Shown here piece after piece: positions 1-64,000 of a stretch of 64,000 nucleotides of DNA. Origin of the DNA: a virus. Positions within the stretch are counted from its first letter, which is position 1. The number at the start of each line of letters is the position of its first letter. The translations under genes and the position numbers were made by a program. The DNA is taken from positions 124,001 to 188,000 of the IMG/VR virus record IMGVR_UViG_3300035212_003113; one strand, 5' to 3'. Under the pieces are notes generated by a model. That model saw only the letters and a program-made list of their open reading frames with translations, did not search any database and was not told where the DNA came from.

Positions 1-164
1 TGGAGCACGAGATTGACCCGCTTGTCAATCGAACCTATGAAAAGATTGGTACGGAGCTGGTAAATGGTGATGTGCAGACTCTACAGAATCTGGTCGGCGA
101 CCAGAAGATGAAGGACACCTTTTACGAGGACGACACTTGGGTCGACCCGCTGGACATGCCCTGA
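1..164 (+). CDS. C-terminal end of an unidentified protein (partial)
   Basis: An open frame enters from the left edge, is in frame from base 3, and stops at TGA 162-164, giving 53 visible residues. The visible part is acidic and helical-looking and ends in Asp/Trp/Pro-rich residues (TWVDPLDMP). No motif is recognisable, so no function is proposed. The next gene begins one base after the stop, so this is probably the upstream member of the same transcription unit. Confidence 0.6.
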   Translation, partial: EHEIDPLVNRTYEKIGTELVNGDVQTLQNLVGDQKMKDTFYEDDTWVDPLDMP

Positions 165-165
165 T

Positions 166-609
166 ATGATAGATGCTAAGAGATTGCACAAGTATCTTTA
201 TCTTGCGGACGTGGCAGTCTGCTGTGATATATGCGGAAAAGATACTTGGACTTGCACCCTACCAGAGAATGAAATCTTCGTAGAGCATCGCTGGCACCAT
301 GCCACCTGTCCGCTTCAAGGAAGAGCAGATGTCTATAGCGACTGGGGAGGTCATCTTGATCCGGAAGTTGCCCCATGGAGCGGCAAGGTTGTGCTGAGTG
401 CTAGGTTTGACCAAGGCAAACGCATTCATACACTGTGGCTAGAGACACATGATTCAAAGCGCTATCGTATAGTTCCTATTTCAGAGTTCGGATTGTATGA
501 CGCAGACCCTTGCTTGCTTGACGGCAAAGATGTGCATATAGTCGGCAGCCTTGTTAACAACGAAACAATTTACTACTCAATGATGATGCAGAGGTTTGAA
601 CATGAGTGA
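166..609 (+). CDS. Hypothetical protein with Cys/His-rich N-terminus
   Basis: A 147-residue protein of unknown function. Near the N-terminus is a CCDICGKD stretch (about residues 19-26), followed by HRWHHATC (about 42-49). This Cys/His pattern could bind a metal, but it does not match a zinc-finger family I can name. The rest looks like a small beta-rich domain. The start ATG lies one base after the preceding stop. The 3' end overlaps the dUTPase gene by 8 bases, so the two are probably translationally coupled. Confidence 0.6.
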   Translation: MIDAKRLHKYLYLADVAVCCDICGKDTWTCTLPENEIFVEHRWHHATCPLQGRADVYSDWGGHLDPEVAPWSGKVVLSARFDQGKRIHTLWLETHDSKRYRIVPISEFGLYDADPCLLDGKDVHIVGSLVNNETIYYSMMMQRFEHE

Positions 610-1114
610 TCAGGAAACACCGGTTTTTCATTTTTGTCGATCAACGCTTAGCCCACACATCGATGCTTCTTTTCTACCCAAGAAGCAGAATAATGGCGAC
701 GCCGGATTTGATGTACGCGCAGTAATCCTGGATGATAATGGCGAGCCGGGATCAATTGCTCTTCAGCCAGATCAGGCTGTCAAAATTGATCTCGGTATTC
801 GAGTGATTGCTCCTCCTGGCTGGTGGCTTCAGCTAAATCCGCGTAGCAGTACATTTGCCAAACTGCATCTTGCCTGCCTTGTTGGCGTTGTCGACAACGG
901 CTATGAAGGACCTATGATGTTGGCTGGCAAGTATCTGCCGCCGTCAAATGAAACGATTACGATTAAACACGGTGATCGAATTGGTCAGCTCATTCCGATG
1001 CGACTCGAGCAGATGGATGCTCGCTGGGTATCGGAAGAAGAGTTTGACCTACTAAGCCGCTCGCGTAACAATACTCGCGGCACAGGCGGATTCGGCAGCA
1101 GCGGAACGAACTGA
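602..1114 (+). CDS. dut: dUTP diphosphatase (dUTPase), trimeric type
   Basis: Hydrolyses dUTP to dUMP and pyrophosphate, keeping uracil out of phage DNA and feeding dTMP synthesis. All five motifs of the trimeric family are present in order: DAGFDVRA (33-40), PRSS (80-83), GVVDNGYEG with the catalytic Asp (95-103), GDRIGQLI (124-131), and the Gly-rich C-terminal arm RGTGGFGSSG (159-168). At 170 residues it is slightly longer than cellular enzymes, with a loop after motif 1. ATG 602 is chosen over TTG 596 because an AGAGG site sits 7 bases upstream. A thymidylate kinase at 13007 fits the same thymidine-supply role. Confidence 0.95.
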   Translation: MSDQETPVFHFCRSTLSPHIDASFLPKKQNNGDAGFDVRAVILDDNGEPGSIALQPDQAVKIDLGIRVIAPPGWWLQLNPRSSTFAKLHLACLVGVVDNGYEGPMMLAGKYLPPSNETITIKHGDRIGQLIPMRLEQMDARWVSEEEFDLLSRSRNNTRGTGGFGSSGTN

Positions 1115-1131
1115 AGGGACAAGGCAGGAAG

Positions 1132-2703
1132 TTGAAACCACTCAAAGAGCATTATCCATTTCCTGCCTTTCGCCCTGGCGTAGAGGAGCTGCTTGACGCG
1201 CTAGACAGCAGCGAGCAAAAGAAATACTTTATTATACGCGGCAGAACAGGGTCAGGCAAAAGCGCAATTTCAGTTGCACTTTCGCGAAAGTACGAAGCAC
1301 ACATCCTAACTGCCACTAAGCTCCTACAGGACCAGTATTCAGGCACTCCTGTATTCAATGCGGAGTTCGTGCTCAAAGGCAAGAGCAATTATTCTTGTAC
1401 TATTTCTGGCGGCAGCATGTCTGATGCGCCATGTGGTAGCAGGAAGCTGCTTCAGCTAGGTAAGGCAAAATACAGCTTGCCGGAGAATACGCAGGCCGAG
1501 TTGCGACAGGCATGTGCCAAAAATAACAGGTGCGAGTATTACCAGAAAAAGTATGCACTGCCGCATACAGCTGGCGGGATCCTGAACTATGACCTGGCAT
1601 TTTCTAGCGCCTTTACCGGAAAAGCTATTATCCTTGACGAAGCACATAACTTCATCGACAAGGTGCTGGACTTCTATTCTCTAGAGATTCCTGTAAAACG
1701 CATCGTCTCGCTGCTTAAAATAAAAGACCTGCCAAATCAAACCAATTACGCTGACTGGCTAAAGCGTGTTCGCGGTGCTGCGGCTATCCGTGCCGAAGTA
1801 TCATCTGATGCAAAAACAATCGAGCAGTGTAAGCAGATCGCAGACCGAGTATCTGCCATTCTACAGGAGGCGCGCCTGCCAGGCGACTTCTATGTAGACT
1901 CAGAAAACGAAAAGGTGCAGATTAAACCAATCTATCCGCATAGCATTGCGCATAAATTTTTGTCGCGCTTTGAAAAGATCTTTTTTCTTTCAGCCACAAT
2001 AGACGCAAAGTTTGCAGAAGTACTTGGCCTTGAGCCCGAGCGCACAGCAGAATTTAATCTAGAGTCCAGCTTTCCACTTGAAAATCGGCCTATTTACTTT
2101 CCGAAAGACATACCTACGATCAACTACTCTACCAAGTTTGATCGCAGCCTGCCTTGTATCCAGTTGCTTGATTCAATTCTAGAGCGGCATCAGGGCCAAC
2201 GCGGAATTATACACACCTCGAATTATCGAGTATTTAATGCGCTACAGCTAATGTACGGCACAAATAAGCGCTTTACTTGGGTCGAACAGGGTGCCAATAA
2301 AAGCCTGGCGCTATCGGCGCATCGGGCACAACCAGACTCTGTATTAGTAAGTCCTTCCATGATGGAAGGCGTAGACCTTGCAGGCGATCTAGGCAGGTTT
2401 CAGGTTATTCTAAAACTGCCGTTTCCAGCCCGTTCGGACTACATGGAAGCGCTAAATAACGCCATGCCAGGTATCTATGAAATGGCAACCCGTAATGCTC
2501 TAGTGCAGGCATATGGTCGCGCGGTAAGATCAGATGATGACTGGGCTCATACTTATGTGCTGGACGGTAGCTTGCGATTTATGCTTGAAAGTATCGATTC
2601 ATATTTTGCTAAAGCAGTACGCATGGGTTCATGGGAAAAGCTCAAGGGAGCTTTGCAGTCTGGTGCTATTGGCCAAGATATAAAAGCAAAGCAGGAGAAG
2701 TGA
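1132..2703 (+). CDS. XPD/DinG-like superfamily 2 DNA helicase with probable 4Fe-4S cluster
   Basis: ATP-driven 5'-3' DNA unwinding is the expected activity of the XPD/DinG/Rad3 family. In 523 residues I see Walker A GRTGSGKS (37-44), DEAH (169-172), the motif III-like SATID near 290, and motif VI QAYGRAVR (about 459-466). Four cysteines (89, 101, 128, 134) lie between Walker A and DEAH, as the Fe-S cluster ligands do in XPD and DinG. The only plausible start is TTG 1132, behind a purine-rich GGCAGGAA stretch. The stop overlaps the next ATG by one base. The lack of a fused exonuclease domain argues against the long Gram-positive DinG form. Confidence 0.88.
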   Translation: MKPLKEHYPFPAFRPGVEELLDALDSSEQKKYFIIRGRTGSGKSAISVALSRKYEAHILTATKLLQDQYSGTPVFNAEFVLKGKSNYSCTISGGSMSDAPCGSRKLLQLGKAKYSLPENTQAELRQACAKNNRCEYYQKKYALPHTAGGILNYDLAFSSAFTGKAIILDEAHNFIDKVLDFYSLEIPVKRIVSLLKIKDLPNQTNYADWLKRVRGAAAIRAEVSSDAKTIEQCKQIADRVSAILQEARLPGDFYVDSENEKVQIKPIYPHSIAHKFLSRFEKIFFLSATIDAKFAEVLGLEPERTAEFNLESSFPLENRPIYFPKDIPTINYSTKFDRSLPCIQLLDSILERHQGQRGIIHTSNYRVFNALQLMYGTNKRFTWVEQGANKSLALSAHRAQPDSVLVSPSMMEGVDLAGDLGRFQVILKLPFPARSDYMEALNNAMPGIYEMATRNALVQAYGRAVRSDDDWAHTYVLDGSLRFMLESIDSYFAKAVRMGSWEKLKGALQSGAIGQDIKAKQEK

Positions 2704-4007
2704 TGGCAGAGAAAAATTTCTTGGACAAGCTAAAGCAGAAGGCCGGCGAAGTATTAGGTCACCCGTATTTGCAGCAGGCTTCGTCGCTGGGAAATAATCT
2801 GCTTGAAATTACTGCTAATCTCACGCACAATAAAAATCCGCTCAGCATTGGATCTGCTGTGCTTGCTGGAGCAAATGTAATTGCGGATGCCCTGAACGTC
2901 GAATTCACCAATCCTATAAACTTCTACGCATCAAAGCACGACCTGCGCGTACATGACGGACACCTTCACAAGCTCCTGTTGCGCTCCGGAGTTACCAGCC
3001 AATTCCCGCTCGCAACTGTTCTTAAGTATGATACAATGAGTTTTGTAAAGCTGGCTTTTAGCGAAGAGTCGGCCATGTACTGGATTAAGCAAGTGCCACA
3101 GGTAAAGTCGTATGACGTCTATGCTGCGACAGACGAATCTGCAAATCAATACTGGGTTAGTCCTAATTTCGACAGCTCATTGGTACACAATTTTCTGTGG
3201 AGTAAGTTTAAAAACGGCATAAATCTATCCTATGGCAGCTCTGCTGATGATCATTCAGGACTAGACGTAGAAATCTCAGAGCTTCCAGACCTAGGGACAT
3301 ATACCGAGCTAACCGAGCGGTCTGCTGCGGAAATGGTCGACTACATCAAGCTTTCAAAGAGCATTGGAATAAGCCGCAGCTTCCTGCTGTACGGCAAGCC
3401 TGGAACTGGCAAGACAAGCTGGACCGAGCAGATCGCGAAGTCATTCGGTAGCCGGCTTGTCAAGGTAGACTCCTCATTCTTAGAGCAAGTAGATAATAAA
3501 GAGATTGAGCAGATCCTGTCGCTGCTTAAGCCAGAGCTGGTACTGTTTGACGATTTTGATCGGGTTGATTTCGAAGAATTCGAAGGCAAGTTCCTCTATA
3601 TAACCGAGAACTTAAAGCGCAAATATCCTAATATTGCGTTCTTTGCTACCGCCAACAACACCGAGGTCATTGGCGAAGCTCTTATGCGACCAGGCCGTTT
3701 TGATGAGAAGTACGAGTTCTCTTGCCCAACATCAAAAGCTTGCCTAGAGATAATGGACGTTTACGCTAAGAATCTTGGCGTGCAAATTGATGCTGCGGAT
3801 GCCATGCTAGCGATATCAAAATACAGCCTTACTCCGGCAGAGTGCAAGGAGATAGTTCTGCGGTTGCGCCTACGCCCCGGCCTCAAGATAAAGGCGATAG
3901 TTGCAGATCTTAAGAAGTTTGAGATCACTGACGACAATGACGGTGAGCCCTTGCCAGAGCAAGGCGCAAAAAAGCGCGGTCGCCCGCGAAAGAACCCAGA
4001 AGAATGA
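2703..4007 (+). CDS. AAA+ ATPase with C-terminal AT-hook-like tail
   Basis: A 434-residue protein. The first 220 residues match nothing I recognise and carry a hydrophobic stretch around 50-65. They are followed by one classical AAA+ module: Walker A GKPGTGKT (231-238), Walker B LVLFDDFD (279-286), and a sensor/arginine-finger region containing ATANN and RPGRFD. The module resembles the Bcs1/FtsH/spastin branch rather than a helicase loader. The last 20 residues contain KKRGRPRKNP, a canonical AT-hook core (RGRP flanked by basic residues), suggesting DNA contact. The start overlaps the helicase stop and the end overlaps a glycosyltransferase gene. The function of the remodelling activity is unknown. 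Confidence 0.82.
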   Translation: MAEKNFLDKLKQKAGEVLGHPYLQQASSLGNNLLEITANLTHNKNPLSIGSAVLAGANVIADALNVEFTNPINFYASKHDLRVHDGHLHKLLLRSGVTSQFPLATVLKYDTMSFVKLAFSEESAMYWIKQVPQVKSYDVYAATDESANQYWVSPNFDSSLVHNFLWSKFKNGINLSYGSSADDHSGLDVEISELPDLGTYTELTERSAAEMVDYIKLSKSIGISRSFLLYGKPGTGKTSWTEQIAKSFGSRLVKVDSSFLEQVDNKEIEQILSLLKPELVLFDDFDRVDFEEFEGKFLYITENLKRKYPNIAFFATANNTEVIGEALMRPGRFDEKYEFSCPTSKACLEIMDVYAKNLGVQIDAADAMLAISKYSLTPAECKEIVLRLRLRPGLKIKAIVADLKKFEITDDNDGEPLPEQGAKKRGRPRKNPEE

Positions 4008-5077
4008 AAAAGATTAATTTTGTATCTCCTATAAAGACCCAGATGGGATATGCCCAGATGGCTCGTCTTATCTGGCCTGCACTAAAGCAGGCGGGTCAGG
4101 TCGGATGCCATGACATAGATATGCAAACCACGGGCGCCGAATTAGGGCCTGTTAATCGCGAAATGCTTGCCGCCAAATTTAACAGCAGCCCTGATGTTAC
4201 CATAGTTAACATGGTACCAGTATTGTGGCGGCGACTGGCTGGACAGAGCAGGAATATAGGCTATACCACATTTGAAGCCGACAGCATTCCGCGCGACTGG
4301 ACACAGACTATAAACTCTTTTGACTGCTGCTGGACAACATCTGAGTGGAACAAGTCAGTCATGGAGAACTCTGGAGTACTTAAGCCAATCCGCGTTGTCA
4401 CTCCTATCGCTGAGGCACCGGCTGTAACTGCGCCAGAGGAAGAAAAATTTACCTTCTTAGCTTCATTCCAGTGGAGTGAGCGCAAGAATCCCGGCGCGCT
4501 TATAAAGGCATTCTGCGCTGCATTTAATGGCAGCCCGGATGTGCGACTAGTAATTAAGACGCACGTAAGCTCTAATGCAGCTGCATCGAGTACTGCCGTG
4601 CAAAAAGATATTGCATCTTTGCTGTCTGGCATACAGACTCGCAAACCTCCAGATATAAAAGTAAACTGCAATATCGAGTCGGCCGCCAGCATCCAAAAGC
4701 TTAATGCTTCGTCGCATGCTCATTTTAGCATGTCTCATGGAGAAGGCTGGGGGCTTCCTGCATGGGAAGCGGCTCTAGCTGGCAAGCCGGTAATAGCTCC
4801 AGGTTGGTCGGCAACATCTGAGTGGCTTGGTAGCAACTATCCGTACAAGGTGCGATATAATATGACTCCGGTATCTGGAGTTAGCCGAGAGATCTCTCCA
4901 TTCTTTGATATCTCAATGAGCTGGGCAGAGCCACACATTGATGATGCTGTAGACAAGCTGCGATATGTGGTAAAGAACTATTCGACAGCAGCCGAAGTTG
5001 CACGGCAGCGTGCGGCAGAGCTGCTGCAAGAATACAGTGAAGAACGTACGCTGTCCGCTATAATCAATAGCATCTGA
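4004..5077 (+). CDS. Glycosyltransferase, GT4-like (GT-B fold)
   Basis: Predicted to transfer a sugar from an activated donor to an unknown acceptor. The C-terminal half carries the GT4 donor-site signature: FSMSHGEGWGLPAWEAA followed by GKPVIAPGWSATSEW (about residues 243-272), with the EGWGLPxxE loop that holds the nucleotide-sugar. The middle has FLASFQWSERKNP, the usual first strand of the C-terminal Rossmann domain. It starts at an ATGA overlap with the AAA+ gene, and a second glycosyltransferase follows 10 bases downstream, so the pair probably acts together. Phage glycosyltransferases modify DNA, virion proteins or host surface glycans; the sequence does not say which. Confidence 0.85.
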   Translation: MKKINFVSPIKTQMGYAQMARLIWPALKQAGQVGCHDIDMQTTGAELGPVNREMLAAKFNSSPDVTIVNMVPVLWRRLAGQSRNIGYTTFEADSIPRDWTQTINSFDCCWTTSEWNKSVMENSGVLKPIRVVTPIAEAPAVTAPEEEKFTFLASFQWSERKNPGALIKAFCAAFNGSPDVRLVIKTHVSSNAAASSTAVQKDIASLLSGIQTRKPPDIKVNCNIESAASIQKLNASSHAHFSMSHGEGWGLPAWEAALAGKPVIAPGWSATSEWLGSNYPYKVRYNMTPVSGVSREISPFFDISMSWAEPHIDDAVDKLRYVVKNYSTAAEVARQRAAELLQEYSEERTLSAIINSI

Positions 5078-5087
5078 CTGGAGATAT

Positions 5088-5771
5088 ATGAACCTGGCCA
5101 TGACAATGACGGCATTTCGCCGAGCAGATTACCTAAAGACTGTTCTTAAAAGCCTAGAGGGCAATTCTGGCACAGAAGACTATGTCCTGCATTTTGGCGT
5201 AGAACCGGTTGACCAGAACGTCATCAATGTATGTAGAGGCGTAAGCTTTATGCGTACGGTTACAACCGTAAATCCCGAGCGTCTAGGAGTACTCAAGAAT
5301 CCATTCGAGCTGCTGCGCCGCACATTTGACACTGGCGCTGACGGAGTGTTATATCTAGAGGATGACGTCGTACTTAGTCCAGATGCAGTTGCAATGGCTT
5401 CTTGGTATTTCAATCATCCTGCTGCAAACAACTATATCTGTCTAAATCTATATAACCACGACAGTGTACCAGGAGCTGATCCAGCCGCTCTATTTGGCGG
5501 AGATAAATTCTCTGCCCTTGGTATCGGCATTACGCGCCATCAGTGGAAGACGCATTTCGAGCCAAACTGGGAAAAGGATAAGCGCGGCTGGGACTTCAGC
5601 ATTACCGGCTTGCTTTCAAGCGGCATGAAGGTATTGCAGCCCCGCTACTCCCGATCACACCATATCGGTCGCGAAGGCGGAATCCATTACCGAGCAGTGC
5701 TTCATGACAAGATGTATGTGAACAATGCTCTGTGGACTGGAAACGTCAGCGACTTTAAGATCGAGGAGTGA
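5088..5771 (+). CDS. Small glycosyltransferase, GT-A fold
   Basis: A 227-residue protein with a GT-A type N-terminus (TMTAFRRADYLKTVLKSL) and a metal/nucleotide-binding acidic motif LYLEDDVVLSPDA near residue 90, equivalent to the DxD of GT-A enzymes. The central GIGITRHQW and late RSHHIGREGGIHY stretches resemble the acceptor half of GnT-I/GT2-like proteins. It starts 10 bases after the GT4 gene behind TGGAGA and is followed within 3 bases by the next gene. Substrate unknown. It is shorter than stand-alone cellular GT-A enzymes, as is common in phages. Confidence 0.75.
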   Translation: MNLAMTMTAFRRADYLKTVLKSLEGNSGTEDYVLHFGVEPVDQNVINVCRGVSFMRTVTTVNPERLGVLKNPFELLRRTFDTGADGVLYLEDDVVLSPDAVAMASWYFNHPAANNYICLNLYNHDSVPGADPAALFGGDKFSALGIGITRHQWKTHFEPNWEKDKRGWDFSITGLLSSGMKVLQPRYSRSHHIGREGGIHYRAVLHDKMYVNNALWTGNVSDFKIEE

Positions 5772-5774
5772 GGA

Positions 5775-6338
5775 ATGAAAGGCGAAGTAATTCCATTTGG
5801 GCAGATCGCTCCTGACAAGCTAGTGGAAAAAACCCTTGTAGGTCTTGAGGCCGAGAAAGGTCGCTTCGAACTACACGAGGTGGTGACAAAGGTTGCTACA
5901 GGTCAAGATCACGCCGACATGCTAATCTGCCGCTCCTTTATAGAGCCAGACAAGATAAAGACGATTAGCTTCTGGACTGACCTTGAAAAGCAGATTTTTC
6001 TACCAGAAAAGGCCGCCAGCATCTCCGACTTTGTTTTCGTTGCGCCGCTGAATACATCTGCTTTAGCTAGCGATGCAGCACAAGCTGATCTGTCTAATGT
6101 AATCCTACGCGGAGAAAAAGCGCTTGTGTATTATGCTGAAAAGACCATGTCTAGTGGACGCATTAAGTTTGCCCTCATTCAGCAGACTGGCAAAAACTTC
6201 GAGCTATATGAGCTGATGTCTGGTGCAGTACCTCGTCGCAGCAATCCTATTAAGTTGTACACCAAGTATGATGTTGAGTGCAACACAAAGCGCCTCTCCA
6301 AGCTTGGCTACAAAGAAAAGCAACTGCACGCCAAATGA
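5775..6338 (+). CDS. Degenerate WGR-like protein, paralogue of the gene at 45688
   Basis: A 187-residue protein. Its middle (DMLICRSFIEPDKIKTISF, WTDLEKQIFLPEKAAS) aligns clearly with the middle of the protein at 45688-46449 (DMLVLSGLISKEVRTLTY, WTDFDAELILPKTAAS), so the two are paralogues. The C-terminus sits where the other protein has a WGR domain and ends in a similar GYKE turn, but it lacks the WGR tripeptide itself. WGR domains bind broken or nicked DNA ends in other proteins. The gene is two genes upstream of the DNA ligase, which has a related N-terminus, so a role in DNA-end handling is plausible but inferred. Confidence 0.6.
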   Translation: MKGEVIPFGQIAPDKLVEKTLVGLEAEKGRFELHEVVTKVATGQDHADMLICRSFIEPDKIKTISFWTDLEKQIFLPEKAASISDFVFVAPLNTSALASDAAQADLSNVILRGEKALVYYAEKTMSSGRIKFALIQQTGKNFELYELMSGAVPRRSNPIKLYTKYDVECNTKRLSKLGYKEKQLHAK

Positions 6339-6946
6339 AGCTCGAGTTATACATAATCAGATATGGCAGCCGAGAAGAGTTGCTAGATTCAGAGCATTCT
6401 GATGTATGTGTAACAATCGTCATGGCCCTACCACCAGAAATACGCGCTAGGATTAGCGGAGTAGGACCAAGCTGGACGAGTAGTAGTGGAGATGGCAACG
6501 TTGAATTGCGTTTTTCTCCTGGCACATTTATAGTCAGCCGCGTAGACAGGAATATATTTGTACCGTTTTTTCTAGAGGATGCAGGTAGTTTTGGTTTGCT
6601 CCGCTGGCAAATGGCAAGATATGCTCGCACCGGATTATGGATTGAGCCACGAGAAGGCATCAATTCTAGCACACTAGGATTTAGGACTCCGCATTCAAAA
6701 TGGGAACGAGTGGAGATGTTTGCCCTGGTAGGTGCTGCTCCACTTATTTTTCCACTGTTAGTACTAGCTGACAATGTTTTAAAAACAGTCAGAAGGATAA
6801 CTGGCTATTTTAAAAACGCGTTGCGCCGGGCGCTACCAACGCGCGCGCCCGCGCGGGCGCGCGGCGGGGCGGCGGCGGCGGCGGGGCCGCGCGCGGGGCG
6901 CGGGGGCGGGGGCGCCCGGCGCCGAACTTGGCAAGATATAAAATGA
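6335..6946 (+). CDS. Putative membrane protein with all-G/C-encoded Arg/Gly/Ala tail
   Basis: A 203-residue protein of unknown function. Residues about 1-125 are an unrecognised soluble domain. A hydrophobic segment (FALVGAAPLIFPLLVLA) at about 129-145 is likely membrane-spanning. The last 35 residues are Arg/Gly/Ala-rich and are encoded by an 84-base run containing only G and C (6841-6924), unlike anything else in the gene. The start at 6335 overlaps the upstream stop (ATGA) and the stop overlaps the ligase start in the same way. If the G/C run is a sequencing or assembly error, the true C-terminus differs. Confidence 0.55.
   Translation: MKLELYIIRYGSREELLDSEHSDVCVTIVMALPPEIRARISGVGPSWTSSSGDGNVELRFSPGTFIVSRVDRNIFVPFFLEDAGSFGLLRWQMARYARTGLWIEPREGINSSTLGFRTPHSKWERVEMFALVGAAPLIFPLLVLADNVLKTVRRITGYFKNALRRALPTRAPARARGGAAAAAGPRAGRGGGGARRRTWQDIK
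6841..6924 (+). repeat. 84-base block made only of G and C
   Basis: Every base from 6841 to 6924 is G or C, with short GCGC and GGC runs and later G-tracts (GGGG, GGGG, GGGGG, GGGGG) separated by 1-8 bases that could fold as a G-quadruplex. The flanks are ordinary mixed sequence, so the change is abrupt. It is read through in frame by the gene at 6335. It may be a real structured element, a simple-sequence expansion, or an assembly/base-calling artefact; sequence alone cannot decide. Confidence 0.8.
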
Positions 6947-8058
6947 GGTTTAATGTGAGTGAAGCTTTTTCAATGCCATCTCTTTATTCTAGGACTGAGA
7001 CCGGTGCCGTCCAGGTTTGGATTGTAGAGGTCGAAGACAATCGCTTTAGAACAATCAGTGGCCAACTAGAGGGCAAGAAGATCACTTCAGAATGGACTGT
7101 CTGCCACGGCAAGAACACTGGTCGCAAGAATGCTACAACAGATGATCAGCAGGCACAGGCAGAAGCGGCTGCAAAGTGGAAAAAGAAGCTAGAGTCGGGC
7201 TACCGCGAATCGGTAGACCAGATTGACCAGCGAGCCTTTATCGAACCGATGCTTGCCAAAAACTACCCGGACTACGCCGACGAGATCCGGTTCCCGGTGT
7301 TCTCCCAGCCAAAGTATGACGGCATCCGCTGTGTGGTAGATGCCTCTTCTATGCGCACCAGGAACGGTAAGGCTATCCTTAGTGCACCCCATATTCAGGC
7401 AGCCCTTGCCCCGATTTTTGAAAAATTTCCAAATTTGGTGCTTGATGGCGAGCTGTACTGCGACAAGCTTGCAAACGACTTTAACAAGATTTGTTCGCTA
7501 GTTAAGAAAACAAAACCAGCGGAAGCTGACCTTGTTGAGAGCGCTGTCAGCATTCAATACTGGATTTATGATATCGCAGACTCCTCTCTAGCATTTTCGC
7601 AGCGAACTGCCTGGATAAAAGACAATATCCCCGCCAGCGATTGCATAAAGATCGTTCCTACTGAGCAAGTAGACGACGCTAGCCGGCTAGATGCACTGTA
7701 CACCAAGTACATGGACGAGGGTTACGAAGGACAGATGGTGCGCCTCGACAGCAAGTACGAGTTCAAGCGCAGTCGCTCGCTCCTAAAGCGCAAGGAATTC
7801 GTTGACGAGGAGTTCAAGATCCTAGGAATTATCGAGGGCGAAGGCAACAAGACCGGCATGGCCGGGTCAATGATCTTTAAAAATGCCGCCGGATCGCAAT
7901 TTAATTCAAACATAAAGGGTGACCGGGAATACCTGCGCAGTCTGCTGCTAAACTCAGGGACAATCGTAGGCAAGCTTGCAACAGTAAAATACTTCAATCT
8001 AACGCCTGATGGCGTGCCGCGTTTTCCTTATGTCGTGGCAATCAGAGATTACGAGTGA
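6943..8058 (+). CDS. ATP-dependent DNA ligase with N-terminal WGR-like domain
   Basis: Seals nicks in duplex DNA using ATP. The adenylated lysine is K124 in PKYDGIR (motif I). Other motifs seen are LDGELY (167-172, motif III), GYEGQMVR (motif IV region) and LLKRKEF (motif V). Residues about 10-92 precede the adenylation domain and have the strand pattern and EWTVCHGKNTGR turn typical of WGR-like N-termini of phage ligases. The start is set at ATG 6943, which overlaps the upstream stop; a TTG at 6928 would add five residues. At 371 residues it is T7/T4-like in size, with nucleotidyltransferase plus OB fold and no BRCT. Confidence 0.93.
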   Translation: MRFNVSEAFSMPSLYSRTETGAVQVWIVEVEDNRFRTISGQLEGKKITSEWTVCHGKNTGRKNATTDDQQAQAEAAAKWKKKLESGYRESVDQIDQRAFIEPMLAKNYPDYADEIRFPVFSQPKYDGIRCVVDASSMRTRNGKAILSAPHIQAALAPIFEKFPNLVLDGELYCDKLANDFNKICSLVKKTKPAEADLVESAVSIQYWIYDIADSSLAFSQRTAWIKDNIPASDCIKIVPTEQVDDASRLDALYTKYMDEGYEGQMVRLDSKYEFKRSRSLLKRKEFVDEEFKILGIIEGEGNKTGMAGSMIFKNAAGSQFNSNIKGDREYLRSLLLNSGTIVGKLATVKYFNLTPDGVPRFPYVVAIRDYE

Positions 8059-8061
8059 AAC

Positions 8062-8520
8062 ATGAAAATAACTAAAGCATCAACCGCTGGAATTGAATTA
8101 ATCAAGAAATTCGAGTCATTCGTCGCCAAGCCTTATAAGTGCAGCGCCGGAGTGCCAACAATTGGCTACGGTGCAACGTACTATCCGGATGGTCGCAAGG
8201 TGACTCTGAATGATCCGCCCATTAGCGAAGCGTACGCAGTCTCGCTGTTAGAAGAGATGCTGGTTTCATTTGAGAAGTCAGTAGATTCTTTTTGCCGTGA
8301 TGACGTTAATCAGAATCAGTTCGACGCTCTTGTTTGCTTTGCCTATAACATAGGGACGAGCGCTCTAAAAAAGAGCACGCTGTTAAAGAAAGTAAACGAA
8401 AACCCGGCGGATCCTACGATCCGAGCGGAGTTCTTGAAGTGGAACAAGGCTGCTGGGCGAGTGCTAAAGGGCCTAACTCGTCGTCGCGAAGAAGAGGCGG
8501 CGCTCTATTTCAAAGCCTGA
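8062..8520 (+). CDS. Endolysin, GH24 lysozyme (muramidase)
   Basis: Cleaves the MurNAc-GlcNAc bond of peptidoglycan at the end of infection. The T4-lysozyme/R21 family catalytic triad spacing E-x8-(D/C)-x5-T is met by E18, C27 and T33 in KFESFVAKPYKCSAGVPTIG. The following GYG and the later FDALVCFAYNIGTSAL helix are family hallmarks. At 152 residues it is one minimal domain with no cell-wall-binding domain. No signal peptide or SAR segment is visible, so it needs a holin or other exit route. It begins 3 bases after the ligase stop; small genes with hydrophobic stretches follow. Confidence 0.95.
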   Translation: MKITKASTAGIELIKKFESFVAKPYKCSAGVPTIGYGATYYPDGRKVTLNDPPISEAYAVSLLEEMLVSFEKSVDSFCRDDVNQNQFDALVCFAYNIGTSALKKSTLLKKVNENPADPTIRAEFLKWNKAAGRVLKGLTRRREEEAALYFKA

Positions 8521-8521
8521 A

Positions 8522-8872
8522 ATGCAAGAAACTGCAGAAATACCGGAGCTGCTAGTACAGGTTGATTGCCCCGTTATTGTCCGGTTTATATCGGACTCTT
8601 TGCATGGCGAAAGTCCTGAGGGAATAGCTCTTGTTGAGCTCCGAGAAATTCCCTGGGAAAACTACTATGCACTTAGGTGTAGCAGCGATGTGCTAGAGGA
8701 AATCCGGCGTCTATCTTCTAAATACGACTTTTGTAAATGGGAATTTGAAGTAAAGAATATAGGCGAGGGCAAGCTTGTTGTCCTCCCAGAACAAGAAATA
8801 GTATGCAAGCAAGAGGATCCAGATGAAAAAAATAACACACAGCTGGCTACAGAAGAACCGAGACTTTCATGA
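8522..8872 (+). CDS. Hypothetical acidic protein
   Basis: A 116-residue acidic protein with no motif I recognise. Predicted beta strands (LLVQVDCPVIVRFIS) come first, followed by a helical middle and a charged, probably disordered tail. It starts one base after the endolysin stop and its 3' end overlaps the small gene at 8823 by about 50 bases in another frame. The position suggests co-expression with the lysis gene, but it has no transmembrane or signal segment that would make it a holin or spanin. Confidence 0.55.
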   Translation: MQETAEIPELLVQVDCPVIVRFISDSLHGESPEGIALVELREIPWENYYALRCSSDVLEEIRRLSSKYDFCKWEFEVKNIGEGKLVVLPEQEIVCKQEDPDEKNNTQLATEEPRLS

Positions 8873-8981
8873 CCGATATGGAATGAAGCCGGTCATTAGC
8901 CGAGCGCCGTGGTACTGGCGTCTATGGTTCGCCGTAACCAATCCAATTACATATGTTTTGTTTGGATTCAAGCGCCTATGA
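8823..8981 (+). CDS. Small hydrophobic protein (52 residues)
   Basis: A short frame starting at ATG 8823, inside the end of the preceding gene, and stopping at TGA 8979-8981. A basic N-terminus (MKKITHSWLQKNR) is followed by a Trp/aromatic-rich hydrophobic stretch (WYWRLWFAVTNPITYVLF) and a basic end, which resembles a tiny inner-membrane protein. The stop overlaps the next gene's ATG (ATGA), the layout used throughout this genome, and the codons are ordinary, which supports a real gene. It is two genes after the endolysin, so a holin-like role is possible, but no holin family is recognisable. Confidence 0.5.
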   Translation: MKKITHSWLQKNRDFHDRYGMKPVISRAPWYWRLWFAVTNPITYVLFGFKRL

Positions 8982-9409
8982 TGCCCCGTCTTGCACTGCG
9001 CGCAATAGCAGTATCTGCCTGGAAATGGATGCCAGGTATGATGGCTAATGGCCGCATACTTGACTTTAGTCCTGCCGGCAGCACAGTAATAAGAGGCACT
9101 TTTCTAGTTACCGAAGTAGATGGCAATATACCGCGAACCGCTTGGGGATCTCAGGCAATACTAGATGCCTCACCGGTACTGGAAGATCCTGCTACAAAAG
9201 GCTGCTTGCTGCAGCTTGTCCGCAACGCATTCCCAGAGGCGCCTGCTACAACGGATAGCATCCTTGCCTGGTGCAAGGCCGAGCGGCGAGACAGGCACAA
9301 GTGGGTTTGCAATTACAAGAACAATGATGGATTTTGCCAGGCAATTGGCGACACCGAAGAAGAGGCTCTAGTGCTCGCACTAGAGGCTTCTGATGGAGAT
9401 GCAAAATGA
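8978..9409 (+). CDS. Hypothetical protein
   Basis: A 143-residue protein of unknown function. ATG 8978 is preferred over upstream in-frame starts because it makes a 4-base overlap with the previous stop. The first 25 residues are helical and weakly hydrophobic. The C-terminal third has KWVCNYKNNDGFCQAIGDTEEEALVLAL, a strand-turn-helix pattern like the short phage domains that end in EEA-AL and often occur next to other small early genes. No catalytic motif is visible. Confidence 0.55.
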   Translation: MMPRLALRAIAVSAWKWMPGMMANGRILDFSPAGSTVIRGTFLVTEVDGNIPRTAWGSQAILDASPVLEDPATKGCLLQLVRNAFPEAPATTDSILAWCKAERRDRHKWVCNYKNNDGFCQAIGDTEEEALVLALEASDGDAK

Positions 9410-9615
9410 ATAAAGCACCAAACATGTCAGATGATATTGAGCGCATTGCAAAAGAATATTTTCGTGTAGAAACCTTAGATACGCGCCGCAGTGATCGCCT
9501 GGACTTCTATGATGTCGCCGTCTGGAGCATTAAGTCGGCACTGACTGCGGCATATATGGCTGGCGCATCTGCTCGCAAAGACGTTAAAGTTCAGACCGTA
9601 AGCGGTGATGCGTGA
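9406..9615 (+). CDS. Small protein, DUF6900-like
   Basis: A 69-residue protein. The core (IERIAKEYFRVETL, then RLDFYDVAVWSIKSAL and AAYMAGA) resembles a small family found on plasmids and phages in which an ET-LDFxxVxVWxIxxAL-AAYxAG pattern is conserved (I believe this is DUF6900). Function is unknown; it looks like a helical DNA- or protein-binding domain. Both ends overlap neighbours by 4 bases. The family name is from memory and needs a profile search. Confidence 0.5.
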   Translation: MNKAPNMSDDIERIAKEYFRVETLDTRRSDRLDFYDVAVWSIKSALTAAYMAGASARKDVKVQTVSGDA

Positions 9616-9986
9616 AGCTCGTTTATGTTGCCGGTCCGTATCGTGGCCCATCTACATGGCAGATCGACCGCAACATAAGTGCTGCACGCGAATGGGGTAT
9701 GCTGGTCGCAATGTGCGGAGCATATCCGGTAATTCCTCATTCAAATACTGCTCATTTTGATGGTACACTAGATGACCGATTCTGGCTTGAAGGCACTCTC
9801 GAGTTGCTATCAAGATGCGACGGCAGCATATTCATCCCTGGATGGATCCGGTCTACCGGATCTCGTGGTGAATGGACCTTAGCAGAGCGCATGGGAATTC
9901 CTGCTTTGGATCTAGAAGAAGTAGATCTTGGGTCGTCAATCAAGATACTAACTGGCTGGATTTCTGGCCTAGGTGCTCGCAAATGA
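9612..9986 (+). CDS. DUF4406 / nucleoside 2-deoxyribosyltransferase-like protein
   Basis: A 124-residue single-domain protein with the N-terminal signature LVYVAGPYRGPS, then ERN-like IDRNI, a middle VIPHSNTAHF, and FIPGWIRSTGSRGEW with a glutamate before the last helix. This is the DUF4406 branch of the nucleoside 2-deoxyribosyltransferase fold, which cleaves or transfers N-glycosidic bonds of nucleotides. A role in nucleotide salvage or in making or removing modified nucleotides is reasonable. It starts at GTG 9612, overlapping the previous stop, and ends overlapping the next ATG. Confidence 0.7.
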   Translation: MKLVYVAGPYRGPSTWQIDRNISAAREWGMLVAMCGAYPVIPHSNTAHFDGTLDDRFWLEGTLELLSRCDGSIFIPGWIRSTGSRGEWTLAERMGIPALDLEEVDLGSSIKILTGWISGLGARK

Positions 9987-10426
9987 ATGCAACAATGGCA
10001 GCTAAGTTCAAGGCACTTGTAGACAAGCTCGAGGGCACGTCCCTACCGCATGGCGCGCTCGCCTGCAGCGATAGCCGGCGCTGGCGAGATCCTGCCGTTG
10101 ATACAGAGCTACTGCTATCAAAAGCAGAGGCCGCCGGTTCCGCTGATTTCGAGGAAGTGCTGATGCTATGTGATCGCATTCACGAACTAGAGGCCGAGCT
10201 AGACTTTTTAAACTCTTCGTATGCGCCTGATGATGATTCAAATCTAACTGCAGGCGGCATCAAGATTGCGCGAAATGCACGAGCACTGATTGCCTTGAAG
10301 ACAAAAAATGAACGGCTGGCTGGCGCGTGCAAAACTGCTATTTCAGAGATACTGCTTGCGTCGGAATTGTCTACTGAAGCAAGAAATCGAATGCTTCTCG
10401 TTATCTCTGCCGCACTATCTGACTGA
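9983..10426 (+). CDS. Hypothetical helical protein
   Basis: A 147-residue, mostly helical protein with probable coiled-coil stretches (ADFEEVLMLCDRIHELEAEL and KNERLAGACKTAISEIL). The start ATG 9983 overlaps the preceding stop. A rho-independent terminator follows at 10451, so this is the last gene of the first transcription block. No family recognised. Confidence 0.55.
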   Translation: MNATMAAKFKALVDKLEGTSLPHGALACSDSRRWRDPAVDTELLLSKAEAAGSADFEEVLMLCDRIHELEAELDFLNSSYAPDDDSNLTAGGIKIARNARALIALKTKNERLAGACKTAISEILLASELSTEARNRMLLVISAALSD

Positions 10427-10450
10427 ACCCGCCGTCTGCCACTTTATCCC

Positions 10451-10490
10451 GAGCCGATCCAGTATTACGATTGGATCGGCTCAGATTTTT
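10451..10490 (+). terminator. Rho-independent terminator
   Basis: An 11-bp perfect stem (GAGCCGATCCA with TGGATCGGCTC) encloses a 10-base loop and is followed by AGATTTTT. It ends the 1-10.4 kb block and separates it from the lon gene. Confidence 0.85.
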
Positions 10491-10539
10491 AATCTGTAAG
10501 ATTCTAAGACAAATGCTGCATTCCGCAGCCGGAGTATAA

Positions 10540-12960
10540 ATGACATCAAGTAGTCGTCCAGAATTCAATATGAGCGAAGTGCCCGAGCAGCTACCTCTCC
10601 TGCCACTTCGCAACAGCGTATTTTTTCCAGGGGCGGTTATGCCGCTCACAATCGGCCGCCAGAAGACCATCCGTCTTATCGAAGAGACTATGCGCGAGAA
10701 TGCGCTTATTGGCGTCGTGGCTCAGCGTTCGCCCGAGATCGACGACCCAGCCGCTACCGATATGTATCAGATCGGCACGATTGCGCGAGTGATCAAGCTT
10801 ACTCGCACGGGCAAGGAAGGTTTTTCCATCGTAGTGGAGGGCCTTGCCCGATTTAAGACTGATGAGATTACCCAGACCGATCCGTACTTCTTTGCTCGTG
10901 TAACGCCACTGCTTGACGTTGGCGCGGGCGACGCCGAGACGGCTGCGCTCGCAGCAACAGTAAAGGCGACTGCTCGTGAAATCGTCGATATGCTTCCCGA
11001 GATGCCAGTCATGGCCAAGCAGCTACTCGAGAGCATCTCTGACCCAGGCCACCTGGCAGATCTCATCACGGCGAACATGGATGCCATGATCGAGGAAAAG
11101 CAGGAAGTTCTTGAGTCACTAAACGTCAAGAACCGACTGAAAGCCGTTCTCAATCTGCTGACTCAGCAGGCTGAGGTCACTAAGCTGAGCAACAAGATCA
11201 ACTCGCAGGTAAAAGGCGAGATGAGCAAGTCGCAGCGCGATTACTACCTCCGTCAGCAGATGAAGGCAATTAAGGACGAGCTAGGTGAGCGCGAGGATGA
11301 CGAGAGCGGGCTTGACGAGCTAGAGCGTCGACTGCGTAACGCCGGTCTCTCTGAAGAGGCGGAGAAGGCCGCTAATCGTGAGCTGCGACGCCTCCGCAAC
11401 ATGCAGCCAACCCAGGCTGAGTACACTGTAGCGCGTACCTATCTCGAGTGGCTTGCCGAAATGCCATGGGTCACTGCTTCTGTAGATAATCTTGATATCA
11501 GCAATGCCCAGCGCCAACTTGACGAGGACCACTACGGCCTCGACAAGATTAAGAAGCGTATCGTCGAGTACCTCGCCGTCCGCAAGCTGAAGGCCGACAT
11601 GAAAGGCCCAATCCTTTGCTTTGTAGGCCCACCCGGTGTAGGCAAGACATCACTCGGTCGTTCAATCGCTGATAGCCTTGGCCGCAAATTTGGGCGTATT
11701 GCGCTGGGCGGTGTTCGTGATGAGGCCGAGATCCGCGGTCATCGTCGCACATACATTGGCGCTCTCCCAGGTCGCCTTATTCAGGCTATGAAGAAGGCTG
11801 GCACAACGAACCCGGTAGTTCTTCTTGACGAGATCGACAAGCTCGGTCATGACGTACGAGGAGATCCCGCTGCTGCGCTGCTTGAGGTACTTGATCCAGA
11901 GCAGAATAACAGCTTCAATGACCACTACCTTGATTTGCCATATGACCTTTCCAAGGTCCTGTTTATCGCGACGGCTAACCAGCTCGACACAATTCCTGCG
12001 CCGCTCCGTGATCGCATGGAAATCATCGAAGTCCCTGGCTATACTTTCGAGGAAAAACTAAACATTGCTAAGCAGCACCTGGTGCCAAAGCAGATGCGCG
12101 AACACGGTATCACTGATGCACACATCGAGATCCCTGATGCGACCCTGTTGAAGCTTGCTATGAGCTATACCCGCGAAGCCGGTGTACGTAATCTGGAGCG
12201 TGAGGTTGCTAGCGTTTGTCGCGGAGTTGCCGTAGATGTTGCTCGTCACGATGCCACTGCTGGTGAGTTTAACCGTGTTGTCGTAGATGTTTCCAAGCTA
12301 GATGACATCCTCGGCGCCGAGCGCTACTTCAATGAAACTGCCGAGCGCACGTCGGTCCCTGGCGTTGCGACCGGTCTTGCCTGGACGGCCGCAGGCGGCG
12401 ACCTGCTCTTCATCGAAGCAACCAAGATGGGCGGCAAGGGCTCACTGATCCTTACGGGCCAACTTGGCGATGTCATGAAGGAATCGGCTCAGGCAGCCAT
12501 GTCATGGATCCGCAGCCGTGCTGTAGACCTCGGCATTGCGACTGACCTTGAGCACCACTTCCTTGACAAGAGCGACCTGCACCTCCATTTCCCGGCTGGC
12601 GCAATTCCAAAGGATGGTCCTTCTGCCGGCGTAACGATTACTACTGCAATTGTTTCGCTGCTAACTGGCAAGAACGTACGCTCTGATACTGCGATGAGCG
12701 GCGAGATCACTCTGCGCGGCCACGTTCTACCAGTAGGCGGAATCAAGGAAAAGGTACTTGCTGCGCATCGCGGTGGTGCTCGTCGCGTAATCCTGCCCGC
12801 TCGCAACGAAAAAGATCTACGTGATATTCCAAAGAATGTACGCGAAGAGATGGAGTTCATCTTTGCGAAGACAATCGATACCGTGCTGGAGAATGCTATC
12901 GAGGGCGGCTTTCACTTTAGAATGGGTGACGGCACTACAGTGCCTCAGGCCGATGCCTGA
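10540..12960 (+). CDS. lon: ATP-dependent Lon protease (LonA type)
   Basis: Unfolds and degrades protein substrates in the cytoplasm as a ring. At 806 residues it has the full LonA layout: an N-terminal substrate-binding domain ([19 protein letters not shown], typical of LAN domains), a helical linker, an AAA+ module with Walker A GPPGVGKT (363-370) and Walker [10 protein letters not shown], and the protease domain with the Ser-Lys dyad S695 in KDGPSAG and K738 in [14 protein letters not shown]. The S-K spacing of 43 equals that of E. coli Lon. It starts at ATG 10540 behind GGAG, although ATG 10570 is also possible. It is flanked by terminators on both sides, so it is likely its own transcript. 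A complete Lon in a phage is uncommon. Confidence 0.97.
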
Positions 12961-12964
12961 ATCT

Positions 12965-12992
12965 AAAAAGGGCCCGCAAGGGCCCTTTTTTT
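12965..12992 (+). terminator. Rho-independent terminator after lon
   Basis: Perfect stem AAAAAGGGCCC / GGGCCCTTTTT with a GCAA tetraloop and a run of seven T, 4 bases after the lon stop. Confidence 0.93.
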
Positions 12993-13006
12993 ATTGTAAC
13001 GAGGAC

Positions 13007-13618
13007 ATGATGAAGAACGGAAGATTTATAGTTATAGAGGGGGCAGACGGCGTTGGCTCGACTACCCAGGCGAAGCTACTGGTCGAGCACCTTAATAGGG
13101 CCGGCGTACAAACCGTCTTCACAGCAGAGCCATCCGGTGGAGAGATCGGCACACTAGCTCGAAGAATGCTGCGGGGGGACTCTAAGCAAAAGCCCGAAAC
13201 GCTGGCACTGCTATTCGCTGCAGACAGGCTTCAGCACTACCACTCTGAAATTGCACCGGCACTAGAACACGGAATTACGGTAGTTTCGGACAGGTATGTG
13301 TTATCTAGCCTTGTTTACCAGTCACTAGATATTGCAACAGACTGGGTAAGGCAAATAAACAGCTTTGCACCGGCCCCCGATGCTACTGCACTAATAACAG
13401 TGCCTTTCGAGACTGCTTGGAGCAGGATCCGCAGCCGAATTGCTGCTGGCAACACCGAAGAGATTTTTGACAAGAGGGACCTGCAACAAAGGATCCATGC
13501 CCTATACGAACAACTATTATTGGACGTAAATGGTTATATGGTAGACGGCAGTGGCACACCAGAGGAAGTATTAAACCTGCTTATTAAAGCAGTTGCGCCA
13601 CATATTGCCGCTATCTGA
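13007..13618 (+). CDS. tmk: Thymidylate kinase with altered P-loop
   Basis: Phosphorylates dTMP to dTDP, downstream of dUTPase in dTTP supply. Over 203 residues I see FIVIEGADGVGSTTQ (about 7-21), the TMPK donor-site region, FAADRLQH with the catalytic-type Arg, and VVSDRYVLSSLVYQ, the DRY motif of the family. In the P-loop the usual lysine of GxxGxGK(S/T) is replaced by Ser (position 18); some bacterial TMPKs carry a similar change and compensate elsewhere. ATG 13007 or 13010 both fit, behind a GAGG site. The gene starts directly after the lon terminator. Confidence 0.88.
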   Translation: MMKNGRFIVIEGADGVGSTTQAKLLVEHLNRAGVQTVFTAEPSGGEIGTLARRMLRGDSKQKPETLALLFAADRLQHYHSEIAPALEHGITVVSDRYVLSSLVYQSLDIATDWVRQINSFAPAPDATALITVPFETAWSRIRSRIAAGNTEEIFDKRDLQQRIHALYEQLLLDVNGYMVDGSGTPEEVLNLLIKAVAPHIAAI

Positions 13619-13624
13619 GGCCAT

Positions 13625-13957
13625 ATGAGCGAGGCAGACAGGCTGTATTTCGAGGCTCTGAACGCAATAAAAGAGGCAGCTGATCAGCAGGTCGGCCCCC
13701 TGAGCAGCAATACCCGGCGCGTAGCTGCTGCCAAGGCAGACATAAGTGACGCCCTTATGGCCCACGGAGTAGACCTTATTATTCAGGCTCTGATGCTGGA
13801 CCTTCAAGAAGATATAGAGCTGCGCAAGAAGGTCGGAGTCGAGTGCCGAGTAGCAGAAAAAAAGCTAGAGATGCTATCCAAGGCGCTTTATTGTTCTATT
13901 CGAAATGCAGATAAGCCTGTGATTGAGATAGAAGAGTTTGAGGAACTTGATGAGTAA
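13625..13957 (+). CDS. Hypothetical protein
   Basis: A 110-residue helical, acidic protein of unknown function. Two helices (about residues 5-50) are followed by a possible coiled coil (LDLQEDIELRKKVGVECRVAEKKLEML) and an acidic C-terminus (EIEEFEELDE). It starts 6 bases after the thymidylate kinase stop behind GAGG. Its acidic end overlaps the start of the peptide deformylase gene by 8 bases, which suggests coupled translation. Confidence 0.55.
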   Translation: MSEADRLYFEALNAIKEAADQQVGPLSSNTRRVAAAKADISDALMAHGVDLIIQALMLDLQEDIELRKKVGVECRVAEKKLEMLSKALYCSIRNADKPVIEIEEFEELDE

Positions 13958-14375
13958 ATTTGAATTGCTGTCCAGCGATCATCCTGCCCTGCGGCAGGTG
14001 TGCAGGCCGGTGAGTTTTGATGATGATATCCTTGAGCTGCGCGAAGCGCTCTTTCGCATATGCAAAGAAAATGCCGGCATGGGTCTGGCAGCAAATCAAA
14101 TAGGCAGCAATCTACGGGCTTTCGTAATAGACAATGGCGGATTAAAACTTTATGCAAATCCTGAAATAGTAGAGGCATCAGAGCCTTTCGTTTTTGATGG
14201 AGAGGGCTGTTTGTCCTTTCCGGGCGAGGTATTATGCACCCGCCGCTACAAAAAAATTCTGCTGCGCAGCGATAGCGGTCCGGATGAAATTCTGACCGGT
14301 ATCGTTGCAGTTGCAGCCCAGCATGAGCTGGATCATTTAAATGGCATAACAATGCACGATAGGAGTAAGATATGA
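13950..14375 (+). CDS. def: Peptide deformylase
   Basis: Removes the formyl group from the initiator methionine of nascent chains at the ribosome exit. The three family motifs are intact in 141 residues: GMGLAANQIG (43-52), EGCLS (85-89, metal ligand C87) and QHELDH (124-129, metal ligands H125 and H129, catalytic E126). It ends soon after motif 3, lacking the C-terminal helix of bacterial enzymes, as phage deformylases typically do. ATG 13950 has a GAGG site 7 bases upstream. It belongs with bS21, trigger factor and GroEL as a protein-synthesis support gene. Confidence 0.97.
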   Translation: MSKFELLSSDHPALRQVCRPVSFDDDILELREALFRICKENAGMGLAANQIGSNLRAFVIDNGGLKLYANPEIVEASEPFVFDGEGCLSFPGEVLCTRRYKKILLRSDSGPDEILTGIVAVAAQHELDHLNGITMHDRSKI

Positions 14376-14638
14376 CTGCTAGAAAAATCTCACGAGACCG
14401 GGCAAAAACTGCACTTAAGAAGCTGAAGAAAGAGGGTCGACTGCCGCGCAATTATCCTCTGGCCGCCTACTACAAGCTTCATCTTCTGCAGGAGAAGGGC
14501 GAGCGCCTACTTGCCCAGACGCAGTTCGCCATGAGCCAGCGTGAAGTTGCCGGCGATTTTAGCGCTGATTCCTCGATGGAAGTTGATCTTATTGAGGCAA
14601 CAGATGACACGGTGGCTGCTGAAAGCGTCAGCGAATGA
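14372..14638 (+). CDS. Hypothetical basic-to-acidic protein
   Basis: An 88-residue protein with a strongly basic N-terminal half (KISRDRAKTALKKLKKEGRLPR) and an acidic C-terminus (SSMEVDLIEATDD). The basic helix could bind nucleic acid or ribosome, but this is only a charge pattern. It starts with an ATGA overlap to the deformylase gene, behind AGGAG, and overlaps the next gene the same way. Confidence 0.5.
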   Translation: MTARKISRDRAKTALKKLKKEGRLPRNYPLAAYYKLHLLQEKGERLLAQTQFAMSQREVAGDFSADSSMEVDLIEATDDTVAAESVSE

Positions 14639-15051
14639 TGATCCGCAGGATCAATGAGGAACTAGCAGCGGGCAAACTTCTGCCCGTTGTTTTTCCATTT
14701 CCACCATCAAAAATACCAGTTGATGACGCACTAAACGTACGAGCAGATGCAGAGCATGTTCTATACAGCTCCTTAGTCTGGCTAGTAGACGAATCCGCTT
14801 GGGGCATTTTTGAGTTCGATCAAACGATACATGATGCGCTAACTGGCTACGCTTTCCGTAACGGTGGCATGCAGAAGCTAGAATGTCTTCTTAGTAGATA
14901 CCCAGATGGAAGTCTGCGTATAAATGCTGGAAGAATCTTATCTCCTGCTATTGACATTATCGGACCTGATGTTTATAATGAAATGCGTGGGCGCGCAGGA
15001 CGCCTCAAAGATCGCTACCTGAAGTTTGAAAAGTATACCTTCATGGTATAA
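14635..15051 (+). CDS. Hypothetical protein
   Basis: A 138-residue protein without recognisable motifs; it looks like a compact alpha/beta domain. It sits between the deformylase operon and groEL and stops 10 bases before the groEL start. Its start overlaps the preceding gene. No function proposed. Confidence 0.5.
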   Translation: MMIRRINEELAAGKLLPVVFPFPPSKIPVDDALNVRADAEHVLYSSLVWLVDESAWGIFEFDQTIHDALTGYAFRNGGMQKLECLLSRYPDGSLRINAGRILSPAIDIIGPDVYNEMRGRAGRLKDRYLKFEKYTFMV

Positions 15052-15061
15052 TGGAGAAAAA

Positions 15062-16774
15062 ATGAAAGCACGTGATATTGTATTCGGCAAAGAGGCGCAG
15101 GACAAGATTACTCGCGGCCTCGAAAAGACTGCGAAAGCCGTACAGAGCACCCTCGGGCCACGCGGCCGCAACGTACTGATTCAGACGCCCTCTGGTTACC
15201 AGTTCACGAAGGATGGGATTACAGTCGCCAAGAACGTAGAGTTTAAGGATGCGTTTGAAAACATGGGCGCCCAGCTTGCTCGTGAAGCCGGCAATCGCTC
15301 GGTTCGTGCTGCAGGTGACGGTACCTCTTCTACGATCACCCTTCTCAATGCTATTGTGCAGGAAGGCAAACGTCAGATCAGCCTCGGTACCGATCCCATG
15401 AGCCTTCGCCGTGGCATTGACGCTGCGTGTACGCGTATTGTTAAGTGGGTCGAGGATCAAGCGGTACCAGTAAAGGGCATGGAAGATCTACTTCGCGTTG
15501 CCACTATCTCTGCAAACGGAGATGGCGAAATCGGCCGAATTATCGCAGATACGCTTGACAAGGTTGGTACTGATGCCACCGTCACCCTGGAAGAGGGCAA
15601 GGGAAATGTCACGAAAGTTACTCTGACAAAGGGCTTTGAGTTTGACCGTGGCATGGTCACCGAGCATTTCATGCGCGATTTTGAAAAGCAGCGCACGGTT
15701 TACGGTGACTCGGTTGACGACAGCATTCTCGCTCAGACGGACGCGCGTTTTTCAAACGCAGAAGACCCGCGCAGTGCGTATGTATGGCTCATCAACGGTC
15801 GCCTGGGCAGCCTTGCACAGGCCGAGGTCCGGGAGTCTTTCACCGCAATCCTGAATATGATTCACCAGACAAACGTTCCATTGCTTATTGTTGCTGAGGC
15901 TGTCGAGGGTGATGCCCTTAAGCTGCTTGCGCAGAATGCCATGCGCGGTATTCTTAATGTCGTAGCCGTACGAGCGCCTGGATTTGGCCAGGATCGCCGC
16001 GATCTAATGGAAGATCTTGCTACGGCCACTGGCGCAAAGGTTCGTCGTACCGATGCTGGTGACTCGCTCTTTGAGGATTTTTCTCTGGCAGAGCTCGGGA
16101 CTGCGCGCTTTGTGCAGGTTGGTCTGGACAAGACGATCATCATTCCACCTGATGAGCAGGCCGAGTCAATCGAGCGCCGTGTCTCAGAAATTGATGCAAA
16201 GATTGCCGTAACCACCGAAGATGATTTCCGCCACACTCTCACCCGCCGGCGCTCAATGCTTACGGGCGGCGTAGCGAATATCATTGTAGGCGGTCGCAGC
16301 GACGCCGAGGTGCGCGAGAAGCGCGATCTGTATGAGGATGCGCTGCTGGCTGCTCGTGCTGCTGCTCAGTCTGGCATCGTTCCTGGCGCGGGCACAATGC
16401 TCACTCGCGCCTCGGACATGCTAGCTGATTTCAGCACTGGCAACGAAGAGCAGAACGTAGGCGTTCATATTCTAAAGAAGGCCCTGCTTGTTCCATTCCA
16501 GGAGATCATCAAGAATGGCGGTGGCAGTGCAGAGGTAGTGCTTCATAATGTTCGCACGTCAACGGATCGTCATGCGGGCTATGATAGTAATCGTAACGAG
16601 TATTGCAATCTTCTAGAGCGCGGCATTATCGACCCCGCCCGTGTGATTGTAAGCGAAGTAGAGCATGCATGTAGCATGGCCGGCCTACTGCTGAGCACTG
16701 ATGTTGTCATTGGATTTGCGGATGAGCCTGATCTGATCAGAGCGCTGTCCGCAGCAAAACAGCAAAACGCTTGA
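15062..16774 (+). CDS. groEL: GroEL-type chaperonin (phage group I-like)
   Basis: Folds proteins inside a ring using ATP. The 570-residue protein matches GroEL along its whole length: TLGPRGRNVLIQ near residue 31, KDGITVAKNVEF (50-61), the nucleotide site GDGTSST (85-91, usually GDGTTT), the apical segment VPLLIVAEAVEGDAL, and VRAPGFGQDRRD. The C-terminal QQNA lacks the Gly-Gly-Met tail of cellular GroEL. No groES-like gene is visible here, so it may use host GroES, a co-chaperonin elsewhere, or none, as reported for some phage chaperonins. ATG 15062 has GGAG just upstream. A terminator follows. Confidence 0.96.
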   Translation: MKARDIVFGKEAQDKITRGLEKTAKAVQSTLGPRGRNVLIQTPSGYQFTKDGITVAKNVEFKDAFENMGAQLAREAGNRSVRAAGDGTSSTITLLNAIVQEGKRQISLGTDPMSLRRGIDAACTRIVKWVEDQAVPVKGMEDLLRVATISANGDGEIGRIIADTLDKVGTDATVTLEEGKGNVTKVTLTKGFEFDRGMVTEHFMRDFEKQRTVYGDSVDDSILAQTDARFSNAEDPRSAYVWLINGRLGSLAQAEVRESFTAILNMIHQTNVPLLIVAEAVEGDALKLLAQNAMRGILNVVAVRAPGFGQDRRDLMEDLATATGAKVRRTDAGDSLFEDFSLAELGTARFVQVGLDKTIIIPPDEQAESIERRVSEIDAKIAVTTEDDFRHTLTRRRSMLTGGVANIIVGGRSDAEVREKRDLYEDALLAARAAAQSGIVPGAGTMLTRASDMLADFSTGNEEQNVGVHILKKALLVPFQEIIKNGGGSAEVVLHNVRTSTDRHAGYDSNRNEYCNLLERGIIDPARVIVSEVEHACSMAGLLLSTDVVIGFADEPDLIRALSAAKQQNA

Positions 16775-16808
16775 AATAGGGGCCGGCAAACGGCCCTTAT
16801 TTTTTTTG
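16775..16808 (+). terminator. Rho-independent terminator after groEL
   Basis: A G/C stem GGGCCG / CGGCCC around GCAAA, extended by A/T pairs, followed by TTATTTTTTTT. Located directly after the groEL stop. Confidence 0.88.
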
Positions 16809-16815
16809 GAGAAAC

Positions 16816-17874
16816 ATGATAAACCTGGATCGTGCCGCACTTAATTCGCCATTTCCACGAGCAGAGGGCACAATATCACGTGCCATGCGACTGCATCGTC
16901 CGGCATCAAATGTACCTGGACAGGAAGCTCGATCTGCCGTAATAGAATGGCGCTCTGCTATTGCTGATCATCTGCAGCGAGATCATACCGATCTCAGTTT
17001 TTTCGGTTCTGCTACCGCTGCAGTTCGCTTTCTAGCTGACAAGTTAAAGGGCAAAGGCTTGGTCATCTATTGCTCAGAAGTGGAGCATTCGTGCTCCAGG
17101 AGCGTCGCAGATACGCTGCTGCCAGTAGACAGCGAAGGGCAGATATTCGGCAAGCTGGGCGGCGAAGACAATGTTCTGATCATCAGTGCAAAGAATAATG
17201 AGACCGGTATTCAGCCCACTGGCGAGACACGCAGGATTGTATCAGAGTTCCGGGACCGTGGAGGCATATGCGTGGTTGACGCTACAGGAGCAGACTGGCG
17301 CGATCCACTTGTGCTTGAGGCCGATTATATTTTTGCATCGGCTGGAAAGTGGAACGGACTGCCTGGAATGGGCCTGCTTGCAGGAACAAAAGGGATATGG
17401 GATAACCAGAACACAGAAGGCATGGGCGGGCTGATAGCTGGAAGCCCTAATACGATTGGTATTGCATGCCTTGCAGACGCAATGAGCTGGATTTCAAGTT
17501 CCCATGGGGACGGCCTGAAAGAAAAAGCGCGCAACTATAACGCAGCTTTTGATGAGCTGGCCGCAGAACTAGGCTGGATTAAAAATGGCTCAGGAGATTT
17601 TATAGCTAATTACTGCACAGGTATTCCGTCTGACCTATTCGTCGCTGCTGCAGGCGAACACGAGTTGGCGATAAGCGCAGGGTCTGCATGTAATTCTGGT
17701 TTTGCTACAGGCTCTCATGTCATTGCAGCTATGCACGGCGATGACCGGGCGCGATGCAGTGTACGCTTTAGCTGGGACAGGCTAACAAAAGAAACAGAGA
17801 TATCACAGGCTATCGCGATTGTAAGAAAGATCGACAATGAACTAAAGGCACTTCTGCCTAAAGGAGATAGATAA
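16816..17874 (+). CDS. Cysteine desulfurase-like PLP enzyme (NifS/IscS family)
   Basis: Expected to take sulfur from cysteine as a persulfide, releasing alanine. The 352-residue protein keeps the family landmarks: SEVEHSC with H91 that stacks on PLP, NNETGIQ (128-133), D155 in VVDATGAD, the PLP lysine K178 in ASAGKWNGLPG, and the persulfide cysteine C292 in SAGSACNSG. The usual His before the PLP lysine is Gly here, and the Cys loop reads ACNSG rather than ACTSG. It starts behind GGAG right after the groEL terminator. Phage partners could be its two predicted Fe-S proteins or a thio-modification of tRNA or DNA, though no dnd-like or thiouridylase gene is in view. Confidence 0.87.
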   Translation: MINLDRAALNSPFPRAEGTISRAMRLHRPASNVPGQEARSAVIEWRSAIADHLQRDHTDLSFFGSATAAVRFLADKLKGKGLVIYCSEVEHSCSRSVADTLLPVDSEGQIFGKLGGEDNVLIISAKNNETGIQPTGETRRIVSEFRDRGGICVVDATGADWRDPLVLEADYIFASAGKWNGLPGMGLLAGTKGIWDNQNTEGMGGLIAGSPNTIGIACLADAMSWISSSHGDGLKEKARNYNAAFDELAAELGWIKNGSGDFIANYCTGIPSDLFVAAAGEHELAISAGSACNSGFATGSHVIAAMHGDDRARCSVRFSWDRLTKETEISQAIAIVRKIDNELKALLPKGDR

Positions 17875-18464
17875 TGTCAAAGTCAAAGAAGAATGAAGCC
17901 GCTACAGAAGTCAGTGCTGCGCCAGTTGCTGCCGTAGAGGATACCCGTTTTGCCGATCTTGCTGCGCTGCTCGAGGCGCTAGATACGCGAGTCTCTGCCC
18001 TGGAGACTGGCCTTGCTAAGTTTGGCTCGGCTGCAGCGGCGCCTACGGATGCTGACCGCACCGAACCAAAGCGCAAGTCTGCTAAGATTGCTGCAGAGGC
18101 CCGAGGCGGTGCTACGACTGATGGCAGCTTTAATCCGGCCGTTGGCGGCGCCGCTCTTGCCCCAGATGTACTTGCCAAGTACGCCGAGCTGCAGGAGAAG
18201 CGTCAGCGTGATGCCGCTGCTCGTGCCGACTCACGCGTTCGCAAGGTAGTCGAGCCAGGTCGTCTGGAGCAGCTTGCTCGTGAGTTCGAAGGAGCCAACG
18301 TCACCTCGGCTCGCATGCGCCTGCAGGATCTGCAGACCAAAGGCACGATCTCTGACTTCCGAGTACTGCCACCAGGCTCAGCCATGCCGGCCGATACCAA
18401 TCCTGCTCGCATCCTGTTGACGACCGATGCACATGGTTTTATCATCAGTGCCGACGTAGGTTGA
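17874..18464 (+). CDS. Hypothetical Ala-rich protein with coiled-coil start
   Basis: A 196-residue protein of unknown function. It has a charged and Ala-rich N-terminus, a probable coiled coil (FADLAALLEALDTRVSALE), a flexible Ala/Gly linker, a basic helical middle (EKRQRDAAARADSRVRKVV), and a compact end. The start overlaps the desulfurase stop by one base. It is the last forward gene before the reverse-strand fibre cluster, and its high-Ala, high-G/C codon use resembles that of lon and groEL, which may mean high expression. Confidence 0.55.
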   Translation: MSKSKKNEAATEVSAAPVAAVEDTRFADLAALLEALDTRVSALETGLAKFGSAAAAPTDADRTEPKRKSAKIAAEARGGATTDGSFNPAVGGAALAPDVLAKYAELQEKRQRDAAARADSRVRKVVEPGRLEQLAREFEGANVTSARMRLQDLQTKGTISDFRVLPPGSAMPADTNPARILLTTDAHGFIISADVG

Positions 18465-18481
18465 TAAAAAAGAAGTAGAAT

Positions 18482-18512
18482 GAGAAAGGCGGGCGTTTTG
18501 CCCGCCTTTCTC
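18482..18512. terminator. Bidirectional terminator between convergent units
   Basis: A perfect 13-bp stem (GAGAAAGGCGGGC / GCCCGCCTTTCTC) with a GTTTT loop lies between the forward gene ending at 18464 and the reverse fibre gene ending at 18559. It can serve transcripts arriving from both sides. Confidence 0.88.
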
Positions 18513-18558
18513 ATTTCCTGAAACCCGGCCTAGGACTGGTAACAAGAAGCGCTAGCCC

Positions 18559-21500
18559 TTACACGTTACTGATGCAGTACCAGGCAGTGCTTATCCAGAC
18601 CCAAGTCTGCCCGCCACCAGCGGTCATCGTGCGCGCTACGCCGGTCGAAGGGGTTACCGTAGACCCGGCGCCCGAGATATTGACGAGCGAGATGGTGAGG
18701 CCGTCGTCGCTCACGGTCATCGCAGGGAGTGCCACTGCAGCTACGTTCACTGTGTAGGCGACGTTCGTGCGGAGGTTTGCTGCTGTTGGTGTTGCCGGAC
18801 AACTGCCCAGCGCCTTCACGCTGCTGGCCAGTTTGTCGAGAGCCGACCAGACCGTGGTGGGGTCAGGGTCGAGCCATTGGGTAGGCACCGTCGGCGTGTA
18901 CGCGAGCGAGCGCGAGTCGTCGAGGAAGTCGTAGGCGACGAGCGCGGAGACGGTGTACGTCGTCCCGGCAGCGGGGATCGGACTCCACGCAGGCGACACC
19001 GTGATGACCGTCCCGGTGTTGGACGAGACGGTGCGCGTCTGCCCCGATCCGGTTCCGCCCGTCAACGTGATCGTGCCGCCCACCCACTGATTTGTCGTGA
19101 ACGCCTTACTGGTGTCCGTGATCGTCGCAGATGCGCCCGCTGTTGCCGTTCCAGAACTCGTCGGGATGTTCAGCGGGCGCGCAGTGAGCACGCCGGTTGT
19201 CGTGCTGCGGCTGAACGCGAGCGTCGTGTACGACGTCGAGTCCATCTTGTAGCGAGCGCCGCCTCCAGAAGAACCGATCTGGTACCGCGAAGCCGGGATT
19301 CCCGTACCCGAATACACGCGGAACTGGTCGACGACCATTCCGAGGTAGGACGTCGAGGTCGATCCGGTGACACCGCCATTGTCGACGGTGCCGAGCATCG
19401 TGCGGTCGATGTCATAGATGCGGCAGCCGTCGATCTCACCGATGACCAGAGTCGGGCCGAGGGCTGCGCCAAGTGTTGAGTTATGGCACTTGAGCGTGAC
19501 GACACCTGACGGTGCTTTGTTCGCCGTGCCGATCAGCGAGTAGCCGGTGCTATTGGCAAGTGGCAGCAGCGGCGACCACGCGGGCGTGACCGTCAGCGTG
19601 TTCGCCGTGTTGGAAACGACCGTAGCCGTCTGGCCCGAACCTTGTCCTCCCGTCAGCGTGACCGTAGCACCAGCATACTGGTTGACCGTCCATGCCTTCG
19701 TCGTGTCTTGCAGGGTCGTGCTGCTCTGGGTGCCCGTGGCTTGGCCCGTGCCGAGGTTCCACGTCGACGGGCTGGAAGCGTAGGCGTAAGGCACCGCGCC
19801 GAGATAGGTGCGAACGAAGCCTGCCTCGCCGACGGTGCAGCCGTCGATCTCGATGACGCACGTCGGAAGACCGTTTGTCGTCGGGATCGTGTACGCGGTC
19901 GCGATAACCTGACCACCAATCAGGTTGGCCCGGTTCGCGTAGAAATTGAACTGCCCGTAGTTGGCATCCCAGTTTTGGCCGAGGTTCGATCCGGGGAAAG
20001 TCGGCTCGTTGAACAAGAGAGTGCTCAAGCCCGTGACCAACAGCGGATCAGAAGTCGCGTCGGCCTCGACACCGCCACCGACAGCACCCGTGATCTCGAA
20101 CGTCGTCAGCGCACCCGCACCAGTCCACGGCGCAGGGAAGCTCGCCCTGATAGACTGCATGTTCGATGCTGGGAAGTCGGCACGCACAGCAGCGAGCGTG
20201 ACGTTTCCGACGATCTGCACGCCGTTGCCGATCAACTGCACTCGCGCCCGCTTGAAGCCGAGTGTCACGTCACCGACGTAGCGCCCCGGCGCAAGCTGGA
20301 AGATCAGCTTCTCAGTGACGAACTGGCCGACGCTTGCGTTGTAGGTGGTGTTGCTGGGATCGCCAAGCGAAGGAACCTGCGAGTAGGCGTAGTTGATGCT
20401 CGCGTAGGGTTGGCCGAGCGTTCCGCCACCGGGGGCATCGGTGCCGTTGACCGGGTCGACGTAGACGGTGAGCGCCCCAGCGAAAACTGCGCCCGTTGCT
20501 GGCGCGCTCCACGCCACGCCAGTCGCTTGCGTGCTGTCGGCGGTGAGTACTTGACCGTTGGTGCCAACTGGGACACGAGTATTCGCGGTGCTGAAACCGA
20601 GAACGTCGCCCTTTGTCGTCAGCGGCGAAAGCGCGCCGAACGCTGCAGAGACAGTCGTCTGTCCTGTACCACCATTTAATACAGGAAGTATTCCTATTAT
20701 TTCACTAGGGCCGTCACCTAGATCAATAGGGGATGCAGGTGACTGCACTACGCCATCAATCACATGTATGACGCCTGTCCCGGATATTCCAAGGATAGTT
20801 GTCAACACATGGCTTGGATGACCATCTCCAAAATGGAAGGACACAGTGTGGCCAGCATCTGTGCATGTAGCTTCAAGCTCTACATAAACTCTGTCAGTTG
20901 ACAGCACAGTTGTTGATGAAAGCACAACAGAGCAAGTGTACTGTGTAATTGACCCAGGATTATATATAGGCGTTGGCTCTGAAGTAGTAAGAAGATTGGC
21001 GGTATATCCGTCATACTTATATACTTTTGCACGCATGTATGCTGCGCCGGGAAGGTCAACATCTGATGACGCCCATACGTTGAAGTCCCAGATTCCAGCT
21101 GGAATCACAGTTATCCCCGGAACATCAACTGCAGTCAAGAAGCCACCTACATAATCGTATACTCCTCCAGTTGACAGTACATTTGAAGTAAAGACCGTGT
21201 CTGCTGGATTTGATAAAAGAGTAAGTGCCTTAGTTGAATAAGGCGTAGACGGGAGTCCACCTAGTGGAGATTCTGCATCAGAACCGGCCTCCAGGAAGTA
21301 GGTCACTCCTCCACCGCCTCCAGAACCGCCGGATGCATTTGCTCCAGGAACCCAGGCGCTGCCGCTCCACGTAAGAACTTGCCCCGCTACTGGAGAAAGG
21401 CTGGACACCGCATTGCCGCGCAGTGCAATCACATCTGGAGAGAAAAGACTGCCCGACAGATCGCCGTCTACAGTAGATGATTTAATTGCGTCAATTGCAT

Positions 21501-22092
21501 CTTGAACATTCGTAACACCAAACGCAGGAGCAGCCAGCGAATCATCGTAGCTTATTCCATCTGCACTGTTAATGATTGCGGGCGGCACTACCCACGACAG
21601 GGCTCCATAACCATCATTGGCAAGCATCCCCTCCTCATCAATCGGCCAACCAGGAAAAGAGATATCAGGCGCAAGTCCTCCTGATGAAGCGAGTGGTGAT
21701 GTCGCTGTAACGCTCGACACTCCGCCACTGCCACCTCCCCCGCCGGACAACCACTTCAGCTCTCCGCTCTCGAATCCAAGGACCGCTCCCTCGAAATAAG
21801 CATTAGATGTCGAGAAGGAATCGGCAGATACGCCTGCGCCAGCATGGGTTGGGTTTACAAACTCGATGACTCGGATTACATTTAGTACTTTCCAGAGCCT
21901 GTATATCTCGCCACTTGGAGACTCCAGTTCTTTTAGAACGGTGGCTGTTAGTGAGCCAAAATCATTATACTCTAGCTCCGCGTACAAGTCTCTCTCTTCA
22001 CCAGGACGCAGCTTGACCCTGCCAAGAATATTAACATCTGACCTTGATATATTCCTTATTAAAAGTACTGGTTTTATCGGCGTAAAAGACAT
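18559..22092 (-). CDS. Tail fibre protein 1 (distal member of the fibre operon)
   Basis: A 1,177-residue structural protein. The first about 120 residues (RNISRSDVNILGRVKLRPGE through [20 protein letters not shown]) are a paralogue of the N-terminus of the fibre at 22399-25647 and probably attach both to the same virion site. A Gly/Ser linker and PLASSGG module follow, then beta-rich shaft sequence. Two copies of a module of about 70 residues (TTLQDTTKAWTVNQ... and ATITDTSKAFTTNQ..., each ending in TPAWSP or SPAWSP) lie at about 780-855 and 980-1050. The C-terminus is a short Thr/Val-rich beta domain. SD GAGGGAG precedes ATG. Codon use switches near 20650 from A/T-rich to G/C-rich. Confidence 0.88.
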   Translation of the reverse strand: MSFTPIKPVLLIRNISRSDVNILGRVKLRPGEERDLYAELEYNDFGSLTATVLKELESPSGEIYRLWKVLNVIRVIEFVNPTHAGAGVSADSFSTSNAYFEGAVLGFESGELKWLSGGGGGSGGVSSVTATSPLASSGGLAPDISFPGWPIDEEGMLANDGYGALSWVVPPAIINSADGISYDDSLAAPAFGVTNVQDAIDAIKSSTVDGDLSGSLFSPDVIALRGNAVSSLSPVAGQVLTWSGSAWVPGANASGGSGGGGGVTYFLEAGSDAESPLGGLPSTPYSTKALTLLSNPADTVFTSNVLSTGGVYDYVGGFLTAVDVPGITVIPAGIWDFNVWASSDVDLPGAAYMRAKVYKYDGYTANLLTTSEPTPIYNPGSITQYTCSVVLSSTTVLSTDRVYVELEATCTDAGHTVSFHFGDGHPSHVLTTILGISGTGVIHVIDGVVQSPASPIDLGDGPSEIIGILPVLNGGTGQTTVSAAFGALSPLTTKGDVLGFSTANTRVPVGTNGQVLTADSTQATGVAWSAPATGAVFAGALTVYVDPVNGTDAPGGGTLGQPYASINYAYSQVPSLGDPSNTTYNASVGQFVTEKLIFQLAPGRYVGDVTLGFKRARVQLIGNGVQIVGNVTLAAVRADFPASNMQSIRASFPAPWTGAGALTTFEITGAVGGGVEADATSDPLLVTGLSTLLFNEPTFPGSNLGQNWDANYGQFNFYANRANLIGGQVIATAYTIPTTNGLPTCVIEIDGCTVGEAGFVRTYLGAVPYAYASSPSTWNLGTGQATGTQSSTTLQDTTKAWTVNQYAGATVTLTGGQGSGQTATVVSNTANTLTVTPAWSPLLPLANSTGYSLIGTANKAPSGVVTLKCHNSTLGAALGPTLVIGEIDGCRIYDIDRTMLGTVDNGGVTGSTSTSYLGMVVDQFRVYSGTGIPASRYQIGSSGGGARYKMDSTSYTTLAFSRSTTTGVLTARPLNIPTSSGTATAGASATITDTSKAFTTNQWVGGTITLTGGTGSGQTRTVSSNTGTVITVSPAWSPIPAAGTTYTVSALVAYDFLDDSRSLAYTPTVPTQWLDPDPTTVWSALDKLASSVKALGSCPATPTAANLRTNVAYTVNVAAVALPAMTVSDDGLTISLVNISGAGSTVTPSTGVARTMTAGGGQTWVWISTAWYCISNV

Positions 22093-22131
22093 GGTTCGCT
22101 CCCTCTAATTATTCTTTTCTGCAAAAAGCCC

Positions 22132-22323
22132 TCAAAATAAACCTAACTCAATGATAAGGTCCGCATCAGCAGAGCCATCCACTTGAAACAAAAAAAGCAA
22201 TATATGAGCAAGATTAACTCTGCGCAAATAGCTAGCGGCATCGGTCTCTGTGCCGATGGAAGTTAATTTCATTAATATCGCAGTATCACAAGCACTCACT
22301 GCATTAACTTCTAGCGGCGACAT
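22132..22323 (-). pseudogene. Remnant of a tail-fibre C-terminal domain
   Basis: A 63-codon reverse-strand frame whose product (ILMKLTSIGTETDAASYLRR, VNLAHI, ADADLIIELGLF) aligns with the last about 50 residues of the fibre at 22399-25647 ([37 protein letters not shown]). It has no Shine-Dalgarno site and only the fibre tip domain, so I read it as the leftover end of an older or displaced fibre gene. The 306-base gap it occupies, between fibre 2 and fibre 1, holds nothing else I can identify. It could be a donor cassette for tip exchange, but that is speculation. Confidence 0.7.
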
Positions 22324-22398
22324 GGATAAAATGCCCTTTACCGCGACTACAGATACCCGGATGATTTTATTAAATCACTGCGGCATGCATCTGCCTTG

Positions 22399-25300
22399 CT
22401 AGTAGAGATCTATCTCTACAACGAGGTCCGCAGCCAACGACCCGTTGGAGCAATCGACCTGCACCGAGAGATAGTCGAATTGCGCGAAATCCACGCTGCG
22501 AAGGTAGCTGGTGGCGCTCGTTGAGGTACCACTTATCGTAGCCTTCATCAGTGTCGCGACGCCCGTATTACCCATGCCCGTTGTCGACTTGTTGATCGTG
22601 ACCGTGAGGTCTTCGCCGACGCCGCCTGCGGTGCGGATATTAATGAACATGCCTTGCAAAATCGTCTTCTGCTGAAAGCGATAAAATACTTCATCCGGGT
22701 CCATGCTGTTGACAAGTGTTCCAGGCCACAGGTAATGCTTACCGGAGTCGATATTACCCCGTACACAAAACTGAATCGTTGTCGGAGTGACGTAAGTGGT
22801 AAACGGGTGCGTGCAGGCAGTCTTTGTAACAAGATCGGTTCCCGGCCCTAGCTGTATGCCGTTTGTTCCGTTGCCTGCCTGTGGTGCGGACTGCAGAATG
22901 TCGCCGCCCGCGTACCGCTGCACCCACGTCAACGCTGCTGTTCCGACGAGGCCCGTGGTTGTACACTCCCAGCCTGTATACGCAAAGGTGCCGTCGTTGC
23001 AGAAGGTATATGCACCGAGCGCCTGGGAGCCCGATGCCATGTCGCCTGCACGCGTCCATGCACCTGCGGCAACGACGTAGATGCCGTTATCCACAGGGTT
23101 AGTTTGGCCAGTGGCAAGCACACGGTCACCGGCAACAAGGGCTACGCCTTGCAGCGTGTAGAGGCCAGTCAGCGCAGTGCTTGACGTTGTCACGACAACT
23201 GGCAGCTTTAGCTGTATTGCAGGATAAGGCGAACCTGCAATGCTTGTTGAGCGCGTCTGAATTTGCGAACCGCTATTCTCGACATAGACTCCGACATAGA
23301 GGCCCGTCGAGGTCGCGGTCGTCGGTGCCGCGACGTATATGTTGAGGTCGCGCGTCGAGAGCTGATTTCCTGCGCCCGTCGACGGCTGGTAGACGCCGAA
23401 CTTGTTGCCCGCGCCGTTGCTACGGACGTTGAGCGTGCTGCCCTTCAAGCAGTTGAACGAGAACGTCGCGACGTTGAGAGCACCCGTGCCGTTAGAGAGC
23501 ACCCCGTAGACGTTCGTCGTCGTGCCAACAGCGAGGCCGCTGTTGTCAACGGTGAGGACCGACGTGCGAAGTTTGCTCGTCACGCTCGTCGTGCCGGGGA
23601 GCGCGATGCCGACGAGATTCGTCGTCGCGTTCGCTGAGTTGAGCGTGAGGCTCAAGTCCTCGACACGCGTGTTCTCGCCCATCGTCAGCAACGTGACCGT
23701 GCCGCCGGGGTTGCTCGCGCTCATCACGATCCGCGTCGTCTGCAACGACATGCCGCGCAGTGAACAGTTGGCTGGGATCGTGAGGCCCGTCGTCGCCGAC
23801 GCGAGCGTATACGTCCCCGGCATGATCCACACGCTTACGCCTGTGAGGGAGTTCGTGTTAATATGCGAGATTGCGGCTTCGACGGTGAGGAACGGCGGAC
23901 CGTTCACGGTGCCCGTCGCGTCGTTGCCGTTCACGCCGTCCACGATCAGTACGTTGCCGAGCTTCGGAGTCAGCGCGCCGCTCGGAAGAGCGATTGCGAC
24001 ATTCGACGCGCTCGTGATGCGGCCCTTAGCGTCAACAGCTATCTGAGCAACGCTGGTGCTGCTACCATAAGTATTAGCTGCAACACCCGTCGTTGTCAGC
24101 GTTGGGTTCGGATACGTATCGGTGAGGTCACCACCAGCAGGACCGCTTGGCGGGAGACTTGTTGGAGGCGCAGGGAACGCGATTGGGGTCGTCGTCGCGG
24201 TGGTGACGTGGCCCTTCGCGTCCACGGTGACCTGCGCGACGTTGGTGCCGTCGCCGTAGGTACCTGCGACGACGCCGCTGGCGTTGTGGGAGACGACCGG
24301 GTTCGCTCCTGTCGTCACGTTGATCGGGGCGGTGCCGGTGACTGACTGGATCGGAGCCGCCGGGAACGCGATGGCGACTTCCGTCGCCGACGTGACGCGA
24401 CCCTTCGTATCGACGGCGACCTGTGCGACGTGCGTACCGTCGCCGTAGGTGGTCGCGACGACTCCCGTCGTCGTGAGCGTTGGGTTCGGATAGCTGCCAG
24501 TCAGATCGCCACCCGCTGGGCCGTTCGGCGGAAGGCTCGTCGGAGGTGCGGGGAACGCAATAGGGGTAGTCGTTGCCGAGGTGACATGCCCCTTGGCATC
24601 GACCGTGAGCCTCGCGCTATTCGTACCGTCACCGTAGGTGGCAGCCACGACACCGCTCGCATCATGACTGACGGTCGGGTTCACACCCGCAGTGACGCTG
24701 ATAGGAGCAGTACCAGTGACCGATTGAATCGGTGAGGAGGGGAACGCAATCGCAACGCTACTCGCGCTCGTGACACGACCCTTGGCGTCGACCGTGACCT
24801 GAGCAACGCTGGTGCCGCTGCCATAGGTATTAGCGGCAACCCCTGTTGTCGTCAGCGTTGGGTTCGGGTAGGTGCCCGTGAGATCGCCGCCGGCGCTTCC
24901 GTTCGGAGGGATGCTTGCTGGAAATGATATCGGAGTTGTCGTCGCCGAGGTGATGCGACCTTTTGCGTCGACCGTCAAACTAGCACTATTTGTGCCGTCG
25001 CCATAGGTATTTGCGACCACACCTGTTGCCGTAAGTGTCGGATTTGGATAAGTCCCAGAGAGATCCCCTCCAGCAGAACCCAATGGAGGCAGTGCAGCTG
25101 GAAATGATATCGGCTCATTGCTTGCACTTGTAATTATGCCTTTTTCACTTACGGTCAGTATGGGCACAGTTGCGCCGTTGCCATAGGTACCTGCAACTAC
25201 TCCGCTATCCTGAATACTTATATTTGGCGTTACTCCGCCTGTAGATGATAGCGGGTTCGATGCACTCACGCCTGATACGCCTACTGTCGCGCCGCCGGCA

Positions 25301-25647
25301 AGCCACTTTAATCCGCCGCTTTCAAAACCTAGTACAGCTCCTTCGAAATAGCTATTTGTTGTTTGAATAGCGCTTGCAACTAATCCATCGCCTTGGTAAG
25401 ATGGATTTATAAAGTTAATTACTTCAATCTTTCTATATATCTTCCACAGAAGATAGATCTCTCCTGCCGGAGCCTCGAGCTCTCTTAGTATTGTGCTGGT
25501 AAGAGGAGATCCATACTCTTTATATTCTAGCCGACTATAAAGATCAACAATTTCCCCTGGTCTTATCTTTACTTTTCCAAGTAGATTGACATCAGATTTA
25601 GTTATATTCTTTACAGTAAATATCGGAAATACCGGATCAGTCCTCAT
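22399..25647 (-). CDS. Tail fibre protein 2 with tandem shaft repeats
   Basis: A 1,082-residue protein. Residues 1-120 are the same attachment domain as fibre 1. Residues about 135-560 hold seven repeats built on the patterns [12 protein letters not shown] and [11 protein letters not shown], a shaft repeat known from many phage fibres. A beta-helix-like region with [19 protein letters not shown] (pectate-lyase/parallel beta-helix style) follows, then a tip ending in [11 protein letters not shown]. The tip has a decayed second copy just downstream (22132-22323). SD GAGGGG lies in the 19-base gap after fibre 3. Receptor unknown. Confidence 0.88.
23990..25240 (-). repeat. Tandem coding repeats in fibre 2 shaft
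   Basis: Seven imperfect units of about 50-60 codons with alternating motifs (GGDL-G-YPNPTL, then TYG-GT-, then VDAKG-VTSA, then P-FP). DNA similarity between units is high enough to see by eye, for example the recurring cgtcgccgtaggt and gttgggttcgga stretches. Such arrays change copy number by recombination and set fibre length. Confidence 0.8.
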
Positions 25648-25666
25648 GAGTCGCCCCCTCTTCTAC

Positions 25667-28600
25667 TCACTTCAGCGGCTCTAGTAATAGCTCTAATGCT
25701 GCCAGTCTGGCTTCTAGATCCTGATTCTTCTGATGCAGCTCCTGGCATGCCTTTACGACGACGGGAAATAGTCGCAGTGGGGTTGCCTCTAATCTATCTG
25801 GATTATCTTTTAGGGCCAGGCCCATCCACTCCGCATTAGCAGCAGTCTGCGCGGCGTCGAGTTCCTGCGCAATGAATCCGCCCTCAAACTTTTCCTGCTT
25901 CTTGCTGCCGTCAGACACCCCCGGTGTCTGGCCGATAACATTGCCTTCGTCGTCGAGGACTGGAGAGGAGTACCACTCACGGCGGTCCCATTTGAACTGC
26001 ACAGGGCGCACGGTCGAGAGAAAATCTATGCCGAGCGAAATGTCTTGGATGTCAGCCTTGTCGCGCGCGTCGGAGATCAGCGTGATCGTGTTAACTGCGC
26101 AACGCAGCGTCGTCACCGACGAGTTGCCAAGCGTGATCTGATTTGTCGCACTAACGGCAGTCGGAGTCGCGCCATTTCCGATACAAGTCAGGTTCGTTCC
26201 TGATAGAAAAGCGACGCCGCCTGCCGTCTGCCCGAGCACGGTGTTCGTGATCTGCGAGCCCAGCCCTCTTCCGACGTTCAAGCCGTTGATCAGCGCATCA
26301 CCGCCTTGAACATCAAGCGTGGCCGCAGGGTTGACGTTCCCGCCAGTCGCATTTACCAGTACCCTGTTGTTTGACGTATCTACTGCAAATATGCGTACTG
26401 AACCGGCTGCATTTTGTACCTGAAATGCAGTGGTATTGCCCGTATTCGCTCTGGCTATAACAGAGCCAGCGATTCCAGCGTTCGCTCTTGCTCCTGCGAC
26501 AATCACTACGTCGCCGCCGTTTGTGTTTCCTACTGCTGCACCGGCTTGAGCAGTCAGAGTGATACTTGTTCCGTTGCCAGACCCGGCCGTGCCACCTGCC
26601 ACTTGCAGCGGCCCTGTAGGCGTCGACGTACCGACTCCGAGCCGTGAGTTCGTGTTATCCCAGAACAGCCTAGCATTATTCTGCGAATAGATGCCTGATG
26701 CGCCAGCGAAAACAACGCTGCCTAGGGTGAACGCGGTTGCCGTTCCCGTGCCGCCGTTCGCTGCACTGACCGTGCTCCATGAAAACGTGCCCGACCCGTT
26801 GTTCGTCAATACGCCCGAAGCGTTCGCTGCCGGGAACGTCGTCGTCTGACCCCGGATGGCGACGATGTCGCCATCCGCGCTGACTTGAAACTGACCCGTC
26901 GTGCCGACGTTGAGCGTCGATGACAACGTGCGCGAACTGGAGGCCACCGTCGTCGTCGTGTAATAGCCAGACGGGAGTGTCAGCCCGCCGTTCACTATCG
27001 TTGGCGTCGCCAAGATGGCAAAATTTGTGGGAGCTAGCAGAGCCGACGCCAGTGTGTTTCCGGTGACGCCCGTTCCGTACCGAACCATGACCGAGCTAGC
27101 AGTGTTCACGTCTCTGACGACGGTTCCAGCCGGGACAAACAGGTCAAACGACGCCTCAACGGTACACACTGCTGTCGTGGTCAGGGAAATAGTCGTACTG
27201 CCGAGCGTGAGAACGCCGCTGAACGTGACCGCAGGGACAAAGCCAATGCCCAACCGGTTGTTCGTGTCGTCCCAGAATAGGTTGTTGTTGTCCTGCGTAT
27301 AGACACCCGACGCGCCAGCGAAGACAACGCTGCCGAGGGTCAACGCAGGGCCGCTCGGTGCAGTTGCCCATGACAGATTGCCTGCACCATCATTAACAAG
27401 AGCTCCTACTGCATCTGGAGTAGGGAACCCGCGATCCAATACGCCGCCGCCTAGTAACTCGTAAGAAGATGCAGTTATCCTGCCGCCATTTGAAATAGTT
27501 ACTTGAGGAATTCCCGTCTCAGAAATATTGAGATAGCCGTCATCAATATTTACTCCTATGGACCAGTCTGCTGGAAATGCAGACTCGCTAAGTTTAGAGA
27601 CCAGGTGCAGGGACGTTGGGCCGAAATACCCATCTGCCCAGCGGTTTGCGTATGACCCTATTTCATATGCAAGATCGGTATCAGGAATGAGCGAGGCATT
27701 TATAGACGTAGTTGTGAGATTACTAAGTGCTCTGTTGGCTATGCTGGCATCGTCTATAGTATCAAGCGCACTCTGAACAGTGGTGTCCGCTGGAGACAAT
27801 ATGCCATTAAAGCTAGCTGTGTCAGTGTATATCGCACTCGCCGGATGATCTGGATCAAGTAGCCCAGAAAGATTACCGTGATCGCTTATCTGATTTATTG
27901 GCAACGAAGAGACTTTGCGCAAGTCTACGTAATTTGCGCCTGTATCGGTGGACACAATTCTACCTTTTATGGCATTTGTATAGGCATTTGCTGTTTGATA
28001 TATAACTGTGCCAATTATCACTATCTCTGCGAATGGCAGACCCGACAGCGTAGCAAGCTCGGTTGTAGCTCCGGAGCGGGCCGCACTTATGTTGTTGTAT
28101 TCGTTTATGCCCTGTATTGCTATAATTGGATGATTTATGTCATTTGTTGCAAAGACATGCACTAGCACGAAATTGCCGCTTGTCAGCTCTGTTAGCTGCC
28201 ACGTAGAGCCGGTCCACTGATTATAAGGAAGCCTCCCGCCAGCACCTGTATAGCCCGCAGTTCCAGAATAGATTATAGGAAATGTGTCGGCCGTCTTACT
28301 TCTCCAATTACCGGAGACTCCCTCTCTAAAGAAAACCGGTATGCTGGCAATTGGAGCAAGCTCCTGGGGGGCACCATCTGTTATTATATGCTTTATGTCT
28401 TCGTCATAAAACATGCCATTTCCGGCAGAAAACTGGCCATGAATTGCGCTGTCTCCGGCGCCGTCAACATTGAAATCGCTTAGTGCGAATCCATTTATAA
28501 AAGCAGCGCCCATGCTATTATGTAGCCACAGGTGCGTTCCGCCGTCCATGACAAGACCATGACGCTCATCTGCAACGTATATCGCCTTGTTGTTTCCGGC

Positions 28601-28912
28601 GTCCCAGTATACGATTGATACGATTGCATAGGATAAAATCAAGTCATCTGAAAATGTTTGTGTGGTCTCTAGCGTGTAGCCATCAAAATAAAAAAACCAC
28701 AGCCCCTCTGTGTCTGTTATAGAAGCAGATGCAGCGGACAGATGAGTATATTTCACTCCTTGTGCATAGTACTCGAAACGAGATGATGTCGGGGTAATCG
28801 TAAGAGTGCGACTTGTGTCATCAAACGACAGCGTCGTGTCGGCTCTGTTGGGAAAACCGGTTGGCTCCTTGGACATCTCATATATTGTCTTTACGTTTGG
28901 ATTGTGCGACAT
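25667..28912 (-). CDS. Tail fibre protein 3 with C-terminal intramolecular chaperone (peptidase S74)
   Basis: A 1,081-residue fibre. The N-terminal half is an unrelated structural domain rich in aromatic residues. The middle has GSVVFAGASGIYSQNN and DTNNRLGIG-like repeats. The C-terminus is the endosialidase-type chaperone that trimerises the fibre and cuts itself off: the Ser-Lys dyad S947 and K952 in SDARDKADI has the S-x4-K spacing of this family, followed by RPVQFKWD and GFIAQELDA, then a terminal coiled coil (ELHQKNQDLEARLAALELLL). It is translated from a GGTGGAG site in the 16-base gap after fibre 4. Confidence 0.92.
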   Translation of the reverse strand: MSHNPNVKTIYEMSKEPTGFPNRADTTLSFDDTSRTLTITPTSSRFEYYAQGVKYTHLSAASASITDTEGLWFFYFDGYTLETTQTFSDDLILSYAIVSIVYWDAGNNKAIYVADERHGLVMDGGTHLWLHNSMGAAFINGFALSDFNVDGAGDSAIHGQFSAGNGMFYDEDIKHIITDGAPQELAPIASIPVFFREGVSGNWRSKTADTFPIIYSGTAGYTGAGGRLPYNQWTGSTWQLTELTSGNFVLVHVFATNDINHPIIAIQGINEYNNISAARSGATTELATLSGLPFAEIVIIGTVIYQTANAYTNAIKGRIVSTDTGANYVDLRKVSSLPINQISDHGNLSGLLDPDHPASAIYTDTASFNGILSPADTTVQSALDTIDDASIANRALSNLTTTSINASLIPDTDLAYEIGSYANRWADGYFGPTSLHLVSKLSESAFPADWSIGVNIDDGYLNISETGIPQVTISNGGRITASSYELLGGGVLDRGFPTPDAVGALVNDGAGNLSWATAPSGPALTLGSVVFAGASGVYTQDNNNLFWDDTNNRLGIGFVPAVTFSGVLTLGSTTISLTTTAVCTVEASFDLFVPAGTVVRDVNTASSVMVRYGTGVTGNTLASALLAPTNFAILATPTIVNGGLTLPSGYYTTTTVASSSRTLSSTLNVGTTGQFQVSADGDIVAIRGQTTTFPAANASGVLTNNGSGTFSWSTVSAANGGTGTATAFTLGSVVFAGASGIYSQNNARLFWDNTNSRLGVGTSTPTGPLQVAGGTAGSGNGTSITLTAQAGAAVGNTNGGDVVIVAGARANAGIAGSVIARANTGNTTAFQVQNAAGSVRIFAVDTSNNRVLVNATGGNVNPAATLDVQGGDALINGLNVGRGLGSQITNTVLGQTAGGVAFLSGTNLTCIGNGATPTAVSATNQITLGNSSVTTLRCAVNTITLISDARDKADIQDISLGIDFLSTVRPVQFKWDRREWYSSPVLDDEGNVIGQTPGVSDGSKKQEKFEGGFIAQELDAAQTAANAEWMGLALKDNPDRLEATPLRLFPVVVKACQELHQKNQDLEARLAALELLLEPLK

Positions 28913-28928
28913 ATTTACTCCACCCTGA

Positions 28929-31900
28929 TCAGATTATCCACCAAGCGCTGCCATCCGATTGAATCTTTATTGCTTCATACTGTGTGCTGAGCGTGTATGT
29001 TGTCGCGCCGTCTATTAGTTCGGACGCATCAGCATCTACGGTGACAATATTCGCCGTGATGTCTTTTTTCTTTATAGTAAATATGCGTTCGACTGCTGAT
29101 GCAGCGGATGGCAGCGTCATCGTTATTGCGCCGGAAGAAGCATCGGCCAAAATTGTGCCATCGGAAGAGGCCAGAGTATAATTGGCAGTTTTGGTTGAAA
29201 TCGGCGCAGTGCTGTTCTGTGCGGCGCCCGAGGTCCATGACAGAGTTCCGCTTCCATTGTTTGTTAGAATAGAATTTGCAGAGCCCTGAGATGATGGGAA
29301 GCTATATGGGATATCGTTTATTCTAGTTAGATCCCCGCTAGAGCTTACCTGGAACTGCGAGCTGGCGCCGACGGATAGCGCCGAAGCTGGCGCGTTCGTA
29401 CCGACACCGACACGCGCATTCGTCGTGTCGACGTCGAAGATGGTCGAGCCCGCTGCGTTCTGCACCGAGAATGCGGTCGTGCCGTCCGACGTGTTCCTCG
29501 AGAGCACGACGCCGTCGTTGCCGACGCTGAAAGTGGTCGTGCCGTTATCACGGGCAAGGAAGATTGGATCGCCCTTGTCCATGTTGTCTGCTATCAGCGC
29601 CGCTGAGGCGTTGACCGTAGGCTGCGACGCGCCTGTGGTCTGCAAAGCGAACAGGCCGCCGATGCGGATACCGCTGTTGTTCTTCGCCATGCCCGTGACG
29701 GCTATGTTGGCACCAGTGCCGTCGCCTGTTGTGTTGCCGAAGACGGCGTAGTTGCGGGCGCCGTTCGACGCGAGGCCCATCATACCGATGTTGTGGCCAG
29801 ATGCCGTCGTGCCCGCAGCCGAGCCTTGCAGCGCGAAGTTGGCTTGTAGCGCCGAGACGGGGTCTTGTCCGCTGCCTGCGATCACGGTGCCGAAGCTGCC
29901 CGCGTAAGAAGTTGACGGCGTACCTGCGCCGCTCAAATAACCGATAACGCCGTAGACCGGGGCGACGACGCTCGCAGATACGCTTCCTTCAATGTACGAA
30001 ACGATGGTTCCGCCGCCAGGGGTCAGGGTTGCGTCGACGTTCAGCGCGTACACGCCACTGGCCGTCGAGCCTGCCTGCACGTCGACGACGTGCGCCGGAG
30101 TTGCTATGCCTACGCCTAGGCGATTATTTGAATCGTCCCAGTACAGGTTGGAATCCGATGATAGCGATGAAGTGCCGCTCCAAAATGCCACGCGCGTAGC
30201 TACGCCACTGCCTGTAACAGTACCTGCTGGTGACCATGACAGGTTGCCCGAGCCATCATTTGTCAGCGCGCCCGACGCATTCGCCGCCGGGAACGTCGTC
30301 GTCTGGCCCCGGATAGCGACAATGTCGCCCGAGGAATTAACTTGGAACTGAGAGGATGAGCCAACAGATAATAGCGATATAGGACTTGTAGTCCCTATGC
30401 CAACGCTCCCGGCATTTGTGATACGCACACGCTCAGTCGTTGAGCTGCCTAACGTAGTAAATCCATCAGTGCCGCTAGCAGTCGTGTGAAATTCAATTCG
30501 ACCGCCGCTCGCCGTCGACGTAAAAGCCTGCTCGGCCTTCATAGTCATCATCGCGCCGTAGTTAATGCCGCCCGTGGCAGTCCAACCTGCACCGAGCACA
30601 TTGATCATGCCGTCGCCAGCGCCGATCTGCGTCGGCGCGGCCTTCGTTCCTCTCGAACGCACACCGGCAAACTGACCACCGCGATATGACTCTTGAAGCA
30701 CGGTTCCAGCGGCGCCGTGCCCAAGCATCACCGCGCCTGCTGTCACGTCAGAACTGTCAAACGTAAACTGCCCGTATACAGTCGACGTTCCAACCAGAAA
30801 CACGGGCGATCCGCCCGACTGCTGGAAGCGCGCGATCTCCGTGCCGTTGACGCCGACACCGATAATATCGTTCGACGGCGAGAAGAAGCCGCTGTTCAGG
30901 TTGTCGCGGAAGGCGACGGCGGGAGCGGCGGCGCTACCATCGGGGATGGCGAGTTGGCCGCTGGCGATGTCAAGGGCGGCAACGGGGGCGTTGGTGCCGA
31001 TACCCAGTTTACCGCTGCCCGTGTTGTCCCAATAGAGGTTCGCATTCGACGACAGCGACGAAGCGCCATCCCAGAATGCCACACGCGTTGCAGTACCGCT
31101 GCCGGTGACCGTGCCACTTCCGCCCGCCGCAGCCCACGACACGTTGCCGGCGCCGTCTGTCGTGAGTACTTCACCGCTCGCGCCGTCTATCATTGGAAGG
31201 GTAAATGCATCGCTTATATTTACCGGAGTGGTGACGGAACCGATGGTTACCCCAGTTGTTAAATAATAGGCCGAATTATTTCCTATTTTAATTGGTCCGC
31301 CATCATTATCAATCCACAGCGGCTTCTCAATCGGATACTCGTTATTGGTATAGCGAAGCGAAAGACCAGGCGAGAATCCAAGTGACCCCTGAAGCTGTAG
31401 GAGTGCAGTGTCGTCGGTAGCGCCGAGCTTAAGATAAAGCGCAGGGTCGCCCAGATCTAGACCGAGTGCAGCCTCGTTGCCCCCTATAGAAGGGACCAAC
31501 GGCCCCGCCACAAATCGGGCATACTGACTGGATAAAATTCCTTCTACTCCAAGATTCTCGACTACCACTGCTCCAGTAGTCAGCCACTTCAAGGCAGAGC
31601 TGCCGTCAAAAACTCCTGCATTGCTAAATTGAATCGCCCGATCTGGACCGCCTGGTGCGCCACTTGCAGGCGAATCCCACGATAGATTTCCGGCTCCATC
31701 GTTCGTTAATACAGTTCCGGCAGAGCCCACGGCCGCAGGCCAGGCCGCATCAACGCCTCCAGACCCCAGAAACAAGGTTCCTATTGCAGAAATCTGAATG
31801 TCAGCAAAGCTTGACAGCGATATATTTTCTGTGCCAGAGACAGAAAACTCGCCATTCCCGGAATCCGTTGTAATCGTGTTGCCCGACTCATAAGCAGCCT

Positions 31901-32216
31901 GTAAGCTAGAGCTAGCAGAGGAAAGAAGGGCAAGTAGGCTGTCAACACTTATTTTATTTAACTCTGTAGAGGCATAATCTATGTACGCAATGTAGCCGTC
32001 TAGCAGCGGTGGTACTATTGGAGCCACCAGGAATTCGCCATAAAAGTAGCCATCTGCCGAGCCGGACAACCCCTGATATGACCCACCATCCAGTGAAAGC
32101 TCTATTCGGCCAAGGTCGTAGTTATACCTAATTATGGCCATACCGGCTTCTGGAACGCCTAGACCCTCGCCCGCCCTAAAGGTCAGAAAAGGAATTGTTT
32201 GTTTTTTCTGCGTCAT
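28929..32216 (-). CDS. Tail fibre protein 4 (first gene of the fibre operon)
   Basis: A 1,095-residue protein starting at ATG 32216 with GAGGAG close upstream; an in-frame start further out lacks such a site. The N-terminal about 60 residues (FLTFRAGEGLGVPEAGMAIIRYN) are a small adaptor-like domain. The shaft repeats LYWDDSNNRLGVGIATP-type units (at least four), the signature of long fibres that often end in S74 domains, but here the protein ends in a short beta cap (STQYEAIKIQSDGSAWWII) with no S74 dyad. It shares a near-identical block with fibre 3 (around 26820-26880 and 30275-30330). Confidence 0.88.
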   Translation of the reverse strand: MTQKKQTIPFLTFRAGEGLGVPEAGMAIIRYNYDLGRIELSLDGGSYQGLSGSADGYFYGEFLVAPIVPPLLDGYIAYIDYASTELNKISVDSLLALLSSASSSLQAAYESGNTITTDSGNGEFSVSGTENISLSSFADIQISAIGTLFLGSGGVDAAWPAAVGSAGTVLTNDGAGNLSWDSPASGAPGGPDRAIQFSNAGVFDGSSALKWLTTGAVVVENLGVEGILSSQYARFVAGPLVPSIGGNEAALGLDLGDPALYLKLGATDDTALLQLQGSLGFSPGLSLRYTNNEYPIEKPLWIDNDGGPIKIGNNSAYYLTTGVTIGSVTTPVNISDAFTLPMIDGASGEVLTTDGAGNVSWAAAGGSGTVTGSGTATRVAFWDGASSLSSNANLYWDNTGSGKLGIGTNAPVAALDIASGQLAIPDGSAAAPAVAFRDNLNSGFFSPSNDIIGVGVNGTEIARFQQSGGSPVFLVGTSTVYGQFTFDSSDVTAGAVMLGHGAAGTVLQESYRGGQFAGVRSRGTKAAPTQIGAGDGMINVLGAGWTATGGINYGAMMTMKAEQAFTSTASGGRIEFHTTASGTDGFTTLGSSTTERVRITNAGSVGIGTTSPISLLSVGSSSQFQVNSSGDIVAIRGQTTTFPAANASGALTNDGSGNLSWSPAGTVTGSGVATRVAFWSGTSSLSSDSNLYWDDSNNRLGVGIATPAHVVDVQAGSTASGVYALNVDATLTPGGGTIVSYIEGSVSASVVAPVYGVIGYLSGAGTPSTSYAGSFGTVIAGSGQDPVSALQANFALQGSAAGTTASGHNIGMMGLASNGARNYAVFGNTTGDGTGANIAVTGMAKNNSGIRIGGLFALQTTGASQPTVNASAALIADNMDKGDPIFLARDNGTTTFSVGNDGVVLSRNTSDGTTAFSVQNAAGSTIFDVDTTNARVGVGTNAPASALSVGASSQFQVSSSGDLTRINDIPYSFPSSQGSANSILTNNGSGTLSWTSGAAQNSTAPISTKTANYTLASSDGTILADASSGAITMTLPSAASAVERIFTIKKKDITANIVTVDADASELIDGATTYTLSTQYEAIKIQSDGSAWWII

Positions 32217-32401
32217 ATGCTCCTCAGCGCCAGGGGATCCAGCCCAATACAATGCACGGAGAACCATAGTTATTAAATGCGGGTGGTCCGCGAGCATTAA
32301 TTATATTTGCGTCAGATCGCAAACAAGCCGCGACCGCCGGCTGCAACTGAAGGCAACTAATTGAATAACAGTCTTTCTGATCTTTTCACATGGAGCAAAT
32401 A
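32217..32401. promoter_or_regulatory. Divergent intergenic region, likely promoters both ways
   Basis: This 185-base gap separates the reverse fibre operon from the forward gene at 32402, so transcription should start in both directions within it. It contains A/T-rich patches (around 32270-32310 and 32358-32372), but I cannot define a -10/-35 pair with confidence, and a phage sigma factor may recognise a different sequence. GGAG at 32392 serves the forward gene. Confidence 0.4.
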
Positions 32402-33301
32402 ATGAAATTTCCGCTTATAAAGATGGCAGCTGACCCCAGCCTAGGCAAAACCTGGCACGATATCTTTAAAAAAACTCCTGTCGCCCAGTTTGTTTCTTCC
32501 TTCAGCGGAAGCGACGATGCTTCGCGTAAAAAGGCACTTCAGCCGATATACGACAGCTACGTGGTATATATGACCACGCTGTCTGATGCAGCGGAAAAAG
32601 AACTGGCAATGAAAAATATTCAAGAGTTGGTGACGGCTCTAACTGCCAGCCCCAAGGCTCCGCAGGCAACGCCCGCGACGGGCAATGCCTCCCCTGCTGC
32701 GCAACCAAAAAAGACCGATACCAATAAATCTGGCCCGCACCCTGGTATGACCGCTCTACAGCAAAAGCTAAATGAATATCTCGCTGCAAATCCAAAAGAA
32801 GGCGTTTCGCCAGTAAAAGTGACCGGCTACCAGGGTGACCAGGGCACATGGGGAGTGATAAAGAAAGTATGGCCGCAATGGTTCGATGGCAACAAGACGA
32901 AGTTCAAAAGCTATTCACAGGTGACTGGCTGGATTGAGAAAGAGATGAGCGCGAAGCCGGCCGGCGCGCCAGATGCTCAAAAAGCTGCACTAAACAACAA
33001 AATTGTCTCAGAAGAAGATCGGCAATTGGTGGCTGCATGGAGAGCATTCTTGCAGGCAGACTCGCTAAATGTAGGCGCTGATGTCGTCAGCACATATGCG
33101 GCCGGCAGCCCTAAGACGGTCGGATCCAATATTGCAAAATACATTGCAGATGGAAAGATGAAAACACCGGTAAAAGCGCCGCTTGAAGCTGCGCAGGCCC
33201 ATCTTGCAATTGGTTTCCCAGCAGAAGCGACAAAGGCCCTTGCCCAAGGCGCTGCAGCTGCAAAAAAATACAAGGGCATGCGAAAGCTGGATAATAAATG
33301 A
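32402..33301 (+). CDS. Hypothetical, possibly virion-associated protein
   Basis: A 299-residue protein. ATG 32402 (MKFPLIKMA) is preferred over ATG 32390 because GGAG lies 6 bases before it. A helical N-domain (residues about 1-75) is followed by a Pro/Ala/Gln-rich linker (about 78-108) and two further helical segments, the second ending in EATKALAQGAAAAKKYKGMRK. The short start MxFxLxKxA is shared with the giant protein at 54717 (MNFQLFKTA). No enzyme motif; the linker and neighbouring fibre genes suggest a structural or internal protein, an inference only. Confidence 0.55.
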   Translation: MKFPLIKMAADPSLGKTWHDIFKKTPVAQFVSSFSGSDDASRKKALQPIYDSYVVYMTTLSDAAEKELAMKNIQELVTALTASPKAPQATPATGNASPAAQPKKTDTNKSGPHPGMTALQQKLNEYLAANPKEGVSPVKVTGYQGDQGTWGVIKKVWPQWFDGNKTKFKSYSQVTGWIEKEMSAKPAGAPDAQKAALNNKIVSEEDRQLVAAWRAFLQADSLNVGADVVSTYAAGSPKTVGSNIAKYIADGKMKTPVKAPLEAAQAHLAIGFPAEATKALAQGAAAAKKYKGMRKLDNK

Positions 33302-33388
33302 GCGTCTGCTGCACACAGCATGAGAAATAAACCAACTTTTGACCTCGAGTCCTCGGCATAGTCCGAGGACTTCTTTTTTGCCGCTTGA
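33301..33388 (+). pseudogene. Broken copy of the RNase HII gene start
   Basis: Reading from ATG 33320 gives MRNKPTFDLESSA, a TAG stop, SEDFFFAA and a TGA stop. This matches, position for position, the start of RNase HII at 35444 (MIKNSPTFALESSA, W, SEDLFFAA, C). Homology also covers the bases upstream of the ATG (agcgtct, agcatga). The copy ends where the catalytic DEAG motif would begin. With the intact copy at 35428-35514 it forms an imperfect direct repeat of about 88 bases around the exostosin-like gene. Confidence 0.85.
33347..33379 (+). terminator. Hairpin plus T-run, probable terminator derived from coding repeat
   Basis: GTCCTCGG and CCGAGGAC form an 8-bp stem with a 6-base loop, followed by TTCTTTTTT. 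It lies 46 bases after the stop of the gene at 32402 and can end that transcript. The same hairpin occurs, slightly changed, inside the intact RNase HII coding sequence near 35475-35507, so the structure came with the duplication. Confidence 0.65.
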
Positions 33389-33487
33389 TAAAGAGAGGTG
33401 CGCGAGGCCATCAGTAACAAGCCGAATATCAATATATTAGCAAAACGACAGAGGCGGGCAAGATAAATGATACTTAAATATTAAAAT

Positions 33488-35389
33488 ATGAAGTATTTTG
33501 TATACAAAGTAGATCACGACTTTAAGCGGCCAGGTGGCTTTCAAGAGGCCACGGATGCAGAGGACAAGATATGGTCGTGTCTAAAGATGTTTCACCAAGA
33601 AGTCGACAGCATCGACAATGCTGACATAGCCTTTATAGGATTGAATAATGCTTCATTTTACTTCAATAAGGGTGACCTTAAGAAAGTGTGGCAAGAGTCT
33701 GTTTGCCCAAGACTCGTCAATAAAGATATCCCACATGTGGCAATATTCACTTACGTTATAAATGAAGATGACCTGAGCTTTATCCCGCCATGGATAACAA
33801 TATGGGCATACGAAACAGAATGCTCGCATCACGACTCCCCGTCTCTGCAGACCACGGACAGCGGATGCGGAGACCGGATGTGCATGATACCATATGTACT
33901 CACTCCTCAGACACATCCTGCGGCAGGAGTTATTGAGACCACAAATATAAATCCTGAAAACTTCAATACCGAGCTGTGGACCAGGAGATCTAACACGGCA
34001 TTTATAGGCTCTTTACAGGCAGGCGGGCGACCGCGCATAAATACTCGCGCTAGCCAAGTTATTGGCTGGCAGTCGCAAATTGGGTGCGACATATATGGAG
34101 ATCGACAAGCTACCGAGCCAAATGACACGTACTCTAGATACAAATTCGCTCTAATTCTGCGAGGGGATACTCCGACTCGTAAAGCGTTCTATCAAGCCAT
34201 TGCAGCCGGGGCAATTCCAGTAATTACTGAAAGCGCATGGCAACAGTACAGCGAGCTGTACAGAGGTCATTGCGAAAGCCTGGCCGACATAGTCGTAGTT
34301 GTGCCAGATAATGCCGAGCTATGGGACTGCGCCGAAATACAAAAGATCCTAAATAAAAGAGCAATGGAGTGCGCTACGTTGCTTCCACGGCTGCACAGCT
34401 GGTCGAGCAAATATCTTGATTATGACAGCGGCGGGGTCGTAGATGCGGCAATGCGCGCAACTCTGGCCAAAGTGAGGAAGCCAGCCATGCCCTTGGCATA
34501 CATCCACTCACTGGAGCCAGCAAGCGTATATCGACCGACAAGCGTAAAGATTAGTGAACAAGAGGTGATAACTGAAGAAAACATACTAGAAAGCCAGTAT
34601 GCCCTGGAGCAAATAATTCTCAAAACCGTCTACAACTATCCTTATAAAACTGGTTGCCTAGACAAGGCAACGGCTGCAATAGTACCAGTTCATACCTTTT
34701 TAACATGCTGGAATCGGCCGAATCACTATTCCGTGATCGACTCTGTAAACGTAATAAAAAAAGCTTTAAATGCGCTCCCTGCATGGAAAAACAGCAGCGT
34801 GCCCCATTACCTTGGATATGCCGATGTTCTTTGGAATGACGAGCGCGTCTTTCTCCGACACGTAGATATTCCTGATAATACAACAGTTATTGCCCTGGAG
34901 GCTTGCGACCTTCCGGTGCAACAAGAGGCAGTCCCATTTCCATGCGGAAGCATGCCTGGTGTTCTTTCATCAGCGGATCGGCAATTAGCTGTGTACATAG
35001 GAAGGGAGAGAGAAGAGGTCAGCGGGTACGATATCGATTACGAGATGATAAACACACCTGGCTGGCACTCTACAAATACCCAAAACACCAGGATTGTGCA
35101 GGCCTACTCCCAGCATAAATTTTCTTTGCAACCTCACGGAGACCGAGTGACAAGGCGAGGCTTCTATCAGTCCGTGGCATGCGGGTGCATACCCGTGATT
35201 ACTGCTGACTGCGTCAAGGCGTATAGCGATGCTACCGGGCTGGATGTATCAGAGTTTTGCATAATTATCCCGGAGTGGCACGAAAACGTTGTAGAACTAT
35301 TGCGACAATCAGACTTCGAGTCCATGCAAAAGAAATTGCCCCAGTTATCATTATCAGGCAGGATCTTGAAAATCACGGGGTTGTACTGA
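33488..35389 (+). CDS. Tandem exostosin-like (GT47-type) glycosyltransferase
   Basis: A 633-residue protein with two copies of an exostosin-like donor-binding module. Copy 1 has YKFALILRGDTPTRKAFYQA followed by IAAGAIPVI (about residues 220-247). Copy 2 has HKFSLQPHGDRVTRRGFYQS followed by VACGCIPVI near residues 540-567. The pattern KF-L-P-GD-x-T-R-FY-xI/V-xGxIPVI is that of GT47/exostosin glycosyltransferases, usually eukaryotic but present in some bacteria and giant viruses. Two modules may mean two sugar-transfer activities. No Shine-Dalgarno site is visible and the upstream DNA is A/T-rich. The gene sits between a broken and an intact RNase HII start. Confidence 0.8.
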   Translation: MKYFVYKVDHDFKRPGGFQEATDAEDKIWSCLKMFHQEVDSIDNADIAFIGLNNASFYFNKGDLKKVWQESVCPRLVNKDIPHVAIFTYVINEDDLSFIPPWITIWAYETECSHHDSPSLQTTDSGCGDRMCMIPYVLTPQTHPAAGVIETTNINPENFNTELWTRRSNTAFIGSLQAGGRPRINTRASQVIGWQSQIGCDIYGDRQATEPNDTYSRYKFALILRGDTPTRKAFYQAIAAGAIPVITESAWQQYSELYRGHCESLADIVVVVPDNAELWDCAEIQKILNKRAMECATLLPRLHSWSSKYLDYDSGGVVDAAMRATLAKVRKPAMPLAYIHSLEPASVYRPTSVKISEQEVITEENILESQYALEQIILKTVYNYPYKTGCLDKATAAIVPVHTFLTCWNRPNHYSVIDSVNVIKKALNALPAWKNSSVPHYLGYADVLWNDERVFLRHVDIPDNTTVIALEACDLPVQQEAVPFPCGSMPGVLSSADRQLAVYIGREREEVSGYDIDYEMINTPGWHSTNTQNTRIVQAYSQHKFSLQPHGDRVTRRGFYQSVACGCIPVITADCVKAYSDATGLDVSEFCIIIPEWHENVVELLRQSDFESMQKKLPQLSLSGRILKITGLY

Positions 35390-35427
35390 GGCAATGCTCT
35401 CGGCTCTGCGTCTGGGCTTTTTTTCTA

Positions 35428-35514
35428 AGCGTCTCGCGTTAGCATGATCAAAAATTCGCCAACATTCGCTCTTGAGTCCTCGGCGTGGTCCGAGGATCTC
35501 TTTTTTGCTGCTTG
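35428..35514 (+). repeat. Second (intact) copy of the RNase HII-start direct repeat
   Basis: The stretch agcgtct ... gctgcttg covers the leader and first about 23 codons of the RNase HII gene and is an imperfect direct repeat of 33301-33388. The two copies bracket the exostosin-like gene, which looks like the trace of a cassette insertion or a tandem duplication followed by loss. Confidence 0.8.
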
Positions 35515-36055
35515 CGATGAGGCAGGCTATGGCTGTGCTGCAGGCAGCATGTGGGTGGCCGCAACAATCTGGCCCAAGAATAGTCCCATTCTGCCGTCGA
35601 TGTCGGGCATAAAAGACAGCAAAAAGACTACAGCGGCACAGCGAGAAGAGCTGGTCAAGCTGATTAAAGACAGCTGTCAGTGGTTCTTATGGGAGATAAC
35701 AGTCGACCAGATCAACTCAGGCAATCCATATTGGCTTCGCTTCGAAGCCGCTGACACAGGCCTGGCATCTCTGCCCCCGCTAGTCACATGCTTTGATGGG
35801 AATGTCTGCTTGAAGAATAACAAGCACCACAACACTTGCCAAGTAAAAGGTGACGCGATAAGTATCAGCATAGCTGCGGCGTCTATTCTTGCGAAACATG
35901 CTAAAGATTTAGAATGTAAGGACCTACACGAAAAACATCCAGCATATGGATTCATTAATCACAGCGGATACTTAACAGAAGAGCACACAAAAGCACTAAA
36001 GACGTTCGGCCCAGCGCCCTGTCATCGCAGCAAATACATATCAGCTCACATATAA
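35444..36055 (+). CDS. rnhB: Ribonuclease HII
   Basis: Cuts the RNA strand of RNA-DNA hybrids and removes misincorporated ribonucleotides or primers. The 203-residue protein has the four acidic catalytic residues: D25 and E26 in CDEAGYG, D118 in TCFDGN, and D137 in VKGDAISISIAAASILAKHAKD. DSKKTTAAQRE and the end pattern GYLTEEH, GPAPCHRSKY also match the family. The usual DEAGRG is DEAGYG. The first 22 residues are extra compared with bacterial enzymes and are the part duplicated at 33301. No clear Shine-Dalgarno site is visible. The polymerase-like gene follows 45 bases later. Confidence 0.93.
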   Translation: MIKNSPTFALESSAWSEDLFFAACDEAGYGCAAGSMWVAATIWPKNSPILPSMSGIKDSKKTTAAQREELVKLIKDSCQWFLWEITVDQINSGNPYWLRFEAADTGLASLPPLVTCFDGNVCLKNNKHHNTCQVKGDAISISIAAASILAKHAKDLECKDLHEKHPAYGFINHSGYLTEEHTKALKTFGPAPCHRSKYISAHI

Positions 36056-36100
36056 ACCGCGCAAAACTTCGACAAAGTAAGAAAAAATGATAGGATAGAT

Positions 36101-37795
36101 ATGAGCGCGCAATGGCTGCCGGTACTGGCAAGCCCTAAGACAAGTAACAAGCATCTCGGGAGAAAAGGTCAAGTGACTTTTTCCGGCGATGCCTTTGATA
36201 AACTTGTTGCAAGCGCAAATATCTCGCTGCAGAACTGGCCGCGCATGGTGCCGCACCGTGCCGAATTTCGCGTTCTAGTCGAGGCGACATTTCCTGGGTT
36301 CTGGGCGCGAGCAGAGGGCGTTGGCGTAGAGCTGGCTACGCGTCTTGTCATGGCCGCCGGACGTGCCGCCGAGACTGGTGCAGCAGTCAAGATCCCAGCT
36401 GGCGATGTTTTTCTATATAAAGCGAAGCAGCTAGGTTTTGCTCAGAAAAAGAACCACTCTTACTTTGCAGAGCGCGAGCGCGCTCGTCAGTTTGTTGCGC
36501 GACGTGGCGGTGGCAGCAGCGCATCACGTATCCTAAAAGATGCCGTAAATAAACTAGGCATGCAGAATCACTGCAGCATTGCCGTCTATGCTGCGCCAAG
36601 CGCCACTCACGTAGTGTTGATACCACATTCTGCCGACGCAGATGTCGGCAGAGTTTATACTGCCGGCCGCGGCGACCAATTCTATCTGGCTGCCGAAGAA
36701 GCAGGAAACAACAACAATCATGTGTCGCGCTACATGACCAGCGTACCAGTAGGCCGCTGGCAGTCTACCGCCTCTAGGCAGCAAATACTGCAGCTTATTG
36801 ATGAGCGCTGCTCACATGCTGGTTATCGCGAAATTCTAAAAGAGACCGTGATCGTCGGCATGGCGAGCGACTTTCGCTCAAACTATATTCAAGAGCACGA
36901 CTCGCAGCGAGTATTTGCGACTGGCGCCAGCATGCAGTTTATGCCATCCTGGTTGCGCAGTGCGTTGTTTCCAGAATGGTTTGAGATGGACTTCTCAAAC
37001 ATGCATCTTGCAATCCTCAATAGCCAAGCCGATCTCGGCATCAACCTGGATACTTCTATTTGGACCCAGATCATGGATACCTGGGAGACTGCGATCAATG
37101 CCGCAGGAGAAGCCCTGGGTCGCGAGGCGATGCTAGATGAGGCCGGAATAAAAGACCTGTTCGACGGCAGCATGAACAGCGGAAATAGCAAAACACTGTT
37201 TTTCGATACCTCCAAGGTTGATCGGACTGCCCTAAAGAAGGCGCTAAAGGTGAGCCTATATAGCCTGCAATTCGGGATGACAGCGCCAGCAGCGCGGCGC
37301 GGCTTTACTGGCGACTTGCTTAAAATGGGCTTCTCGCGCGGAGAGGCTACATTCCTGGGGAACCTTTGGTCACGCGATCCGATCCTGCAAAAGATTGCCA
37401 GTGGTATAAAGGCATACTGCGAAACACATGCCATTAGCCCCAGCGAATTGGCGCTCCGCTGCCAGGCAATCGAAACCACCCTGGTAAAAGAAATCTATAC
37501 AGTTGCACGCAGATTTAAGCGCTCAGACGTCTGCATCACCCTGCACAGCCATGACGGTGTATCAGTGTGGTCGCGTAGCGCGAGCGTAGGGCGAAAGTTT
37601 CATGCGCGCTGTGCGGCACGATGTGCGCGCCTTCTGGAGAAGCTAGGAATCCAGTCACGACTGGAGAGCAAAGGCTTGCCAAAAGAGGTCCGGACAGAAA
37701 AGGCACCCGCGCCCAAGTCAGAAGTGACGTCTTGTGTAGAACTGGCCCTGGTCACTGAGCGCGATTCACGTCCCGTGGCAACCGGCCCTCCTTAG
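36101..37795 (+). CDS. Divergent family A polymerase-like protein
   Basis: A 564-residue protein with spaced matches to the three palm/finger motifs of family A polymerases. Motif A: EMDFSNMHLAIL with D297. Motif B: K379-x3-K383-x3-Y387-x3-F391-G392, the same spacing as R754, K758, F762, Y766 and G of E. coli Pol I. Motif C: HSHDGVSVW with H484 and D485. Both catalytic Asp are kept, but the Pol I steric-gate Glu position is His, and the Glu after the motif C Asp is Gly. No exonuclease domain is seen; the first 290 residues are unrecognised. It could be a repair or replicative DNA polymerase, a primase-like enzyme or a single-subunit RNA polymerase. AGGA precedes ATG 36101. Confidence 0.55.
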   Translation: MSAQWLPVLASPKTSNKHLGRKGQVTFSGDAFDKLVASANISLQNWPRMVPHRAEFRVLVEATFPGFWARAEGVGVELATRLVMAAGRAAETGAAVKIPAGDVFLYKAKQLGFAQKKNHSYFAERERARQFVARRGGGSSASRILKDAVNKLGMQNHCSIAVYAAPSATHVVLIPHSADADVGRVYTAGRGDQFYLAAEEAGNNNNHVSRYMTSVPVGRWQSTASRQQILQLIDERCSHAGYREILKETVIVGMASDFRSNYIQEHDSQRVFATGASMQFMPSWLRSALFPEWFEMDFSNMHLAILNSQADLGINLDTSIWTQIMDTWETAINAAGEALGREAMLDEAGIKDLFDGSMNSGNSKTLFFDTSKVDRTALKKALKVSLYSLQFGMTAPAARRGFTGDLLKMGFSRGEATFLGNLWSRDPILQKIASGIKAYCETHAISPSELALRCQAIETTLVKEIYTVARRFKRSDVCITLHSHDGVSVWSRSASVGRKFHARCAARCARLLEKLGIQSRLESKGLPKEVRTEKAPAPKSEVTSCVELALVTERDSRPVATGPP

Positions 37796-37818
37796 AACTG
37801 CTACAGCTTAAATCCGCA

Positions 37819-37844
37819 GCTGCCTGAGAGACCGGCGGCTTTTT
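37819..37844 (+). terminator. Probable rho-independent terminator
   Basis: GCTGCC and GGCGGC (one G-U pair) form a 6-bp stem around a 9-base loop, followed by TTTTT. It lies 24 bases after the polymerase-like gene. The remaining 150 bases to the next gene show no other feature. Confidence 0.65.
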
Positions 37845-37992
37845 GTGTTTCTCTTTCATATAAAATCAGCAAAAGCAGCGCCGCCCAGGGCGCCAGAGAA
37901 GTAAGAGCAGATAATCAACGGCAGTCAGCTAGGTGCGGATACTGCCAAATAGCCACTGAGCGTACAGCTTAGGTAAAGAGATTGGTACCTGT

Positions 37993-38379
37993 ATGAAATT
38001 AGAACAAAGTCTTCATATCATGAATGAGTTAGAATTATCACGCTACTTGCTCGCCCGCGGGTTTCCCGAGGAGCTACCGTGTTTCTCTGTCTACGACCTC
38101 TCAATGTTCATGATGGGTCGCCAGGTCACGGAGGCTGAGATTATTACTGGTGGCAAGTCCGTATGCTTGTTTTGGTCATCTAAGAATCTAATTGCTACTA
38201 CAAATATTCTAGAGGAGCCGTGTGCAAGCACCGTTATTCTATCTTCTTTGCGTGGCAGCAATTTCTCTATCTCACTGAGGAGAGCCGGGTTCCACAGTTC
38301 TATTCATCCAATTCAATATACTCCAGAGTGGGTGGACTGTTTTGTGTTTTCGTTGGGCGCGGGGGTGAAGTATGAGTAA
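37993..38379 (+). CDS. Cassette small protein, copy A
   Basis: A 128-residue protein of unknown function, a clear paralogue of 39173-39559. Shared blocks are MKLE-x-LH near the start, CLFWSSKNL/CVFWSSGKL in the middle, SSLRGSNFS/SALRGSSFS, and the end SIHP-x-YTPEWV-CFVF. It overlaps the next gene by 8 bases, as copy B overlaps its partner by 4. Constant pairing with a tag-bearing glycosyltransferase suggests that it is a partner or acceptor-recognition protein for that enzyme, an inference from gene order only. No Shine-Dalgarno site is evident. Confidence 0.7.
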   Translation: MKLEQSLHIMNELELSRYLLARGFPEELPCFSVYDLSMFMMGRQVTEAEIITGGKSVCLFWSSKNLIATTNILEEPCASTVILSSLRGSNFSISLRRAGFHSSIHPIQYTPEWVDCFVFSLGAGVKYE

Positions 38380-39157
38380 GACGGCAGCGCAACAGTATGC
38401 CGAGCTTAAACGAAATAAGCTAAACGCCGCGCGTCAAGCAAAGCTAGAATTAGCTGCATCTAGAGCCAGAAGAGCATCTGTTGCCAAAGATGACAGCATT
38501 GTGCCTTCTGCATCTGCCAATACTATCGGGAAAAGGAATATGAAAAAGGTACCGCTTTACTTCAATTTTGTTGGATCCAGACGCGACATGCTTGACACAG
38601 CGATGGAGTCATATGATCGAGTCGCTGGCGATCTGATAGACGTCAGAGTGCACTATTCATACAGACCGCGCAGATTCACAGAATGCTTAAATGAAATCCT
38701 GAAGATAAATGATGAGCCATACTTCTTCGCTCACTTTGATTCTGTTCTGACAGATCGTAGCGCTATAGAGAATATCCTTGCACATGAGCCAGGTCCCGCT
38801 GGACTAGTAGCGCACTGCTTGATTGTGGACCTTCTCATGTTGGTCGTGCCGAAGGCCGTAAGAAGCATAGGCGGGTGGGACGAAGCATACAGCAATTCCT
38901 GCATGGATCTCGACCTGCAACAGCGGCTGCATAGGAGTGGCCAGACGATGCACATAATTCATTCTGATATAGAGCAGGGCCGCGGAGTTGATCATTTTAA
39001 TGCCAGTGCCGCTAGAAAAGATCCTGCTATGAGAAAAGTGTATGGCGTAACAATGCAGCAGGATTACGACCGATACTATGACAAGTATCACAATCGGTCG
39101 GACCCAGGCTATTTGCATGTGTGTGAGTACATTAAAAAAGAATTTGGCGACGGCTGA
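38372..39157 (+). CDS. Tag-glycosyltransferase fusion, copy A (GT2-like, GT-A fold)
   Basis: A 261-residue protein in two parts. Residues 1 to about 36 are a basic helix (SKTAAQQYAELKRNKLNAAR...) shared almost exactly with the protein at 39556. Residues about 55-261 are a glycosyltransferase domain with HFDSVLTD where GT-A enzymes have the metal motif, GGWDEAYSNSCMDLDLQQRL, the usual GT2 acceptor-side GGxDE...DxDL signature, and a late His region. Substrate unknown. The tag could target the enzyme to DNA, to the partner protein or to the virion; its Lys/Arg pattern favours nucleic acid or an acidic partner. Confidence 0.72.
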   Translation: MSKTAAQQYAELKRNKLNAARQAKLELAASRARRASVAKDDSIVPSASANTIGKRNMKKVPLYFNFVGSRRDMLDTAMESYDRVAGDLIDVRVHYSYRPRRFTECLNEILKINDEPYFFAHFDSVLTDRSAIENILAHEPGPAGLVAHCLIVDLLMLVVPKAVRSIGGWDEAYSNSCMDLDLQQRLHRSGQTMHIIHSDIEQGRGVDHFNASAARKDPAMRKVYGVTMQQDYDRYYDKYHNRSDPGYLHVCEYIKKEFGDG

Positions 39158-39172
39158 TCTGGACTAGTCGGC

Positions 39173-39559
39173 ATGAAGCTTGAAGATCAACTGCATTTGC
39201 TAGAGCCTGTCAGCCTTGCAAGATTTTTTTCTTCCTGCGGTGGGTTTCCATCAGATTGCCAGAGTATGTCCGCGCACGAGGTCGCAGTGAGCTTGCTCAA
39301 CAGAGAGCTGTACGAAGCAGAATGGTCCACTGGAAACATGGAAACTGCTTGTGTATTCTGGTCATCAGGAAAGCTACGCTTAATAAGGCGTCAAACTTTT
39401 GACACTTTTGTGCCGCATGTGGTGGTGGTATCTGCACTTAGGGGTAGTTCGTTCTCGGCAAATGCTGTGCGCCTTGGTCTTTTGCGCTCTATTCATCCTT
39501 TTGCATACACTCCTGAATGGGTCGAATGTTTTGTGTTTGGCGCTAGGGGGGAGGTATGA
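39173..39559 (+). CDS. Cassette small protein, copy B
   Basis: A 128-residue protein, exactly the length of its paralogue at 37993 and with the same conserved Trp/Ser and PEW blocks (CVFWSSGKL, SALRGSSFS, SIHPFAYTPEWV). Divergence is spread evenly, so the duplication is not recent. The 3' end overlaps the next gene by 4 bases (ATGA). Function unknown. Confidence 0.7.
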   Translation: MKLEDQLHLLEPVSLARFFSSCGGFPSDCQSMSAHEVAVSLLNRELYEAEWSTGNMETACVFWSSGKLRLIRRQTFDTFVPHVVVVSALRGSSFSANAVRLGLLRSIHPFAYTPEWVECFVFGARGEV

Positions 39560-40896
39560 GCAAGACAGCAGAGCAACGTTATGCCGAGTTCAAGAGGAAT
39601 AGGCTAAATGCCGCGCGACAGGCCAGGATAGAAATGGCCAAGGAAAGGATGCGCAAAGCCTCCGCCATTAAAAATAGCGCCATTTCTTCTAGTCAGACAA
39701 CTGTATTAGATAGCCCGCCCCAAGAGTCACCGATAGCAGTCAGCCATGTAGATAGTTCTTCTGCCGAGCAAGCAAGCACCATTAGTGATGGCTTGTATCA
39801 AGGCCTAGGTGATGAAGAATTTATAATACGACAATTCAAGGATTTCTGTGGTCGCAGTCCCAGTGCAGGCGAACTCAATGCCCATGTCGGTTCGCTTGCA
39901 TCCATGTCGCGATCCGCCGTCAATGACAGATTTGCTTACTGTGACGAGGTCGTGCGCCGTACATGGGCACACAAGAGTGCGCCATTTGATTCTCGATCTA
40001 CATTTAGCGGCTTCCATGGATTGCGAATTGCTGTTCTTCTTACTGGTCACCTAAGAACATTTAAGCAAACCTATCCTGTTTTGCGTTCGCAATTAATTAC
40101 CCCGGCATCCGCAGACGTTTTTGTTCATACGTGGGATACGCTAGGCATCCAGAGGCATGATCCTATATATGGTCCTATTCCTGATGACACTCTAAAAGTC
40201 GATATCTCTGAGATATATAGACTGCTTCCGGAGACGGTTGACGTTAGAGTAGAGGGCAATGCTGCATTTATCGCATGTGCGAAAACGCGCAACAGTCGTC
40301 CATATGTATTTGGATCAGGCAGTGGTCCTAATTCGAAAATGCTTAGCGCTAAGCCGGTTCTTATCGAGAGTCAGTTGTACGGCATATCTTCTGCTTTTAA
40401 GCTAATGGAGCAGCACGAAATAAAAAACGGCTTCAGATATGATCTTGTTATAAAGCTACGCTCGGACATGGAGGTTTTAGATTTTTTTCCTGATCTGGCA
40501 AATTTGAGCACAAAGGATCTTTGGGTTTCAAGCCCACCAGAGAATAATCACAACCACCCTGTATGCTTTGCATGCGAGAGAGGGCCGCACGAAGGGTGTC
40601 ATGCGACAGATGTGTGCGATACATATGCATATGGTGGCCGCGAAGCGATGGCACATTACTGCAGTCTGTGGGATAATCTCGAGACAGTATATGCCCGCAT
40701 GTGCGCAGAAAATAATGTTAATATTATGGATCCAACCGCATCTCACGGTCTTAGGGATGGGCACGTAGTTGTTCCAATTTGGAAAAATGGCGCTAGCCAT
40801 CGTCTGCATTGCTTTTATCCAGAAAGAATACTAAGACTGTATCTAGAGGGCTGGCATCTGAAAAAAGGACGCGTTTCGTGCAAGGTGAAGCGATGA
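39556..40896 (+). CDS. Tag-glycosyltransferase fusion, copy B
   Basis: A 446-residue protein. Residues 1 to about 36 are the same basic helical tag as in 38372 (SKTAEQRYAEFKRNRLNAAR...). A Ser-rich linker is followed by a helical module at about 75-135 that resembles DUF4214 (FIIRQFKDFCGRSPSAGELN). The catalytic part begins at IAVLLTGHLRTFKQTYPVL with DVFVHTWDTLG and later YDLVIKLRSDMEVL, a pattern seen in uncharacterised glycosyltransferase-like proteins of marine phages and bacteria. The catalytic half is unrelated to that of copy A, so tag and catalytic domain have been mixed. Confidence 0.68.
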   Translation: MSKTAEQRYAEFKRNRLNAARQARIEMAKERMRKASAIKNSAISSSQTTVLDSPPQESPIAVSHVDSSSAEQASTISDGLYQGLGDEEFIIRQFKDFCGRSPSAGELNAHVGSLASMSRSAVNDRFAYCDEVVRRTWAHKSAPFDSRSTFSGFHGLRIAVLLTGHLRTFKQTYPVLRSQLITPASADVFVHTWDTLGIQRHDPIYGPIPDDTLKVDISEIYRLLPETVDVRVEGNAAFIACAKTRNSRPYVFGSGSGPNSKMLSAKPVLIESQLYGISSAFKLMEQHEIKNGFRYDLVIKLRSDMEVLDFFPDLANLSTKDLWVSSPPENNHNHPVCFACERGPHEGCHATDVCDTYAYGGREAMAHYCSLWDNLETVYARMCAENNVNIMDPTASHGLRDGHVVVPIWKNGASHRLHCFYPERILRLYLEGWHLKKGRVSCKVKR

Positions 40897-40982
40897 ATAA
40901 GACGCACCTGCACTTCAACCATGCCGGTGCTCAGTCGTACGGCTGCATCATCCAGTATGTATGCTGCATTAATGAAGGCTGA
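40893..40982 (+). CDS. Possible tiny ORF (29 residues)
   Basis: ATG 40893 overlaps the stop of the tagged glycosyltransferase (ATGA), the coupling arrangement used across this genome, and reads 29 codons (MNKTHLHFNHAGAQ...) to TGA 40980-40982. The only support is the overlap; there is no motif and the length is short enough to be chance. The following 113 bases up to 41096 contain no feature I recognise. Confidence 0.25.
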   Translation: MNKTHLHFNHAGAQSYGCIIQYVCCINEG

Positions 40983-41095
40983 CCTGGAGACATGTTGTAG
41001 TCAAAAAGCGATCCAGATCTCCTCAGACTTGAGGCGCATATTCTAGAGGTATTTGGATAAACACACGATCTGCATTATAATTTTAAAACAAACAG

Positions 41096-41782
41096 ATGAT
41101 GAAAAAAATCGCAATCATAATGCCAACTCGTTCCGCTGGCGGCATCCGTAATACGGCTGCCCAACTAGCTTTTGCCAGCTGGCAGGCAACAACCTCTGGT
41201 CACTCCGACTTCTATTATGGCATGGACACAGATGATCATCATCTTTATGTAGTGCCTGCTGGTGCGAAAACTCTTATAAATGAGAGGTTGCGCCTTGTGC
41301 CAAAGCTAAATAGGATGGCGCAGCAGCTTCAAGAAGAGTACAAGTATTTGTATTTCATAGGCGATGATCATAGATTTGTGACAGCTGCATGGGAAGAGCG
41401 CTTTCTAGAGGATGCCGAAAAGACAGCTGGTTTAACCATAATGTACGGTAATGATCTACTGCAGGGTGCGGCTCTACCGACTGCGGTCTTCATAAGTACT
41501 GCTATCACCTCTGCGCTTGGCTTTATGGCACCTCCATGCATTCAGCATATGTATGCTGATAATTTTTGGAAGGACCTGGGCAGCTCTCTCGGTGTACTAA
41601 AATACTATCCCGATATCATAGTAGAACACATGCATTTCTCAGTTAAGAAATCTAAGTCTGATGCACAATATCGTGAGGTTGCTGCCCTACATAGATCTGA
41701 TGAAGTTGCTTATAAAGAATATCTAAAAAATACTTTTTCTGCTGATATTGAGCGCGTGAGGAAGGCGTGCGGATTGCTGTAG
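41096..41782 (+). CDS. Small GT-A-type glycosyltransferase-like protein
   Basis: A 228-residue protein with IAIIMPTRSAGGI at the start (first strand and donor loop of GT-A folds) and YLYFIGDDHRFVT near residue 85, an acidic motif at the position of DxD. The C-terminal half has a His-containing IVEHMHFSVKKSKSDAQY stretch like the metal/acceptor region of small phage glycosyltransferases. ATG 41096 or 41099 may start it; no Shine-Dalgarno site is clear. It overlaps the FAD enzyme gene by 16 bases, tying it to the sugar-modifying run that follows. Confidence 0.65.
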   Translation: MMKKIAIIMPTRSAGGIRNTAAQLAFASWQATTSGHSDFYYGMDTDDHHLYVVPAGAKTLINERLRLVPKLNRMAQQLQEEYKYLYFIGDDHRFVTAAWEERFLEDAEKTAGLTIMYGNDLLQGAALPTAVFISTAITSALGFMAPPCIQHMYADNFWKDLGSSLGVLKYYPDIIVEHMHFSVKKSKSDAQYREVAALHRSDEVAYKEYLKNTFSADIERVRKACGLL

Positions 41783-42777
41783 TAGGTGGTGGCTTTTACG
41801 GCTGCCTGATTGCGCTACGCTTGTCCGATATTAGCGTAGCGCAAATTGATTTATTTGAGAAAAAGGACAGGCTGCTATCGGGGGCAATCTCCGCAAATCA
41901 GCATCGACTGCACCTGGGGTTTCACTACCCGAGATGCGATCTCACGATATCTCAGGCGATAGAATCTTTTGAACTGTTTGGCTCGCATTATGGCTCTGCA
42001 GTAGAGAATATTGCAGATAACATATACTGTGTTCACGAGAGCAGTGGCGTATCTGCAGAAAATTATGCGGCAAAGATGCTGCAGCACGGGCTTGAGTTCA
42101 AAGAGGTCTCTACCCCGGATGCCATACTAGACAAGGGCTCGATGCCTCTCTCAATACGCGTCAACGAGAAAATGATAAATCTTTCTACTCTGACAAGTAT
42201 CGTGCGCGAGCAAGTATCTCAGTCAAAGGTAAATATTCTCCTTGGGACTGAGGCAGATCCCCGTGAATTATCATCTAGTTATGACTATGTGATAAACTGC
42301 ACATACACGGAGCCTGGTCTAGGCGTAGGTATTAAAACAAAATCAGAGCTGGCGGTCATGCTTCTTGCGCAAGCCCCCGCCCAGTGGGCAGGAAAGGCGA
42401 TAACAATAATGGACGGCCCATTCTGTAGCATATATCCTGCTGACAACGGGATGCATACAATAAGCTCCGTAGTTCATACGCCTGCTATCCGAGCTGCATC
42501 AAGCAGGATGCTAGAAAGAATAGCCGGATCACTCGGCCCAGCGGACTGGGCTGAGATAGATCAGAATATACTTTATCATGCTGGTTCTCTTGTTAATCTA
42601 GACGGCTTTAACATAGTTGGTCGCTATGTCACGATAAAGACAAAGCTCGAACAAGATCGGAATGATTTCCGAGGCACATTTGTTGTTCAAAAAGATAATG
42701 TAATTTCTGTTATGGCAGGAAAGATATCCTGCGCATTTCTTGTCATAGATGAAATTCTAAAAAAGATTGGTGCATGA
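41767..42777 (+). CDS. FAD-dependent oxidoreductase (DAO-like)
   Basis: A 336-residue protein with an N-terminal FAD-binding Rossmann motif IAVVGGGFYGCLIALRL and an FEKKDRLLSG acidic strand end. NQHRLHLGFHYPR (about residues 45-57) is characteristic of the DAO-like oxidoreductases found in surface-polysaccharide gene clusters. The C-terminus has the expected strand ending in MAGKIS. It starts at GTG 41767, with GAGGAAGG directly upstream inside the preceding gene. It probably oxidises a sugar or amino-sugar substrate used by the neighbouring glycosyltransferases. Confidence 0.75.
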   Translation: MRIAVVGGGFYGCLIALRLSDISVAQIDLFEKKDRLLSGAISANQHRLHLGFHYPRCDLTISQAIESFELFGSHYGSAVENIADNIYCVHESSGVSAENYAAKMLQHGLEFKEVSTPDAILDKGSMPLSIRVNEKMINLSTLTSIVREQVSQSKVNILLGTEADPRELSSSYDYVINCTYTEPGLGVGIKTKSELAVMLLAQAPAQWAGKAITIMDGPFCSIYPADNGMHTISSVVHTPAIRAASSRMLERIAGSLGPADWAEIDQNILYHAGSLVNLDGFNIVGRYVTIKTKLEQDRNDFRGTFVVQKDNVISVMAGKISCAFLVIDEILKKIGA

Positions 42778-43511
42778 TGGATGCTATAGTCGGAGCGTCG
42801 GGCTTTGTAGGCGCAAGTCTCGCTAAGATAATAAATGCAAAGCATTTTACCTCTGCGAATATCTCAGAGCTAGCGGATCACCGGCCCGATACGGTATGGG
42901 TAGCTGCGCCATCTGCGGTCAAGTGGAAGGCCAATGCCGAGCCAGACGTAGACGCGGCCAGTGTGCGTGCCTTGTGCGCAAGCGTAAACTCTGCTGCTCC
43001 CACTAGAATAGTGCATTTCAGCACCGTCGATGTTTACGGCTCGGCCCAATTTGTTCATGCTCCAGATGAGAATGTGCTGCCACTGCCAGACTGTCCATAT
43101 GGAGCCAATCGCCTGTGGCTGGAAAACAACTGGAGTGCAGACTCCGTACAAGTAGTAAGATTGCCAGGTCTATTTGGCAGCGGACTGAAAAAGAACATTA
43201 TATTCGACCTAATAAACTCTCGGAATCACGGAGCTGTATCATTAGACAGCCATTTCCAGTGGTATGATATGTCGGACTTTGAAAGTCTAGTATCTGAAAT
43301 CAATTCAGCTGGACCCGGTGTATTGAATATAGCGGTCGAGCCACTGCACACAGAACTACTGGTTCAGAGTGCGTTTCCTGAGGTGCAAGATCTATGCACA
43401 GGAACCGGTCGTGCAAAATATGACATGCGGAGCAAGAATGGATACCGATTTTCAAAAGATATCGTCATTGAACAGATCCAGAGATACGTTGCAGCATGTC
43501 GCAATATGTAG
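42774..43511 (+). CDS. NAD(P)-binding SDR, sugar epimerase/dehydratase-like
   Basis: A 245-residue protein of the extended short-chain dehydrogenase type. AIVGASGFVGASLAK is the nucleotide-binding GxxGxxG motif, HFSTVDVYG holds the Ser/Thr of the active site, and YGANRL occupies the position of YxxxK. The catalytic lysine is replaced by Asn, so it may be catalytically altered or a binding protein, although a nearby residue could substitute. It overlaps the FAD gene by 4 bases. A nucleotide-sugar or free sugar is the likely ligand. Confidence 0.72.
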   Translation: MMDAIVGASGFVGASLAKIINAKHFTSANISELADHRPDTVWVAAPSAVKWKANAEPDVDAASVRALCASVNSAAPTRIVHFSTVDVYGSAQFVHAPDENVLPLPDCPYGANRLWLENNWSADSVQVVRLPGLFGSGLKKNIIFDLINSRNHGAVSLDSHFQWYDMSDFESLVSEINSAGPGVLNIAVEPLHTELLVQSAFPEVQDLCTGTGRAKYDMRSKNGYRFSKDIVIEQIQRYVAACRNM

Positions 43512-44211
43512 CATATCAGGAGTAGCATTTCCAAAGATGGAGATTGCTCCAACCATGTACGGCGACTGGGAATCCCTGTTTTCTGGTGCTGCGAAAATAG
43601 ACATCGTACCCGCTGCAATTCAGAGTTGCTTTTTTAACACCAAGCATAATCTGTACTCTGGTCCAGATGAATGGGTCCAGCACTTGAATATGGTTGCGGA
43701 CCTCTCCCGTAGTCTGGGGTGCTTTTACTTGGTCGTAGGTAGCCCAGGTGCTCGTTTCGCGCCGGCCCACATGCTAGGCGTCCCCGGCGAGTTATCCGCA
43801 GCAGACCGTGTATTGGCAAATGTGCTTGCAAAAGCTGCCGACTCAAACAAAGACATCTTTTTTGGGCTAGAGGCAAATCCGGTCAAGTATGGAGCGAATA
43901 CGGCTACAGATGCTGCCTCAGCAATAAGAATAGCAGAGTTTGCAGATCGCAGCAATATATGCTTTCATATTGACACGGGTTGCCTAAGGGTTGCGGGCGA
44001 TGATCCGGTTCAAGTATTATCAGATGGCGCTGCAATAATTAAACGTGGCCACGTCTCTATGCCCGACTTGCTGCCATACGACGGGTCGGAGCGCGAGTTC
44101 ATACGCAAGGCGCTGCAGCTTGGCATAGGACTGAGTTATGAGGCTCGACCCAGTGCAACTGGAGAGGATGGTGCTGCACGTTTTTTGCAGGATGTTGAAG
44201 CAGCTTTATAG
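43489..44211 (+). CDS. Sugar phosphate isomerase/epimerase-like TIM-barrel protein
   Basis: A 240-residue protein of the xylose-isomerase-like TIM-barrel fold. Metal-binding/catalytic segments are visible in order: FFGLEANPVKYG (Glu), CFHIDTGCLR (Asp/His region), GHVSMPD, and GLSYEARP (last Glu). The start is uncertain. TTG 43489, overlapping the SDR gene by 23 bases, keeps the first barrel strand (HVAICSISG); no ATG does so without overlapping further. It is the last gene of the glycosyltransferase-oxidoreductase-SDR-isomerase run, which reads as a pathway making or altering one sugar. Confidence 0.72.
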   Translation: MQHVAICSISGVAFPKMEIAPTMYGDWESLFSGAAKIDIVPAAIQSCFFNTKHNLYSGPDEWVQHLNMVADLSRSLGCFYLVVGSPGARFAPAHMLGVPGELSAADRVLANVLAKAADSNKDIFFGLEANPVKYGANTATDAASAIRIAEFADRSNICFHIDTGCLRVAGDDPVQVLSDGAAIIKRGHVSMPDLLPYDGSEREFIRKALQLGIGLSYEARPSATGEDGAARFLQDVEAAL

Positions 44212-44239
44212 GAATAGTTTAGAATGTTAACGGTGAAAT

Positions 44240-44560
44240 ATGAAGTCAAAGTGCAATGAATGCTGGGATCTGGCGCGGCAGTTTGCCGCTGCGGGCGACT
44301 CGGATCATGCTGCAGAGGCGGCGGAGCTGGGTCATAAATTTGCGGTCGCCGAGCGCCGGCCCCGTAAAGCTGAGCACGATCACGAGGGCCGCATGGCCGT
44401 TGGAGAGCTGAGCTCGCTTGCGAAAAACGTAGACGAGCTACGCTCTCTCGTAGGTAAAGACGACGAGCTTCCGGGCTGGGTCTCGGCCTATATTACGCTC
44501 GCTTCGGATTACATGAACAGCGTCGCGCAATACATGCGCCATCCTGACGACGAAGAGTAG
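44240..44560 (+). CDS. Hypothetical helical phage protein
   Basis: A 106-residue protein. The C-terminal motif ELPGWVSAYITLASDYMNSVAQYM is a pattern I recall from small phage proteins, often located near capsid genes (LPxWVxxKIxxAxDYLxxVxxYL), function unknown. The N-terminal half has paired Cys (KCNEC) and a His-containing acidic stretch. It begins 28 bases after the isomerase gene. Confidence 0.6.
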   Translation: MKSKCNECWDLARQFAAAGDSDHAAEAAELGHKFAVAERRPRKAEHDHEGRMAVGELSSLAKNVDELRSLVGKDDELPGWVSAYITLASDYMNSVAQYMRHPDDEE

Positions 44561-44616
44561 TCACTCGTCTGGCGATATATCTCCTGCCCCTCTATACAGA
44601 GCCACAGGAGATTGTC

Positions 44617-45678
44617 ATGAGTGACATAGGAATTACGTTTGATGATATTACGCTGGTACCGCAGCTAAATGAAGTGCGGAGCCGCAGCGAAGTTGTACTG
44701 GAAACAGTGTTAGGAGAAGTCCGACCACTGATGCTAAAAATTCCTCTTATTAGCGCTCCGATGGACACAGTGTCAAGTCCTGCGCTTGCAGCGTTGCTCT
44801 CTGACCGCGGCGGAATCTGTATCCTTCATCGCTATTTATCTATTGCTGACCAGGTAGCTCAGGTGCATGCTGCACGTGATTTCGCCCAGAACAAGGACGA
44901 GTTTCAAGTAGGCGCAGCGGTCGGCTCTACTGGCGACTACGAAGAACGGGCGGCGGCGCTTGTTGAGGCCGGAGTTGTGACAATCTGTGTCGACGTCGCC
45001 CACGGGCATTCGCGCGTGGTCGCAGATGCAATAAGGTCTTTGCGAAAGACGCACCCATCGCTCCACATAATGGCCGGAAATATTGCAACGGCAGAGGCTT
45101 ATGATTATCTTGTCGATGCCGGCGCAGATTCACTGCGGGTTTCGATTGGCAGTGGCTCGTGCTGCGAGACACGAGTAAACACTGGCCATGGACTTCCTGC
45201 GCTATACAGCGTAATAGATGTTGTGGCCAATGCTGGAACAGGACAACCGAATACAGCAGGACGCCGTCGTCCCGCTGGCGTCATTCTGGACGGAGGGATT
45301 CGTAACCCTGGCGACATTGTCAAATCACTTGCAGTAGGCGCCCATGCAGTTATGATGGGCAGCATGTTTGCTGGTACAGATGAGTCGCCAGGCAAGAGGA
45401 TTACGGTTAATGGCAAAGATAAAATCCTCTTCCGTGGAATGGCGTCGGCAGACTCTCAGCTAGAGTGGCGTGGCTTCGTTGGCAGCGAAGAGGGCACTTC
45501 TCATTACGTAGACCCAAAGGGCTCTGCCTCTGTAGTAGTAGATAAGATTCTGAACGGGGTGCGATCTGGCTTTACTTATACAGGAGCAAGAAACTTAGCA
45601 GAGTTTCATGCAAAGGCCCGATTTGTGAAACAGACCCTGTCCGGCCTAGTAGAGGGTCGCCCGCACATCAAACTTTGA
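44617..45678 (+). CDS. IMP dehydrogenase / GMP reductase family enzyme
   Basis: A TIM-barrel enzyme acting at the IMP/XMP/GMP node of purine metabolism. The 353-residue protein has TFDDITLVPQ (family start), PLISAPMDTVS, GNIATAEA, and the active-site loop GSGSCCETR with catalytic-position C183, then GHGLP and LDGGIRNPGDIVKSLAVGAHAVMMGS. It has no CBS domains. The loop reads CCET rather than ICTT, and the NAD/flap region near RGMASADSQ resembles both subfamilies, so IMPDH versus GMPR cannot be settled. AGGAG lies 8 bases before ATG 44617. It may supply guanine nucleotides during infection or an unusual base. Confidence 0.85.
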   Translation: MSDIGITFDDITLVPQLNEVRSRSEVVLETVLGEVRPLMLKIPLISAPMDTVSSPALAALLSDRGGICILHRYLSIADQVAQVHAARDFAQNKDEFQVGAAVGSTGDYEERAAALVEAGVVTICVDVAHGHSRVVADAIRSLRKTHPSLHIMAGNIATAEAYDYLVDAGADSLRVSIGSGSCCETRVNTGHGLPALYSVIDVVANAGTGQPNTAGRRRPAGVILDGGIRNPGDIVKSLAVGAHAVMMGSMFAGTDESPGKRITVNGKDKILFRGMASADSQLEWRGFVGSEEGTSHYVDPKGSASVVVDKILNGVRSGFTYTGARNLAEFHAKARFVKQTLSGLVEGRPHIKL

Positions 45679-45687
45679 GAGTCTAAT

Positions 45688-46449
45688 ATGAGCTATGCAG
45701 ATGGATATTGTTACTGGCCAGTTGATTATTCTATTATTCCGTCTGCGGCAGATGGCGTACTCTTGACAAAGTCTTCAAAGACCGAGGGCGCGCGAGCAGT
45801 TGTCGACGCAAGCTGGCAGGTGCCGGCTACAGCAACGCAGCTTCACAAGGTTAATCAAGGGGCGCATGCTTCTGCCGCAGATCTTGTAGAGCAGCAGATA
45901 GTTGGCATACGCAACGGCGCCAGTATTGATCTATATAAGATAGATTTTGTCAGTAAGCATAGGCCAGATCATGATCTGCATGATCGCGTAGATATGCTTG
46001 TGCTATCCGGTCTAATTAGCAAAGAGGTTCGCACGCTGACGTACTGGACTGACTTTGACGCAGAACTGATTCTACCTAAAACAGCTGCATCCAGCAGACT
46101 TTTTGTAGAAGATCTGCTTAAGCCGAAGGTAGTGGTAGTGGGAGGAGATGCCGTCGCCCAGCAGAACTCGACTGTTATTGTAGCGAGTACTGCAAAGCAT
46201 TCTTGGCCAGCCGTCAAAAAAGATCAGGATGATCTTGTAAGAATGGAGGCGACGGAGGATGGTGAGTGGAAATTTTGGTCGATTTGGAAAAATGGACCAC
46301 GGGTTTACTATCACCATGGACGTATCGGAGAGCCCTCTGGAAATGAGGGCGTCTACGTGGGCAGCTCAGTCCGAGCAGGCGGAGGAGCTGACACCTTTAT
46401 GCAACGCAAAATTGCAGAAAAGGTACGCAAAGGGTATGTAAAAGTGTGA
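45688..46449 (+). CDS. WGR-domain protein
   Basis: A 253-residue protein. Residues about 65-150 are homologous to the middle of the protein at 5775. The last about 75 residues form a WGR domain: WKFWSIWKNGPRVYYHHGRIGE corresponds to the strand and GRIG core, and AEKVRKGYVKV is the typical closing helix (eK--kGY--v). WGR domains in PARP2/3 and bacterial proteins bind DNA 5' ends or nicks. With the ligase N-terminus and the degenerate paralogue, this is the third WGR-like protein in the window. It starts 9 bases after the IMPDH-like gene. Confidence 0.8.
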   Translation: MSYADGYCYWPVDYSIIPSAADGVLLTKSSKTEGARAVVDASWQVPATATQLHKVNQGAHASAADLVEQQIVGIRNGASIDLYKIDFVSKHRPDHDLHDRVDMLVLSGLISKEVRTLTYWTDFDAELILPKTAASSRLFVEDLLKPKVVVVGGDAVAQQNSTVIVASTAKHSWPAVKKDQDDLVRMEATEDGEWKFWSIWKNGPRVYYHHGRIGEPSGNEGVYVGSSVRAGGGADTFMQRKIAEKVRKGYVKV

Positions 46450-46481
46450 TATTGCCGTACAGGCAGAAACGAGAATAATAA

Positions 46482-46745
46482 GTGGAAGATAATAAGGGGC
46501 GGCGTTTCTTTCGCCGTCGAGACCGCAACGAGGATGACTCGTTTGAGGTCAAAGTAGTACTCCGTGATGGAGAGACTGCTGAGTCGTTAGTTAGACGTTT
46601 CAAATGGGCCGTTGAGGCCAGTGGCGTACTGAAGGAGGTGAAAGATCGTGAATACGCCATGACGCCGTCTGAAAAAGCAAAATTCAAACAGCGCCGCGCT
46701 GCAAAGCGCCGAAACAAGTCTAGGCAAGATCGAGACGAGGGATGA
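46482..46745 (+). CDS. rpsU: Ribosomal protein bS21 homologue
   Basis: An 87-residue homologue of small-subunit protein bS21, which sits near the anti-Shine-Dalgarno end of 16S rRNA and helps initiation. The core EVKVVLRDGETAESLVRRF, KWAVEASGVL, EVKDREYAMTPSEKAKFK and RAAKRRNK follows the bacterial pattern (v-v--ge----alrRFKr-vek-GvL-e-r-re-y--Ps--rk-k---a-kr). An extra basic N-terminus (GRRFFRRRDRN) is added. It starts at GTG 46482. Phage bS21 genes are known from several large and marine phages. A terminator follows directly, so it is the last gene of its unit. Confidence 0.92.
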   Translation: MEDNKGRRFFRRRDRNEDDSFEVKVVLRDGETAESLVRRFKWAVEASGVLKEVKDREYAMTPSEKAKFKQRRAAKRRNKSRQDRDEG

Positions 46746-46750
46746 TTCCC

Positions 46751-46779
46751 AAACGGCCGGAGTAAAATCCGGCCGTTTC
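46751..46779 (+). terminator. Rho-independent terminator after the bS21 gene
   Basis: Perfect 10-bp stem AAACGGCCGG / CCGGCCGTTT around an 8-base loop. The T-run is short (TTT within the stem, then CTG), so termination may be partial. Confidence 0.75.
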
Positions 46780-46856
46780 TGCTATTAAATGGACAGCTGT
46801 ATTTTGTCTGCAGTTTAAGGCCACTGGATCTAGCTTGCAGAGTAGGAGTATAATTC

Positions 46857-47444
46857 GTGGCTAGACCTAAGAAACCAATTACGCCAATCGCGCCGCCACC
46901 GATCCAGCAGGGCCGGGATCGCATACTGCCGCACAATCCAAAGCGCAGCATATTGCTATTTGGAGAAGTGAATACAGATATGACAAAGCAACTGGCGGAG
47001 CAGATAGCGGTTCTCCTAAAAGAGGACGATAAGAGTCCTATTTGCGTAGTGGTCAATACTGAAGGAGGCGGTGTTTATGAATCATTTGCAATGCATGATC
47101 TCATTCGCGCCTGTTCCGTGCCGATCTACACGTACGGTCTTGGTACGGTAATGAGCGCCGGCACGATTATGCTTGCAGCAGGCAAAAAGCGGTATGCTTA
47201 TCCTAACTGCTGGATCATGGCTCATGAGCCGTGGTTTGTTGGCTCAGAGCTACGAGCAGGCGAGCTGAAAGCAGACCTGATGCACAATGAAAAACTGAGC
47301 ATGGTTTTCTACGGGCTTTATAGCCGTTACTGTCAGAAGCCAGCAGACATTATTGAAAACGATCTAAATGGCAGGACGATATACTTCAATGCAATCGAGG
47401 CGAAGAAGTATGGATTTGTGGACGACATCGTAGATATCGACTAG
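46857..47444 (+). CDS. clpP: ClpP-type serine protease
   Basis: A 195-residue subunit of the barrel-shaped ClpP protease family, which needs an unfoldase partner. Catalytic residues align as S100 in TVMSAGTIM, H123 in WIMAHEP and D169 in ENDLNGR, with the usual S-H-D spacing. The family patterns LLFGEVN, VVVNTEGGGVYESFAMHD and NAIEAKKYGFVDDIV are clear. It starts at GTG 46857 with AGGAG 8 bases upstream. The N-terminal Pro-rich stretch (PITPIAPPPIQQG) may be a propeptide or replace the axial loops. No ClpA/X is in the window, so it may use host unfoldases or act in prohead maturation; ClpP-fold enzymes serve as head proteases in some phages. Confidence 0.93.
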   Translation: MARPKKPITPIAPPPIQQGRDRILPHNPKRSILLFGEVNTDMTKQLAEQIAVLLKEDDKSPICVVVNTEGGGVYESFAMHDLIRACSVPIYTYGLGTVMSAGTIMLAAGKKRYAYPNCWIMAHEPWFVGSELRAGELKADLMHNEKLSMVFYGLYSRYCQKPADIIENDLNGRTIYFNAIEAKKYGFVDDIVDID

Positions 47445-47494
47445 CTGGTCTGCTCGGAATATGACCCAGCTTCTAATGAGAAGGGCTAGGCGCA

Positions 47495-47803
47495 GTGAAC
47501 AGAGCAGATCTTGTATTAGGATGCAACGGTCGGGAGGAGCACGGCATATGCTTGTGCGGTGGTACCTCATCTGTCTTGCTAGATATGGCCAGTATATCCG
47601 TTACAGATCGCAGATTCTACGATTACATGTTCAAGCTAATGCGGCTCGAGACCCGGCCAATTACAGACTACAATGCTGTCATTAGCGCCCTCCAGTTCTT
47701 GAAAGATTCGTATCTAACCGAGCAGCAATATAATTCTATCGGCGAGTGGTTGCGCTTTCATAAGCGCTGCGGTATATATATGTACAGGAGTTCCTATGAG
47801 TAA
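47495..47803 (+). CDS. Hypothetical protein
   Basis: A 102-residue protein starting at GTG 47495, with Cys-containing CNGREEHGICLCGG near the N-terminus and a helical C-terminal half (AVISALQFLKDSYLTEQQYNS). Function unknown. It ends with an 8-base overlap with the next gene. It is preferred over an alternative frame starting at 47461, which lacks the overlapping layout and has a biased Arg/Gln composition. Confidence 0.5.
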   Translation: MNRADLVLGCNGREEHGICLCGGTSSVLLDMASISVTDRRFYDYMFKLMRLETRPITDYNAVISALQFLKDSYLTEQQYNSIGEWLRFHKRCGIYMYRSSYE

Positions 47804-48158
47804 GCAGATGAGTCCAACAAAGCTTTCTGCGGCATATCGCAAGCTGCAGGATGCTCAGGATTCAATGACTGCCGCAGGGAAAAGCTTCTGGGCATATTTT
47901 AAATCTCGTCCACTTGATGCAGACATGGAGCAGCTAAATACCGCGGCGAAAAATCTAAATGCGGTCACTACTGCCGAAGGAGCACAGACCAGCGCCACGC
48001 TGGCACTAAACGGTCTGTTGCATTTGGCTTCGCGGATTCGAGATCTAGAGGAAGAGAATCGCAGTTTGCGCAGACGTCTAGAAAGGTTGGAAGCAAATGC
48101 AGAACGGCCGAGTGAAGTTCCAGCAGAGCAACCACCAGCTGAAATCACTCCTGAGTGA
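47796..48158 (+). CDS. Hypothetical coiled-coil protein
   Basis: A 120-residue helical protein. A strong coiled coil (ASRIRDLEEENRSLRRRLERLEANA, about residues 76-100) is followed by a Pro/Glu tail. AGGAG lies 5 bases before the ATG. It overlaps the primase-type zinc finger gene by 62 bases. It may be an oligomeric partner in the replication/recombination block; no family recognised. Confidence 0.6.
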   Translation: MSKQMSPTKLSAAYRKLQDAQDSMTAAGKSFWAYFKSRPLDADMEQLNTAAKNLNAVTTAEGAQTSATLALNGLLHLASRIRDLEEENRSLRRRLERLEANAERPSEVPAEQPPAEITPE

Positions 48159-48669
48159 GCGAGCAGCGGAATCAGCATTCGCTCTACTCTCCGCAAGGCG
48201 TCAGCTACAGGCAGGCAGTGGAAAGTTTACGCACAAATGCAGCTGTCCTCATCCTGCCCATAAAGGTGGCAGCGAGAAGACGGCTAGTTTTTACTTTAGC
48301 CGTGACACAGGGCAATTCTTCTGCTTTGGCTGCAACATATATGGCAACGCTTTTGATCTAATCTCTTTGCTGGGAGGCAGCAGCGACAATGCTCTTGATG
48401 CCGCAATGCAACAGGGACCTATTGCGATACCAGAGACGCCAAACATTCAAAAGCTAATTGGCGATCACAGCAGAAAACTAGTCAAGAAGTGTAGAAGTAA
48501 GCTGGCGGCCGCGGTGGGCGGATCAACCTGGGAAGCAGACTTTAAGTGGATGCAGGACTTCTATTGTAAGCTCGACAAGATACTTCCAGAGCTAGAGGAC
48601 GAATCGGCAGAGCAGATTCATGGACGGTTTCTCCAGTTCAACATGGAGCTAAACAGGAGATTTAAGTGA
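48097..48669 (+). CDS. Stand-alone DnaG-type CHC2 zinc-binding protein
   Basis: A 190-residue protein containing the zinc-binding domain of bacterial primase, which selects the primer start site: C-x-C-x-H (KCSCPHPAHKG) at about residues 48-58, then SFYFSRDTGQFFCFGCNIYGNAFDLISLLGG with the second C-x2-C pair. The C-terminal part is helical and has no TOPRIM or other primase catalytic motif. The catalytic part may be encoded elsewhere in the genome, or this may be a regulatory or helicase-binding half. It is directly upstream of the SbcD gene. Confidence 0.8.
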   Translation: MQNGRVKFQQSNHQLKSLLSERAAESAFALLSARRQLQAGSGKFTHKCSCPHPAHKGGSEKTASFYFSRDTGQFFCFGCNIYGNAFDLISLLGGSSDNALDAAMQQGPIAIPETPNIQKLIGDHSRKLVKKCRSKLAAAVGGSTWEADFKWMQDFYCKLDKILPELEDESAEQIHGRFLQFNMELNRRFK

Positions 48670-49832
48670 TTGGAATTATTGGCGACTGCCATCTTGGGGC
48701 AAGTCTAAAAGCAGGAACAAAAGATCCGGTAACAGGAATACCGAGCCGTCTGATAGATTATCACAACACTCTGCTATTTTGTATCGAGGATATTGCGAAG
48801 ACGTGCGATACAATCGTATTCACTGGCGATATCTTCGAGCACAGATATCCTCACATGATTCAGCAGCAGATGTTCAGCAATGCATTGCGCCGAGCACTGG
48901 AGCTTGGCATCAAGCAGATACATATCCTTATTGGGAATCATGATCAGCAGCGGACCGCTAGTACGACTACGCTGGCGTATCTCTCAGAGCTAAAGCTGCC
49001 CAATATCGTCATCCATGATGATCCGAGCACTGTCCGATTGGGAGATCATGCCCTGCATTTCTTCCCGTATCGCGACAGGAAATATCTCGCTGCTGCCTCA
49101 TATATCGAGGGCATCGCCGCTGCAGATGCAATTATTGCCGAGCTAGCCTCACATAGGGCGCCAGGCTCTAATGTTCTGATTGGTCACATGGCAATCGAAG
49201 GTACCTTCTTTGCTGAAGAAGAGGCAGAGCTTTATACGGATAACGAGCTGATGTTGCCGAAAGCCAGCTTTGCGCCGTTTGATCTAACAATCATGGGCCA
49301 TGTGCATACGCCCGGTCTGGTTTGCGAATCTCCGCCAATTTATTATGTTGGCTCACTCGAGAAGCGCGGCGCGTTTGAAAGCCACAAGAAGCAGTATTGT
49401 TTGCTTGATCTTGAAAACCGCTGTGCAGAATGGAAGACACTGCCGTGCCGAGATTTTTTCGAGTACGAAGTCGTAATGCAGAAAACAGGCACCGACTTGA
49501 TGGCAGTCATGCTACAGGAGATCGACAAGCAGATAGGTGACACCGCTCTGCGAGGCTGCATAGCAAAAGCGGCCGTCACGATTTCGTCTGATGATATCGG
49601 TCACCTGAATACAGAGCAACTGGTGATGCATCTCGGCACAAAAGGCTGCGCGTTCGTTTATCCGCCCACCGTCTCTGTAAAGACCGAGCGAGCTGCCCGC
49701 AGCGACATCAAAGAGCTTGGCTCAGACACCGAGACGTGGGCGCAATATGTCCAGGGAATTATCCCTGATAAAGATTTTGCCGCACAGTTAATTGCTACCG
49801 GTAACAGCATAATTGCAGAGGAAGAAGCATGA
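48666..49832 (+). CDS. SbcD/Mre11-type nuclease (T4 gp47 equivalent)
   Basis: The nuclease half of the SbcCD/Mre11-Rad50 complex that processes DNA ends and hairpins. The 388-residue protein has the metallophosphoesterase motifs GDCHLG (6-11), FTGDIFEH, IGNHDQ, IGHMAIEG and GHVHTPG. It starts at GTG 48666, overlapping the previous stop, and ends in a 4-base overlap with the Rad50 half, so the two are made in step. In T4-like phages gp46/47 are needed for recombination-dependent replication and host DNA breakdown. Confidence 0.95.
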   Translation: MIGIIGDCHLGASLKAGTKDPVTGIPSRLIDYHNTLLFCIEDIAKTCDTIVFTGDIFEHRYPHMIQQQMFSNALRRALELGIKQIHILIGNHDQQRTASTTTLAYLSELKLPNIVIHDDPSTVRLGDHALHFFPYRDRKYLAAASYIEGIAAADAIIAELASHRAPGSNVLIGHMAIEGTFFAEEEAELYTDNELMLPKASFAPFDLTIMGHVHTPGLVCESPPIYYVGSLEKRGAFESHKKQYCLLDLENRCAEWKTLPCRDFFEYEVVMQKTGTDLMAVMLQEIDKQIGDTALRGCIAKAAVTISSDDIGHLNTEQLVMHLGTKGCAFVYPPTVSVKTERAARSDIKELGSDTETWAQYVQGIIPDKDFAAQLIATGNSIIAEEEA

Positions 49833-51844
49833 TTCCATTAAAGATGCACATGGTGAATTTCGGTCCCTATGCGGATTCCGCAGTAGACTTTAACTTTAAG
49901 TCTGCTCTCGTTGTTGGCGAGAACTCTTCTGTTTCGGGTGCCAGCAATGGCACTGGCAAGAGTACTATATTTCAGGCACTGACATGGGTCCTCACTGGCA
50001 GCTCTCGTTACAAGAATTCAAACTCAATTATCCGAGACGGCACCGATGCTGCAAAGGTAACACTTCTTTTTAAAGTTGGCGAGGAGCATTATCAGATTAT
50101 TCGTGGTCGAAACAGAACGAACAAGCAGACGCTTGATTTTAATAAGGTTCTGCCGGATGGCAAACTTGAGCCGGTAAAGGCAGATACGAACTCAAAGTTA
50201 GACGAAAAGATCGCAGAGGTCACCCGTGTTCGTTACGACTCGTTTGTTAATACCGCGTACTTTGCGCAGAATACGATATCCGAGTTTATGTATGGCACCA
50301 GCTCTGTTCGGCAGAAGTTGATTGCAGAGATCCTGTCAATGGACAGGTGGAATAGCTACGCGAAGAATGCCGCCACGCATCTAGCCGACACAGAGCGCGA
50401 GCTAGAGATGGCGCGTTACAAGGCAAGCGTATTTGGCAACCTTGCAGAGCAAAAGAAAAAGGCAGCAGCTGACCGCGAGACGGCCGAGGTCACTGCTGCT
50501 TCGCTCCTCCAGAAGATTGCAGAACTGGAGTCCGCGGAAGAAGCAGTCAGGACAGCGGCGGCCAGTGAGGCCGGACGGGTGCAGGCTGCAGCAACTAGGT
50601 CCGCACTACAGCAGCTGTTGGCATCTGCCCAGCGTGGCGCGGCAGACGCGCGAAAAGCATCTACAGATGCGGATGCACATGTACAGCGTATCGATGCAGA
50701 CATCTTGTCACTTGCGTCTGCTGTAGTCGAGCCGGGTGCGAGGCCAGATGTATCGGCAGCAATTGCACAGCGCTTGGCGGAGCGTCGCGGCGATCTTGCG
50801 GTAATTCAGCGCCGTGTCGCTGCGATGGAGGCCGGCAAGTGCGACACCTGCGGTTCATCCTGGGGTCATGATCATAGCTCGGAAATCGAATCCCTGCGAG
50901 CGCAGGCCAACGACTTACGTAATCGTATTTCGGTTGGCGAAGGTAAACTAGCAGAGGCGAGGGCCGCAGAGCTTGCCTGGGACCAAGCCAACTCTAAGTA
51001 CATGACAGCTATCAACAGGCGCGACAGCTTGGTGCGAGAGCTCGAGTCCGCTAGCGCTGCAGCTCGATCCGCTGCAAATCGTATAGCCGCAGCAGAAGCA
51101 GAATTACGCAGTGCAGAGGGCAAGCTGGCATCTGCGCCTGAGCCGCCTGTCGGCGCTTCTGATGCTATCGATAAACTAAAGAAGATACAGGCCGATCTTA
51201 GTGCATCTCGACAGAAGCACTCAACCTGCATGGCGAGCCTTGGTCAGCTGTCCGCTAAAGCTGATTTACTACAGCAGCAGGAGACCGAGTTCTCTGTCTT
51301 AGCCGTCAGAACGGTAGAGCTAGAAAAAGAAGTAAATCTGTACACTGCTCTTTCTAAGCATTTTTCAAAAACCGGCATCCAGGCATCAATTCTGGATACG
51401 GTTGTCTCCGAGATTGAGACGCTCAGCAATACATTCTTGAGGCGCCTAAGCCACAAGCCATTCAGCATTCGTTTCATCACTCAGAAGCAGGACACGAAAG
51501 GCCAGATGAAGGAGACCCTGGATGTAGAGGTAATGAGCCCCGGGTCGATTAAGTACATCGAGGATTTGAGCGGTGGAGAGCAGTTCAGGGTCGCATTCAG
51601 TGTTCGCCTTGCCCTTGCTGCAGTACAGGCCCGGCGTCAGGGCGGCGAGCTAACACTGCTGTTGCTCGACGAGGTGTCGAGCAGCCTTGATAAGGTTGGA
51701 ATCGAGACGTTTGTCAGCATAGTAAAAGAGTTGCAGAAAACCATGATCGTCATGCTAATTACTCATGATGATTCTCTCAAAGAGCACTTCGACAATGTTA
51801 TTAAGGTTAGCAGCGACGGACAAGTAGCAAAGATCATTCAATAG
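49829..51844 (+). CDS. SbcC/Rad50-type ATPase (T4 gp46 equivalent)
   Basis: The ATPase/tether half of the Mre11-Rad50-like complex, 671 residues, shorter than cellular SbcC. Walker A is GASNGTGKST (37-46). Two coiled-coil arms rich in Ala/Glu/Arg flank the zinc hook CDTC (338-341). The ABC signature LSGGEQFRVAFS and Walker B LLLLDEVSSSLD lie near the C-terminus. It starts by ATGA overlap with the nuclease gene and is followed by a strong terminator, marking the end of the bS21-independent unit that begins with clpP. Confidence 0.95.
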   Translation: MIPLKMHMVNFGPYADSAVDFNFKSALVVGENSSVSGASNGTGKSTIFQALTWVLTGSSRYKNSNSIIRDGTDAAKVTLLFKVGEEHYQIIRGRNRTNKQTLDFNKVLPDGKLEPVKADTNSKLDEKIAEVTRVRYDSFVNTAYFAQNTISEFMYGTSSVRQKLIAEILSMDRWNSYAKNAATHLADTERELEMARYKASVFGNLAEQKKKAAADRETAEVTAASLLQKIAELESAEEAVRTAAASEAGRVQAAATRSALQQLLASAQRGAADARKASTDADAHVQRIDADILSLASAVVEPGARPDVSAAIAQRLAERRGDLAVIQRRVAAMEAGKCDTCGSSWGHDHSSEIESLRAQANDLRNRISVGEGKLAEARAAELAWDQANSKYMTAINRRDSLVRELESASAAARSAANRIAAAEAELRSAEGKLASAPEPPVGASDAIDKLKKIQADLSASRQKHSTCMASLGQLSAKADLLQQQETEFSVLAVRTVELEKEVNLYTALSKHFSKTGIQASILDTVVSEIETLSNTFLRRLSHKPFSIRFITQKQDTKGQMKETLDVEVMSPGSIKYIEDLSGGEQFRVAFSVRLALAAVQARRQGGELTLLLLDEVSSSLDKVGIETFVSIVKELQKTMIVMLITHDDSLKEHFDNVIKVSSDGQVAKIIQ

Positions 51845-51849
51845 GTTAT

Positions 51850-51876
51850 AAGGCCGGCTATTAATGCCGGCCTTTT
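51850..51876 (+). terminator. Rho-independent terminator
   Basis: Perfect 9-bp stem AAGGCCGGC / GCCGGCCTT with a 7-base loop and TTTT, 5 bases after the Rad50-like gene. Confidence 0.9.
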
Positions 51877-51909
51877 ACTATGTAATGAGTATTTGCGAAG
51901 AGGAACGAC

Positions 51910-52227
51910 GTGGATGTGCTAGCCTTTATGCAGCCAGAGACTACCAATAGCCTTGCAGCTATAAAGATGCTGGGATTCGAAGGAGCCCAGCGCGCAGCAT
52001 TTGTTAGAGCTATGGCGTGTGTCAGTCCGCGAGAAGAGGCATTGCGATGCCTTAAACTCTCAAGATCGTACTTAAAGGATGCTCGTCTTTTTGAGTTCTC
52101 TAGCGGTCTTAATTCCAGATACCTGCTGCTTGCCAGTTTCTACAGAGTACTGGCTCACCGGGTTTATAGGGCAGCGGGCGCAGGCGAGGAAGGCATTCGG
52201 CAGGGATTCTTGAGAGTGGTGAAATGA
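51910..52227 (+). CDS. Hypothetical helical protein
   Basis: A 105-residue protein from GTG 51910, with AGAGG 6 bases upstream. It looks like two or three helices (AAIKMLGFEGAQRAAFVRAM and SRYLLLASFYRVLAHRVYRAA). Function unknown. It overlaps the next gene by 4 bases. Confidence 0.5.
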   Translation: MDVLAFMQPETTNSLAAIKMLGFEGAQRAAFVRAMACVSPREEALRCLKLSRSYLKDARLFEFSSGLNSRYLLLASFYRVLAHRVYRAAGAGEEGIRQGFLRVVK

Positions 52228-53108
52228 CTATTTCTAGCCTTATATTCGAAGAATCCGAGGACCAGATAATATCTGGCTTCCCTGTGCGCGTATCGATTCT
52301 AGCATCTGAAGCTTCTGCGATTATATATTTTACGACCGATGGTTCGTCTCCCGACCCACTGTCAAATGTGTATATTGAGCCGGTACTGCTGCCTACTGAT
52401 GGCTCCCCGTTTACCCTAAGCGCTATTGCCTATTCAGATGTCGATGGGTATTATGTCCCGAGTAGCATAATTACCTATACATGGACGCTTGACAATACGG
52501 CTTACTTTGAGCAGCGCAAGTCGCATAAAGCAGGAATAGCATATATATATCCAGGTGGCCAGGACATACCGTTTTGGTATGACTTCGAGGGAAATCCGGC
52601 CACATATATTGATGAAGATCCTTACTATATTCCTTTTCTAATTTCCGACCGAGACGCGCAAGGTCGCCCGCAGTCTAGCGCGTACAATAACGAGATCGCG
52701 GGTCCATCTAATACGGACATGTCATACCTGAGTACTCTTGGGTCTGACAACTTCAATCCTGATGCACACATAATAGTGATCGATACCCGCCCTGGATCCG
52801 AAAGGGCCCCATCGGTAACCGTTATAAACGGTCCGTACATGACGTTGCGCAATCCGGACCGGTACTACCGCGGTATAGATTACAGGGCTGTAGACGTATC
52901 GAATCACACGTCCGGTCAGCATATTCAGAGCTTTTATAACCGGAAGACCGGAACTCACGTAGCTTATTATTTTGATACCGTTGACGCCCGCTGGATAAAG
53001 TCTATAAGCTATGTTCCGGTTGTAGAAAACAAAGAGAGGCCGTTGCCAGTTTACCAGCGGCCGCTGGTTTTCCAGTGGAACCTTTTCGGCAGGTTCAATA
53101 CGTTCTAG
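52224..53108 (+). CDS. Structural protein with CHB_HEX_C-like beta domain
   Basis: A 294-residue protein. Residues about 15-95 match the beta-sandwich appended to chitobiases and many phage surface proteins (IIYFTTDGSSPDPLSNVY, then SPFTLSAIAY). The rest is Tyr/Asp/Pro-rich and beta-like, with no catalytic motif, and ends in LVFQWNLFGRFNTF. It is probably a minor virion protein such as a decoration, neck or fibre-associated component. It sits alone among DNA-repair genes, suggesting that late and recombination genes are mixed here. Confidence 0.65.
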   Translation: MTISSLIFEESEDQIISGFPVRVSILASEASAIIYFTTDGSSPDPLSNVYIEPVLLPTDGSPFTLSAIAYSDVDGYYVPSSIITYTWTLDNTAYFEQRKSHKAGIAYIYPGGQDIPFWYDFEGNPATYIDEDPYYIPFLISDRDAQGRPQSSAYNNEIAGPSNTDMSYLSTLGSDNFNPDAHIIVIDTRPGSERAPSVTVINGPYMTLRNPDRYYRGIDYRAVDVSNHTSGQHIQSFYNRKTGTHVAYYFDTVDARWIKSISYVPVVENKERPLPVYQRPLVFQWNLFGRFNTF

Positions 53109-53176
53109 GCCGTCTGCGCAAAATCTGCAAACCACTAATATAGGTAGGACCCGAAACCTATGATTGGTGGTATAAA

Positions 53177-53947
53177 TTGACTCTAAAAGTTTCAGTAAGC
53201 AGCTTAGATACGTACGAGAGCTGCCCTCGTAAATACAAATTTCAGCAAATCGACAGGCTTCCGAGGAAAAGCTGGGAGCATCTGGACGTCGGCAACTACG
53301 TCCACGAGGTGCTAGAGCATTTTCACAAAGAGCTGAATGCGGATGCCAGTCAGCAGCCAGAGGCACTACTGAAGCGCCTTGCGAAGTCCACTTGGGAGAA
53401 GTTTGAGAAAAAGATCTCCGTAGAGGGCCAGGAGAAGAGCAAGGGACTGCTGAAGTCTTATTTGGCGCATATAAATAGCACAGGCTGGCCCACGGTCCTC
53501 GCCACAGAGGATCGATTTAGTATACAGATTAACGAGAATCTGCTGATTCGTGGTGTAGTTGATCGCATCGATAGGGACGGGGATAATTATATAATCTTAG
53601 ATTACAAAACGGGCCAGTCGAAGTACCTCGACAAATTCCAGCTCCAGGTCTACGGCATGCACCTCAAGAACATGGTTCCTGACCTCAAAGAATACGAAGG
53701 CGTATACCTAGTCTTGCCGGAAGGTCCTAAAAAACTTAGTTATAAGATTACTCTAGATGATGTCGAGGAGGCCAAGGCGGACATTATTAAGACCGCAGAG
53801 CAGATCGCAAGCGACCGTACCTGGGCACCAAAGCCAACGTTTCTCTGCAAATACTGTGACTATATTGATGCTTGCCCAGACGCTTGGGGCAAGTCTAAGT
53901 CGAGTGAGGCAGATCTAGTTAAGATTTCAGGCAGAAAGAAGTTTTGA
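53177..53947 (+). CDS. Cas4/AddB-type PD-(D/E)XK nuclease with Fe-S cysteines
   Basis: A 256-residue RecB-family exonuclease. Nuclease residues are H43 (GNYVHEVLE), D129 (GVVDRID) and D142-x-K144 (LDYKTGQ), with QLQVYG as the following QxxxY motif. Four cysteines, C16 in ESCPRKY and C224, C227 and C233 in FLCKYCDYIDACP, are placed as in Cas4 and AddB, where they hold a 4Fe-4S cluster. It starts at TTG 53177 behind GGTGG. No cas genes or CRISPR array are nearby, so a role in phage recombination or DNA processing with SbcCD is more likely than adaptation. Confidence 0.92.
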   Translation: MTLKVSVSSLDTYESCPRKYKFQQIDRLPRKSWEHLDVGNYVHEVLEHFHKELNADASQQPEALLKRLAKSTWEKFEKKISVEGQEKSKGLLKSYLAHINSTGWPTVLATEDRFSIQINENLLIRGVVDRIDRDGDNYIILDYKTGQSKYLDKFQLQVYGMHLKNMVPDLKEYEGVYLVLPEGPKKLSYKITLDDVEEAKADIIKTAEQIASDRTWAPKPTFLCKYCDYIDACPDAWGKSKSSEADLVKISGRKKF

Positions 53948-53956
53948 GGAAAGCAT

Positions 53957-54745
53957 ATGAACATTGACGGCACATACAAAGTAGGCAATAACAAGTATAT
54001 CTACCTAAACAGCCGAACAGGCGAGGGCTTTAGCAAGCTGATCGGCCTAATGCGAGGCTTCCTTAATTACCAGCTATCTATAATGGAGTTTCCGAGCTTT
54101 GGGCGGGACGATCTTGAGCAGGAGATGCTGGCACTGGCCATGGAGGCCCTGCCGCGGTACGACGAGAGTAAGCCTGCGAATTTGCTCACCTTTCTACAGA
54201 ACCACGTGAAAAATCGTCTGATCAATATGTGTAAGTTCTACAGTGAGAAGCGGCGCTGTGCTACCCACGTGGACAGCGGCATGCAGAAGGTTCGTTGTAA
54301 TTCGTGCCGCACGTTCTTCAGGGCTCGGAACGAAGTAGAGACCCTGTCCTGTGCAAAGTGCGGCGAGTCAGCTGCTCGAAATAGTGGGATGTGGAAGTTT
54401 TATAATCTGATTGCCATTCCTGGCCAGATTCCGGTTAATGACAGTGACGTACCAATTGAGCAGGAAATCGACCCAGACCTGTCGCAATTTACCGCAATAG
54501 GATGCGCTGGCGGCCCGATTACAGTGGATCATAACATTGATATTTCACGGCTTTTGGACAAGGAAGACGAAGTAAATAAATCAATAATCAATCTAGTTTG
54601 TCAGGGATACAGCCGGGCAGAGATCGCGATTAGACTTAATTTGAGTTCTTCAATTGTAAGTAAAAATCTGACGGATGTCTGCAACAGGCTAAGAAATAGG
54701 ATAACAGAGGATGGTAATGAATTTTCAGCTCTTCAAGACGGCTAA
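53957..54745 (+). CDS. Phage RNA polymerase sigma factor with zinc-ribbon insertion
   Basis: A 262-residue sigma-70-type factor. Region 2 is at about 50-98 (FGRDDLEQEMLALAMEAL, RYDESKPANLLTFLQNHVKNRL). A zinc ribbon, C114-x2-C117 and C132-x2-C135, is inserted between regions 2 and 4. Region 4 helix-turn-helix is at about 207-248 (IINLVCQGYSRAEIAI, RLNLSSSIVSKNL). It probably directs host RNA polymerase to phage middle or late promoters, like T4 gp55, which also lies near gp46/47. GAGGAAAG precedes the ATG, and the giant gene begins inside its 3' end. Confidence 0.88.
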   Translation: MNIDGTYKVGNNKYIYLNSRTGEGFSKLIGLMRGFLNYQLSIMEFPSFGRDDLEQEMLALAMEALPRYDESKPANLLTFLQNHVKNRLINMCKFYSEKRRCATHVDSGMQKVRCNSCRTFFRARNEVETLSCAKCGESAARNSGMWKFYNLIAIPGQIPVNDSDVPIEQEIDPDLSQFTAIGCAGGPITVDHNIDISRLLDKEDEVNKSIINLVCQGYSRAEIAIRLNLSSSIVSKNLTDVCNRLRNRITEDGNEFSALQDG

Positions 54746-57700
54746 GCTACAGAACGAGATCACCCTTCCCCGGACCGACTTCCTTGTAGAGGTATTGCGG
54801 AGCATCATTGCTCCGCTTTACCTTATGAATGACAAGGCTCATCCGGAGCTTAATGGCATTGCCGAAGCACTGGCCTCTTATTACGAAGAGAGTCAGCCAG
54901 GAGAACTGGTGTTCAGGAGCACGCGTTCGCGTGATCCATATGAGCTGTTCAATCCCAAACTATTGAATCTAAAGCTATCGGATGTCCGCGGCATTGCCTC
55001 CAAGGTCTCTAATAGCTCTATTGAGTTGACAGACAAAAGCATTATCAGTCTGATAGATCTCGTAATGCACGAGACGATCTACATTTGCTGGCTAGAGTTT
55101 TGTGCAATGCATCCCGGTCTTAGCTTTTTCGCTGGAGCCGAGGGCCTTTCTCCGGCAGAGCTGATTAAGACAGCCGTTGAGCAGGTAGAGGCGGGAGAAG
55201 AGGATGGAGAAAGCGAACAGCCAGCAGGCAAGGACAGGAATACGGGCAGGCGTATAAAAAGGAACAATGAAGTTCTAAAGACTAACCTTGGTCCTTCTTA
55301 TGATCAAGTTCGTAGAGCCAAGGCGGCATTGGCGTATCGCGCTGCATTCAATGGCTATACCCATAAAGGCTGGATGGACCTTATGCCATCGCACCAAGTG
55401 CAGACCCCCAAAGGCCTAAAGACCAAGGTGATAAGCACTGCTACCAGAGATGCGTTAAAAAATAAAAGCTTTAACATGATGGTGTTTTGGGCAGATAGCT
55501 CGGACCACGTCTCAAACGTAATGGCCAATATAGCCGAAAGGCTTGATCGCGGCGAGCGTCCGAACGTAGATGGCATGCCGCTGACTCGCAATCCTGTTGC
55601 ATCAAACGCAATTTACACAAATCCTGATTACTACTATACTGCTGGACAGAGCAAGGTCAGCCCCGCTGCCATCTATTCTGCATTCAACCTCGGGCACTCG
55701 GAGACAGTTGCCACACAGGCCGCAAACATGGGCCTGCTTAAGCACAAGCTTCTCTTTGGAGAAGAGGGTGACAGAGAGACGTTAATCTCTGGTTATGCAC
55801 AGTCTGCAATCGGCGCTCACAAGCGCATCCGCTCGGCATTCGGCAAGAATCCGGAACTCCTAAAGGATAAGCTGTCCTCTGTTCTAGTTGACGGCTTTAA
55901 TTTTCATGTCGAGCTGATGAAGAGCAATGGCGTGAATTCTCTTGAGTACCTGAATATCTTCAAGGCTCTGTCCAATAGTTCGTTTAAATCTTTTGCGGAT
56001 AGATTTCTCGCTCGCATAGTGGCGTCTTTGCGCACAGACTATGCATCGCTCCAACAGGCAAGCCAAGACTCATTCAACATTGTAGAAAAGCATATCTTAG
56101 AGTCCAAGACAGAGTTTGAGGGGCTTGCATCAGAGCTCCGGCACATGATGATTAGCGACGAAGACATGGCCAAGATCAATTCCGGCATGGGGTACTCTGA
56201 CTTCTTGCACTTCTTTGCGGAGATTGAGCTGAATCTGCCGAGCTATCTCCACTCCAAGTTTTCACAAGAAAACGTAAATAGCTTTTTTGCACCAGTTCCT
56301 GTTCTCAATACAGAGGCCTCTATAAAGCTCGGAGATAAAGAAATTAGGGCTAGCAACATGGTAGAGTCCTTCTTGGGCACCGCCAAAGAGAAGCAGAATC
56401 CCGATGAGCTAAAGTTTGAAAGTGCGGTCGCGCAGGCACTGAAAACACTTTCTTCGAAAAAAGTTAAGATGTCGCAAGATTCCATCAGTCTAATCCGCTC
56501 TGCATTAGAGTCGGTTTCTAAGCCGAACAGGCTCATGATGCCAGATGTTGATTTCGAAAGCGCCATCAAAGATCTTCAGACGCTGCAGAATGCGATCAAG
56601 CAGGGCGTAGAATTGGCTCCAGAGCAGGTAGACGCGATGCTAAAGGGCTTGCAGGTCCGCAATATCTATAGCAAAGAGTCGGCCCCAGAAGATATTCGCG
56701 AGGTATCTGCCAAGGCCGCAGCTGCCGTTGCAGATCACGGGTACAAGGATACGCTGTTCAATGTGTTTTCTCACTCTACGGTCGCATTGAGAAATCTATA
56801 CGTACAGACAAAGCAGCTCTCGATACTGCTCGCCAGCAAAAGAAAAAACAAAGAGCAGACGAGTGCTGCTCAAAAGCAGTGGAGAGAGGCTCCTAGTGGA
56901 AGCAGGGACCAGGGCATTGCATTCAAGATGCGAAATCTCTTAGAGACAGAAGGAAAAGACATAGATGCGCAGATCTCTGCTGCGCGTAAGTCGGTTTCAG
57001 TAAGACTGGAGCAGCTACTGCGAGGCGCCAAGGAAGACGAAAAGTCTTCTGCTTTGGCCGGAACAGGCCTGAAAAAAACTTCTGAGAAGGTCGTGGGAGA
57101 AATAAGGCTTGCTCTTGCCGAGGGCAAAACTTACAAAAAGCTTGATCGTGATGCAATGCTCAGTATTGTCAACGCTTATGACATGTCTGAGTCAGGTAGA
57201 CTTAATATTGAGGCGAGCCTGTTAGAGGGGATGCTCACCGCGCACGCTACCGCTGGGACACCGCTGTCTGCAGATGGCAAAATTCTAACTACTGCAGATC
57301 TAAGCAATGCTTGCCGCGCATTGGTGCAAAACAAGCAGACTGAGGCCGACTATGACACAATATCTGCATTTCTAGCGTCGTCATTCAGTGACGACTTTAA
57401 CCCAGATTTGCCTACGCAAACGTACTCGGACTTCTTTGGAGCTCAAAAGGAGTACCGAGGAACTCTTTCTGTTCTAAAGCCTGACTCAAATGAGCCAGAT
57501 GAAGAGGCAGATCCTATCTTGCACCTAGGCGTAGGTAGCGTGCCGTTTACTGTCGATACGGTACTTGAGAAGTTTATCGGAGATGTCTCTGGCCATGCCC
57601 TAAACAACCAACTTTTAACAAATGCCGTCTCTAGCCAGTTTTCTGCAAACAAGGAGAGGATTGAAAAAGAGATCGAAGAGAACTTTGAAGTAGATAGTGA

Positions 57701-60700
57701 CTCGGGCCTTACCAAGGGCACAAGAGACGACTTAAATGAAAAAATAAGACAGCTTGATTCGTCGTCAATATTGGGGCAGCACGGCCTCGATCTTGAGCCA
57801 CAAGCCGATGAAATTGCGAAATGGGGAACTGGGCCAGATGCTCGAGCCTCAGAGATAAAGTTCCGTATTGCGGCACTGGGCAGATTTCTTGGCAAGCGAA
57901 CGCGCTCCTCTGTAATAGCTGTCCTTGAAAAGACAATCAATCCTGGTATTAAGACAAAGAAGAAAGATGGCTCAGAGGAGGATTCGTATTTTGATGAGTC
58001 TTATTACGACCCCCTCTTGACTCTAGTCTCCAGAGAGATGAGACTTGCTCTTGAGACAGAGATCCAGGACGCAGTAGTTGCGCGCTATAAGCGTGGCAAA
58101 TTTAGAGAAACCACTAGCCTCGAACAGGCAGAGGGCGGAGCTGCCCGGGTCGATGAGTCCGAGGGGGACATCTCGGAGAAGAAAAAGAAGACCGTGAAAG
58201 AGGATGCTGGAGAATCTGTTGTCAGAGGAGAGGATATAAAGCAGTACGTATCTCGTTGGATTCAGTACCCTAATTACGGTGTCCGCGGAGGTCTGACTTC
58301 CTACTCAATGGCAGGAGTGATTGCTGATGCGCTCGAGAAGCGTGACTCTGGAGATGCCGGCCCTTTTTCCAATGCCATATCTTCTGGTTCTAAGCTTTCC
58401 TCTGATACGGTCAAGCTAAACAGCCTTCCGCAATTCGTAAGAGTTCTAAAGAATATGGCCAAGCTCGCCACTGGTTATCAGCTGTTCTATGTTCCAGCTG
58501 CCAAGAATCTTTCCCAGATTCTTGCGATCAGCAAGAAGAGTGGAGGTCTTTCTAGCCATCGCGAGATTGCTATTGACATAGGCGTTTATTGCGATCCGCT
58601 GACTGCAGCCAAGAACCTTGCCCGTGGAGCTAAGATCGGTGACACATTCAAGGAGGCCTTTGATCGCTTACTTATCAAGGTCGGAGACGAAAAGACAGAT
58701 AGCTATGAAGAGTGGCGAAATGCCGTCATAGAAGTGTCAAATTACTCTGTTGGCTCAAGGAGAAAGGCGGTATCAGGCTTGCACCAGCTTTCTACCGAGG
58801 ACAAGGATTTTCTAGATTCTCTTTTGGACAGAAAGTACGAACCAAGCCTATCATGGGGAGGAGACATGTACTCTGACTCAGAGAGGACGAGGTTGCGTGT
58901 GATCGGAAAAATTCTCCTGGAGCCTCGCCAGATTCCATGGTTAAAAGAATTCGTACAAGTTACCAAGGATCCGCAGCTGCTAGATGCCATGAAAAAGCGC
59001 TTTCCCAAAAAAGCAGAGGTCCTTGGAAAAGAGTTGGAAGACCTAGAGAAAAGCGTCGAGATGCGCAAAGCGTTCGCGTACGAGGCAAATGCCGCCCGCG
59101 ACCAGGAACCCGCATCTACCGGCACAGATCTTGTGAAGATTTTTCTTTCTGCCTATGCAAAACTAAATCATATTGATGCAGAAAAGAAGAAAACCTATAG
59201 AGCAGCTGTGTCCAAGGTGTCATCCGAAGTAAGGCCGAATGATCTAGTGCTGGCAATTTCTCGAGACACGAAATGCCAGGCGGCGACGGACTCTATGCTA
59301 GATAATTTACTCGAAAGCGGCGGAAAGCTAATCAACTCTGCTCTTGCGGGCGTTGCCGGCTACAAAGATATGGAGAGCGCAAAGGCAGACCCGTCTTTCA
59401 AGATAAAACTGCGCGAAGGCTTTTTGCAAAAACTATCTAAAGACCCATACTTTATCATTTCCTTTAAGGCTGGGCTAGAAGATCTATTTGGAGATGATTT
59501 CGATGACGCTGGCGAAGCCAAAGCGATATCCGCTGCGCTCAGCACGACAGGAGAGGTAGTACAGGATAACCGCGAAGTGGTAACGGGCGCACTTCTTGCC
59601 GCAGTGGGCGAGACGTGGAGGATTGTTCTCGGGGTTGCCTCCAAGGATGACGCATCGCGCGCAGCTGTCGACTCGCACGAATCGACCGCGCTTGCCGCCG
59701 TCGAGGGCTTTGCCAGAGTGCAGGGCGATCACCTGTCCAAGTATTCTGACGGGGTTTCGGTAAGAGATGCGATCCGCAGTGCCTGCGGAGCTAATGCAAA
59801 CCTAAATAAATTCATTGGCATGGTTGCCATGAAATACACAGGCGAAACGTTGCTCGGTGGGGAGAAGATTGAAGCGACGCGAACAATGATGAGTGATATG
59901 GCTTCTCTGTTCACTCCGAACTCAGAGCAGGTAAAGAAGTTTATAGAGACTGGCGACACCGCGCCAACTGCTTCTAAGACAATAAGAAGAAATGCGCCTG
60001 CTGCTCCGCCACAGCCAGTTGTTCGTCCGCCAGGTTTTTATGAAAATCTTTGCGAGGATGCTCAGTCTGTAGTTACGCAAGTCCTCGATTACTTTAATGC
60101 ATCTGAGGCTGTCCGTGACCGCGTTTTTGAGGCCAAGCAAGCAGCATCACGCGCCACTGCAAACTCGCAGGATAATCAGATCCGCCAGTTGTTTGAAGAG
60201 ATTAGCGTGGCAACAATGCCTGTGGCTGGTGCCCTGTCTCAGTATAAAACCGCATATCAGCTACATGCTAAGCATATACTTGAAAGGGCGAATGAGCTTA
60301 CTGGCATAATGAAGCAGGCATATCCCGATATTCACAATGTCCTTGACGAGATCTCTGCCAAAGGTATGGATCTTGCTCGAATCACTGACGAAGATCTTAA
60401 GAACTTGATTGCTGGAGATATGGCAAAAAATGCTCCAGAGGTCAAAGCATTTGTCTCTGCAGTGTCGACCGAGGGGGTTGACGCAGTCGTAGCGGCTACG
60501 CGTCGACAGGTCTACAGTGGAGTTGTGCCAAAAGGCAAGAAGATCGTAAGCCCTGCAGAAAGGGACAGGGCAAATATCACTCTGGACAAAATCTCTGCAG
60601 AGATAAAAAAATATCTTGATGTCAACGGACTAAACCTACTTGGCGACGAGGTGCTTAACAGCAGGATCTTGAGAGCTATCGGAATGGACGTTCTTAATGT

Positions 60701-62807
60701 ATTTAGAAACGGCAAGGTTGTCTTTGCCGAAGCAAGCAAAATCCTTGTCTCGCTTGGCGACTCCGCACCGATTACCCAAGAGGAGCTGGACCAGCGCCTG
60801 CGCTCCATGGTGCAAGACGCCATGGCGGACAAGGCGGCCGTCATAACCCGTTATATTTCCGGTAGCACCCAAAGCTTTGAAGACGTAGAAGAAGCAATGG
60901 AGTACGAGAGGACCGGGGCGACCGATCAGGATGAGCTGGAGGCAAGATTTAAGCTTGTTCGCCGCCATGGCCCAGGTATTCTTGAAAAGAAAAAGATCAT
61001 AACTGAGCGCGTGGTTTTCGCTTCCGATCTTTCAAAGAAAGCAGAGACGCAGTCGAGCCGCATTTCTCCCGAATTCCAATCAGAATTCCAAAAGGCTCAG
61101 GAGAAGATTAATGCGGGACGAAATATTGCTCAAGAGATAATTGAAAGTGCTCAGGGGGCAACAGACAGTGTTGACGAAGAGGTCACCATCTCCGAAGCCG
61201 AAGAGGCGCAAAAAGAAGACGTCCGCCGAAAGATCTCGGCTTATCTTGCCGCTCGCGCCGCTTCTGCACAAGGTGTTGCCAAGAAGATGATCGAGCTACT
61301 CCAGACAGAGGTAGACTCGGCACTTGGTGACGAAGAGGTCTTTGCATTCGTCTCTTTGCCAGGACTCAATACCATGTTGCGTTCACTACAGGGAGTAGAG
61401 AGCATCAGGCCGAATGAACTAGAGAGATCCGCTCGCTCACGCATAGAGCTCGTACTATCGAAAGTGAACGAGGCTTTTGAGGGAAGATTCCGCATTGTCT
61501 TGGACTACGGCAAAAAGGCTTCAGACTTTGATCTAAAGTTAGATGAAAAGCTTTTGGCAATAGTTCGTAAAGTAGATGCTCTAGCGAAGAATGTCGACCC
61601 AGACTCGGCCTCAGGGATCGGTCTATATAATATTCGACTTGCAGCGAGCAGCATACTCGCAGAAAAGAGAACCGTTCGCGATGACGCCAATATCTCCAGT
61701 GTCATCTCCTCTTTAAATGATCTTGATAGTCTGATTGCCATTGATCGCGCTGATCGCGCAAATCCGCGCACTGTCTCAAGTATAATGAGCAGAGTGTCTA
61801 ACCTTGGCGTATCAAGTGCAGATCGCACTGTGATATACAAAGAAGTTCCAGATGGCGCAGGAAGTCAGCAGGCAGTCGCAGACTTTGACAAGGAACTGGC
61901 CAAGATTGATGATTTTGTAAAAGCCAGCGAGGGATTCGGCCTAGAGCCAGAGCTAAAGGCAGTCGTCACACGACTAGGCGAAATGGCAAGTCTCTTGTCT
62001 CCTGGTCGCAGAAAGATAGATACCGGCGCCAACATGGACGGAGCCCTTTCTGCAATAAGAGAGCTTAATAGAGCACTGATCAGAGGCACTAAGCTAGAGA
62101 GAGCACAGCTGGATATGTTCCTTGATAGCATGCATCGCTTTGGCATAAAGACGGACGAGTTTGGCGCCGAGGTTATCGAGGTCACAGAGGATGTCGAGAC
62201 CGCGCCGCTAGAGGCCACAGGTCCTACTGCAGAGGTCCAGGTCGAAGCACCGACAGAAGAGGACGTTTTGGAAATTAGTGAGGATGACGTAACTTCCCTA
62301 GAGCCCCCCGCCGCAGAGTCAGGAAAAATGGCGCCTGATGAGGAGGAGCCGGTTGAAATCTCACAAGAGGATATTCAGCCGATTGAAGAGCCAGCCGCAG
62401 AAGCCCCTCCGGCCCCTGTTGCCCCGGCCTATGACCTGACCGAGGCACATGATGCCTTGCACCAGGTCGCAGAAGGTACTTCGTCTGCTGCCAAGGCCGC
62501 CGGCGCAGTTGGCGATACCGCCAACAAGCTCTCGACCCTGGTCAGCCGGCTCAGTGCAATGCTGCCCCCAACTGTGGACGTAGCTGCACTGCCCGCCAAG
62601 TTGCATGCTGCAACTGAAACGGCCAAGGCGGTGCAGGCCCTGGTGTCCTCGTCTGTCCGCTCGCCCACATGGACGGCAGGTTCTGAGTTGCCGCACATGC
62701 CCGAGTTGGACAAACTGATCTCCGAAGTAGATCAGATTATGTCGCCAACACGGCGGGCATCTAGGTCTCTCCGCTTCGTAAGAACAGGAGACTCCTGGTT
62801 GATCTGA
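54717..62807 (+). CDS. Giant protein of unknown function (2,696 residues)
   Basis: The largest gene in the window. ATG 54717 is chosen because AGAGG lies 6 bases upstream; ATG 54711 has no spacing to it. It overlaps the sigma factor gene by 29 bases. The protein is predominantly helical and charged, without signal peptide, membrane segments or any enzyme motif I can find. Around residues 2490-2570 it becomes acidic and Pro/Ala-rich, with two related motifs (LEISEDDVTSLE and VEISQEDIQPIE), followed by a helical end and the basic RRASRSLRFVR. Size, the strong terminator after it and the MNFQLFKTA start fit an internal virion or ejected protein; an N4-like virion RNA polymerase is possible but I see no polymerase motifs. 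Confidence 0.7.
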   Translation: MNFQLFKTAKLQNEITLPRTDFLVEVLRSIIAPLYLMNDKAHPELNGIAEALASYYEESQPGELVFRSTRSRDPYELFNPKLLNLKLSDVRGIASKVSNSSIELTDKSIISLIDLVMHETIYICWLEFCAMHPGLSFFAGAEGLSPAELIKTAVEQVEAGEEDGESEQPAGKDRNTGRRIKRNNEVLKTNLGPSYDQVRRAKAALAYRAAFNGYTHKGWMDLMPSHQVQTPKGLKTKVISTATRDALKNKSFNMMVFWADSSDHVSNVMANIAERLDRGERPNVDGMPLTRNPVASNAIYTNPDYYYTAGQSKVSPAAIYSAFNLGHSETVATQAANMGLLKHKLLFGEEGDRETLISGYAQSAIGAHKRIRSAFGKNPELLKDKLSSVLVDGFNFHVELMKSNGVNSLEYLNIFKALSNSSFKSFADRFLARIVASLRTDYASLQQASQDSFNIVEKHILESKTEFEGLASELRHMMISDEDMAKINSGMGYSDFLHFFAEIELNLPSYLHSKFSQENVNSFFAPVPVLNTEASIKLGDKEIRASNMVESFLGTAKEKQNPDELKFESAVAQALKTLSSKKVKMSQDSISLIRSALESVSKPNRLMMPDVDFESAIKDLQTLQNAIKQGVELAPEQVDAMLKGLQVRNIYSKESAPEDIREVSAKAAAAVADHGYKDTLFNVFSHSTVALRNLYVQTKQLSILLASKRKNKEQTSAAQKQWREAPSGSRDQGIAFKMRNLLETEGKDIDAQISAARKSVSVRLEQLLRGAKEDEKSSALAGTGLKKTSEKVVGEIRLALAEGKTYKKLDRDAMLSIVNAYDMSESGRLNIEASLLEGMLTAHATAGTPLSADGKILTTADLSNACRALVQNKQTEADYDTISAFLASSFSDDFNPDLPTQTYSDFFGAQKEYRGTLSVLKPDSNEPDEEADPILHLGVGSVPFTVDTVLEKFIGDVSGHALNNQLLTNAVSSQFSANKERIEKEIEENFEVDSDSGLTKGTRDDLNEKIRQLDSSSILGQHGLDLEPQADEIAKWGTGPDARASEIKFRIAALGRFLGKRTRSSVIAVLEKTINPGIKTKKKDGSEEDSYFDESYYDPLLTLVSREMRLALETEIQDAVVARYKRGKFRETTSLEQAEGGAARVDESEGDISEKKKKTVKEDAGESVVRGEDIKQYVSRWIQYPNYGVRGGLTSYSMAGVIADALEKRDSGDAGPFSNAISSGSKLSSDTVKLNSLPQFVRVLKNMAKLATGYQLFYVPAAKNLSQILAISKKSGGLSSHREIAIDIGVYCDPLTAAKNLARGAKIGDTFKEAFDRLLIKVGDEKTDSYEEWRNAVIEVSNYSVGSRRKAVSGLHQLSTEDKDFLDSLLDRKYEPSLSWGGDMYSDSERTRLRVIGKILLEPRQIPWLKEFVQVTKDPQLLDAMKKRFPKKAEVLGKELEDLEKSVEMRKAFAYEANAARDQEPASTGTDLVKIFLSAYAKLNHIDAEKKKTYRAAVSKVSSEVRPNDLVLAISRDTKCQAATDSMLDNLLESGGKLINSALAGVAGYKDMESAKADPSFKIKLREGFLQKLSKDPYFIISFKAGLEDLFGDDFDDAGEAKAISAALSTTGEVVQDNREVVTGALLAAVGETWRIVLGVASKDDASRAAVDSHESTALAAVEGFARVQGDHLSKYSDGVSVRDAIRSACGANANLNKFIGMVAMKYTGETLLGGEKIEATRTMMSDMASLFTPNSEQVKKFIETGDTAPTASKTIRRNAPAAPPQPVVRPPGFYENLCEDAQSVVTQVLDYFNASEAVRDRVFEAKQAASRATANSQDNQIRQLFEEISVATMPVAGALSQYKTAYQLHAKHILERANELTGIMKQAYPDIHNVLDEISAKGMDLARITDEDLKNLIAGDMAKNAPEVKAFVSAVSTEGVDAVVAATRRQVYSGVVPKGKKIVSPAERDRANITLDKISAEIKKYLDVNGLNLLGDEVLNSRILRAIGMDVLNVFRNGKVVFAEASKILVSLGDSAPITQEELDQRLRSMVQDAMADKAAVITRYISGSTQSFEDVEEAMEYERTGATDQDELEARFKLVRRHGPGILEKKKIITERVVFASDLSKKAETQSSRISPEFQSEFQKAQEKINAGRNIAQEIIESAQGATDSVDEEVTISEAEEAQKEDVRRKISAYLAARAASAQGVAKKMIELLQTEVDSALGDEEVFAFVSLPGLNTMLRSLQGVESIRPNELERSARSRIELVLSKVNEAFEGRFRIVLDYGKKASDFDLKLDEKLLAIVRKVDALAKNVDPDSASGIGLYNIRLAASSILAEKRTVRDDANISSVISSLNDLDSLIAIDRADRANPRTVSSIMSRVSNLGVSSADRTVIYKEVPDGAGSQQAVADFDKELAKIDDFVKASEGFGLEPELKAVVTRLGEMASLLSPGRRKIDTGANMDGALSAIRELNRALIRGTKLERAQLDMFLDSMHRFGIKTDEFGAEVIEVTEDVETAPLEATGPTAEVQVEAPTEEDVLEISEDDVTSLEPPAAESGKMAPDEEEPVEISQEDIQPIEEPAAEAPPAPVAPAYDLTEAHDALHQVAEGTSSAAKAAGAVGDTANKLSTLVSRLSAMLPPTVDVAALPAKLHAATETAKAVQALVSSSVRSPTWTAGSELPHMPELDKLISEVDQIMSPTRRASRSLRFVRTGDSWLI

Positions 62808-62810
62808 AGA

Positions 62811-62838
62811 AAAGCCCGGCCCCAAGCCGGGCTTTTTT
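62811..62838 (+). terminator. Rho-independent terminator after the giant gene
   Basis: Perfect 10-bp stem AAAGCCCGGC / GCCGGGCTTT, 5-base loop, six T in a row. It starts 4 bases after the stop. Confidence 0.95.
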
Positions 62839-62873
62839 GTCTGCTGCTTTTTGTGACAAGTGTAAGTCTTGGC

Positions 62874-64000
62874 ATGAACACACCAACCACAAAGCTAGTC
62901 GAAAAAGACGGCAACTTTATAGTGTCAATTACTGTTCCAACCCGTGATGTCGAGGACGCACTAAATTCTGCCGCCTCGGCAATCATGCCTTCGGCCGAAG
63001 TGCCCGGGTTCCGCCCAGGGCACACGCCACTGCCAGTAATTCGTCAGCATTACTCTACGCAGCTAAAGACGCAGGTGTCGGCCAAGCTAGTGCAGGAGGC
63101 AACTCGCACTGCTCTAAAGCAGCTAAGCATCTCGGCCGGCGCCCGTCCTACGTTAGATGGCGACTGTCGTCCGCGCGGCATTCGCAAGTGGCTCGGCAAG
63201 TTCGATATCAATGGTTCATTTTCTTTTTCGGTTGTGACTCCGGTCCCACCAAGAGTAGAGGCGGTCTGTGTCGACGGACTCAACATCGACACTAATGCGG
63301 ACGACTCCTCTCGTGCCGTAGACGAGCAGCTGCACCACCTGCGTCATGACTTTGTCATCAAGACAGTTTCAGAACTGCCATCCGCCGACGGTGACGAGGT
63401 CGTTTGCTCGATTACCGCTACAGATAGCAACGGACAGGAGATCCCAGACTTACGCCTGACAAGCTTTCCACTTTCCATGGATTTGCAAGCCAGCAACATG
63501 CTTAGCAAGACAATGGCACAGCACCTTCTTGGCAAGCGCCCCGGAGATATCGCAGAATTCTCCGAAGACGGCACCACGTACCGCATGGCTGTGGAAAGCG
63601 TCAGCAACCAGCAGCTGCCCCCCCTTGATGACGAATTTGCGGTCAAGTGTGGTTTCACGTCGCTTGCAGATCTGCGCCAACAGGTACTTAATGAGTGGTT
63701 TCTGAAAAATGCCGGCAGGGTTCGACGAGCGCTACATCTGCAGGTTCGCGAGCAGCTTGTAAAGAACAATCCTTTTGAAGTTCCCTCGGAGTGGCTCGCA
63801 GATTACGACAACAAAGTCCGCGGTCTTGCTCAAAATGACGAAACACTCCAGGGAGCAGATGCAGCGGAGTTCGCAAGGGTTTACGCAGCATCAGACTACC
63901 TACTAGAGCTTCTAGAGGATCAGTTCCCGGCAGAGACTACAATTTCAGATGTAGATTTGATTCAGTACGCAAAAGAAGAGCTGGCAACTGCTGCCGTCAA
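62874..64000 (+). CDS. tig: Trigger factor homologue (partial, runs off the window)
   Basis: A frame open from ATG 62874 to the last base, 375 residues so far. It has the order of bacterial trigger factor. The ribosome-binding N-domain carries the signature GFRPGH at 45-50 (E. coli has GFRxGK at nearly the same position). A PPIase-like middle (about 150-245) includes GDEVVCSITATDSNG, LLGKRPGDIAEF and YRMAVESVSNQQLPPL. The chaperone arm starts DDEFAVKCGFTSLADLRQQV and includes NPFEVPSEWL. Trigger factor meets nascent chains at the exit tunnel next to deformylase. No strong Shine-Dalgarno site is seen. The remaining C-terminus lies outside the window. Confidence 0.92.
   Translation, partial: MNTPTTKLVEKDGNFIVSITVPTRDVEDALNSAASAIMPSAEVPGFRPGHTPLPVIRQHYSTQLKTQVSAKLVQEATRTALKQLSISAGARPTLDGDCRPRGIRKWLGKFDINGSFSFSVVTPVPPRVEAVCVDGLNIDTNADDSSRAVDEQLHHLRHDFVIKTVSELPSADGDEVVCSITATDSNGQEIPDLRLTSFPLSMDLQASNMLSKTMAQHLLGKRPGDIAEFSEDGTTYRMAVESVSNQQLPPLDDEFAVKCGFTSLADLRQQVLNEWFLKNAGRVRRALHLQVREQLVKNNPFEVPSEWLADYDNKVRGLAQNDETLQGADAAEFARVYAASDYLLELLEDQFPAETTISDVDLIQYAKEELATAAV

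Follow-up and report, generated by a model that had tools for sequence, protein, structure and literature searches.

The region described here lies in a window of 64,000 nucleotides, positions 124001-188000 in a phage record 371,675 bases long, in which a tail gene and rnhB, the gene for RNase HII, are separated by a 303-aa gene, a broken start of rnhB (the stub) and a glycosyltransferase gene. The features are listed below in window coordinates; L014 is one of two relatives used for comparison.

28929-32297, minus strand: tail gene
32160-32280: left flank shared with L014, comprising the tail gene start and the block upstream of it
32281-35427: additional DNA compared with L014, holding the 303-aa gene, the stub and the glycosyltransferase gene, delimited by blastn with both junctions aligned
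32390-33301, plus strand: 303-aa gene, whose stop codon abuts the leader box of the stub
33303-33387, plus strand: rnhB stub, made up of the leader (GCGTCT...AGC) and 22-23 codons from the ATG at 33320, with in-frame TAG and TGA
33347-33380, plus strand: intrinsic-terminator-like hairpin in the stub, 10 pairs with a loop of 6, then CTTTTTT
33488-35389, plus strand: exostosin-like (GT47) glycosyltransferase gene, 633 aa with two exostosin-like stretches (PF03016 Exostosin_GT47, E 1.2e-21)
35399-35425, plus strand: predicted weak terminator-like hairpin after the glycosyltransferase gene
35428-35514, plus strand: intact repeat copy, comprising the rnhB leader and first codons, with the same hairpin at 35476-35497
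35444-36055, plus strand: rnhB, RNase HII of 203 aa (PF01351, E 3.1e-26)
36101-37795, plus strand: 564-aa gene, which follows rnhB in all three phages and is the right-hand anchor of the comparison

Positions 33301-33387 and 35428-35514 form a direct repeat of 87 nt with 72% ungapped identity, at a spacing of 2127. Its core (33332-33387 and 35459-35514) is 82% identical over 56 nt, with an E-value of 2.5e-8 in blastn of the window and 2.7e-10 in blastn of the whole 371,675-base record, where no third copy was found; there are exactly two copies and no repeat family. The local alignment score of the repeat was 64, compared to a maximum of 26 among the 2000 Markov shuffles used to set the chance level. 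Judged by its letters, the upstream copy is confirmed as a broken rnhB start with similarity far beyond chance, in agreement with the earlier note, which had described some 88 bases of rnhB leader and first 23 codons repeated upstream with two stops. The two starts read as follows:

stub: ATG AGA AAT AAA CCA ACT TTT GAC CTC GAG TCC TCG GCA TAG TCC GAG GAC TTC TTT TTT GCC GCT TGA TAA
rnhB: ATG ATC AAA AAT TCG CCA ACA TTC GCT CTT GAG TCC TCG GCG TGG TCC GAG GAT CTC TTT TTT GCT GCT TGC GAT

The homologous part of the stub contains in-frame stops at codon 14 (TAG) and codon 23 (TGA), with TAA next, and ends one codon before the DEAGYG active-site motif (D25). Both copies are present at the same spacing in 3300043465_002540, a second contig from this phage (99.99% identical), which makes a misassembly limited to one record unlikely.

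The intact gene scores 92.9 bits against PF01351 (cut-off 25.8), with DEAGYG at residue 25 and DSKK at residue 58; against the NCBIfam RNase HII equivalogs its best E-value is 2.7e-42, yet the matches stay under the curated cut-offs. By these models the repeated codons are native to rnhB and the stub is the derived copy, because the NCBIfam matches begin at rnhB residues 5 and 10, placing residues 5-24 within the family.

The only gene between the two copies is the exostosin-like one, as had been noted earlier, and about 100 nt separate its start from the stub; it is the sole PF03016 gene in the record. A remnant of rnhB or of the 303-aa gene was sought in this spacer and rejected, the best candidate being 25 nt resembling 32934-32958, which 6% of controls matched. 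Foreign base composition of the insert was likewise discarded, as neither the glycosyltransferase gene (GC 0.474) nor the 303-aa gene (0.501) stands apart from its neighbors. The 303-aa gene has no detectable family match, and its earlier designation as a virion gene is unsupported. Its stop codon touches the leader box shared by both copies (TGA GCGTCT, with TAA GCGTCT as the counterpart at rnhB), which suggests that this gene once stood directly before an rnhB leader.

Besides the record of the window, three of the public viral contigs carry this rnhB, one of which is the same phage at 99.99%; three further pattern matches were unrelated. The two independent relatives are L014 (rnhB 83% and 564-aa gene 69% identical to those of the window) and L004 (rnhB 89%). 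Homology to L014 on the left (window 31677-32280 and L014 6657-7260 by blastn, with the block upstream of the tail gene start 90% identical over 61 nt) breaks off sharply in the alignment after ATTAAATGC at 32280 and returns at the rnhB leader. L014 has the tail gene start, ~150 nt and then rnhB, with ~80 bases in place of window positions 32281-35427. In L004, which has one rnhB copy, three other plus-strand ORFs occupy the interval between the tail gene and rnhB, so that the content of this interval differs in 3/3 phages. The stub, the glycosyltransferase gene and the 303-aa gene are absent at this site in both L014 and L004, each of which has one rnhB start. The expectation that relatives lacking the glycosyltransferase gene would have a single repeat copy is thereby borne out, and the opposite case, both copies without that gene, was found in neither L014 nor L004. 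An ancestor with the upstream gene running straight into rnhB, as the earlier note pictured it, is represented by neither relative, since the 303-aa gene too belongs to the extra DNA. Outside the same phage, the 303-aa gene and the glycosyltransferase gene had no match in viral_contigs, nor did the latter have any in phages or genome_contigs.

It is highly improbable that the repeat is a mere shared terminator motif and no gene remnant. Both copies do contain a perfect terminator-like hairpin, and a terminator at record position 227714 has the same GAGTCC...GGACTTCTTTTTT form; however, the homology spans the leader, the ATG and codons beyond the hairpin (MRNKPTFDLESSA compared to MSKQKPTFVLESSAW in L004), the differences are of the coding type, and the N-terminal motif fits the RNase HII family models.

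Across 57 aligned bases, the stub and the rnhB of the window differ at 11 positions, the stub and that of L004 at 11, and the stub and that of L014 at 18; the two intact genes of the window and L004 differ at 10/57. Third codon positions account for 8/11 differences between the stub and the rnhB of the window (binomial P 0.009), 7/11 between the stub and L004, and 6/10 between the window and L004 (77/104 over the whole intact genes of these two phages). Where the rnhB of the window has TCG before CCA, and TTC, changes common to none of the stub, L004 and L014, the stub has the states of the relatives (AAA before CCA, and TTT). This level of divergence, equal to that between alleles of different phages and coding in its pattern, argues against both a target duplication and a recent tandem copy; by this comparison, the stub is no recent duplicate and looks like an allele of a different phage.

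These counts bear on the mechanism proposed in the earlier note, in which a glycosyltransferase cassette entered where rnhB begins, doubling or rebuilding its target. The glycosyltransferase gene does sit exactly between the copies, as a single gene between predicted terminator-like sites (33347-33372 and 35399-35425), and in this it resembles a phage moron, defined as a one-gene insertion flanked by promoter and terminator (PMC3029335). Like a moron, it is an accessory gene missing between the same neighbors in L014 and L004, although the 303-aa gene is also extra. Unlike in morons, what stands upstream as a terminator-like element is a defunct fragment of the neighboring gene, and the extra DNA includes the 303-aa gene. 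No promoter for the glycosyltransferase gene stood out, there being no promoter excess over shuffles, and the only shared upstream motif was a Shine-Dalgarno-like 7-mer. A target duplication is identical at birth, whereas the copies here differ at 11/57 bases, in a coding pattern and much as rnhB alleles of different species do. Nor are the ends near-identical as in a transposon (72% over 87 nt, 82% over 56 nt), and the insert has no integrase, transposase or homing endonuclease, its only gene being the PF03016 one. Such a cassette is thus a very unlikely origin. What stands of the earlier proposal is the broken rnhB start and its single copy in phages without the glycosyltransferase gene; the target-duplicating cassette and a recent tandem duplication do not.

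An older tandem duplication of rnhB, in which the first copy died and its body was replaced by the glycosyltransferase gene, is possible but doubtful. It would fit the GCGTCT and AGC-ATG elements common to the leaders of the stub and rnhB, the one informative site that unites these two, and the further tandem duplicated gene starts 2-5 kb downstream. On the other hand, the copies are as distant as the rnhB genes of different phages, the TCG before CCA and the TTC of the window's rnhB are missing from the stub as from L004 and L014, the third-position pattern should be gone from a long-dead copy, and the rest of rnhB leaves no trace after the stub. Parsimony gives the stub no firm placement (informative sites 2:1:0, bootstrap 0.70/0.28/0.02, with 57-70 aligned bases), which is why an old duplication, the form in which the idea of an overwritten tandem copy is still viable, retains some weight; its recent form falls to the allele-level divergence. 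Selection on the hairpin could have slowed change in the stub, leaving its age uncertain.

We think it reasonably probable that the stub is instead what remains of the 5' part of an rnhB allele, stranded by module exchange among related large phages. On this reading the rnhB-polymerase block has a conserved left border, the GCGTCT box and rnhB start, with varied modules ahead of it in different phages. We infer two parents, one with the 303-aa gene immediately before its own rnhB and the other with the glycosyltransferase gene ahead of its own. The rnhB of the first parent would have been joined at about codon 23, through illegitimate recombination or very short homology, to DNA before the glycosyltransferase gene of the second. 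The right side, including the intact rnhB of the second parent, would have been brought along or added by homologous exchange, and the rnhB start of the first parent would have been left stranded. This reading predicts relatives in which the 303-aa gene, or the glycosyltransferase gene, stands immediately before rnhB; neither arrangement was found, the search covering viral_contigs for the 303-aa gene and viral_contigs, phages and genome_contigs for the glycosyltransferase gene.

In phages, those related to T4 among them, junctions usually show no mobile-element signatures and are ascribed to illegitimate exchange (PMC2993671, PMC3029335); the junctions described here likewise lack such signatures. 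The two copies share identical tracts of 9-11 bases, GAGTCCTCGGC and GTCCGAGGA, a length covered by the 3-13 nt used in T4 UvsX minihomology joining (PMC8262927). The difference from illegitimate recombination as described (PMC2993671) is that the exchanged border has kept its two ends, and thus the scar is readable. Junctions of swapped modules are mostly traceless; the dead allele of a neighboring gene lets the order of events be reconstructed here, and the case is a clear instance of ordinary phage mosaicism whose scar can be read unusually well. Since the 11-base tract GAGTCCTCGGC comes before the stub's first stop codon, a crossover there would excise the glycosyltransferase gene and leave rnhB intact.

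The hairpin of the stub, GAGTCCTCGG-CATAGT-CCGAGGACTT followed by CTTTTTT, lies 46 nt beyond the stop of the 303-aa gene. Its minimum free energy is -16.7 kcal/mol, compared to -15.1 for rnhB and -14.0 for L004. A position no more than 120 nt beyond a gene end is seen for 37/48 strong terminator-like hairpins of the record, a count in which a few may appear twice as the stretches overlap slightly. A role of the stub hairpin in ending transcription of the 303-aa gene is plausible, and the stranded codons may have been retained for that reason. This suggests that a broken gene start may be kept where it forms a terminator. Codon choice gives the internal hairpin of rnhB a higher stability than synonymous versions would have in the window (0.0012) and in L004 (0.011), with a value of 0.18 in L014; strong selection for it was set aside as unclear in L014 and, the window and L004 being related, only suggestive. 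A conserved hairpin immediately before the rnhB ATG was rejected too: 4/4 leaders can fold one, with a stability that, other than in L004, does not stand out from that of 55 leaders of the window.

A bolder version, in which the first codons of rnhB are both terminator and reusable border for module swaps, is unlikely. They would be a coding-sequence counterpart of PeSLs, which PMC4503421 describes, citing Arbiol 2010 and Comeau 2014, as mobile promoter/stem-loop cassettes shuffling the modules of T4-type phages. Common to both, as far as that account goes, is a repeated stem-loop terminator between shuffled modules; unlike the PeSLs of that account, the present element has two copies only, coincides with the beginning of a coding gene, and has no associated early promoter that could be found. 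If this version were true, each exchange would leave behind a stub that works as a terminator, and the glycosyltransferase gene could be lost when the stub recombines with rnhB, which would itself be left intact.

Other duplicated starts, which the earlier note had proposed to seek, were looked for in a direct-repeat scan of the record, run in 20-kb stretches with the window as one 64-kb piece. Direct repeats are many near both record ends (promoter-like repeats, gene families) and few in the interior. A second case did emerge at window 37993-40896, where 37993-39157 and 39173-40896 are two gene pairs: the 128-aa genes are related to each other, as are the initial ~40 codons of the genes that follow them, whereas the bodies of these second genes differ. 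The 128-aa gene and the MSKTA... N-terminus are doubled in the window (DNA 76% over 152 nt), and in L004 the counterparts of both bodies are separate genes without the shared MSKTA... start. As read from the sequence, there are two cases of duplicated starts ahead of different bodies within 9 kb. Separately, positions 351000-371675 and 1-12000 of the record (G000:C1) are densely populated with families of short direct repeats located at gene starts, as well as with tandem gene families; the repeat families near the record ends are probably repeated promoters.

The 564-aa gene to the right of rnhB has no Pfam match. A structural model of its product (mean pLDDT 61) resembles family-A DNA polymerases and T7-like/mitochondrial RNA polymerases, with VIA-align Z up to 10 over residues ~205-528, and contains the motifs DFSNMHL, KKALKVSLYSLQFGM and HSHDGV. 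PF00476 and PF00136 have no match anywhere in the record, and a PolIII alpha match (PF07733) lies at record position 189881. The product is possibly a diverged member of the PolA superfamily that is paired with RNase HII. The DNA of rnhB is unusually well conserved toward its 3' end (window ~35895-36055): the last 60 nt are 93-97% identical across the three phages, compared to 60-90% in the other segments of that comparison.

Follow-up and report, generated by a model that had tools for sequence, protein, structure and literature searches.

Paired genes in a jumbo phage genome

Two tandem gene pairs were located on the plus strand of a 64,000-nt stretch of DNA (hereafter the window), which corresponds to positions 124001-188000 of a 371,675-bp virus record. 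Since this record carries a terminase, a portal, a head protease, a tail sheath, and a DNA polymerase III-type polymerase, it may be assigned to a contractile-tailed jumbo phage. The first pair consists of S1 (37993-38379), an open reading frame encoding a 128-aa protein of unassigned family, and T1 (38372-39157), which overlaps S1 by 8 nt. The second pair consists of S2 (39173-39559), a 128-aa paralogue of S1, and T2 (39556-40896), which overlaps S2 by 4 nt (ATGA). The block of four genes is flanked on both sides by gaps of approximately 200 bases. The original prediction, in which two adjacent units were each described as a 128-residue paralogue followed by a tagged gene, was exact in its coordinates, and the paralogy of S1 and S2 was supported by a local alignment score of 233 against a best score of 50 for shuffled sequences. 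The starts and stops of S and T overlap in both units, and the relative frames of the two overlaps differ (+1 and -1), which rules out a frameshift fusion of S and T and argues for translational coupling instead. The RNA structure of the 5' leader was unremarkable (z -0.86).

Regarding the S proteins, S1 and S2 are 39% identical, such that 61% of their residues differ, and both are slightly acidic (net charges of -3 and -2, respectively). No match to S was found in Pfam, PHROG, NCBIfam, PADLOC, or the PDB, and the predicted structure (pLDDT 44) was too poor for a fold search.

The genes in the vicinity include a number related to sugars, namely, a GT47 glycosyltransferase at 33488, another glycosyltransferase at 41096, an FAD oxidoreductase (DAO) at 41767, and an NAD-dependent epimerase at 42774. 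Other features of the window and record are described here as separate observations. A 564-aa protein encoded at 36101-37795 (plus strand) had no match in Pfam, PHROG, or GenBank phages, and its segments DFSNMHLAI, KVSLYSLQFGM, and LHSHDG resemble by eye the family A polymerase motifs A, B, and C. The window also encodes a complete Lon protease and a GroEL-type chaperonin (10540-12960 and 15026-16774, both on the plus strand) as well as a 2698-aa reading frame (54711-62807, plus strand) with no Pfam match. Long fibre-like proteins, encoded at 18559-32297 of the window (minus strand) and 241978-256149 of the record, share N-terminal (approximately 200 aa) or C-terminal segments and differ in their middles, and one long fibre-like protein of the record has a Peptidase_S74 domain. 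Short paralogues with internal repeats, which are roughly 50-70% identical, occupy positions 3-5036 and 10775-11484 of the record and are related to a protein encoded at 340323-341486.

A common N-terminal helix and two unrelated enzyme domains

The T1 and T2 proteins start with a basic helix of approximately 40 residues, hereafter the tag. As had been proposed, this helix is nearly the same in both proteins: 18 of the first 22 residues after the initial methionine are identical, and identity is 60% over 47 residues. The T1/T2 local alignment score of 144, which exceeds a maximum of 62 for shuffled sequences, derives entirely from the first 69 or so residues. The tag of T1 (residues 1-40; 38372-38491, plus strand) has a net charge of +7, and its only significant match in the 371-kb record was T2. 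The tag of T2 (residues 1-44; 39556-39687, plus strand) has a net charge of +8 and was predicted by AlphaFold2 to be a lone helix (residues 5-44, pLDDT 85-93), which is joined to the remainder of the protein by a low-confidence linker. The helix is not strongly amphipathic.

When the first 45 residues were removed, the T1/T2 score decreased to 32 against a shuffle mean of 33; therefore, the catalytic parts are unrelated, as the original prediction had stated. Its central proposal, namely, that a constant tag and a constant small protein are combined with an exchanged enzyme domain, describes a real arrangement in which the likeness of T1 and T2 is confined to the N terminus.

The catalytic part of T1 (38543-39154, plus strand) has, by eye, a GT2-like order of C-terminal motifs (HFDSV ... 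GGWDEAY...MDLDLQQRLHRSG ... H). The best matches of T1 were weak and comprised two viral proteins that read as GT2 enzymes, with single matches at E values of 0.24 and 0.6. A profile built from these two GT2-like sequences ranked T1 first among 1508 reading frames (E 2.6e-6), a value that has to be read with the selection of the profile after the matches had been seen. On the other hand, hmmscan gave no Pfam match for T1, and the GT2 model PF00535 was unmatched in the record at E<=1. The GT2-like assignment made earlier is, thus, borne out by the motif layout and the weak viral matches and not by the Pfam model, and T1 is probably, on weak evidence, a glycosyltransferase with a small GT2-like domain.

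The T2 protein is composed of the tag, the linker, a DUF4214-like helical bundle, and a GT-A domain similar to GT6. The DUF4214-like segment (residues 83-134; 39802-39957, plus strand) had a Pfam E value of 5e-4 and a score of 20.5 bits, which is below the gathering cut-off of 23.2; it is helical in the structure model and lies between the tag and the catalytic domain, not within the latter as had been supposed. The catalytic part (40015-40893, plus strand), which represents the C-terminal 290 residues, matched PHROG 13607 (E 2e-13, residues 157-382). Relatives of this domain are also found in Synechococcus phages, and a profile search identified 64 in other IMG/VR contigs. Six residues (R167, F189, W193, Y295, D296, and D304) are invariant in 32 aligned sequences including T2, which carries the family pattern G..R, DVF.H.W, YD, R.D. 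An AlphaFold2 model based on the alignment of viral relatives contained the helix at residues 5-44, the linker, a helical bundle at residues 70-137, and a GT-A-like domain. In a Foldseek search of the PDB, the best matches were GT6 blood-group transferases (E 6e-6, with a modest TM-score by target of approximately 0.41), and the TM-score against a viral structure library was up to 0.78. There is, thus, good evidence from the profile matches and the model to predict that T2 is a GT-A, GT6-like glycosyltransferase that transfers a sugar.

Distribution and age of the cassette

The S genes and tags each occur twice in the 371,675-bp record, are paired in both cases, and have no further copies elsewhere in it. 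One other contig with the cassette differs by a single base in 14,869, and, thus, represents the same virus population. S and the tag were otherwise not found in IMG/VR, which was searched with peptide and degenerate-DNA patterns, or in GenBank phages; S was also not found in plasmids or, using one S pattern, in 84,980 prokaryote genomes. Since pattern scans need near-exact motifs, diverged relatives may have been missed. All of the non-self pattern matches were attributed to chance based on the reading frame or profile score. One candidate tag homologue (L128, profile E 0.001) was rejected as a product of ascertainment because it was the tag pattern that had retrieved this locus, and the matching stretch lay in a 43-aa reading frame. 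The S-plus-tag arrangement is, therefore, known from one virus lineage only, and the pairing of S with the tag rests on one duplication.

Of the 64 relatives that the T2 domain has in other viral contigs, 63 have no more than eight residues ahead of the catalytic domain, the remaining one has a long unrelated extension, and none has the tag. S was not found in the stretches around these relatives. Since nearly all of the relatives start directly at the domain, the tag looks like an addition made in this lineage. Taken together, the arrangement is real, well bounded, and unusual; the enzyme families are ordinary and the S-plus-tag cassette is new, with S and the tag being put on record as two orphan families.

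The substitution pattern provides insights into the age of the duplication. In the tag core (residues 2-23), the non-synonymous and synonymous differences were 0.09 (pN) and 0.66 (pS), respectively. The corresponding values in the last part of S (residues 101-119) were 0.16 and 0.56, whereas synonymous sites were saturated and the non-synonymous difference was near 0.5 in the rest of S. Synonymous sites are, thus, close to saturation, whereas the amino-acid sequence of the tag core has been retained, which indicates an old duplication with constraint at the protein level.

Similarity at the DNA level is greatest at the junction of the S end and tag start (38299-38454 and 39488-39638, both on the plus strand and associated with repeats D1 and D2), at which it amounts to 73-82% and from which it falls off on both sides. 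At the junction, identical residues use the same codon in 18 of 31 cases against 11.7 expected (P=0.015, with small samples), and this excess was absent in residues 1-100 of S. Later partial gene conversion at the junction, or a constraint at the nucleotide level, is, thus, possible, and the conservation of the tag may be due in part to gene conversion.

Possible functions and comparison with known systems

Our tentative preference, held with somewhat less than even confidence, is that S and the tag act as a pair, for docking or chaperoning, that brings the two glycosyltransferases to one substrate. An ancestral two-gene unit, in which S was followed by a tag-enzyme gene, would have been duplicated in tandem in a jumbo-phage lineage, and the exchange of the enzyme domain in one copy would have given rise to the GT2-like T1 and GT6-like T2 under the same N-terminal helix. 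S would be made just ahead of its tagged partner, to which it is probably translationally coupled, and we infer that it most likely binds the tag helix physically, as an adaptor or chaperone. Both enzymes would then be brought to one complex or acceptor, and successive or alternative sugars would be added. This shared acceptor would probably be a glycan or glycoprotein from the neighbouring genes for GT47, the third glycosyltransferase, the FAD oxidoreductase, and the NAD-dependent epimerase.

We counted in favour of docking the paralogy of S1 with S2 and of the two tags combined with the domain exchange, the gene overlaps, the constraint at the protein level, the pairing in both of two cases, the lone helix of the tag, its basic charge against the acidic charge of S, the T2 relatives that have neither tag nor S, and the neighbourhood of sugar genes. 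The charges of the tag (+7 and +8) and S (-3 and -2) permit binding and are no proof of it. Counted against docking were the single duplication behind the pairing, the limited amphipathicity of the tag, the codon excess at the junction, and the weak support for T1 as a glycosyltransferase. Since the tag cores hardly differ whereas 61% of residues are different between S1 and S2, coevolution between S and the tag cannot be judged.

Nearly as likely is a plain tandem duplication in which the enzyme domain was replaced by recombination inside the linker. The helix would then have been inherited with a structural or expression role only, S would act independently, and the junction would have been kept alike by gene conversion or as a recombination arm. 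The peak in DNA similarity at the junction, the local codon excess, and the presence in the same record of fibre-like proteins with common ends and exchanged middles are consistent with this possibility. However, approximately two-thirds of the synonymous sites in the tag core differ, and gene conversion at the tag, therefore, cannot be recent; moreover, amino-acid conservation is above what DNA similarity alone suggests, and the relatives of T2 lack the helix.

A broader version of the docking proposal, in which a transferable helix tag and a cognate small receptor constitute a targeting system and the cassette is reused so that unrelated glycosyltransferases gather at one site (the virion, DNA, or a glycan assembly site), appears to be unlikely.

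Alternatively, the basic helix may tether the enzymes to DNA or the replisome, at which they would glycosylate phage DNA bases, in the manner of the T4 alpha-glucosyltransferase that binds the sliding clamp gp45. The basic charge of the tag and the co-purification of the T4 enzyme with gp45 (PMC13216743) fit this explanation, as does a match of the glycosyltransferase at 41096 to PHROG 2675, named as a DNA methyltransferase. We rejected the last as evidence of DNA modification because the best phage relatives of this gene are annotated as glycosyltransferases. The search for base-modifying enzymes covered HMUDK_hel, which was unmatched, and thymidylate-synthase relatives. A thymidylate-synthase relative of the dCMP-hydroxymethylase type is absent from the record, the sole relative present keeping the Asn of ordinary thymidylate synthase, as assigned by eye. 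Furthermore, the fold of T2 matches glycan-modifying GT6 enzymes, and its relatives are located in polysaccharide-type clusters. DNA targeting is, thus, less likely than docking or plain duplication, and we regard it as rather improbable.

Tag-mediated loading, by which the enzymes would enter the virion or be placed on fibres with S as a loading chaperone and would modify the capsid or fibre, is more doubtful still: long fibre-like genes, including one with Peptidase_S74, are located on the opposite strand just upstream (18559-32297), but no described loading signal was found by sequence and only two proteins in the record carry the tag. Immunity proteins are normally encoded downstream of a toxin and change with it. 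A logic similar to that of polymorphic toxins, with S as an immunity protein or antitoxin, is highly improbable because, despite the constant N terminus, exchanged C terminus, small partner gene, and overlaps as in toxin-antitoxin pairs, S is upstream of the enzyme and constant in both units rather than downstream and effector-specific, the family of T2 is an ordinary one of viral glycosyltransferases, and no PADLOC match was obtained.

If S binds the tag, the cassette would represent a small natural plug-and-dock pair by which a virus groups different sugar enzymes and one answer to the question of how the glycosyltransferases of phages reach their substrate. Otherwise, the locus still provides a clear example of an enzyme domain exchanged downstream of a constant N terminus in a jumbo phage.

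P-SSM2-type sugar/glycosyltransferase clusters have been described in cyanophages and jumbo phages (PMC7824862), and relatives of the T2 domain are present inside sugar-nucleotide/glycosyltransferase clusters in the cyanophages S-SM2 and S-CAM9. Similar to the present locus, such clusters contain several unrelated glycosyltransferases beside epimerase and sugar-modifying genes; however, they have neither a common N-terminal helix nor S, and the set here is smaller. T2 resembles PHROG 13607 and GT6-like GT-A enzymes in its profile match, all six invariant residues, and Foldseek matches to the blood-group enzymes, whereas relatives begin at the domain and T2 has 153 additional N-terminal residues (the tag, linker, and DUF4214-like segment). 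The T4 alpha-glucosyltransferase and gp45 resemble the proposed docking in that a phage glycosyltransferase binds a partner near its substrate. This is an analogy of working only; the T4 partner is a clamp, whereas the putative partner here is a 128-aa protein with no assigned family. In T4, binding to gp45 was not the main determinant of the share of alpha-glucosylation (PMC13216743). Phage fibres with constant ends, which are also present in this record, similarly exchange modules behind a constant terminus, but are structural proteins, whereas the exchanged modules described here are enzymes accompanied by a paired small gene.
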